A stretch of 35,605 bases of DNA from Bodo saltans (taxonomy: Eukaryota > Euglenozoa > Kinetoplastea > Eubodonida > Bodonidae), in contig CYKH01001907.1 in NCBI GenBank assembly GCA_001460835.1, forward strand, positions 1 to 35,605, read 5' to 3'. Positions within the stretch are counted from its first letter, which is position 1; every line of letters begins with the position of its first letter. Below, piece by piece: positions 1-35,605 of the stretch. The position numbers were made by a program, and so were the translations under genes. The notes under the pieces were generated by a model. The model was not told where the DNA came from, searched no databases, and saw nothing but the letters and a program-made list of their open reading frames with translations.

Positions 1-1
1 G

Positions 2-98
2 GTGCTGCGATGCCCACAGCGCGGTCTACACGGCCGAAGCACGCTACCACGTCATACGCGCTTCGGCCGTGTAGACCGCGCTGTGGGCATCGCAGCAC
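2..98. repeat. Perfect 39-bp inverted repeat with 19-nt spacer (fold-back at window edge)
   Basis: Bases 2-40 are the exact reverse complement of bases 60-98, separated by 19 bases (41-59). Pairing fails at base 1 with 99 and at 41 with 59, so the arms are complete as seen. The palindrome is GC-rich and has no counterpart in the intact zinc-finger gene at 2539-4695, although the sequence just to its right (from about 136) is a relic of that gene. It could be a genuine hairpin or mobile-element end. It could equally be a chimeric fold-back from library preparation or assembly, which is common at contig ends. Confidence 0.9.
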
Positions 99-135
99 GA
101 TCGGCACATTGGCGGCGCTTTGCATCGGGAACAAA

Positions 136-566
136 ATTGAAGCGGAGCTTAGGGGGATTACATTCGATCAGCGCGGCAATGACAATACACAAAAAGAGTG
201 GAGATTTTTTCTGTTTTTGGGCAAGGACGAGTTCATCGTCACGGTGCTGCATGTGATGCTGCTGTCGCTGGAAGCTGATGTGGCATTCGCGCTTCCGCCT
301 CAGTCGAAGCTGTATGACTGGTTGCCGCGATTTACTGAGCTTGTAGCTGTGGCTCTGGGGACAACGGGGAAGGGCGTTGCGGCTGTTGTCCGATGTGCTG
401 TAGACGTTGTTAACGCAAATCCACGGGCAGCGTTCGCAACATGCCGCCTCGCCCAAGCTCTACCAGTTGCATTGAAGATGCGATGGAGGCATGCGTGATG
501 TGTGCCTCGTGATCCCAGAGATTTCGTTGTGCGGGGGGCATGTCCTCTGTAAGATGTGTATGGAGA
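136..566 (+). pseudogene. Relic of the RBR/ZZ zinc-finger gene (central part, frameshifted)
   Basis: This stretch aligns by eye with about residues 217-364 of the intact gene at 2539-4695. It keeps DEFIVTVLH exactly, LPPxSK, WLPRFTE and a following Ala/Val-rich helix. The first part reads in one frame to about 480. One base then appears to be missing, and a second single-base loss near 503 is needed to carry the reading from the MEAC segment into the LVIP and LCKMC segment, which matches LVIP and LCKLC of the intact protein. No upstream N-terminal part or downstream zinc fingers follow, so this is a truncated decayed copy. The relationship is clear; whether it is transcribed cannot be seen. 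Confidence 0.85.
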
Positions 567-1021
567 TTATATGTGTACTAGTTCCCCTTCCCCCTGATGA
601 ATGAACGCTATGAAAAGAGAACTTCGCTGACCAAGAAATACCAGAGTTCGACTTAGCCGCGTGAACTGCTCGATAGCGCAACGCCTAGCAATCAGCGGTG
701 CACCTCAAGCCGTCCGTGGGTTTTCAGCAGGGACAAGTCTTGCTTGTGCAAAGAAGATACTGCAGGAGAAGTTCAATACCTCCATCGGGCTGGATGTACC
801 CCCTTGTACACATACCCGCTGCCCGCTGTTCGGACATAGACGGAACTTTTTCCGACTTCGCGAAACACATTTCGACATAAACTCCTAGTCACGATTCTTG
901 CCGCCTGTGTTTGGGGTCGACCTCCGGTCCAAAAAAAAAAAAATTCAAGACAGAGAATGAAGAGCTGGAAAGTAGGAGTATTAGGCGAAATCGGGGGGGA
1001 GGGGAAATCGAAAAATGAAAC
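567..1021. other. Intergenic region with no supported gene
   Basis: Between the relic and the fucosyltransferase I see no convincing gene. The open frames are short, begin with non-ATG codons and resemble no family. A poly-A run lies near 931-943. A diverged continuation of the upstream relic may extend a little into this stretch, but I could not align it. Confidence 0.5.
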
Positions 1022-1047
1022 TTTTTTTTGACCCTTTTTTCTGAAAG
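1022..1047 (+). promoter_or_regulatory. Polypyrimidine tract and candidate trans-splice acceptor for the GT11 gene
   Basis: An interrupted T/C run (1022-1042) is followed by the first AG at 1046-1047. The first downstream ATG, at 1088, is in frame with the fucosyltransferase. This is the usual kinetoplastid acceptor arrangement; the exact site is inferred. Confidence 0.5.
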
Positions 1048-1087
1048 TCCGACTTCGCAAATCAGTAGTGACTCCAGATATGCTTCA

Positions 1088-2350
1088 ATGCTTGTACTAT
1101 CTCGCCTCGATTTATTTGGATGTCTCCCCATTGTACAAAAGAGTACAACAAGAGAGATGCATCGAGGAGGTGGCCCACTACTGACCACCAATGTGGTAGG
1201 GGGTCTTGGCAACCAATTATTCCTCCTGGCCAACTTGATCTCCACCGCGTCGCGACACCGCAACGCACACCCCCACCACCACACGCCGCTTCAAATGGCA
1301 GTACCTCGCGTATCGAGCAGCGACAGTTGTGGGCCCCCACGACCAGTGTACTGGGATTCCCTCTTCCAAAATTTGACCACTGGTGCTGGCGTTGCTCTCG
1401 TTCCCTCCCTCCCACGAGATTACAAGACAGTCGTGGTCCCGGAGAAGAGACCTGTGGTGCCCGTCACCCTCCCCAACGAACAAAATCATCATAATGATGA
1501 CGTCATCTACTCCCTCACAGGCTTCTTCCAATCCCACATTTACTTTGGTGGTGGTGCCGATCATGAGGAGGCCAGCAGCAGCAGGGCCTCAAACGGAGGG
1601 GACGTGCTGCTGTCACTCCTACCCACCCACTACCGACGCGGCGCACAGACACATCTCCACGCTAACTACCTCCCTGCTGGCGTAGCGCCTGAGAAATGCC
1701 ACACAGTTGGCGTGCACATCCGTCGAGGAGATTATTTAGCCATCCGTGATGTCTTTCCCATTCTCGAGTTTGACTACTACGACTTAGCCTTGCGCACATT
1801 GTTAGGCCCGGTGTTGTACAAGGCGCCGTATGCCTTGTCCCCGCCAACTCCGGTATCATCGAAGCAGGCGGATGGGCGCTCCGCAACCACGGAAGGTATT
1901 TTATTTCCGACCCCAACCTCTGCTGTTGGACATCAAGCGACGCGAGTGCTCCTCTTTTCGGAGGATGCCGTGTATGCCAACGCACTTGCAGGCACGTGGA
2001 GAGTTAAGTACCCTGGCATCTACGTAGCGCACGTAGATCCTACACATGAATTGTCGTCGTCTGTTGAGCGCAGCTTTTCTAGCGCTGGTGGTGGTGCGCA
2101 CGACAGCAACAACAACAACAGCAGCGTGGCAGCACCAGCAGCGCCACCTCCCCCTCCGCGGGATGTTGTGGAGTTGTTGATGATGACGCAATGCGACGAC
2201 CTCATCATTGCGAACTCTTCATTTTCCTGGTGGGGGGCGTATTGGAATCGTTGTCCGGGGCGTCGTGTTGTAGCGCCAACGAAGTGGTTCGTGGCGGACC
2301 CGTTCCCTAGTGCTGCCCACTTGTATCCAAAAGAGTGGATCCTGCTATAG
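1088..2350 (+). CDS. GT11 alpha-1,2-fucosyltransferase-like glycosyltransferase
   Basis: The predicted 420-residue protein carries the signatures of glycosyltransferase family 11, which transfers fucose from GDP-fucose onto galactose. GGLGNQLF (residues 38-45) is the N-terminal GLGNQ motif. HIRRGDY (210-216) is the family's HxRRGDY motif, which in related fucosyltransferases contacts the donor. NSSFSWWGA (376-384) is the conserved C-terminal motif. A low-complexity Ser/Asn/Ala/Pro insert lies at about 335-357. I chose ATG 1088 because it is the first after the pyrimidine tract; ATG 1157 would still keep all motifs. The N-terminus has Arg/Lys and few acids and no clear Golgi-type membrane anchor. 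In Trypanosoma and Leishmania the GT11 enzyme FUT1 is known to be mitochondrial, so a targeting presequence is possible here. Family assignment is firm; acceptor and location are inferred. Confidence 0.9.
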   Translation: MLVLSRLDLFGCLPIVQKSTTREMHRGGGPLLTTNVVGGLGNQLFLLANLISTASRHRNAHPHHHTPLQMAVPRVSSSDSCGPPRPVYWDSLFQNLTTGAGVALVPSLPRDYKTVVVPEKRPVVPVTLPNEQNHHNDDVIYSLTGFFQSHIYFGGGADHEEASSSRASNGGDVLLSLLPTHYRRGAQTHLHANYLPAGVAPEKCHTVGVHIRRGDYLAIRDVFPILEFDYYDLALRTLLGPVLYKAPYALSPPTPVSSKQADGRSATTEGILFPTPTSAVGHQATRVLLFSEDAVYANALAGTWRVKYPGIYVAHVDPTHELSSSVERSFSSAGGGAHDSNNNNSSVAAPAAPPPPPRDVVELLMMTQCDDLIIANSSFSWWGAYWNRCPGRRVVAPTKWFVADPFPSAAHLYPKEWILL

Positions 2351-2478
2351 GAGAGCAGCTGTTGTCGATCTTGGCTGGGAGAGTGTCTTTTCTCCCTCCT
2401 CGAGACTTGTTCTCATGGCGGCCTGTCGGGGTCGCACAGATTTGCAGCTCCTTCCCAATTCATTTTGCAAACACTTTT

Positions 2479-2504
2479 ATCTTCACAGAATTCTTTGTTT
2501 CCAG
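2479..2504 (+). promoter_or_regulatory. Candidate trans-splice acceptors for the RBR/ZZ gene
   Basis: Two short pyrimidine runs end in AG at 2487-2488 and 2503-2504, upstream of the in-frame ATG at 2539. A second tract at 2581-2596 with AG at 2601-2602 would instead select ATG 2626. The site used decides the N-terminus. Confidence 0.4.
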
Positions 2505-2538
2505 CCAACACTACTTTCGTGTAGGAAACACATATCCT

Positions 2539-4695
2539 ATGTCTGTAAAGATGTTTGGTGTGGGCTCTCCGAAGGGTACTCGTTTTTCATTTTCACGAAA
2601 AGAAAGATCATATCGCACTCAGTGTATGAATTGCTACATTTGCGGGCTGGAGTTGTCAGACGAGGAAGCGGCCACCCACGACTGCACGCTTGGCGTCGTG
2701 TCCGACGAAACGCTGAATGAGTACGCCCGGTCCCTCTACCAGCGCCTCCTCACGCAGCCCTCTGTGACACTGAGCGGGGCGTACGGGTCGACGGTGACCG
2801 AAGGCACCCCGCGCGACGACATGCTGCGTTGTGGCCTATCGAACATTGTTGATGGCCCCCCTCCCCCGTTGAAAAGTAGCTCGATGCTGTCGCCGTTGCA
2901 CAGCAGGCAATTCGTGGCCATTGCCACTGCGGTGCTCAACCGCGTCAAGGACGCAGAGAGCGACGACTACCTTCACCTCCGTGAGCCGCCTTTAGGGTAC
3001 AAACTTCTCGCGGCCGTGTTGAGGCAAGCATCAAGACCCGAGCATGTTGTTGCTCTGCTGGTGGGGTTGTCTGCACCTACAACCTCGCCGCACCTGACGT
3101 TAGAGGAAAACCGTTGGCATCGCTACGACGAGGTCATTCTCAGCGATGTTGAGCTCACTCCAAGCCGCCAAGTGTTGGGGAGCCTTGATGCGGAGCTTAG
3201 GGCGATGACATTCGACCATCGCTACGACAGCGACGACGCATTTGGGGCGTCCCTGAGCTTTCTTTTGAAAGACAAGAACGAGTTCATCGTCACGGTCCTC
3301 CACATCGTGTTACTTTCGCAGATGGACGCTGGTGTGGCCGTCGCCCTCCCGCCACTGTCGAAGTCGGACGTGGTCAGTTGGCTGCCGCGGTTCACGGAGT
3401 GTGTGGCGATGGCACTGGAGTCGAGGGGAGCAGACGTGACGGCTGCGATCCGGGAAGCTGTGGGACTCGTTCATGCAAGCCCGTTAGTGGCCTTCACAAA
3501 CTTCCGTCTTGCCAGTGCAATGCCGATAGCGTTGGCGATGGCGATGGAGGAGTGCGCACCGTGTGGCCTTGTGATCCCAAGAGATTGCTTTGTGAGGTGC
3601 GGGGGCCGTGATCTGTGCAAGCTGTGCTACGAGAATGCTGCTCTTGTGTTTGCACGCACTGATCAAGCGGCGCATGATCAGCACAAGCTTGCCATGGGAA
3701 ACTTTCGCGCGAATGTTGCCGACGAGGTTGCCGATGTAGTGTCTCGCGCGATGGCTGCGACTGAGGGTGACGTGGAGTTTGATGCGCGTTTCCACTGCCC
3801 TCTGAACGACCGCCACCAGACTCCATTTCACGCGCCGATGCCGGAGCACCCAAAGACACCAGGTGCACCAGTTGGTATCACGTGCCCAAGCTGCTCCATC
3901 AGGTGGTGCGCTCAGTGCAAGTGTGCGGAGCATCCCCATGCCGCGAACTGCGGGGACGTGACAAATGCGAAACATCAATGGCCTGTGTACTCTGACAACA
4001 TGACGCGGTTCGCCAACGTAGTACTCGGTGACCTTGACAGTGAGGTAATGGTGGTGAAGCTTGCGCTGACGGACCGTGCCGCAGCTGTGGAGCGCCGTCG
4101 AACGTTTCTGCAGAGCCAAATTGCTCGCATCAATGAAGAAATTGCCGATCTTGATCACGCCATTCAACAAAGGCACCAGATGAATGCTTTTGAAATGACT
4201 TGGGACGGTGATGGCGGAGATCCGAAGGTGATTGGATCCCGTCGATGTCCGCACTGTGGAAGGCAACCCATAAGACGTGTTCAATTTTGCCAGTACATGA
4301 TCTGCGGCATGAATTCTCACGGGGGTGGCAACTTCCAAGGCGGCTGCATGAAGCCATTCGACTACTGCAGTCCAGAAGCCGCCTACCAACCAATCAGTAC
4401 TGCAGGCGAGGAGGCCGAGAAAGCCAATCTTGTGAGCAAGCGGAACGAGCTCACTGCACATCTTGAGGGAGTCGATCAGCAAATAGACTTCCCTCCTCCA
4501 GTGCTTGCCGACCATTGGCCTGCGTTGTCATGCAGCCAATGCAAGAAGGGCCTCCTTGGAGATTTTCACGTGCAATGCTACCACTGTGAGCCCCCGTACC
4601 TGCTGTGCGTGTACTGCATTAGGGGCAACAAGCACAACGAACACGCCGACCCAACAAGAGAGTCTGGGCACATGCTGACCATTCGGAAGCCATAA
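2539..4695 (+). CDS. RBR-like (RING/IBR) zinc-finger protein with C-terminal ZZ finger; candidate E3 ubiquitin ligase
   Basis: The 718-residue protein is rich in zinc-binding clusters. From the N-terminus: a small CCHC-like cluster (C32, C35, H47, C49); a long helical region without recognised motifs; a RING1-like cluster (C339, C342, C354, C360, C363) in which the usual His is missing; an IBR-like cluster (C449, C452, C457, C460, H465, C471); a coiled coil (about 515-560); a RING2-like CPHC cluster (C570, C573, C584, C589); a second coiled coil; and a ZZ-type finger (C665, C668, C680, C683, C690, C693 with following His residues). This order resembles ARIH-type RBR E3 ligases, which take ubiquitin on a RING2 cysteine, but the fingers are degenerate and activity is unproven. 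ATG 2539 gives the longest ATG frame; ATG 2626 starts exactly at the first zinc cluster. Relics of the same gene lie at 136-566 and 5026-5226. Confidence 0.7.
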   Translation: MSVKMFGVGSPKGTRFSFSRKERSYRTQCMNCYICGLELSDEEAATHDCTLGVVSDETLNEYARSLYQRLLTQPSVTLSGAYGSTVTEGTPRDDMLRCGLSNIVDGPPPPLKSSSMLSPLHSRQFVAIATAVLNRVKDAESDDYLHLREPPLGYKLLAAVLRQASRPEHVVALLVGLSAPTTSPHLTLEENRWHRYDEVILSDVELTPSRQVLGSLDAELRAMTFDHRYDSDDAFGASLSFLLKDKNEFIVTVLHIVLLSQMDAGVAVALPPLSKSDVVSWLPRFTECVAMALESRGADVTAAIREAVGLVHASPLVAFTNFRLASAMPIALAMAMEECAPCGLVIPRDCFVRCGGRDLCKLCYENAALVFARTDQAAHDQHKLAMGNFRANVADEVADVVSRAMAATEGDVEFDARFHCPLNDRHQTPFHAPMPEHPKTPGAPVGITCPSCSIRWCAQCKCAEHPHAANCGDVTNAKHQWPVYSDNMTRFANVVLGDLDSEVMVVKLALTDRAAAVERRRTFLQSQIARINEEIADLDHAIQQRHQMNAFEMTWDGDGGDPKVIGSRRCPHCGRQPIRRVQFCQYMICGMNSHGGGNFQGGCMKPFDYCSPEAAYQPISTAGEEAEKANLVSKRNELTAHLEGVDQQIDFPPPVLADHWPALSCSQCKKGLLGDFHVQCYHCEPPYLLCVYCIRGNKHNEHADPTRESGHMLTIRKP

Positions 4696-5025
4696 ACGTA
4701 CGGAGATACTACAACACAGGAACGAACGTATTTCCAGATTCACAGAAAGGCAAAAAAAAGGAAGAATATTTAGAAGCCCACTTCTCCAATTTTTGGAAAG
4801 CAACTTTCTCGTGTAGCGGTCTCTGCACACTGTTGAGGGCACAAACAGTTCGGAGATAGTTGTTGAGGAGAGGGGGGACTAGCACTTTTTTTTTGCATGA
4901 GATGTGTTGTCTCGAGGGAAACGACGTCATCGTCCAAGAGTTAGCGAAAATAATCAAGGTGAAGTCTTCTCCAAAAGAAAGATAGTCTGGGGGGTGATGT
5001 TCTGGACGCTTGGTAACCGAACAGT
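4696..5025. other. Intergenic region with no supported gene
   Basis: This is an AT-rich 3' flank with short A and T runs. I see no coding frame resembling a family. The right end may contain unrecognisable remains of the zinc-finger relic that starts near 5026. Confidence 0.5.
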
Positions 5026-5226
5026 GCTTGCCAACCATAGGCAGCGTAGCCTTCGCTACGCTGCAGTGGGTGCAAGAAGGGGCTCCTGGGTGATTTCCAC
5101 GTGCAATGCTACCATTGGGAGCCCCCGTACCTGCTGTGCGTCTACTGCGTCCGTGGCAACAAACACAACAAACACGCCGCTCCGAAGAAAGAGTCTGGCG
5201 GCATAGAGCAGAGGTCCATGCGATAA
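5026..5226 (+). pseudogene. Relic of the 3' end of the RBR/ZZ gene (ZZ finger)
   Basis: From about 5062 to the stop at 5224-5226 the reading matches the C-terminal ZZ finger of the intact gene closely: a CSxC pair, then KKGLLGDFHVQCYH, EPPYLLCVYC and RGNKH are shared. One zinc cysteine is changed to Trp (TGG at 5116-5118, equivalent to C683). An in-frame TAG lies at 5047-5049, inside a short hairpin absent from the intact gene. The homology begins at the equivalent of codon 656 and nothing recognisable of the rest of the protein precedes it. It is a broken tandem copy, with a nonconservative change at a metal ligand. Confidence 0.85.
5041..5064. repeat. Perfect 10-bp hairpin with 4-base loop inserted in the ZZ relic
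   Basis: Bases 5041-5050 are the reverse complement of 5055-5064 around a CTTC loop. The intact paralogue has no such hairpin between its homologous flanking sequences (around 4513-4535), so it arose or was inserted in the relic. It introduces the TAG stop. Confidence 0.75.
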
Positions 5227-5656
5227 CTGAGTGCTGAGGCCCATGCCACACTTTTTAGATCTCAACTCGCTCACATTTTTTTTAAAAGCAAATCAAACAA
5301 ACAAACAAACAAACGAACAACCACTTGGGTGGTGCATTCTTTTACGTGTCCGATGGAACGCTGAGGACGCATTTTTTTCTTTGCATCGTGATCAGTGGAG
5401 AGTTTGGAGGATTGAACGAAATTTGTGTGGAAACAATAGATACTTTTTGACCAACACTGCTAATGGATTGAAAGCGTCATTCTTTAACTGACTGAATCTT
5501 AAAATGACTTTGATCGAAATGAGAATTTATTAATTTTGCAATTTTTTATGTCGCATGTTGACTTATACAACCATTAGGACGAATTCCTTACATTCATCTC
5601 CCCTGTGCGCACAACGAGCCACACCATCATCATCATACCATTTCTTGCCAAACTAA
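5227..5656. other. Intergenic region with a CAAA microsatellite
   Basis: No gene is supported here. A (CAAA)n-like microsatellite lies near 5293-5317, followed by AT-rich sequence and, at the right edge, pyrimidine-rich sequence leading to the transporter acceptor. Confidence 0.55.
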
Positions 5657-5667
5657 AGGAACGGTAG
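5637..5667 (+). promoter_or_regulatory. Candidate trans-splice acceptor for the FNT gene
   Basis: Pyrimidine-rich sequence is followed by AGs at 5657-5658 and 5666-5667. The next ATG is at 5671, which opens a frame different from that of the transporter body. This makes 5671, not 5810, the natural first start of the mRNA. Confidence 0.45.
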
Positions 5668-5809
5668 ATAATGTGCAACAACAACTCGTGCCACAGCTGC
5701 CAGTGCAGCGCCAATGCTGCGCAATCAGCAGTTCCCCCGGTCCCTGCCGCCGTGAACCCCGTCACCGGTGGGTTGAGCCTTGTCCTTGACGCTCGGTGGC
5801 ATCACCGAG

Positions 5810-6538
5810 ATGTCCATGCGTGCTGGGTTTGCGAAAACTCACTTCTCATTGGCCAAGACGATCCTTCTGGCGGTCATCGCCGGCGCGTTCGTCGCATTTG
5901 GCGGCCAGACTGTGTTCGCCATCTTGGCGGATGCCACGTCCAACGGCCCCACGAAGGCCCTGGCCGGCTTCTTCTTCTCGGGTGCTCTGATGATCATCGT
6001 CATCCTCGGAGCGGAGCTCTTCACCGGCAACGTGCTGATCCTTATCGCAGTGCTCTCCAAACGAGTGTTCCTGTGGGAGTATCTGTTCGATCTTGTGGTC
6101 GTGTACCTCTCCAACTTATTCGGCGTGATTCTCTTCGCGGTGATCTTCTGGGGTGGCGGCCTGAACGGCTACGAGGGCTCTTACACGTCCCAAGGGACCG
6201 TTGCGTGCAAGACTGCCCTTGGTAAGGCCGAGCTGCACCCGTATCAGGCGCTCCTGCGCGGCATCGGTGCGAACATGTGCGTGTGCTTCGCGATCCTGAT
6301 GTGCCACGCCTCAAAGACGCTGAGCGGGAAGCTCCTTGCGTGCACGTTTCCAGTCGCTTCGTTCGTAGTCGTCGGCCTTGAGCACAGTATCGCGAACATG
6401 TACTTCTACAGCGCAGCAACGCTTCTGCGGTGCCCAGGCGTGACGCAAAAAGCTCTATGGCCGGAGTTGTTCCTGTGCACCGCCGGCAACATTCTCGGTG
6501 CTGTCAAGGACAGGCACAGCATGACCATGACGATGTAG
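5810..6538 (+). CDS. Formate/nitrite transporter (FNT) family channel, ends disturbed
   Basis: The 242-residue frame is a clear FNT/FocA-type channel, which moves small monocarboxylates such as formate or lactate across a membrane as a pentamer. Hydrophobic helices are visible at about 17-40, 49-68, 88-115, 147-166, 176-200 and 218-232. FTGN (71-74) and EHSIANM (191-197, with the central pore His of the family) are conserved. Two things are odd. The first ATG after the likely splice site (5671) opens a Cys/Ala/Pro-rich N-terminus ending NPVTGGLSL in another frame, so a one-base shift near 5771-5800 separates it from the body. At the 3' end, helix 6 is cut short after GNILGA by a non-hydrophobic tail and TAG, well below the usual 270-300 residues. 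A Ser/Pro-rich tail (6701-6883) continues in the same frame downstream. It may be a pseudogene or carry sequencing indels. Family is certain, integrity is not. Confidence 0.8.
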   Translation: MSMRAGFAKTHFSLAKTILLAVIAGAFVAFGGQTVFAILADATSNGPTKALAGFFFSGALMIIVILGAELFTGNVLILIAVLSKRVFLWEYLFDLVVVYLSNLFGVILFAVIFWGGGLNGYEGSYTSQGTVACKTALGKAELHPYQALLRGIGANMCVCFAILMCHASKTLSGKLLACTFPVASFVVVGLEHSIANMYFYSAATLLRCPGVTQKALWPELFLCTAGNILGAVKDRHSMTMTM

Positions 6539-7742
6539 GCACCCTGCTTCGACGTCGAACTGGCGCAGGGTCGTGCGGACTACCTACGAGGACTCCCCAC
6601 CACCGGTCAGGGCTCGCACGTGTACCTCCTCCACTACGTCGGACAGTAACCGTGGAGCAGGAAACGCTAGAGGTAAGGCACGTAGCTACGCGTCTTCGGC
6701 GTGGACTCTCATGATCGAGTCAGTGCCATGCCAATGCCTGCGTCCTCGCACTCCGACTCTGGTCCGTCTTCGCCCTCAACGGCGGTGGATGTTGCGCCGC
6801 CGGCTTCCACAGCAGTCAATGTGAATGGCGCACGTCACGCGGAGCCCTTCTTTTCCGCTGCTGCGTTCTCGAGCAATCAGTAGAGACGAAGGAGGAGCTG
6901 TATTGAGAAGGCGTAACTCGCTCTCCAGCTCCTCGTGGGCTCACTGACTGACCTGTGTGCCCTCCACTTTCTTTCTCTTGCTTTTTTTTTGTGTTCTTTC
7001 ACACACTCGAGGACTTTGTTCATTTTTTCTCCTTCACTATTGCTCCCTCTCTTGCTGCCGAGAAGTCAAGCGACCTTTTCGGAGCCCGATCATTTCACTC
7101 TATTGCAAGCAACGTCACGATAAAAAACACACAAAACAAAACGAAACGAACGAACATACAAAAAACCCCACAATACAGACAATCAATAACAACCTATGAA
7201 TCGAAACAAGTGACCCATACAAATTCGATCAACCACACGTGGCGCCAACCACCAGCAGCAAGCAGCACAACGAAACATTGCAAGAAACAAGAATTCACTG
7301 AGAGGTGATGTGTAGTGCTTATCGTTGAACGCAGCGTCCCGTTGTGCGGTTCTTTTTTTTTTTCCCTTCAGCTTTTTCTTTCTTTTGCTTTATTCAAAGT
7401 GTACACAACGAGAGGTTTCTCATCTTCACCATGAAGTGAGCAAACACATCGATTTTTTCCCCAACCCATCGAAAATTTGGATGACAAAGGGGAGTCGCCC
7501 CGCCGAGAGATAAAATTAAAAAACAAACACATGCAAAGACAAGAGCATCAGCAAAGACACGAGTATCAATTAAAAAAAAGCGAAGTACAAGACAAAGAGA
7601 TATTTTGGAAAACGAAGGAGTCATCGAGACACAATTGACGAGACACGATTGGCTGAACATACCTGACCTTAATTGTGTGTCTTCATGTTGCATCATGTTG
7701 CTACTGCCACTTTGAGCAATTTTAATTGAGATCACTGTGCAC
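6539..7742. other. Long gene-free stretch after the FNT gene
   Basis: Bases 6701-6883 encode a Ser/Pro/Ala-rich segment in the same frame as the FNT body, ending in TAG, which could be its detached C-terminal tail. Beyond 6890 the sequence is AT-rich with pyrimidine tracts (around 6967-7060 and 7350-7392) and A/C-rich repeats (7121-7165). No gene or structured RNA is recognisable. The tracts near 6970 and 7350 are acceptor-like but lead to no convincing frame. Confidence 0.5.
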
Positions 7743-7757
7743 GTCTTTTTTTGTGAG
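7743..7757 (+). promoter_or_regulatory. Polypyrimidine tract and AG before the CMPK2-like gene
   Basis: A compact T-run with AG at 7756-7757 sits 15 bases before ATG 7773, which is the first ATG after it and is in frame. Confidence 0.5.
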
Positions 7758-7772
7758 CGAAAAAACAACAAC

Positions 7773-8660
7773 ATGTCTCGAACGATGCCCGCTGAGCTGC
7801 GTTCTGCACTGCTCCGCGAAGTTCTTCCCTTTCACCGCGGGTACAACGTCTACCACTCAAAGAGTGCTTGTGTTGCAGCATTGTCGGCGCTGCAACGCGC
7901 AAACTTACCTTGGTGGACCCCTGGCTGTTCACGGTTTGTATCCCGTGTCGCAAACGTGGCAGTAGTTCACGGTGGCGATGGTGGCGGGGCCGGAGGGTTG
8001 TCACCTTCATCTCCTCCAGCTGCCCACCCCATTGTAGTGGTGGAGGGGTTGGATGGGGTTGGAAAGACGACAATGACGACTGCATTGACTCAGAAGTTAG
8101 GTGGCGTGCTGGTGCGCACCCCAGACCCAGAATTGGAGCCCCTGCGTGCACTGTTCAGGTCGTTGGATGAGCCGTTGGCTCGAGCGTTCTACTGTGGGGC
8201 GAATTATCTTGCAGCCGCGCAAGTGACGGAGGCGGTGCTGACCACTCCGGTTGTCCTAGATAGATGGTGGTGTTCCACGTGCGCCATGACCCTTGCAGGG
8301 AAGCCCGGATGCACCGTGCTAGGCCTCCCACCTGCTACCGACCCCATTTATCAATGGCCCAGCGACCTGCCCGCGTTTGACGTTGGTGTCCTGTTGCAGG
8401 TGGACGAAGCCATCCGCCGCCTCCGCATGAAGAGACGGAACGATGAAAATGAGGAGGAAGCGCTGCTAGCCGCCAAGGTGGAAATGAGAGACACGGCAAT
8501 GGAAGCGTACCGCAGATTTGGGTTGCTGACAACAGTTGATATCCCCAATTACATGGTCGCTGTGAACCACACATTAGACTTGGTGGCACAGAAGGGGTTC
8601 TCTGTAAGGCCGAACGCAAAGTTTATCGCCGAGGAGCTCGCAAAGGTCTTGCCTTACTGA
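7773..8660 (+). CDS. UMP-CMP kinase 2-like nucleoside monophosphate kinase (thymidylate kinase superfamily)
   Basis: The 295-residue protein has an N-terminal extension of about 85 residues and then a thymidylate-kinase-like P-loop domain. Walker A is GLDGVGKTT (92-100), preceded by the family's VVE. The DRWWCSTCA segment (from D163) corresponds to DRYWHSTAxYA of CMPK2, and LPPATDPIYQWPSDLP matches the PPAxxPxYQWPxDL block typical of CMPK2, so I prefer it over plain dTMP kinase. It would phosphorylate UMP/CMP or their deoxy forms with ATP. The animal enzyme is mitochondrial. The N-terminus here is moderately basic but not a clear presequence. A charged NDENEEEA segment sits in the lid region. 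ATG 7773 is the first after the acceptor. Confidence 0.82.
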   Translation: MSRTMPAELRSALLREVLPFHRGYNVYHSKSACVAALSALQRANLPWWTPGCSRFVSRVANVAVVHGGDGGGAGGLSPSSPPAAHPIVVVEGLDGVGKTTMTTALTQKLGGVLVRTPDPELEPLRALFRSLDEPLARAFYCGANYLAAAQVTEAVLTTPVVLDRWWCSTCAMTLAGKPGCTVLGLPPATDPIYQWPSDLPAFDVGVLLQVDEAIRRLRMKRRNDENEEEALLAAKVEMRDTAMEAYRRFGLLTTVDIPNYMVAVNHTLDLVAQKGFSVRPNAKFIAEELAKVLPY

Positions 8661-8917
8661 GGGAGGGGAAGCGCCGGTTGCGTGATGTTTGTTGCTCCCT
8701 CCGTTTCGATGCACCATTCATGTCCATGTTGAGTTGGTCTTTCTGTGAATGTCTCGCACAGCTTTTTTTTGCGTGCTGATTAGTCACAAACAAAAGTCTC
8801 CTTTTTACGCGTGTACCTTTTTTTAACGTTTATCTAAAGCCACTCGCTTCATTTTTACTGTCTTCGATGAAATAATAATAAAAAAGAACCTTTGCAAGGA
8901 AAAACAGAAATCGAGCA
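8661..8917. promoter_or_regulatory. Intergenic region with pyrimidine tracts upstream of the one-TM gene
   Basis: Short T-rich tracts occur near 8764-8770, 8801-8824 and 8851-8866, before ATG 8918. One of them presumably directs trans-splicing. I cannot say which AG is used. Confidence 0.4.
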
Positions 8918-9709
8918 ATGGGCCGCAAGTCTACATCGTCTCTCCCCATCGCCCCAACCAAGTCGCAGGAGCCCCCTGCATCGTCACTGCCTGGCAGTTT
9001 GACCCCATTGCTAGTGATATGCGCTGCTGCCGCGGTTGGCTGGAAGTTGTACAAGACGTGCGTTGTTCGAGTTGCACCAGACGTGTTGACGGTTGTGTAT
9101 GACACCCGACGCCGATCTATTCTCACATCGTCGGCAGTCCCGTCGGATGGCGTGCCTGCCAGCACACCCAAAGGACACAAGTCGTTTTCTGCAAACCCGT
9201 TATTTTGGTGCCTGCGCTACGCATGCCGCCCACGATCCTCGTCGTTCCTCATCGCACCGCCGTCCCTTGGCATGTATCAAGTGTTCCGTATTCCGAGGAG
9301 TGCCCTTAGTGCGGCGCAAGGGATTCGTGTGAAGTGCTCCGTGGAGGATGTGATTGTGCGGGATGGAACTGTCAAGATGATCCTCACGGCGTGCGGTTAC
9401 GTCGATGCGCGGGAGCTCGACCGGTATCTTGCGGTGGTAGGCCCAAGCCCGCCGATGGAGGCCATGGCTCGTTGCGTCTCCGATGTCCTCCAAGACTCCT
9501 TCAACGTGACACTGGAGAGGAATGTGGGCCTTCAAGTGACCGCAGGGTTGCTCCTGGACACGAGTAAGTGGGCAGCGGGAGGTGCGTTGATGGAGGCGTT
9601 CTACAGCAAACTGCGGGCACGCATGGTGACTGATTGTTGTGTAGTGCTGAGGGATGTGGTGGTGGAGGCAGTGGAGCTGGTCAGCTCTGCCTCAGCGATG
9701 CTCTCCTAG
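8918..9709 (+). CDS. Single-pass membrane protein of unknown function
   Basis: The 263-residue product starts with a Ser/Pro-rich tail, then one hydrophobic helix (about 29-44) followed by basic residues. The rest is a mixed alpha/beta domain. I do not recognise a family. The arrangement of a short N-terminal anchor, beta-rich middle (MYQVFRIPRSAL, VKCSVEDVIVRDGTVKMIL) and a helix with LDRYLAVVG and VSDVLQDSF faintly recalls SPFH/band-7 proteins such as prohibitins, but no diagnostic motif is visible and I would not transfer the name. The ATG is well placed after AT-rich leader sequence. It is expressed-looking because its frame stays open through GC-rich, codon-biased sequence. Confidence 0.7.
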   Translation: MGRKSTSSLPIAPTKSQEPPASSLPGSLTPLLVICAAAAVGWKLYKTCVVRVAPDVLTVVYDTRRRSILTSSAVPSDGVPASTPKGHKSFSANPLFWCLRYACRPRSSSFLIAPPSLGMYQVFRIPRSALSAAQGIRVKCSVEDVIVRDGTVKMILTACGYVDARELDRYLAVVGPSPPMEAMARCVSDVLQDSFNVTLERNVGLQVTAGLLLDTSKWAAGGALMEAFYSKLRARMVTDCCVVLRDVVVEAVELVSSASAMLS

Positions 9710-10047
9710 GCCATATGCAAATCGCAGAAAGCAAAAAAAGAAAAGAGGATGTGCTAGTGCCTGTGCGTGCGTCTCCAAGCGAACAACGCATCGCACATTC
9801 TTTTATGTCCTGGTGCTGCCTGTTGATGCCAGTTTTGATGTGTCGTCTTTTGTTGCTATCAAAACATTTCTTTACTTTGTGAGAGAAACTTTGCAGTGTG
9901 TTGCGTTGTGCGGTTGTTCATGTCAACCACCATGCGCACCCTCGACATCATTTTTTAAAACGTGTTTCCAGTGGTTGGAGTGCTTCCATTTGTGCGATTC
10001 TTCTTGTTCGTTGCCCGGTAGAAATTGCAAATAAATAAAACAAACAG
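9710..10047. other. Intergenic region with no supported gene
   Basis: Two adjoining pyrimidine-rich stretches (about 9975-10020 and 10048-10062) precede the next gene. Nothing else is recognisable. Confidence 0.5.
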
Positions 10048-10065
10048 TTTGTCGTTGTTCCACAG
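10048..10065 (+). promoter_or_regulatory. Pyrimidine tract and CACAG immediately before the BSD gene start
   Basis: The AG at 10064-10065 lies only two bases before ATG 10068. If used, the mRNA would have almost no 5' UTR apart from the spliced leader. The AG at 10020-10021 after a longer pyrimidine stretch is the more ordinary alternative. Confidence 0.4.
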
Positions 10066-10067
10066 TG

Positions 10068-12347
10068 ATGTCCGAGGCTCGCGAAACGTCGGCCTCGCCT
10101 CAAGCGCCTCAACAAGTGCAACAGACGTCGCCGCAAGCCGCCGCCAAAACTCCAAACGGGAAGAGTACCGCAGCAGCATCGTCGCCTCAACAACAAAGCT
10201 CCCCCCTACCCCCGGCAGAAGTGGCCCTCATCAGCAACCCTATTCCCTCCTTCAGCGTCTTTCAGTGGGTGCCAAGAGGTGTTCGCAACCTTAACCGACG
10301 CAACAAACTAAGCTCCCTCCCTTTCTGGTTCCCTAACGACACAATGCGTCTTCACCAGTTCCGGCTCGTGCTTCTTCGGGGCGTCGTGAAGGAGGATCGG
10401 GAGGAGGATGATGCGGTGGCTGTGTTCCTTGAGTACATCCCACCACCCCCAACCCCCTCCACCACCTCATCGACGACGCACCCTAAAGGCTGCCGAGTGA
10501 CAATGAGGTTGCTCAATCGTGCGTTTATGGACGAGGGAAGCCGTGCAGGGGATGTGATTGCGGAATCCACAGCAACTTTAGATGAAGTGGAGCGTCAAGT
10601 AGCGTTCCGTGAATTTATGCTGCCGAAACATTTAGCAGACGTGCAGTTTGTAGGAGATGACGGCGCCACAGTGATTTTAGAGGTGTCCGTCATGACTGGT
10701 GTCAATGTTGTCGCGGAGTCGGTTGCGAAGTCCGCAGGGTCGTTGTGGAGCACGTTTTCGAGCATTTCATCATCGGTAACAACTTTCGTCAAGGACGCAG
10801 TGCAGTCCACCCGCCTCGATCAGCGCGAGGAGTTTGACGACCAATCAAGCAATGGGGGAAGTGGATTAGATGCGCTCAACGCCGCGAAGCAATCTGCAAC
10901 TTCATTTTTCAGTTCTCTTTTAGACTCAACTGTAGGAGGTAGTAGTGCTGGTGGTGCTGCGGCGTCATCCTCATCATCAGGCGCCCCTCCTCAGCGGGAA
11001 CTACCGTGGGATACAGTGCCTGAGCGGTGGCATGGTAGAGAGGAGCAGTGGAGAAACCTCCTTTCTGTCCAATTAGTAGAGGACGAGAACACGTTCCTAG
11101 TCGGTGTCAGTCGAGGCATTCAACCAGACGAACAATTACTCCTCACACAATACGGGCTGAACCACCGCGCCATCACCGCGGCTGCGTCACTATTCGACTA
11201 CGACCGTGATGTTCATCAAGGACTGCTATCGCTTGCCGCCTTGAGAGCCCAGCGGTATCGCCTTGTGCCTCAAAAAATCAACGATGAAATGTTTTGGGCT
11301 ACGTTTATGTGGAAAATCGCGTCCCTGTCCACTTGTGGAACGCACGATCAAGCTCAGTTGCTGCTCAGCATCATCAGCGCTCCACTTGTCGTTCCACCTC
11401 ACCGACCAGCAGGAGACGCTGGGAGTGGGAGTGGCGCCGATGGAGGAGATGCGGCCTCCACACTGACAGCGACCGCTGGTGCCTTCTCGTCGTGGGTGCA
11501 GACAGCAGCGAGGGGCATCACGTCGACTGTGCGATCCACCGGCGGCATTATGAAAGGCCACACCCCGCCAACAGATGAGGAAGTGACGATAGCTGTCAAA
11601 GAGGCCATCGAGTCGTCCGCCGCACTTGAAGATTACCTTGACGATGGTGATGACGACACCACACATCATGGTGAGGACAGCGGAGAAGATGAAGAAGGCG
11701 GTGGTGGTGGTGGTGGTGTGTTGATGATCTCTGCTGTCAAACACTGCGATAGCCAATTAGAGAATTTGCGTAAGCTGAAGCAACGCCAAGTGCCAGAGTC
11801 GTTGGAGGCTTCCGTCGATGCGGCTGTGAGTGCCTTGGAAAGTGTGTTGAGGCGCCGCGATGAGCAAAAAGCCAACAAGAGCGTCGCAGCGCCTGCACTT
11901 CATGCACAGCCTCATGCGCCTCTTCATGCGCAGCCTGATGAACCTCTTCTGGTTGACGCATTGGAAACTGAGCATGCGGCGCAAGGCGAGCCCACAGCGG
12001 AGGTCCAGCGCGACGAAGCACCTGCCTCGGACGAAGTGACCTCACAATTTGATGCAGATGATGGTACCGTTGAAGTTAAGACAAATGATGCAGCGCAGCC
12101 ACTCCAACCCGCAGGAGAGGCGGAGGAAGAGGAGGCCACAACGGCGCCACCCGCCGCCACCAATGCCACCGATGGGTCGCCGTTGTTCGACGCGTCGTTT
12201 GAACGACTGCCCTCTATCGACGACATCGCAACACCAGCAGCACAGGTTGTTGCTGCCGGCGATTCGGCGCAACAACGCAAAGGTCCAACCAGCTCGGGAA
12301 AGAAACTTGAGTTTGCGCCGATGCCATGGGAGGAGGATGACGACTGA
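10068..12347 (+). CDS. BSD-domain protein
   Basis: The 759-residue protein contains a BSD domain at about 365-425, seen from the helical spacing and the hallmark Phe-Trp pair (F409-W410 in DEMFWATFMWKI). The preceding PWDTVPERWHGREEQWR and the DENTFLV region resemble the stretch that precedes BSD in plant and protist members. BSD domains occur in TFIIH p62, synapse-associated and DOS2-like proteins, and many members have unknown roles. Around it the N-terminus is Gln/Ser/Pro-rich, with a beta-rich region at about 85-220 that could be a C2-like fold (weak), and Ser-rich linkers. The C-terminal third is acidic and low complexity, with Gly, Asp/Glu and Ala runs, a short LHAQPxxP repeat, and a final PMPWEEDDD. 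Cellular role is not deducible from sequence. Overlapping antisense frames are shadows. Confidence 0.78.
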   Translation: MSEARETSASPQAPQQVQQTSPQAAAKTPNGKSTAAASSPQQQSSPLPPAEVALISNPIPSFSVFQWVPRGVRNLNRRNKLSSLPFWFPNDTMRLHQFRLVLLRGVVKEDREEDDAVAVFLEYIPPPPTPSTTSSTTHPKGCRVTMRLLNRAFMDEGSRAGDVIAESTATLDEVERQVAFREFMLPKHLADVQFVGDDGATVILEVSVMTGVNVVAESVAKSAGSLWSTFSSISSSVTTFVKDAVQSTRLDQREEFDDQSSNGGSGLDALNAAKQSATSFFSSLLDSTVGGSSAGGAAASSSSSGAPPQRELPWDTVPERWHGREEQWRNLLSVQLVEDENTFLVGVSRGIQPDEQLLLTQYGLNHRAITAAASLFDYDRDVHQGLLSLAALRAQRYRLVPQKINDEMFWATFMWKIASLSTCGTHDQAQLLLSIISAPLVVPPHRPAGDAGSGSGADGGDAASTLTATAGAFSSWVQTAARGITSTVRSTGGIMKGHTPPTDEEVTIAVKEAIESSAALEDYLDDGDDDTTHHGEDSGEDEEGGGGGGGVLMISAVKHCDSQLENLRKLKQRQVPESLEASVDAAVSALESVLRRRDEQKANKSVAAPALHAQPHAPLHAQPDEPLLVDALETEHAAQGEPTAEVQRDEAPASDEVTSQFDADDGTVEVKTNDAAQPLQPAGEAEEEEATTAPPAATNATDGSPLFDASFERLPSIDDIATPAAQVVAAGDSAQQRKGPTSSGKKLEFAPMPWEEDDD
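11896..11946 (+). repeat. Short LHAQPxxP coding repeat in the BSD protein
   Basis: Two adjacent imperfect copies encode ALHAQPHAP and LHAQPDEP. This is a small slippage-type repeat within the low-complexity tail. Confidence 0.6.
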
Positions 12348-12439
12348 GAGGACTTTCCGCCCTTTTTTTTTTGTGTCCAGCTTGCGATGCGCTCCCAAAA
12401 ATATTTTCTGCCTCTGTGAATTTCGTCGCGTTGTTTCTC

Positions 12440-12484
12440 ATCCGTTCTGTATCCATCCTATTTTTTGGTTTTCCTTTCAACAAG
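12440..12484 (+). promoter_or_regulatory. Long pyrimidine-rich tract and AG before the ATPase-nuclease gene
   Basis: A T/C-rich stretch ends with AG at 12483-12484, 19 bases before ATG 12504. Another strong T-tract with AG at 12379-12380 lies upstream, but it would place an out-of-frame ATG (12386) first, so the nearer site is preferred. Confidence 0.5.
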
Positions 12485-12503
12485 GTAACTTGGACGCTTT
12501 ACT

Positions 12504-15287
12504 ATGCTTAGGCGTTTTGTTTCGGCTCCATGGACCGCAGCAGCTCAGACTCGTTTGTTTCGTGTTGCGGATGTGCAGCTCGAGCGACTTCTCCGCACCC
12601 AGAGTGCCCGCATCCCATCGTATGCCTTCTCTGTCAATGATTTAATCCAGCAGTACAGACTTGACTATCCACTTCTCGCTGAGGATCAAACGCTGGCGGC
12701 GTGGGCGACGAACGAAGCCTCTAAGAAGAAACATCTAATGCCTGGCTTTGCTAAGTTTGATAGTGATCCTCACGTGAAAGACGCAACAAAAACGGTCAAA
12801 TTGTTTGCGCGCAACTCTAAGGCTCTGGATGTCCTCGATTCGCTCGGAATCACAAATCTTGAGGAGTTTGGCAGAAGCACTCGTGCAGAGCGCAGGAAGG
12901 TGGGTAAACGTGCTCTGAATTTTCTCAAAGCGAGTCTGCGAGAAGCAAAAGAAAAAGTTAACCATGTCCGTGAACTGCGGAAGTGGCTTGACCCTCAGTT
13001 CGATGCTTTTAAAAAGCGTGTTGACGGCCTCAACAGCGGTGTTCATGAGCCGAAGCCTTACTCAGCGCACCTGAACATGATGGAGTTGACGTACCGCCAC
13101 ACGTACGCCGACGGGCAGCGCATGCTTGGAAGCGACCGCAAGAAAACACTAGAGACGCTCTTGGACCGCGCATTCCCCGAGTCGGAGAAAAAAGAGGACA
13201 ATCCCATTAGCTACCTTGTGGCTGCTCCACGCCAAGGTAAATCGCTGATGCTGGATGAGGTCGTCGCCAACGCCGCGTCGCGGGATAAAAACTATTTCGG
13301 CGTGGCCATCTCGTTCACCAGCGCAACTCCTCTCACGAAGCCAATTGACTGTGCCCGCGACGTGCGCTCTGAGTTTTGGGGACGCGTTGTGTACTCGTTG
13401 TATCGTGCAATGTTTCCAAAGGACAGCGTTCCTCATGCCTCCGGGGGACCTGTGTCCTTCGGAGCGTTCACCCGTCTGCCGTTTTTTAAGTCTATTGACA
13501 AGGACGTTGCATTCTCGTTGGCTGACAAGCTAGGGCTCGGGAGAGTGGTTATTGCGGCGGATGAGATTTCAAGAGTCATATCACAAATTGATAAATGGCG
13601 CAATAAGGAGGAAAAAGAATTGGCCATGACGTCGCTGACAGCGATGTACACGGCACGTTGGTCACTGCTGTGTTCTGGCTTCACGATGAACGACGCGATG
13701 ATGATGTGCGCGCACAGTACGATGGGTACCTACAGTGGCCGAGACACAAAATGCGAGTTCTTGTTTACGTTGACGAGTGGCACTCGTGGTGATTTTGCAC
13801 AAATGGCACGATTCCTGGAGAAGTCGTACCCCGGTGATGCGTTTACCCCAGCGCGTCGCGGCCTGTACGAGATCGTGAAAAACGTTCCTGGATACTTTGG
13901 ATTATGGATCGAAATGTCTGAAAAGTTCATCAACAAGGAGCCAGGGTATCCGACCGATGTTAGTGGAATCGAAGATCTGCACCCTCCTATGATTGGAGCT
14001 ATCGTCAACTTCCTCAGGACCAACCCGCACCTTTTCTCTGACTACTGGCGTGCGGTGGCCAACCGCAAAGGTGACGCGTTGAAGGTTGCGCATCATGGCG
14101 TTCTCGAAAATCTGGAGGCGATGGGAACTGTCCTCGCCGGGGCGTCCTTGCTCGACGATCGCCGCTACCTGAGCCCGTTGGTTTATGCGCACCCGTCGCT
14201 CAGTCGTGCACGCGAATACGATCTGATTTTCCTTGCAGTGGAGAAACTCCATGCGCAGGGGCAGTGGACAAATATGGCCAGAGGAAAGGCACTTACGATG
14301 GCCATCCAGGTCAAACTTGCCCTTACGGCGGCGTACGTGAACGACCCGATCGCCAGTAGAATCATGGCGAATAAGAATTTGCCGATTGTGACGTCGAGGA
14401 CTTTGATCGAGCGTTTGTGCGGAGAACGCCACGTGATTGTTCCGGGTGCGCACACTTTCGACGAGGATCTTGCAGCAGAATTTCCAGACTACGGGATTGA
14501 TTTTCCGCTTACCAGCGTGGCCAAGAGCGATGTTGAAGCGAGTGACGCAAATGCAAGCGACGCTGAGCGACGAGACGTTGGTGCGGCGGAGAAGGCAATT
14601 GTGAAAAAGGTGAGCGCATTTCCGGCTGTGTGGTCTGAAAAAAATAATCAGAATGAGAATATTCAGGCAACCAAGGAGAAGCAGGCGAAGCGCCTCGCAG
14701 AGAATATCGCAGCGCTCAACTCCGCTCACTTCTCCGTCCTCAGCCCACAGTGCATCTGCAACCCGGGATGCGACGTAGCGATGTTCTTCCGTGTCGGCAA
14801 CAAGAATGTGGCGGTTGCTGAGGACGATCGTCGTGAGAAAGTCTTGTTTCTCTTCGAGGCGAAGTACCACAGCCCAACAACGCCGATCAGCGATGAAGAC
14901 GTTTCGATGAAAGCGCTCGACTCACTGAACGGTGTTCTTCCATACGTGATCCCGTGCAACGTCCGCCGTGTCTGCTTTGTGTTCTGCAACCCGGCGCTTG
15001 GAGTAGAAGGGAAAAGCTACCTTGATGGTGATGAGGAGGTCGCTGAGCCGTCTCATAGCCAGCCCCAACGAGCTCCTTTTTTGATGCAGAAGGAACTTTC
15101 GTCCCCCAGTAACGACCCTTTCAAAACGCTCAGCGGCGTGATGGGGGAACTTGGGCGGCTCGGTTGCACCACTTCGCTTCACACTGTGTGGAGTGAGAAG
15201 GAGTGGCGTAACCTATTGGATAGCCTGTACTTTATCATCCCTGACACGGACGAGGAGGACCCCATTCCCTCCAGCAAGCCACAATGA
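12504..15287 (+). CDS. Crinkler/RHS-like P-loop ATPase with C-terminal PD-(D/E)XK nuclease signature
   Basis: The 927-residue protein has an N-terminal alpha-helical region (about 1-230), then a STAND/AAA-like NTPase. Walker A is APRQGKS (241-247) and Walker B is VVIAADE with D353-E354, about 107 residues later, followed by an Arg and a helix. Near the C-terminus, GCDVAMFF (D757) and a hydrophobic strand ending in E785-A-K787 (FLFEAKY) fit the D...ExK core of restriction-endonuclease-fold nucleases. NTPase plus REase-fold is the architecture described for the Crinkler-RHSP class of eukaryotic effectors, which includes trypanosomatid retrotransposon-hot-spot proteins. The first 20 residues are Arg/Ala/Ser-rich and free of acids, like a mitochondrial presequence, though RHS proteins are usually nuclear. 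An Ala/Asp/Ser low-complexity hinge and a Lys/Glu/Gln-rich helix separate the two halves. It could instead be a novel NTPase-nuclease conflict protein. Architecture is well supported by motifs; function is inferred. Confidence 0.72.
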   Translation: MLRRFVSAPWTAAAQTRLFRVADVQLERLLRTQSARIPSYAFSVNDLIQQYRLDYPLLAEDQTLAAWATNEASKKKHLMPGFAKFDSDPHVKDATKTVKLFARNSKALDVLDSLGITNLEEFGRSTRAERRKVGKRALNFLKASLREAKEKVNHVRELRKWLDPQFDAFKKRVDGLNSGVHEPKPYSAHLNMMELTYRHTYADGQRMLGSDRKKTLETLLDRAFPESEKKEDNPISYLVAAPRQGKSLMLDEVVANAASRDKNYFGVAISFTSATPLTKPIDCARDVRSEFWGRVVYSLYRAMFPKDSVPHASGGPVSFGAFTRLPFFKSIDKDVAFSLADKLGLGRVVIAADEISRVISQIDKWRNKEEKELAMTSLTAMYTARWSLLCSGFTMNDAMMMCAHSTMGTYSGRDTKCEFLFTLTSGTRGDFAQMARFLEKSYPGDAFTPARRGLYEIVKNVPGYFGLWIEMSEKFINKEPGYPTDVSGIEDLHPPMIGAIVNFLRTNPHLFSDYWRAVANRKGDALKVAHHGVLENLEAMGTVLAGASLLDDRRYLSPLVYAHPSLSRAREYDLIFLAVEKLHAQGQWTNMARGKALTMAIQVKLALTAAYVNDPIASRIMANKNLPIVTSRTLIERLCGERHVIVPGAHTFDEDLAAEFPDYGIDFPLTSVAKSDVEASDANASDAERRDVGAAEKAIVKKVSAFPAVWSEKNNQNENIQATKEKQAKRLAENIAALNSAHFSVLSPQCICNPGCDVAMFFRVGNKNVAVAEDDRREKVLFLFEAKYHSPTTPISDEDVSMKALDSLNGVLPYVIPCNVRRVCFVFCNPALGVEGKSYLDGDEEVAEPSHSQPQRAPFLMQKELSSPSNDPFKTLSGVMGELGRLGCTTSLHTVWSEKEWRNLLDSLYFIIPDTDEEDPIPSSKPQ

Positions 15288-15529
15288 TTCTAACCAACGA
15301 AGCTAGGAAAGCCTCTCTCGAAACATTGTGCTTTCAAGGCGCCAAGGAACGTGGAAAGTAAGGATGAACACAAAACTGGCAACGCAAAAACAAAAACAAA
15401 AACATAGAAACCATAAGCACTCGCCAAGGTGCAAGGGGATTGTTGGTATCAGAAAAAAATCTCTCGTTATTCAGCATTTGCACTTCTCTGTCTCGAACTG
15501 GCTGAAACTTAGTCATTAATACACTTCAA
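15288..15529. other. Intergenic region with no supported gene
   Basis: AT-rich sequence with an ACAAAAAC-type A/C-rich stretch near 15370-15405. No ATG-initiated gene of note lies here. Confidence 0.45.
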
Positions 15530-15550
15530 ATTGTGTTTTTCTTCCTGCAG
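15530..15550 (+). promoter_or_regulatory. Pyrimidine tract and CAG before the tetraspanin-like gene
   Basis: A T/C run ends at CTGCAG, with AG at 15549-15550, 25 bases before the first ATG at 15576. It is among the cleanest acceptors in the window. Confidence 0.55.
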
Positions 15551-15575
15551 CAACAACGTAGTACAACACAAATAA

Positions 15576-16979
15576 ATGGCTTCCGTGCGAGCAATTAGCA
15601 TCACAAGCACTGTTGGCGCTCAGTTGACCTCTGCGTCATCGGCAGGGCACATTGCGGGGAGGCAATCTTTCAACTATTTCAACTTCTTCACACTTGCTGG
15701 ATCACTTTTGATATCAGGCGGCCTGGTTGCGTTGTTCTTCAACATTGGATCAGTAACTGGGTTGAATGCAACGATGATCTCATGGCCAGTGGCAGTCCTG
15801 CTGTTCTTAATGTTGTCCAACGACCTCAGTGGGACGCTGGCGTGTCGCGCGTTGGCCGGATTCTTTGTGTTGGCCATTGCAGGTCTCGTTGTGTTTATCA
15901 GTGCCGCCAGCATGGGCCTTGAGGTGCCGGGGGGTATCGCCAACTTCACATGCAACAGCACTTCCTTGTCTAGCGCGTTGAATGGCAGCGGCACGATTGA
16001 GGCAGAAGAGAGAAACTTTTTTACGGGCTGTGATCGCGGGTGGTCGGAGCTGCTCAACTATAACGGGATGCGCGTAGGTCGCAAATGTTGCGTGAAGGTA
16101 GATATCCGCAACTTGAACTGCCAAGGGACTGGCCTGCGGCTTGTTGCGGATGCAACCGCGAACACGCAAGTCCTCACCGACACCAGCGAGCGTGAGGCAG
16201 CGGTGCGCTGTTGCCCGTCTGTGGGAGCTGAGGTGACTCCGACGGGCTATGCATCGATGATCACCACGGCCCTCTCCGCCACATTGATGTCAATTTTAGT
16301 GAACCTTCTGCGTCACCTCGGCGTCTTCCGCGCTCTGATCACGTCGCCCCTGCAATCCTTTTTAGCTTGCATGAGTGGGCTTTCAGAGGGATGTGGATCG
16401 TGCTTAATTGCTCTCTTTGGCCTGTGTATCAACAAACGTGTGCTGCTTGGAGACCGTGGCCGATCTGTCCGATCTCGAGAGAAACTGACAGTGTCCTCTG
16501 AGTTGGTGAACACACTTACCTCTGCACTGTCCTCAACATTTAACGGGCCTGCGACGATGGTGCCCATGATGGACAAGGAGGAGCAACCAGCTGCTGCTTA
16601 TCAAGAGAAAGAGGCAGCTTCTGGCGTGACCGAAGTGACGGAGTTCGCCGTCGACGGGAAGCACGTGATGTCATTCGAAACTGCAACGGCAGTGACCATG
16701 TGCGGTCGATACTCCCTTGTCTTTGGCCATGCCATCAGCGGCGCGCCGCACGAGCTGCTGTACGATATGAAGTACCAGGCGGGCATTCACGGGCCAGTGC
16801 GCATGAAACATGAGCACAACGACGCTGGAGCAGAGACACGCGACGCTGGTCAACGACTCACGTCACGGATCCCTAGTCGAGGCCGAAACGTGTGGTTTTC
16901 GGAGTGTTCTCGCTTTGTGGTGTACGAACATGATGACCCGCAGGAACACTGCAATGTCATCAGTCAATGTCAACGGTGA
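15576..16979 (+). CDS. Tetraspanin-like four-helix membrane protein; probable 5' part of a larger frameshifted gene
   Basis: The 467-residue frame has hydrophobic helices at about 35-58, 66-82, 91-111 and 226-250. Between helices 3 and 4 is a large loop (112-225) with seven cysteines including two adjacent pairs (C171-C172, C212-C213) and potential N-glycosylation sites (N123, N127, N136). Topology and the double Cys resemble tetraspanins, but the CCG motif is replaced by CCV and CCP, so this is an analogy. After helix 4 come about 200 residues with beta-propeller-like strands (VMSFETATAVTMCGRYSLVFG, split by turns; NVWFSECSRFVVYEHDD). These lack a natural end: the frame stops at TGA 16977-16979 while the next membrane-protein frame already runs beneath it from 16810. 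No splice acceptor lies between the two. I infer one long gene interrupted by an indel. Confidence 0.72.
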   Translation: MASVRAISITSTVGAQLTSASSAGHIAGRQSFNYFNFFTLAGSLLISGGLVALFFNIGSVTGLNATMISWPVAVLLFLMLSNDLSGTLACRALAGFFVLAIAGLVVFISAASMGLEVPGGIANFTCNSTSLSSALNGSGTIEAEERNFFTGCDRGWSELLNYNGMRVGRKCCVKVDIRNLNCQGTGLRLVADATANTQVLTDTSEREAAVRCCPSVGAEVTPTGYASMITTALSATLMSILVNLLRHLGVFRALITSPLQSFLACMSGLSEGCGSCLIALFGLCINKRVLLGDRGRSVRSREKLTVSSELVNTLTSALSSTFNGPATMVPMMDKEEQPAAAYQEKEAASGVTEVTEFAVDGKHVMSFETATAVTMCGRYSLVFGHAISGAPHELLYDMKYQAGIHGPVRMKHEHNDAGAETRDAGQRLTSRIPSRGRNVWFSECSRFVVYEHDDPQEHCNVISQCQR

Positions 16980-19900
16980 CCACGAAAGTTGTCCATTAGA
17001 GTTCCCCTTGCCGCGTTTCTCGTGCGCTGAGTATGGCGGCGTGCAGTTTGACGAGGAGCTTGTCTGCAGTTCCGCTTTGTGCGCACGTGACGGCGTCAAC
17101 TATTTTATCGCAGTGAAGAACAATCCGAGAGAAGTTGTGATGGTGATGATGGAGGAAGTGTTTAGGCAACAGCAGCGTAGTAGTAGGGTGAAGAAACACG
17201 ACAACGATGCGAGTAGTCCCAGCAGTGATGATGATGATGATGATGAGGGAGCGACACTTGTCACCGTGAAACCATGTCCGGAGGTGGACGAAGAATACGC
17301 GTACTTGAGCAGTTCTGGCTTTTTGGTGCTTGCTCCCAGCACCGGTGGCGCAGTACAAGTTTACGATCTTCTGTCAGCAGATTGCAAACTAGTAGCGTCA
17401 CTCGAACTTCCTGAGAATATCACGTCACTTGATTACAGAACTGTGGAGACTCGTGGCGATGCGTTGGTGATCACAACGTCAGAAAACGAAAGACATCAGG
17501 AATGGATTTTGCTCACTATTGGCAAACCAGGAACTGCCGGCGACGCGACTCTGCTGCCCACAGCCACCATGCGATCCCTTCACACGTCAGACGTCTACGA
17601 CGCAACGAAATTTGAAGTGGTGAATAAAGGTACCGGAGTGATGGACGTGCGCGGCTTCTCCCGTCGTGCCGTTCTTGTCCCTTCAGGGGGAGTTGCAATC
17701 GTCATGAACACAAGCGGCGACAGCCTCGCGATGAATAAGTTTGTGTACTACGACGTCAGTTCAACCAGCGTCACCCACACGTGGGACTTTCCTGCCGATA
17801 CTAGTATTGAGGAATTTTTGGTGTGTCGGAATCAAGAGGGCTCACTCGTCGTCGCTGCCTACGACGGCACCCGCGTTTACCTCAAGAACGCAGCTGACGG
17901 CACGGACCTTGTGAAGCCGGTGGAGCAAACTCAGTACCGCTGCATGTCGGCTGCAGCCAACGAGCAATTATTCTTCATTCACACGAGAGACGCGGTTGAG
18001 GTCTACAGCACTTCCCTCAAAGGCCCCACGCTTGAGGATCATCTTCAAGCAACAGTGCTCGGTGACTTCTACACTGCAATCATTTCGAGCGACGGTTTAC
18101 TGCTTGCATGCGATTGCTACAACGAATGGCTGCTCACGACAACAACCGGATCGGGACTGTGCACCATCGCCTCACCGCAAAACGATATTGTCGTCACTGT
18201 GACGAATAGCACGACAGTGACGCTGAACGTGGCGACGTGGAAGTTGGGATGCGAAGATTGCACAACGCGGGGATTGTTTTGCCAAAAGCGTGTCACCCAA
18301 GGTCGCTACGCAGAATGTGTGGGATCGCACGAGGTGCTGCTCCCTGGTGCACCACGCGCGCTGCATTTGACGGAAGACGCGACGCTGCTGGTCGTTCACT
18401 CCGCCGACGGTCAAATTTTATTGTTTGACACGTCTGCAGCGACGTCAGCGAGACAAAAACAACGCAAACCATCGTCTACGGCGGCAGCAGTTGGCGACGA
18501 CGTGACTGAGTTGTGCGAACTAGAGTCGGAACTGCAGCGATCCTTGTCGGCAGTGCGCCGGATTCACACGGATGGAATCGGAGAGCAAGTGCGCTACTCA
18601 CTGGTCCGGTGCTCCACCTCTTCGAGTGGTGTTACTGGCGTCGTGGGACTCGTACGGGGAGAATGCGTTTACAATATCGAACACGGTGCGACGTTGACCG
18701 CGCACATCGTCTATGTGCACAAAGGTTCAGTCGTGGGGTATGAGACGCTCTCACTGCTCTCCAAAGTCCCTCGATCGATGCTGCAGCCCATCCCGATCAG
18801 TGCCGACGATAGTTTGTGCTGTAGTTGTCATGTTTGCGATTGTAATAGCGAAGAGGACGACTTTGGCACTTCAGCAGAAGCTCGAGAGATCCCTCCGATG
18901 TTTGATATGGAGTTGGGAGATGAGGAAGGCTCTGTTGTTAACGTCGAGGATATCGCTCTGAACTGCGACGGAACAATATTGGCAGTGTGGCTAAGGCGCC
19001 ACTCAAAAGTGCTTGTGTTCCCAGTATCTCGCAACCTTGCCGCTCAATGCAGCGACGAAGCGGTGGAAGGGACCAAGGCACTTGAAGCGCTGATACTGGA
19101 ACCGAGCCCGCTGCTCGCTGAGGTTTACATCGATGCATCAATGCGATCTTCCTGTACTGGTCGACTTCAGTTTCTTGCCGCAGAGCCATGTGCGCTAGTG
19201 AGGTACTCCCGTCCCAGTCAACATTGGACGTACCATATAGAACAATGGGACTTGTCTCCCAAGCAGCAACAACAATTGACGATGATTACCACCACATCAG
19301 TTGAGGCCCCAGCAGTCGTTTCTATGGGCGACAACAAGGAAGACGAGGCAAGCCTGGCACTGGAACCAAAACCACGTGCACTCGACAACCAACTTGAAGA
19401 AGAAAACAAGAGCCCCACTGACTTCATCTACACGGAGCCGGTCCGCACGGATCGTGTGGGGTACATGAGCGGTGATCCAGCGTTATGCAGCCTTGTCATG
19501 AGCGCCTCAGGTAACCACATGACGCACCTCTCCACCAACGGTGTCTCGCTGTACCGACGCGCCCCTTCCGGCGACGACAACGACGAGGAGGCGAACCGCT
19601 TCTTTTGGTGGAGTGCGTTTGTGGCGGACTTGTATGCCCCGTCTGAGTATCTGCTCATCCCCTGCCTTTGCCTTGTCTTCGGATGCATTTCTTCGATTGT
19701 AGTGACGGCAATGAATGCTGAAGGCTTTTCGGGTTTTATCTCTCGTGTCGTCAACGGTTCAACACTTCAGAATTGGGTCGACGTTGTGACCGTGTTTGTG
19801 TGCAGAAGTGTGATTGTGCGCTCGGAGTTTCTCCCCATCTGCGGGGATGCGGTTGCCGTGATTGTCAGTAGCAACGACCCAGTCGTTCGTGGGCAGGAGC

Positions 19901-20865
19901 GAAAAGACCTTTCTTGGAACCTTCTCGTAGGTCAAGCGTTTTTCGTTGTTCTGTACCCGGTGTACATTTACATGTTCCCTGGACTGGCGTATGTCATGTC
20001 ATCTCTGAACCCACTTCTCTTTGTGGTTGGATTCTTTGGATATCTTGCGGCTGTGTTCTTAGTGGTTCGACGATCGTTTGATCGCACGCGCAAGGTAGCA
20101 GCAATTGCTGCTGCACCATCGAACTCGACGACATCAGATAAGCCGCCCATGGAACTTCCGCAGCGCACCTTCTCACAGCGGTGGTCATCGTGGACACACA
20201 TCATCAGCACCAACGTGCATTTCTACGCCGTGATCCTGCGGCTGTTTCTGCTTGCGTTCATCATGATGATCAGCTGCAATTTTACGCTGCAGGTCGCGAC
20301 ACGCATGAGCACCAACGCTGGTCTGATGATGATGGGTTCCGGGGATTATGCGCGTTACTACGATCCCTGCTTGCAATACAGTAACACTCCTTGTGACACG
20401 TGTACTGCCCATTCGGGATGCTCGTATTGCGCAACGTCGCGGCAATGTGTGGGCAGCAGCCGATCTGACTCCCCGTGCGGCGCCATCGAGAGTGCTGGGA
20501 CACGTGAGTGCTATGCGTACTCGAACGCAACTTGCGCATTGTACGACGATGACGGCCCGTTTTGCGTCGGTTGGAGCAACTGTGCGTACTGCAGCGCCTC
20601 TGGCAACTGTACTCGCACCTTTGAGTCAAATTGCAGCGTGCCGATTGTCACTGCAACCAACCATTCGTTCTCGCCAACATACTTCACCACGAACTCCACC
20701 AACTCAGATAAGTGGTGGGGAAACCTTCCGTACCTAAGCGACGACACCGTCGCCTACGCTCAGTTGCTGTTCTACGAGCTGCAAATCAGCTCAGGCACGT
20801 GCAGTGCGGCGAGGGTCACGGAGACTACCTGGGCGAACGCAAATTACATTACGTCGCTGTTCTAG
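16954..20865 (+). CDS. Large beta-propeller, multi-TM and Cys-rich (PSI-like) membrane protein; probable 3' part of the same gene
   Basis: From ATG 16954 the frame gives 1303 residues. The same frame is open from an ATG at 16810, inside the preceding CDS. The first about 850 residues are rich in propeller-type repeats (for example ALVITTSENE, LVVAAYDGTRVYL, LLVVHSADGQILLFD), with an acidic run of Asp near 92-97. Then come hydrophobic helices at about 899-920, 989-1013, 1020-1038 and 1089-1112. A Cys-rich module follows (about 1137-1229; CDTCTAHSGCSYCA, CVGWSNCAYCSASGNC) that strongly resembles PSI (plexin-semaphorin-integrin) repeats in tandem. The protein looks like a cell-surface or endomembrane receptor-type protein typical of bodonid membrane-protein families, but I cannot name the family. 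Starting mid-propeller without an acceptor suggests it is the continuation of 15576-16979 (see findings). Confidence 0.75.
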   Translation: MSSVNVNGDHESCPLEFPLPRFSCAEYGGVQFDEELVCSSALCARDGVNYFIAVKNNPREVVMVMMEEVFRQQQRSSRVKKHDNDASSPSSDDDDDDEGATLVTVKPCPEVDEEYAYLSSSGFLVLAPSTGGAVQVYDLLSADCKLVASLELPENITSLDYRTVETRGDALVITTSENERHQEWILLTIGKPGTAGDATLLPTATMRSLHTSDVYDATKFEVVNKGTGVMDVRGFSRRAVLVPSGGVAIVMNTSGDSLAMNKFVYYDVSSTSVTHTWDFPADTSIEEFLVCRNQEGSLVVAAYDGTRVYLKNAADGTDLVKPVEQTQYRCMSAAANEQLFFIHTRDAVEVYSTSLKGPTLEDHLQATVLGDFYTAIISSDGLLLACDCYNEWLLTTTTGSGLCTIASPQNDIVVTVTNSTTVTLNVATWKLGCEDCTTRGLFCQKRVTQGRYAECVGSHEVLLPGAPRALHLTEDATLLVVHSADGQILLFDTSAATSARQKQRKPSSTAAAVGDDVTELCELESELQRSLSAVRRIHTDGIGEQVRYSLVRCSTSSSGVTGVVGLVRGECVYNIEHGATLTAHIVYVHKGSVVGYETLSLLSKVPRSMLQPIPISADDSLCCSCHVCDCNSEEDDFGTSAEAREIPPMFDMELGDEEGSVVNVEDIALNCDGTILAVWLRRHSKVLVFPVSRNLAAQCSDEAVEGTKALEALILEPSPLLAEVYIDASMRSSCTGRLQFLAAEPCALVRYSRPSQHWTYHIEQWDLSPKQQQQLTMITTTSVEAPAVVSMGDNKEDEASLALEPKPRALDNQLEEENKSPTDFIYTEPVRTDRVGYMSGDPALCSLVMSASGNHMTHLSTNGVSLYRRAPSGDDNDEEANRFFWWSAFVADLYAPSEYLLIPCLCLVFGCISSIVVTAMNAEGFSGFISRVVNGSTLQNWVDVVTVFVCRSVIVRSEFLPICGDAVAVIVSSNDPVVRGQERKDLSWNLLVGQAFFVVLYPVYIYMFPGLAYVMSSLNPLLFVVGFFGYLAAVFLVVRRSFDRTRKVAAIAAAPSNSTTSDKPPMELPQRTFSQRWSSWTHIISTNVHFYAVILRLFLLAFIMMISCNFTLQVATRMSTNAGLMMMGSGDYARYYDPCLQYSNTPCDTCTAHSGCSYCATSRQCVGSSRSDSPCGAIESAGTRECYAYSNATCALYDDDGPFCVGWSNCAYCSASGNCTRTFESNCSVPIVTATNHSFSPTYFTTNSTNSDKWWGNLPYLSDDTVAYAQLLFYELQISSGTCSAARVTETTWANANYITSLF

Positions 20866-21303
20866 GCAAGCCAACGTCTATCAACCGTCTATCCTTTCAA
20901 ATGGCGAGAATTCGTGGTCAACACAACGCGCTCTCAAAGAACGAGGACAACGTTTTGATTGCGAGCTGATATTCAACATTCACTTCAGAAAATCAACGTA
21001 TATATTGCATATGTTCCACCCCTTCCGTTTGTTGCTGTTCTTGCTTTCTCCTTTTTTTGATTCATTTGATGCCCCACCACCACCACCACCCAACGTCCCT
21101 GAGCCCTTCAAGACGAGATGCTGTACATACGTTTTTAACCCCCATGAAAAAGCGAGGATACACAAACGATGCGAAGCCTCCCCCCAAGGCCTCTCGCGTT
21201 CTCAGCTTCATTTTGTTCTTAGCATTCCTTTTCCCAAACAAAAGGGCACACTGCTTTGTAATGATTGCACCTCGTTCATTCGTATGAGTAGTTGACGATT
21301 TGA
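20866..21303. other. Intergenic region with no supported gene
   Basis: Contains a short CCA repeat near 21074-21089 and T-rich patches (21020-21060). I see nothing that supports a gene or RNA. Confidence 0.5.
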
Positions 21304-21357
21304 TGTTTTTTTTTCCCTCGCTCTTTTTCTTCTTCAAATACACAACACTTTGATTAG
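21304..21357 (+). promoter_or_regulatory. Long pyrimidine tract and AG before the coiled-coil gene
   Basis: T/C-rich runs at 21305-21335 are followed by AG at 21356-21357, 15 bases before the first in-frame ATG at 21373. Confidence 0.5.
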
Positions 21358-21372
21358 TTATCAAAAAACAAA

Positions 21373-22062
21373 ATGAGGAGAATTTGCGCTCTCACCTCCA
21401 TAAAATTAGCAACACCTGTTTCATCCAGTGTGGTGGGAGCGGTATGTGCGGCGCCCGCGCTCGTCACCTCTCATCGTTGCCTCACCGTCAACGGCCGCGT
21501 CACGAACGAGGACCGAAGGTGGTGGCTAGTTCACCTAGAATGCTCGCCGGACGTCACGCCCGGGACGTTTATTGCGTGGCTAGACTGCTGCGGGACGCAT
21601 ACCACGAAGAAGTTGATTGAGAGGAACGTGTGGACCATCGAACAAGTCGCCACGATGGATTCTGATACGGTGGACTCGTTGAAATACAGCGAAGGCTGCT
21701 TGAAGATGGATATTGTATGGGAGCACGCTAGGACGGTGATTGGCCCGTTGAAGCAGCGTGAGGTGAGCGGCGGCGTGGAGTCGGAGCTGCAGGACCGTAT
21801 TCAACAGCTGCGCAAGAAGCGTGAACTTGAGCGGCGCCGTGAAGAGATTATTAGCGAACGTGTGCAGACAAGCAGCGATCGCGAGGCGACACTTGAGAAG
21901 CTGCGCGCAAACATCGCTGCCAAGAAGGCAGAATTGTTGAAGAAGCAGCAGGAGATGCAAAGACAACGTAGTGGCGCCGATGTCGCAACGGAAGAGGAAG
22001 CAGCGCAGCCTTCTGTAGGCGACGTGATGAACGATATGAGCAGTGGTTCTTCCCGGAAGTAA
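21373..22062 (+). CDS. Conserved-looking coiled-coil protein with probable mitochondrial presequence
   Basis: The 229-residue protein begins MRRICALTSIKLATPVSS and has no acidic residue until about position 46, a composition that fits a mitochondrial targeting peptide. A compact central domain (about 40-125; WWLVHLECSPDVTPGTF, TIEQVATMDSDTV) has no family I recognise. It ends in a basic, heptad-like coiled coil (about 137-198; Lys/Arg/Glu-rich, ELERRREEI, KKAELLKKQQEM) and an acidic-Ser tail. The layout resembles small kinetoplastid mitochondrial ribosome or RNA-editing accessory proteins, but no motif proves this. The start is fixed by the acceptor just upstream. Confidence 0.72.
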   Translation: MRRICALTSIKLATPVSSSVVGAVCAAPALVTSHRCLTVNGRVTNEDRRWWLVHLECSPDVTPGTFIAWLDCCGTHTTKKLIERNVWTIEQVATMDSDTVDSLKYSEGCLKMDIVWEHARTVIGPLKQREVSGGVESELQDRIQQLRKKRELERRREEIISERVQTSSDREATLEKLRANIAAKKAELLKKQQEMQRQRSGADVATEEEAAQPSVGDVMNDMSSGSSRK

Positions 22063-22140
22063 GAAAAAAAAAGCCCCATCATCATAGCCGTGCACACACC
22101 ACAAACACAAACAAAGAAATATCTCCGATAATCAAATCAT

Positions 22141-22201
22141 TTTTTGACTTTTCCATTCGTCTTTTTTTTTCCAAAAAAACGTTCCTTCAATGCAAACGAA
22201 G
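22141..22201 (+). promoter_or_regulatory. Pyrimidine tract and AG before PCCA
   Basis: T-rich runs (22141-22171 and 22181-22188) precede AG at 22200-22201. An ATG at 22190 lies upstream of this AG and would be removed by splicing, so ATG 22288 becomes the first ATG. Confidence 0.45.
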
Positions 22202-22287
22202 AGTGTGAATCGGTAAGAAAAAGGGAGTAAGGCGAGCCCTCCATCACAAATCTAAACTCAAAATCAACAACACACAAAACAAAATCA

Positions 22288-24291
22288 ATGTCCAAGAAGC
22301 CCATCTTCGATAAGATTCTGATTGCAAACCGTGGCGAGATCGCCTGCCGTGTGATTAAGACGTGCCGTCGTCTTGGCATCAAGACGGTTGCGATTCATTC
22401 CACCGCCGATGAGCAGGCCAAGCATGTCCGCATGGCGGACGAGGCTGTTTGTGTAGGTCCCCCAGCTAGCGCCGAGAGCTACTTGGTGATCGAGAAGGTG
22501 ATTGATGCGTGCGTCAAGACGGGCGCTCAGGCTGTGCACCCAGGTTACGGATTTCTGTCTGAGAATGAGCATTTCTCAGCGGCATTGAAGAAGAACAACA
22601 TCGTCTTCATCGGCCCTGACGCCGACGCGATTGCTGACATGGGCGACAAGATTCATTCCAAGAAGCTCGCCAAGGCTGCGGGCGTTACCACCATTCCAGG
22701 ATATATCGGTGAGATCCTCTCCCACAAGCAGCTGCTCGAGGTGGCCAACGAGATTACCTACCCCGTGATGGTGAAGGCCTCCGGCGGTGGCGGCGGCAAG
22801 GGCATGCGCGTTGCATACAACGACACGGAGTGCGTGGAGTTCTTCGACATGTGCAAGGAGGAGGCCAAGGCCGCCTTTAACAACGACAAGATGTTGGTGG
22901 AGAAGTTCATTGAGCACCCCCGTCACATTGAAGTGCAAGTCATCGCGGATCGTCTCGGCAATGCAGTGTACTTGAATGAGCGCGAGTGCTCCATCCAGCG
23001 CCGCAACCAGAAGGTGCTCGAGGAGGCACCCAGCGAGCTCATTGACGCCAAGACTCGCAAGGCGATGGGCGAGCAGGCCGTAGCATTGGCCAAGGCGGTC
23101 AACTACGTCACCGCCGGTACCGTCGAGAACGTCGTGAACCCCAAGCGTGAATTCTTCTTCCTTGAGATGAACACCCGCCTGCAGGTGGAGCACCCCATCA
23201 CCGAGTTGATCACCGGTGTTGATATCGTCGAGCAAATGATCCGCGCCTCCGCTGGCCTCCCCCTTAGCATCACTCAGGACGACGTCAAGATCCACGGTCA
23301 CGCCACCGAGGCTCGAGTGTACGCCGAGGACCCCATGAAGAACTACTTCCCGTCCATTGGTCGCTTGTCCGGCTACGAGGAGCCCGTTGGTGAAGGCGTC
23401 CGTGTGGACTCAGGCATTCTCGAGGGATCCCAGATCTCCGTGTACTACGACCCTCTGATCGCGAAGCTCTGCACGTGGGGTGCCACTCGTGATGAGTCCC
23501 TCGACCGCATGGAGAAGGCGCTCGACGAGTACGTCATCCGAGGCCTGCGCCACAACGTCTGTCTGTTGCGCGACGTGATCACGCAGGAGAAGTACCGCAA
23601 GGCTGAAATCACCACTGCGTACCTCGCCGAGACGTACCCCGACGGCTTCAAGAAGGCACCCATCAACGAGGCGGAGCAGCAGCTGCTCCTGTCGACCAGC
23701 GCAGTGATCCGCGCCATTAGGGAGGCTGCGTTGTACCCCACCAAGGGCGGGCTTATCAGCACCCGCCTAGCAGCGTCTCTCGGCTTTGCAGATGCGGCGT
23801 CACGTTCCACATTTGATATTGTCCAGACCGCCGCTACCACGTACGAGGTATCCAACGTTGCCACCGGCGAGAAGAAGATTCTTGACGTGCAGTGGAAGCG
23901 TGACTTCCCTGTCGTCCGTGTGACGGAGAACGGCAAGGAGACTGTGCTGCAGTTCTGGGGCAGCGACGAGGTCACCTACAACATGCAGATGAAGGGTACC
24001 ACCTTCGCGGTGACCGTCATGACGCCCCAGCAAGCGGAGCTGTCGGGCTTCGTGCCAGAGCCGAAGGTCAGCGTCAACGCCAAGCAAGTGCTGTCCCCCA
24101 TGCCCGGCGTGATTGTTCACTTAAATGTCGAAGTTGGCCAAACTGTTGTTGCTGGATTTGAGCTGTTCACACTTGAGGCCATGAAGATGCGCAATAAGAT
24201 TCGCTCGGAGGCCGACGGTAAGATCAAGTCCATCAACGTGAAGACAGGTGCTACCGTTGATGACGGTCAACTGATCATCGAGTTTGAGTAA
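22288..24291 (+). CDS. PCCA: Propionyl-CoA carboxylase alpha subunit (biotin carboxylase plus biotin carrier)
   Basis: The 667-residue protein is collinear with mammalian and bacterial PCC alpha. It opens with FDKILIANRGEIACRVIKT, the biotin-carboxylase N-domain. The Gly-rich ATP-grasp loop follows at K163-ASGGGGGKGMR, then RHIEVQV, ERECSIQRRNQK and EMNTRLQVEH (293-302; catalytic Arg region). After a linker comes the biotinyl domain with E630-A-M-K633-M; K633 is the biotinylated lysine. It carboxylates propionyl-CoA with the beta subunit (not in this window), normally in the mitochondrial matrix, feeding methylmalonyl-CoA metabolism. Similarity to PCCA is higher than to methylcrotonyl-CoA carboxylase in blocks such as YEEPVGEGVRVDSG. 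No mitochondrial presequence is visible before FDKIL, and no in-frame start precedes ATG 22288. Strong GC-ending codon preference suggests high expression. Confidence 0.93.
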   Translation: MSKKPIFDKILIANRGEIACRVIKTCRRLGIKTVAIHSTADEQAKHVRMADEAVCVGPPASAESYLVIEKVIDACVKTGAQAVHPGYGFLSENEHFSAALKKNNIVFIGPDADAIADMGDKIHSKKLAKAAGVTTIPGYIGEILSHKQLLEVANEITYPVMVKASGGGGGKGMRVAYNDTECVEFFDMCKEEAKAAFNNDKMLVEKFIEHPRHIEVQVIADRLGNAVYLNERECSIQRRNQKVLEEAPSELIDAKTRKAMGEQAVALAKAVNYVTAGTVENVVNPKREFFFLEMNTRLQVEHPITELITGVDIVEQMIRASAGLPLSITQDDVKIHGHATEARVYAEDPMKNYFPSIGRLSGYEEPVGEGVRVDSGILEGSQISVYYDPLIAKLCTWGATRDESLDRMEKALDEYVIRGLRHNVCLLRDVITQEKYRKAEITTAYLAETYPDGFKKAPINEAEQQLLLSTSAVIRAIREAALYPTKGGLISTRLAASLGFADAASRSTFDIVQTAATTYEVSNVATGEKKILDVQWKRDFPVVRVTENGKETVLQFWGSDEVTYNMQMKGTTFAVTVMTPQQAELSGFVPEPKVSVNAKQVLSPMPGVIVHLNVEVGQTVVAGFELFTLEAMKMRNKIRSEADGKIKSINVKTGATVDDGQLIIEFE

Positions 24292-24906
24292 GATGAGACG
24301 AGGGGGAGAGGGTATGCAATGTTAGCAGCTCGTGCGAAGTGCGCGCCCTTTTTTGTGTTTAGCGTTGTTGGAGAGAAGGACGAAGGTTTTTAGCGCAGTG
24401 CATTTTGAGCGAAGGAACACCAAAAGAACATCTTTTTTTCTGTTTTTATTGGCGACACATTTTTTTTGGAAGTGATTTCCAACTTGCGAATGAGTACGGA
24501 TTGCCTTCGGAGTGCTACGTCAATGAACAAGTGCACGCTGGCTGCATTTTTTTTTGAGTGTGCTTCCTTCAACCCGCACCCCTTTGCAAAAAAAAAAAAA
24601 CTCGCAGCATCATGAGGAATTTCTTTCTTCAGAATTGCAGCGTTGTAACAAAAAAACCACAAATGAAACATTGAGAAAACAAGAAATTCAAAAAAAGAAA
24701 GACGGATAGCCAATGACAACACGATGACACTCAAAAGAAGATTCAAAGGACCATTTTTCCTCGCAGCTGTTGTTGGTGATGCTGAAACAGGCATCTCAGA
24801 TTCACTTGTGCTCTATGTTGTCAACTGTCATTGCAAAACGATCGAACAATCAAAAAAAGAGTAAGAAAGACGACACAAGTTCTCCCCCCTTCTTACATCA
24901 CATCAA
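24292..24906. other. Intergenic region with A/T homopolymer runs
   Basis: T-runs near 24431-24437, 24462-24468 and 24548-24555 and an A-run (24587-24600) are the main features. A T/C stretch with AG at 24765-24766 is a possible acceptor but is followed by short upstream ATGs (for example 24779). Another pyrimidine run lies at 24880-24892, just before the kinesin start. No gene is recognisable. Confidence 0.5.
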
Positions 24907-27468
24907 ATGCCATCCTCGTTTGACCTACTTGTCGTCGAGACGTTCGAGGAGTATGGTGCTGGGAGTTTGTACTCCAAGTTTGCAGAACTAGGAGAGAAAA
25001 TTCTCTCAGTCGAGCTACAACATTTCTCGTCGTTTGAAATTGACTGTGATGAGGAGCGTGTCAAATTGTTCCGTGTGCTGGATGCGTTGAGGAAGCGTAC
25101 TGGGAGAGTCTCCATCAACGCCGCCCAGCAACGGCAATCCACTGCCCTTCGCCCGTCACAGACGTTACCTCAAGCAGCGGCGTCGGCGGCACCATCGACA
25201 CCAACCACGCCGTCATCGTGCCAAATCGCTGGCGAACTTCATCTGCTCAGTGGTGCCCATGATATGTCATCCCACGAGAAGGAGAATGTTCTGTTCTTGG
25301 ACCCCAACGCCATGAACGGTAGTAGTGGCTACAGCGTCCCTCCCCCCACGTCGCGCCGAAGCACGTTTTGCTACTCTGCACGCGGTACCACCGTACTCAA
25401 CAACAATCCTGAGAAGGACCTGTCCGCGTCAGTGAACAGCCTGAGCGCTACCACAAGTATCGCCGCTTTGACTGCTTCAAGCACTGCCACCGCTGCTAAC
25501 ACAGGCCGTCGTAAGAGCCGCATTACAGTCGCCATTCGTAAGCGCCCTCTCAATTCCCGTGAACACGAAGAGTCCTGCCAGGATGTCATTAGCACCGACA
25601 ACGCCTCCGCGCTGATCCTAGCAGAGCCGAAGCAGAAAGTGGACTTGACCCGTTACATCAGCAACCACCGGTTTCATTTCGATGAAGTGTTTGGCGAGGA
25701 GTCTACGAACCAAGAGGTCTACCTCCGCACCGCTCGCCCACTGATCGACACCGTCTTCGACGGAGGATTGGCAACTTGCTTTGCGTACGGCCAGACCGGC
25801 AGCGGAAAGACCCACACCATGATGGGTAAGCAAGGGGAGCCTGGTCTGTACGCGTTGGCGGCAAACGACATGTTCTCTCGCCTTACCAATGATATGACGT
25901 TAGTGGTGAGCTTCTACGAAATTTACAGCGGTAAATTGTTCGATCTCTTGAATGACCGAGCGGCACTTCGATGCCTCGAGGACGCAAAGCAAAACGTCAA
26001 CATCTGTGGCCTAGTAGAGCAGCCCATTGGGTCTGTGCATGATGTTCTGCGTGTCATCGGCCACGGTAACAGCATCCGCAGCTCCGGTGCCACCGGCGCG
26101 AACGACTCGAGCAGTCGTTCCCACGCCATCCTCGAACTGAAGGTGCGATACACCCGCAACAACAAGCAGCTCGGTAAGTTCACGTTTATTGATCTCGCTG
26201 GATCGGAGCGTGGTGCCGACACGATGGACTGCCACCGCCAAACTCGAATGGAGGGATCACAGATCAACAAGTCGCTCCTTTCCTTGAAGGAGTGCATCCG
26301 CTCTCTTGACCAGAACCACCGCCACGTCCCATTCCGAGGGTCGAAGTTGACGGAAGTACTGCGAGACTCCTTCACCGGGAACTGCCGCACGGTGATGATC
26401 GGTGCCGTCAGCCCATCCAGCGGCAACTGCGATCACACGCTGAACACGTTGCGATACGCTGACCGTGTGAAGGAGCTGAAGAAGGACAAGGGCGAACGCA
26501 CCAAAGCGGATGAGATCATGATGGGCCCGAATCCCACAGAGCACGTCGAACATGTTGGCAATGGAAAACCACGCTTGGCGCCCCCGTCTATTATGCTCCC
26601 AGGCTCATCACGGCAGCAAGACCCGACCCTTGCCGGTCGTCGATCGGCTGTGCTCACGACGCGAAGCGGTCCACCGACCCCTGCCGCAACGACGCCCACC
26701 GCTGCGACGACCTACACTCGGAAGTCGTCGAACCTAGGCAGCCTCCCGTCGTCAACCGGTGCGTCTGCTGCGCCAGCGTCGCGTCGTGCCACGCCCACGT
26801 CGATGGCAACACCCCGCCAGACATCAACAGTATCGACTGCAGTACCACGGCGAAGCATCGGAGGACCATCCTCTCGCCCCTCATTCTTCTCTGACCCCAC
26901 CAACGACCTTCTTGCCGAGTCAACCGGTTCCAACTGGGAGTCCTTGACTGGGAGCGACAATGCCTCTGATGCTGTGCCAACCCCCCTCGGCATGAATACC
27001 AGCAACAACAATGTTGGCGTGCAGGGTGGAGCAGCAGAGTCGTCCTATCACAACACCCCCTCACTTGACGACATGTGTGCGATTGACGTTTACGATGACG
27101 ACGAGGAGGCGCAGCAAGACGACCTGACTGCCATGAGCCCCACGAACTCATTGCGTGAGCGACAGCAAGAGCTCCTGACCGCCATCGGGGACATGCAGGC
27201 GCAGACGTACAGCATGCACGAGGAGACGATCGAGGAGGAAGTCGCCTCCATGAAGGAGGAGTTCAGATGGGCAGGCGTGGTGGGGAAGGGCAACGGCGAC
27301 CCGGATCAGTACGTTGAAAACGTCACGAAGATTCTTGAGAAGCGTATCATGCGATCGAACCACATCCTTGGACAGCTGAAGCGCCTCCGTGAGCTTTATG
27401 AAGAAGAGTCGAACGTGACGAACCAGCTTCAAGGGGTTGGCGGTCGCCCCAGCAGCCGCAGATTGTGA
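24907..27468 (+). CDS. Kinesin-13 family microtubule depolymerase
   Basis: The 853-residue protein has its motor in the middle (about 205-525). Motifs are the P-loop GQTGSGKT (295-302), switch I NDSSSRSH (399-406), switch II DLAGSE (429-434), and [13 protein letters not shown] at the motor end. KVD (244-246) in the loop-2 position, inside QKVDLTRYI, is the hallmark of kinesin-13 (MCAK) and is used to bend microtubule ends. The first about 65 residues ([32 protein letters not shown]) look like a SAM-like helical domain, which occurs in trypanosome kinesin-13 paralogues. Between them is a Ser/Thr/Ala-rich linker, and after the motor a long Ser/Thr/Pro tail with a short C-terminal coiled coil. 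The likely role is spindle or flagellum length control. Start ATG 24907 is the first of the open frame. Confidence 0.92.
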
Positions 27469-27867
27469 GAATCTCGACGAACATGTAGCTACACTAGGTG
27501 CGAAAACCGAGGACAACCAAAAAAAAATAATCAGAGCGGAAACCGAACCCCAAAAAAGAAACGAAAAAAGACAAACAAACAAACAAACAAACAAAAAAAA
27601 CAAAAACAAACCCAGATTCACTAGATCTCTTTTTCTTTTTACTAGACGAATGTTAGACACACGACACAGACAGAATACAACAAGAGTTGCCGTTTCCAGT
27701 GACGGAAATTCAAACGACACACCTCCCCTCACACTCTACAATTTTTTTGTTGAAAGGAAGCTCCAGGTTTTGGGAGCATGCACACAACTACAGTTCGAGG
27801 TTCTATTCGCGCTCATCGAATATCTTCTTTTGCTCTCAACGCATTTTGCAACTACTGACAATTTGTA
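27469..27867. repeat. Intergenic region with (CAAA)n microsatellite
   Basis: A CAAA-type tandem repeat occupies about 27572-27610 within AT-rich sequence. No gene is supported in this gap. Confidence 0.6.
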
Positions 27868-27913
27868 GTTCCTCTTTCTCTTACTTCTCCTTACAACTAA
27901 GAATTTGTGTTAG
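27868..27913 (+). promoter_or_regulatory. Pyrimidine tract and AG before the EEP gene
   Basis: A T/C tract (27868-27893) is followed by AGs at 27900-27901 and 27912-27913, upstream of the first ATG at 27937. Confidence 0.5.
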
Positions 27914-27936
27914 TGTGGCTCCCTTAACGGCATATC

Positions 27937-29856
27937 ATGCGCCGCACGACGATCCTGTTGATGAAGGATGGCATCAGAGGCGAAAGCGTCTTCAACATCA
28001 AGACAAACATGAAGCCTATCGGTTCAAACTACATGTTTGAGAAAAGCGCCCCAGAGGACGCTCAAGCGTTGACTGCATTTTTTGATCGTGCGGAACTTCT
28101 CTTGAAGCAACGCCATGAAAAGTTCGCACCAGAGGACGAGGGTACTTATGTTCCCCCACTGAAGCGATCATGGGTGAAGGCACCTCCTTCTGTGCTGTCT
28201 ACGTCTGTGTCCAGAAGAGATTGGTTTCGGTTCATGTCGTTTAACTGGATGGCGGACAGCTTCACAACCTTTGACGACCAAGCAGCGCTCAAAGCGGTCC
28301 CCAAGAACAGCGCGGATGTTGCACCGACAACACCAGTGATTGAAGACAGCTCAACTTCTTCGTCAACAGCCCAGAAGGAGAAGGACACTCGCACGACAAC
28401 GCCTGTGATAGATTTAGAGGTTCGCATTCCTGCGTTTGCTCGTCCCGGTGCAAGTGAATCGAAGGACGGGAGCGGCTACGTCACATACGACCCAACCATC
28501 GACGTCTCCCTCCCTCCCTTTCTGGACCCCAACTATCGTCGTAGCTATCTTGTGAACGAGGTGCGCCACTATGATCCTGACCTCTTGTGCTTGAATGAGA
28601 TCAACAGGTCCCATTTTAACGAGAGCATCTGGAAATATCTACGGTCTCTCGGCTACGGTGTGCTGTACACCTCTAGCCGTGGATTCCGCGTGAAGGCGCT
28701 GCGCAAAGGTGATTTGGCCTCCTCGCCGAAGCACCTTGCGAAGGTTCCTGAACAGGAAGATATCGGTAACGTGTTATGCTTCCACAAGGCGCGATTTGTG
28801 CCAAACTTGATGCCCGGGGCGGAGCTGCCGAACCACCTGCACTTTGTTCAATTCTGCTCCTTGAAGGACAAAGTCACCAACATGGTGGTGCTTCTCGCGA
28901 ATGTGCAGCTCACCATTGGGGACACCATTGAGGCCCAATCGATTCGAGAACACGAGGCCAAGATGGTCCTCAAGATTCTTCAGAGTATCACACAAAACGA
29001 TGCGGACCGTTCCCACACAACTGTCATCGTCTGCGGCGATTTGAACTGCACCGATGACGAGGAGGGGTGCGTGCTAGCGATGCGTGAGAAGCTGTTCTCC
29101 GCGTATGATCTCGTCGGTGGGCCGCGGTGGACGACGTGGTGTAAGTCAAAGAACGGCGGGGCACCAAATGCATATTACGAGACCAACAGAGGATTCCACC
29201 AGGCCTCCAATCAAAGTATATCCCGTGACGCACAAATGCAAGTGGCGATTCAACGTCGTGTTGAGGATCGAGGATTTGGGAGGACCGATGCAGCCGTAGC
29301 GGCAGCGGCGGAGAAGGTAGCACGCTCCTTATCATCATCAACAACTGCGTCGGACTCTGTTCCCGTAGTTCCACGCAAGAGGAAGATCGAGAAGCGTTTC
29401 ACCAACCCTAAGTTTCCGTGGCTCAGCGAGGTGCGCGTGGTGGATGCGGACGATGTTGCAGCAACTCCCACGGCCAAGGCATCCACACCCTCTTCTGCCG
29501 AGGAATCCGTGCCGCCGACTCCTGCGGCAAGTGAAGTAAGCGCTGCGCCTTCTTCGTCTTCTAGCGCCGCTGTGGAACATTCCTCATCCTCTGCTTCCCC
29601 CAGCGTCGATATGGTGGAACAAGAGCGCCGCATCCAGCTGCATCAAGGGATTATCAAACGAACTCAAGACTTTATCTTCTACGATCCCAACACCCTTGCC
29701 CTGCACAAGGTGCTGGATGTCCCGGACGACATGGAGATAGACGATGTGCAGATGCTGCCTTCTACGAAGCACCCCTCTCATCACATTCCGCTGATTATCG
29801 ACGTATCGTTCAATGATATCTTACCTGACGTGGGGATGATGACCTCAAAGCCATAA
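27937..29856 (+). CDS. Endonuclease/exonuclease/phosphatase (EEP) family protein, CCR4/nocturnin/Angel-like
   Basis: The 639-residue protein has the EEP metallophosphoesterase core: SFNWMAD (101-107), the metal-ligand Glu in LLCLNEIN (E221), VQLT in the central strand, and GDLN (367-370). A late KRTQDFIFY strand and SHHIP (614-618) complete it. The spacing of DPDLLCLNEI and the RTQDFIF strand recall the deadenylase-like CCR4/nocturnin/Angel group. In place of the family SDH end motif the sequence reads S614-H615-H616, so the Asp that normally orients the catalytic His is replaced by His. Two large insertions, a Ser/Thr segment (about 118-165) and a Ser/Ala/Pro-rich segment after 440 carrying a basic RKRKIEKR that could be nuclear targeting, enlarge it beyond the usual 350-500. 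Whether it retains nuclease activity is uncertain. Confidence 0.8.
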   Translation: MRRTTILLMKDGIRGESVFNIKTNMKPIGSNYMFEKSAPEDAQALTAFFDRAELLLKQRHEKFAPEDEGTYVPPLKRSWVKAPPSVLSTSVSRRDWFRFMSFNWMADSFTTFDDQAALKAVPKNSADVAPTTPVIEDSSTSSSTAQKEKDTRTTTPVIDLEVRIPAFARPGASESKDGSGYVTYDPTIDVSLPPFLDPNYRRSYLVNEVRHYDPDLLCLNEINRSHFNESIWKYLRSLGYGVLYTSSRGFRVKALRKGDLASSPKHLAKVPEQEDIGNVLCFHKARFVPNLMPGAELPNHLHFVQFCSLKDKVTNMVVLLANVQLTIGDTIEAQSIREHEAKMVLKILQSITQNDADRSHTTVIVCGDLNCTDDEEGCVLAMREKLFSAYDLVGGPRWTTWCKSKNGGAPNAYYETNRGFHQASNQSISRDAQMQVAIQRRVEDRGFGRTDAAVAAAAEKVARSLSSSTTASDSVPVVPRKRKIEKRFTNPKFPWLSEVRVVDADDVAATPTAKASTPSSAEESVPPTPAASEVSAAPSSSSSAAVEHSSSSASPSVDMVEQERRIQLHQGIIKRTQDFIFYDPNTLALHKVLDVPDDMEIDDVQMLPSTKHPSHHIPLIIDVSFNDILPDVGMMTSKP

Positions 29857-30067
29857 CACAACAAGGAAAGGAATGGAGAGAGGATGGTGATACTTCCTTC
29901 TGATGACCTTTGCTGTGCCAATGACATCTTTGACCTTTTGCTGTTTTCGTCGAGAGATAGCAACACTTTTTTTGTGGGGCCAGTGTTTTGTGGCCTCGTG
30001 AAATGAATATGATGATAAAAAGTGCGCACGTTCACGTTGCGGCTGTTTGAATCTGTTAACGAACACA
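29857..30067. other. Short intergenic region with no supported gene
   Basis: AT-rich sequence with no recognised feature, ending at the next pyrimidine tract. Confidence 0.45.
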
Positions 30068-30107
30068 CTTTTGCTCTCTTTTTTTGTTTTTTTTTGGACC
30101 TGTGAAG
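30068..30107 (+). promoter_or_regulatory. Long T-tract and AG before the CNB-domain gene
   Basis: Nearly uninterrupted T/C sequence runs to 30095 and is followed by AG at 30106-30107. ATG 30145 is the first downstream start. Confidence 0.55.
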
Positions 30108-30144
30108 TAGAACATCACACACAATTGAAAAGAAAAGCCACACG

Positions 30145-33100
30145 ATGCTCCCAGCCATCGGGAAGCCTGCCAAGGCTCCCACCCAGCACGACATCGGACA
30201 GCGAACAAAAGCGACCTCACGACTTCAGAACAGCAATGTCGAACCCACCGCTACTACTACACCAGAGTTGAAGTCGGCGAGTGCAACCGTGAAATCGAAC
30301 GAAAAGACAAAAAAGAAGGATAGCAAAGCAGCAACCACAACAGGAACATCACTGCCTTCAGGGAAGGCAACGACAAAGAAGCGTCAAGCCACCACAAACA
30401 ATAATTTCATCGTGGCAGCAGCAGCAGGTGCCTCGCCGCTGCCGTTGCTGCAAGCAGCGGAAGACGACGCGCCTCTTCTCCCCCTCCTTCACAACAAAAG
30501 CCGAAGGAGCACTGATATTTCAAGAGACACCGCCACACCAACCCTCCCCTCGTTAGCGGCAAGTCGCACTTCCATACTCGGGGATCACACCAGTGGTGTG
30601 TATCCTCCTGCGGCGGCGCCGGTAGAGCAACCACCAACAGCGAGCCCAACGGCCAGTCCAGTGAGGGGCACTCCACCTCCCTACGCTGCCCCCCATCCTG
30701 AGCCCGTATCGAGGGGCGGGTACAGTGCGTACGACATGGACGACTATTACGCACCGACGACTGGCCGATCCACTGCAAACGGCACCAGGAGACTTCGTGA
30801 CATGGAGCCCAATAGTGTAGAGTATGTGTACGAACGGCACCGACGACGTTGCCGCACGACCACGCCCACAAGCTCGCTCCCAACCAGCGCACAGCGACAA
30901 CGTGGCAACCACAACAACACAACGAATCATGAGATGTCCTTAGAAAGTGCTCGTCGCGCCCAAGCGGATGCGACGTTTTCTTCTATGATCGACAACCTTG
31001 GAGTCCTGGACGAGGAAACGCGTCGAGACATTCGTGAAAAGCTTCTTCCCAAAAAGATCGTGGAGGATGCGTTTGACATGACATTTTCGCAACGATTGAA
31101 GCACGTTGTGGCACGCAACAAACCAGAATGCTTAATTGCAGCCCAGGCACACAGAGACCAGCTCTTGCAAGATTTATTTCAACGAGGATCGGAGCTTGTG
31201 GAGAGACACGAGCAGCGCGTTCACGACATCGAAGAACATCAGCGAAATCATCAAGCGGCTAAGCGTGAGGCCCACCTGCAAGGCGTGCGCCAGTCGTGGT
31301 TAGAGTCGATGCGTGCCGTGCAGTTTGCCACTGGCCTGATGGATTACTTGCAGTCACTGAAGTCTATCGCGACGCTCAAGCGAACGATGCTGCCCCTCGT
31401 CATCCGAAAAGCGAAGGTCATTCGCAAGCGGTGGGATAGGCAGGCCATCACGGAGATGCGGCTCGATGACAACCCAGTGCCGACCCCAAGCATGATCCGA
31501 CAGATGCAGGGGCAATTCTTCGAAGGCTGGTCTGATCAGGAGTTAAACGGTCTTATCCGCACCGCCAAGCCAGTTAGTTTCTTAGAAGGCGAGTACTTGA
31601 TGTTTGAGGGGGACTACGACAGAGTCATGTACCTCATCACCAAGGGTAGTGTAGAGGTGCAGATCCGTGATAAGAAACTCAAAGAAAAGCGACGAAGGGC
31701 AGAATTTAGCGCCGCGAGGTTCCCAGTGCAAGCACCCGCGTACGTTGGTGAGTTTGCGCTGCTGTGCAAGGAGCCTCGGTCGGCGTCGATTCAATGTATC
31801 ACCGATGTGGACACCTGGGTGGTCTCCGCAAAGAACTTCGATGCCGTAGTAGAGCTGCTATCCCCTGAGATTGCCCAAAAGCAGCAAGAAGCCACGGATC
31901 TGCGTAGGAAAGCAAATTTGCGAAAGTATTTCTCCCTCCGCCCTGAGGTGATCCGAAAGAACAAATACTTCTCTGGGTGGGACCTTGCCGTGCTTCGGGA
32001 CATGTCAGCAGCACTGGAACCACTGGTGCTCCGAGCGAACAATCGCTTGTACCGAGAGGGAGAGTACGAACCTGCGTTGTATTTTATTGCGGACGGTAAA
32101 ATCCGCATGACAAAGCCAACAGAGCCATCAGAGCCGCACACAGACTACGGCCCTGGTGACGTGATTGGCGCGTTCGAAACTTTTTTCGTGCAGGAGCGTC
32201 GATCCCAAACCGCCACATGCCTTGTGAATTGTGACTTATGGAAACTCACTCGCCAACAATTACTAGATTTAGGAATGAGCGACCCTGGGTCCCTCGTCGC
32301 AAGCAAGTTCGTGGTGCAGGAGTCCAAGACCGCCGATATGTACAAACTCCCCAAAGCCCCTGCATACGTCACCCAAGATCCGTACCTCAGTTTTATCCTC
32401 CCCACCTCTCAACTTCAAATTCTCTGGCAGCTTGGAGTACCACGCGTCGTGGGTGCAGGAGAACATCTCTCCATCGAAGGAGACGATGCGAAGTACATCT
32501 ACTTTGTGGTGCTCGGCTCTTTCCACATCTCCCACCTGGACAAGGATCTCAAGAAGTATGACGATAAGGTGGTGGTATCCCCCATCCTTGGCGGCGTGCA
32601 TACCGGTGCCCACTACACAAACGACAATCTAAAATCCATGTTCCCTAGCGTGACGTACTGCGAGATCCCCAAGGTCGGCTCACAGGCAGTGAAGCCGCTG
32701 AAGTCCTTTCGGCGGCAATCAGTGCATCAAACACCCGGAGGTGGCCCTTTGGCAGGTACCACCACGAGCAGCAGCATGCGACAAGCATCGAAACACAACA
32801 TGTCAGCTGCCTCCTTGGGCCTTGACAGCAATTTAACGATTGCTCAAAAGGAAGGCTGCATCGGTGTGGTGCTCGGTGCGTATGAGTTTGCAGCCCGTCA
32901 ATCCCGGTGGAACGCCACCTACCGATGCTCGTCCATGTGCGAAGTATTTGTAGTGGAGAGGGAAGCGCTGGAGGCGCAACTTCCTGAACCTTTGGTGCAG
33001 ATGCATCGCAGTTCCACCCTGCAGACTCGAATTCTGATTGAGTCGTTTCTGAATCGCAATGCAGCGAGCCTCCTTGCGCTTCCTGCGGCGCAGAAGGTGA

Positions 33101-33198
33101 CGGGGTTGTACTTGGCGATGAAGGCACAGGAGAAGCAGAAAGATAAGACGCCACGAACGGGAAAACAAGACAAGAAGCGGGCCGGTGCGCTCAAATAA
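30145..33198 (+). CDS. Three-domain cyclic-nucleotide-binding (CNB) protein
   Basis: The 1017-residue protein begins with about 270 residues of Ser/Thr/Pro/Ala low complexity, followed by a charged helical region (about 270-450). CNB1 (about 455-565) shows F-x-EGxYLMFEGD, a beta-roll and a phosphate-binding cassette-like GEFALL (535-540) with PRSAS (544-548), close to the canonical GExALxxxxPRxA. CNB2 (about 608-710) has NRLYREGEYEPALYFIADG but an altered cassette (DVIGAFETFF with RRSQTAT). CNB3 (from about 750) has GEHLSIEGDDAKYIYFVVLGS, then a Ser-rich insert (about 815-905) containing RRQS (856-859), and resumes with IGVVLGAYEF. No kinase or channel domain is present, so it is a stand-alone sensor or scaffold, like other multi-CNB kinetoplastid proteins. 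Ligand is unknown; in kinetoplastids CNB domains may bind non-cyclic nucleosides. Confidence 0.85.
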   Translation: MLPAIGKPAKAPTQHDIGQRTKATSRLQNSNVEPTATTTPELKSASATVKSNEKTKKKDSKAATTTGTSLPSGKATTKKRQATTNNNFIVAAAAGASPLPLLQAAEDDAPLLPLLHNKSRRSTDISRDTATPTLPSLAASRTSILGDHTSGVYPPAAAPVEQPPTASPTASPVRGTPPPYAAPHPEPVSRGGYSAYDMDDYYAPTTGRSTANGTRRLRDMEPNSVEYVYERHRRRCRTTTPTSSLPTSAQRQRGNHNNTTNHEMSLESARRAQADATFSSMIDNLGVLDEETRRDIREKLLPKKIVEDAFDMTFSQRLKHVVARNKPECLIAAQAHRDQLLQDLFQRGSELVERHEQRVHDIEEHQRNHQAAKREAHLQGVRQSWLESMRAVQFATGLMDYLQSLKSIATLKRTMLPLVIRKAKVIRKRWDRQAITEMRLDDNPVPTPSMIRQMQGQFFEGWSDQELNGLIRTAKPVSFLEGEYLMFEGDYDRVMYLITKGSVEVQIRDKKLKEKRRRAEFSAARFPVQAPAYVGEFALLCKEPRSASIQCITDVDTWVVSAKNFDAVVELLSPEIAQKQQEATDLRRKANLRKYFSLRPEVIRKNKYFSGWDLAVLRDMSAALEPLVLRANNRLYREGEYEPALYFIADGKIRMTKPTEPSEPHTDYGPGDVIGAFETFFVQERRSQTATCLVNCDLWKLTRQQLLDLGMSDPGSLVASKFVVQESKTADMYKLPKAPAYVTQDPYLSFILPTSQLQILWQLGVPRVVGAGEHLSIEGDDAKYIYFVVLGSFHISHLDKDLKKYDDKVVVSPILGGVHTGAHYTNDNLKSMFPSVTYCEIPKVGSQAVKPLKSFRRQSVHQTPGGGPLAGTTTSSSMRQASKHNMSAASLGLDSNLTIAQKEGCIGVVLGAYEFAARQSRWNATYRCSSMCEVFVVEREALEAQLPEPLVQMHRSSTLQTRILIESFLNRNAASLLALPAAQKVTGLYLAMKAQEKQKDKTPRTGKQDKKRAGALK

Positions 33199-34222
33199 GA
33201 GTGAAGGATGGTTAGCAATCAGATGAACGGGACAACTGATGCATTTATATTATAACATTTTGTTTTATTTGTAGTTGTAGATATGTCTTGCTTGTTTGCT
33301 TTCCCCTCCCCCCCACAAACAATTGTTTACAGCGTGTGGTGCGCGCTTCTGTGTTTTTTCCCCGCGACGGTGCGTGTGTCTTTCAGTTTTCTTTACCCAA
33401 CCCCACTCAGGCAACTCGAACGTTGGTGACATGACGTGCAAGCGAGGGGGAATTATATGCACCCTCCATTAACATCGCCTTTCCCCCGCAGCAGTAAATA
33501 CGAGCGAAATAAAAGGCCACATCACACGAACACGTGGTGCACGAGGTACACACTCGGCAGCAACTTTTGCAAAAGATGCCTTTTTCTATTTTCACCAACC
33601 CCCGCCCACTCAAATGGCACATTTTGAGAACAGTGAAGACGGAGAGGTTGTCACGCACCCCAAAAGGCGTCCCCTTTCAAAAAAAAAGAGTCGTTTTTTT
33701 TTTTTCTAGCTCACCACTAACCCTCTCAATCACCCCCATCCATATGTTTTTTCTTCTATCACTCACACACTAAGAGCCTATCAACCCATTTTTGCAAATG
33801 TGTTAGCCCTCTCCCCTTGCTCCGCTGAAGGTGCACACACACACGAGGTCGTGTTTGTGTTGAACAAAGGAGTGAGTCCCCAGTGCCGAAGAACTTTTGT
33901 CGTGCGGCGGTGGTGGAAAAGACCATTTCATCTCAGAGAAAGAATGATAGTGAGCGGGAAAACAACGTACACTCGACGACAAACACAGCTCGCACCTCCC
34001 CACACCTCTCATGTTGCTTTTCTTTCCACCCATCATTCTTCTGAACGCGGACCCATATCGTTGTTGCCGCCGTGTGTGCTGTTTCTACATCCCATGCTTT
34101 GTACAATAAATTTATATCCTCTTTTGCTTTCAGATCGCAATGACACGCTTGCCATCTTTTCAAGTTTATTTTTTGATGCGATTGTGTTGAAACCAACGTT
34201 TTCCTAGCTCTGAATGCCGCGA
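33199..34222. other. Gene-poor stretch of about 1 kb
   Basis: No convincing coding frame: the longest open frame (33800-34207) begins with GTG and looks random. The stretch holds several T/C tracts (about 33302-33316, 33480-33490, 33694-33706, 33713-33762). One of them, ending in CCCGCAG at 33486-33492, is a good acceptor without a following gene. Possible content includes a long 3' UTR, a non-coding RNA or a decayed gene; I cannot distinguish these. Confidence 0.5.
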
Positions 34223-34248
34223 CCTTTCTCGTCTTGTTCTCTTGACAG
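34223..34248 (+). promoter_or_regulatory. Pyrimidine tract and ACAG before the terminal gene
   Basis: A T/C run ends with AG at 34247-34248. The first downstream ATG is 34286. A further T-run (34253-34260) with AG at 34269-34270 leads to the same ATG. Confidence 0.5.
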
Positions 34249-34285
34249 AGAGTTTTTTTTGTCCTTCGAGCGGTCTCATATCAAA

Positions 34286-35605
34286 ATGTCTAAGCGATCT
34301 GCCACAATTCCGGTAGAGTGCGTTGTTGCCCCAGCAGATGACGACGTGGAAGTGCCTCAGCAATCAAGCGACGCCGCTGCAGCGCTGCTTATCGAGGGTG
34401 ATGCGACGACGTACGAGTCCCGTCATGTTCGCAGTCTGCGAGCTGCACGAGTGACCGTTCGCCCCAAGGCCCTGCGATGCTGTCCCCCAAAAAGAACCAC
34501 CTGGAGTACAAATGGACCCCTGCTGAGCGCCCCGCAGCATCTGTGGTCTGTGAGGTGGTGCGAACAATGCAACCTGCGGACGGATGCGATGCGGAGCAAC
34601 AACAGCAGCAGGGCACGGAGGACGAGGAACTGCAAGACGTCTCAGCTGTCTGCGGTGATGAGGAAGAGCACGTAGGTACATGCGTTGCTGACATGACTGC
34701 AGTCAACGTGTCAGTAATCGAGCACGACGAAACCCTAGAGGAGTTTGCTCGCGTGCGAAAGGATCTCGAGGAGGCGGCTTTACATAGTCGCAAGACGGCT
34801 GCTGTAGATTGGAGCCGTGCTGAGGAGCCGCCTTATGTAGATCGCATGTCGATGCTGCCGCACCGTTCAGGAATCTATTATCACGGAATTCCGCAAGGGT
34901 CTGCTGCACGCGCTGCCGCCGCCGCATCGCAACTTCAGAACTCACTTCTCTTGTCTGCGTCGCAGCAGCAACCGCAACAGAAACAAGACCGTAACCCTCT
35001 CAACATCCGCACCAACACACGCACCGCCTCTTCGTGGCAGGACTTGGACAGCCTTGTGGAGCGGTCGATTCTTTGCGATGTCCCAGCCGAAGATTTGAAG
35101 CCAATCGCCAAAGCGCTTCGCAGTGAGAAGGCGACAATGCTCCTTGAAGGCTATTTGAGCGAGGCCGATAAGAAAGCGCTTCGCGCTCAACCGCTCCTTC
35201 CAAGCATTTCGGCGTCGTCCTCGGCTCTGTCCACCGCACGTGACACTCTTATTGACTCCCAACGTACGCACCAACCTCAGCCTCTCGGATGTGATGAGGA
35301 TGTTGACCCGCTTCAACAATTTATTGATGCAGAGAACATCATTGAGCGCCGCAGGTTTGTTGGCGAGAAGTGGCTCGACAAAATCACACTCTTTCAGTCG
35401 CTGGAAATCTTCCGCGTGATGTTCCAACGGCGGTACCGAGAAAAGCGCCAGGAAGGCGTGATGACAGAGGTCGTAAAGTTGGGATTGCGGCGATGGTGGC
35501 GACAGACAGAGCGGCGCCTTCGTGCAGAACGTGTCGCACCTGCATTCCCCAAACCACCACTTGCCCTTCGGTTGAAGAAGACGTGCCCGTTTTTAATTGA
35601 CTGGC
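34286..35605 (+). CDS. Uncharacterised protein, apparently frameshifted near its start and cut by the window end
   Basis: From ATG 34286 a frame opens with MSKRSATIPVECV and an acidic, Gln/Ala-rich stretch, but ends at 34673-34675 in improbable Arg/Cys/Ser-rich sequence. A second frame, open from 34402 (first ATG 34477, MLSPKKNHLEYKW), has no stop for its remaining 376 codons to the window end and carries natural-looking protein: acidic N-part, a Gln run, a helix-rich centre (about 34741-35200) and a basic, Trp/Arg-rich C-part (WLDKITLFQSLEIF, LRRWWRQTERRL). I infer one gene with a one-base deletion between 34402 and about 34490; alternatively the gene starts at 34477 and 34286 opens an upstream frame. 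No family is recognised. The 3' end lies beyond the window. Confidence 0.65.

Follow-up and report, generated by a model that had tools for sequence, protein, structure and literature searches.

The window analysed here (35,605 nucleotides of Bodo saltans DNA, which make up the whole of contig C755) carries an ORF at 12504..15287 (+) that encodes, from its ATG, a protein of 927 aa (P0001). We consider M1 the likely start, since an AG lies 19 bases 5' of this ATG and the next methionine (residue 79) lies past N-terminal sequence that is common to the paralogues. The pyrimidine-rich stretch that ends in this AG looks, from its composition, like a trans-splice acceptor. The features of the locus are as follows:

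12434..12484, + strand: pyrimidine-rich stretch with terminal AG 19 bases 5' of the ATG (read from the sequence)
12504..15287, + strand: NTPase plus nuclease-like protein P0001 (927-aa ORF; paralogues; dN/dS)
12504..12569, + strand: presequence-like N-terminus, residues 1-22, starting MLRR (copy alignment; control N-termini)
13224..13244, + strand: Walker A APRQGKS, residues 241-247 (sequence; copy alignment; profile alignment)
13545..13565, + strand: Walker B VVIAADE, residues 348-354 (sequence; copy alignment; in register with the bacterial Walker B)
13659..13685, + strand: WSLLCSGFT, residues 386-394, a probable sensor-1-like strand (similar in the aligned copies)
13875..13895, + strand: VKNVPGY, residues 458-464 (identical in all three undisrupted copies)
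14676..14993, + strand: putative PD-(D/E)XK core, residues 725-830 (conservation; secondary structure read from the sequence)
14772..14774, + strand: D757 (sequence; copy alignment)
14856..14864, + strand: E785-A-K787 (sequence; copy and profile alignment)
15150..15230, + strand: C-terminal block GCTTSLHTVW.E.EW..LLDSLY, residues 883-909 (present in decayed copies too)

The translation bears out the motifs of the original prediction: the Walker A, the Walker B AADE about 107 residues further on (residues 351-354, with D353 located 107 residues past K246) and the D757/E785/K787 triad (within GCDVAM...LFEAKYH) all lie where they had been read, and the fact that relatives keep them argues against a chance origin.

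The main ORFs of the window are long and lie on the same strand, with a GC content of 0.555 in the ORFs counted vs 0.456 elsewhere. Bodo saltans is described, in the part of PMC2621209 drawn on here, as having GC-elevated, intron-free genes that lie close together and show no strand switches. A biotin-carboxylase-type protein (22288-24291) scored 998 bits with PDB 8sgx vs 695 for the next chain; we take 8sgx to be from Leishmania tarentolae. The spliced-leader exon pattern gave 0 matches, which speaks either against a trypanosomatid or for repeat loss. The gene had been placed in a housekeeping cluster, a fair description where the wider flanks are concerned (genes of TMPK-like, GT11, propionyl-CoA carboxylase-like and kinesin type), but of the near neighbours three (8918-9709, 15576-16979 and 16810-20865) had no Pfam match and the fourth (10065-12347) had a sub-threshold BSD match alone. 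The ORFs at 15576-16979 and 16810-20865, both with hydrophobic stretches, overlap in different frames and may represent either a single gene whose frame is broken or a pair of genes.

The impression of a single-copy gene proved wrong. Searching its own genome (29.3 Mb in 934 contigs) with P0001 returned 22 matching stretches on 11 contigs, and the counts derived from them are lower bounds. The family occupies at least 11 places (on C755, which is the window, C562, C642 twice, C114, C563, C877, C643, C314, C560 and C561); the most divergent copy recovered the same 11 places when used as the query, and the P0001 query alone added a 36-residue scrap on C11. Three copies are undisrupted over near-full length, namely those of the window and the two of C642 (C642a and C642b, the second of which stops near residue 914, where its contig ends). 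At least 5 of the 11 places are disrupted or decayed: C562 has a single in-frame stop, C114 a frame broken by a 256-bp tandem duplication, C877 several stops, and C643 and C561 are remnants. The remaining copies, C563, C314 and C560, are truncated at the edges of their contigs (C314 at the contig start, C563 at about residue 306). The C877 copy (L016 4230-6166) looks mosaic, as its front is closest to C642a (39% aa identity; the window protein gives 29%) and over the tail it shares 88% DNA identity with C562, which suggests exchange between family members. Judged by these alignments, the gene belongs to a dispersed, partly decayed multicopy family that would turn over as copies are duplicated, exchange sequence and decay. 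The C114 stretch (L014) holds near-adjacent direct duplications of 97-315 bp at 1273-1909, 3720-3914, 5158-5698 and 8107-8618, that is, four within a single 10-kb stretch (one of them breaking the family member), which are either real or an assembly effect.

The GKS of the Walker A was found in all six copies with an open frame at that position (window, both C642 copies, C562, C114 and C563) and is gone from the decayed C877. The Walker B DE is kept in 4/6 copies, the exceptions being C642a (AANE), an otherwise intact copy that thus lacks the Asp, and C114 (AADD). D757 is present in five of the eight copies that reach it (window, both C642 copies, C562 and C877), being replaced by G in C114 and gone in C643 and C314; the ExK is present in six of eight (window, both C642 copies, C877, C643 and C561) and altered in C562 and C314. 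All three residues (D757, E785 and K787) are retained in 3/3 undisrupted near-full-length copies.

Selection was estimated (NG86) between the window copy and the open pieces of the other copies. With dS mostly from 1 to 2, near saturation, the dN/dS values are rough: 0.31 against C642b, 0.27 against C642a, 0.33 and 0.36 against the first and second pieces of C562, 0.36 against C563, 0.45 against the first piece of C114 and 0.26 against the C877 tail. By region, the comparison with C642b gave 0.22 for the NTPase, 0.26 for the REase, 0.38 for the middle and 0.46 for the N-terminal 180 aa. Between C562 and C877, both disrupted, the tails (155 codons) gave 0.74. We read the ratios of the window copy as signs of purifying selection.

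The N-terminus is free of acid for about 20 residues, as originally described: the first acidic residue of P0001 is at position 23, and four R/K fall within the first 20. An M[LI]RR start with 0 acidic residues and 3-5 R/K in 20 recurs in 6/6 copies with a readable open-frame N-terminus (in C563 an in-frame ATG lies upstream of the MLRR), and the R-x-F at residues 17-19 aligns with R-x-[FY] in four of the five others. A simple presequence-like rule (0 acid and >=3 R/K in the first 20 residues) was passed by all five family ORFs counted, as well as by C563. Among 37 other ORFs it was passed by 5, including two F1-like subunits of the same genome. The latter are ATP-synthase-family ORFs that start MRRFTQRVVPATAAVAARFQS and MLSRVQSAAIRGLGLRSAAT and that we assign to F1-alpha and F1-beta; the ORFs that we assign to V-type subunits start MGHDEV and MSSNPFESE. 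The hydrophobic moments of the family N-termini (0.23-0.38) are unremarkable. Mitochondrial targeting is thus supported in so far as a basic, acid-free start is kept in the paralogues and resembles that of two F1-ATPase-like subunits, import itself being a prediction from this start. A neighbouring ORF (21373-22062) has a basic, acid-free, presequence-like start as well (MRRICALTSIKLATPVSSSV...).

The NTPase reading stands, since the Walker A and B are kept in copies and the profile score of this part lies above every control; a P-loop NTPase at residues about 230-470 is well supported by the alignments. The whole family aligned with 16 bacterial PDDEXK_9 ORFs (from 16 of 18 loci in two genomes; L146 has no ORF >400 aa and L155 was dropped as its picked ORF was unrelated) with an hhalign score of 48.2 (P 6.4e-5; probability 64, or 8 by the other column rule); the match covers residues 231-455 and puts both Walker motifs in register. 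The NTPase part (the per-part profiles are each built from the 5/9 family rows covering >=40%) scored 37.6 against the same 16 proteins, vs a maximum of 24.8 and a mean of 15.7 for 60 column-permuted controls and 18.5 and 18.7 for the reversed-profile controls. With 50% match columns (-M 50) the scores were 34.0 for the whole and 31.2 for the NTPase part (maximum of 20 permuted controls, 25.7). The profiles do not favour one P-loop class: the score falls with the column rule, and plain AAA proteins reach 37.0-40.7 over about 23 columns at the Walker A.

The C-terminal PD-(D/E)XK reading fared less well, as its motif is found in all undisrupted copies but the profile test does not point to a nuclease specifically. 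Against its bacterial counterpart, the nuclease part reached 19.7 (permuted maximum 18.6), with ExK aligned on ExK, vs 20.8 against the bacterial NTPase part, i.e. the wrong domain. Under -M 50 its top match (21.0) lay in the front half of the bacterial proteins and the stretch bearing E785 and K787 ranked second (17.5), and the stretch aligned with DUF4143 proteins lacks the ExK. Because the wrong domain scored above the right one, we put less weight on an NTPase-nuclease and more on a C-terminus of another kind. The proposed convergence of D757, E785 and K787 was put to AlphaFold, which, run on residues 690-927 and 161-659 without relatives, returned models with pLDDT of 35.6 and 34.6; at about 35 both models are unusable and give no view on the convergence. 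Read by eye, the order of elements is helix (E733), strand, strand (D757), strand (E785-x-K787), helix and strand (RRVCFVFCN), as would be expected of a PD-(D/E)XK core. A PD-(D/E)XK nuclease is therefore a possible reading whose remaining support is the conservation of D, E and K, fold and profile leaving it unestablished.

Membership in the Crinkler/RHS group was not borne out, as RHSP (PF07999), RHS_N (PF20445) and Trypano_RHS (TIGR01631) had no hmmscan match in P0001 or in nine family alignment rows (Pfam, NCBIfam); the genome searches for the RHS models, run without a positive control, gave 0 matches. The Pfam matches of P0001 and the family rows include no Crinkler-named family, and Pfam presumably contains a model for the Crinkler N-terminal ubiquitin-like header domain. 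In the open-licence literature nothing was found for 'Crinkler' with 'Bodo saltans', and the match for 'Crinkler' with 'kinetoplastid' was a review of plant-infecting protists. The other HMM matches (Pfam, NCBIfam, PADLOC, PHROGs) were weak, each in one of nine sequences, and were rejected as noise, the best being JetC (E 0.0075, P0001 residues 115-185), followed by NirJ1 (0.014), CRAL_TRIO_2 (0.016) and phrog_2043 (0.024). Relatives in the PDB (best E 0.6 by sequence and 0.016 by a 3-row profile, where an apolipoprotein matched a helical stretch near the N-terminus) were likewise taken as noise, and none were confirmed in viral contigs or prokaryote genome contigs. Thus, as far as the sequence comparisons go, the family appears to fit no named family compared.

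Among known systems, the PDDEXK_9 (PF08011) proteins share the Walker A/B register and a D...ExK-like C-terminal motif but differ in being about 510-585 aa long, in the weakness of the profile similarity and in nuclease parts that align within noise. Their N-terminal AAA-ATPase-like domain we take to be PF09820, and the two-domain PDDEXK_9 match had no hmmscan counterpart in the window protein. Bacterial DUF4143 (9 ORFs, from 9 of 30 loci) and AAA proteins (12 ORFs, from 12 of 30) align at the Walker A region, but over 23-25 columns only; ATPase_2 (2 of 8 loci) had too few to judge. The CR NTPase-REase class of Zhang et al. is, in the excerpted part of PMC5289972, multicopy and dispersed and combines a P-loop NTPase, an intervening segment and a REase-like motif, as our family would, from which the window protein differs in having no RHSP, RHS_N or Trypano_RHS match. 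With trypanosome RHS the family shares a multicopy state with a large disrupted share (here at least 5 of at least 11 places). Two copies are interrupted 3' of the P-loop, where an RHS-like retroelement hot spot would lie: C114 is broken by its duplication and C563 runs to its contig end, and no retroelement was apparent in these alignments. T. cruzi RHS, whose role the consulted part of PMC7563717 describes as unknown, is given there as predominantly nuclear, vs the mitochondrial-type N-terminus of the window protein.

We regard as genuine a constrained, multicopy family of NTPases and possible nucleases with a conserved presequence-like start. Its best single reading, which we hold tentatively and at less than even confidence, is that of a mitochondrion-imported NTPase-nuclease family, probably acting on kinetoplast nucleic acid. 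Here, a nuclear-encoded protein would be imported through a short, cleavable presequence, and its P-loop domain (about 230-470), driven by NTP, would gate a nuclease of the PD-(D/E)XK type at the C-terminus (about 700-830), in analogy to the CR/NTPase-REase model of PMC5289972; the presumed substrate would probably be mitochondrial (kinetoplast) DNA or RNA. Such a family, with its organelle-type N-terminus and in what may be a free-living relative, would offer a tractable comparison for RHS and a candidate for an enzyme that acts on kinetoplast DNA. A bolder version, in which these imported NTPase-nucleases are cousins or forerunners of RHS and behave as selfish or conflict proteins by attacking or policing kinetoplast DNA, we consider quite unlikely; if true, it would point to an organellar origin of the enigmatic RHS family in a free-living relative.

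The alternative we take most seriously, although it too is on the unlikely side, keeps the mitochondrial P-loop NTPase and replaces the nuclease with an unrelated or inactive fold, D757/E785/K787 being coincidental. That the profile test picks out no nuclease in particular speaks for it, as do the copies in which the D (3/8) or the ExK (2/8) is lost; these losses, however, fall in the disrupted C114, C643 and C562 and the contig-cut C314, whereas every undisrupted near-full-length copy has D, E and K. Somewhat less probable still is a divergent protein of the RHS type (Crinkler-RHS), at work in the nucleus or on chromatin, whose N-terminus resembles a presequence only by chance. It would account for an NTPase followed by a REase-like motif and for a multicopy family with many decayed members and exchange between copies, and would agree with 'a predominantly nuclear location' of T. 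cruzi RHS (in the cited portion of PMC7563717), but the same portion calls RHS genus-specific to trypanosomes, the RHS models gave no match in hmmscan or in the genome searches (these without a positive control), and the presequence-like start recurs in every readable open-frame copy.

A still or recently mobile selfish element with its own nuclease appears to us improbable, even if the copies are dispersed and many are decayed. Two short repeats would favour it: one of ~135 bp (83-86% identical) from the end of the C642a copy, which occurs twice more on the contig (L010 1787-1926, L010 4620-4753 and L011 916-1053), and another of ~130 bp, 76% similar, that lies 3' of the C877 copy and of the C314 copy. 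Apart from these, the DNA alignments revealed no long flank common to the copies, the window copy having none in common with the others. The copies are flanked by ordinary genes (a Cid1-type polymerase, an ABC-2 transporter, a squalene epoxidase and a WD40-polycystin protein), and no transposon domain occurs in the ten neighbours that were scanned out of more than 30 ORFs (six of the ten have no Pfam match). Most copy pairs are also old, with dS at or above about 1; the C562/C877 tails, by contrast, are recent (dS 0.12).

Several repeats occur near the start of the window. A 92% identical palindrome (2-98) lies at the contig start and is possibly an assembly-end artefact, and positions 137-558 recur with 65% DNA identity at 3185-3626. 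The first ORF seems to be a truncated part-copy of the protein encoded at 2335-4695, which has Cys-rich, zinc-finger-like stretches and no Pfam match; at and after the end of the latter ORF lies a 78% identical direct repeat (4499-4667 vs 5022-5198). The ORF at 5780-6538 encodes a formate/nitrite transporter (Pfam, 1.8e-51).
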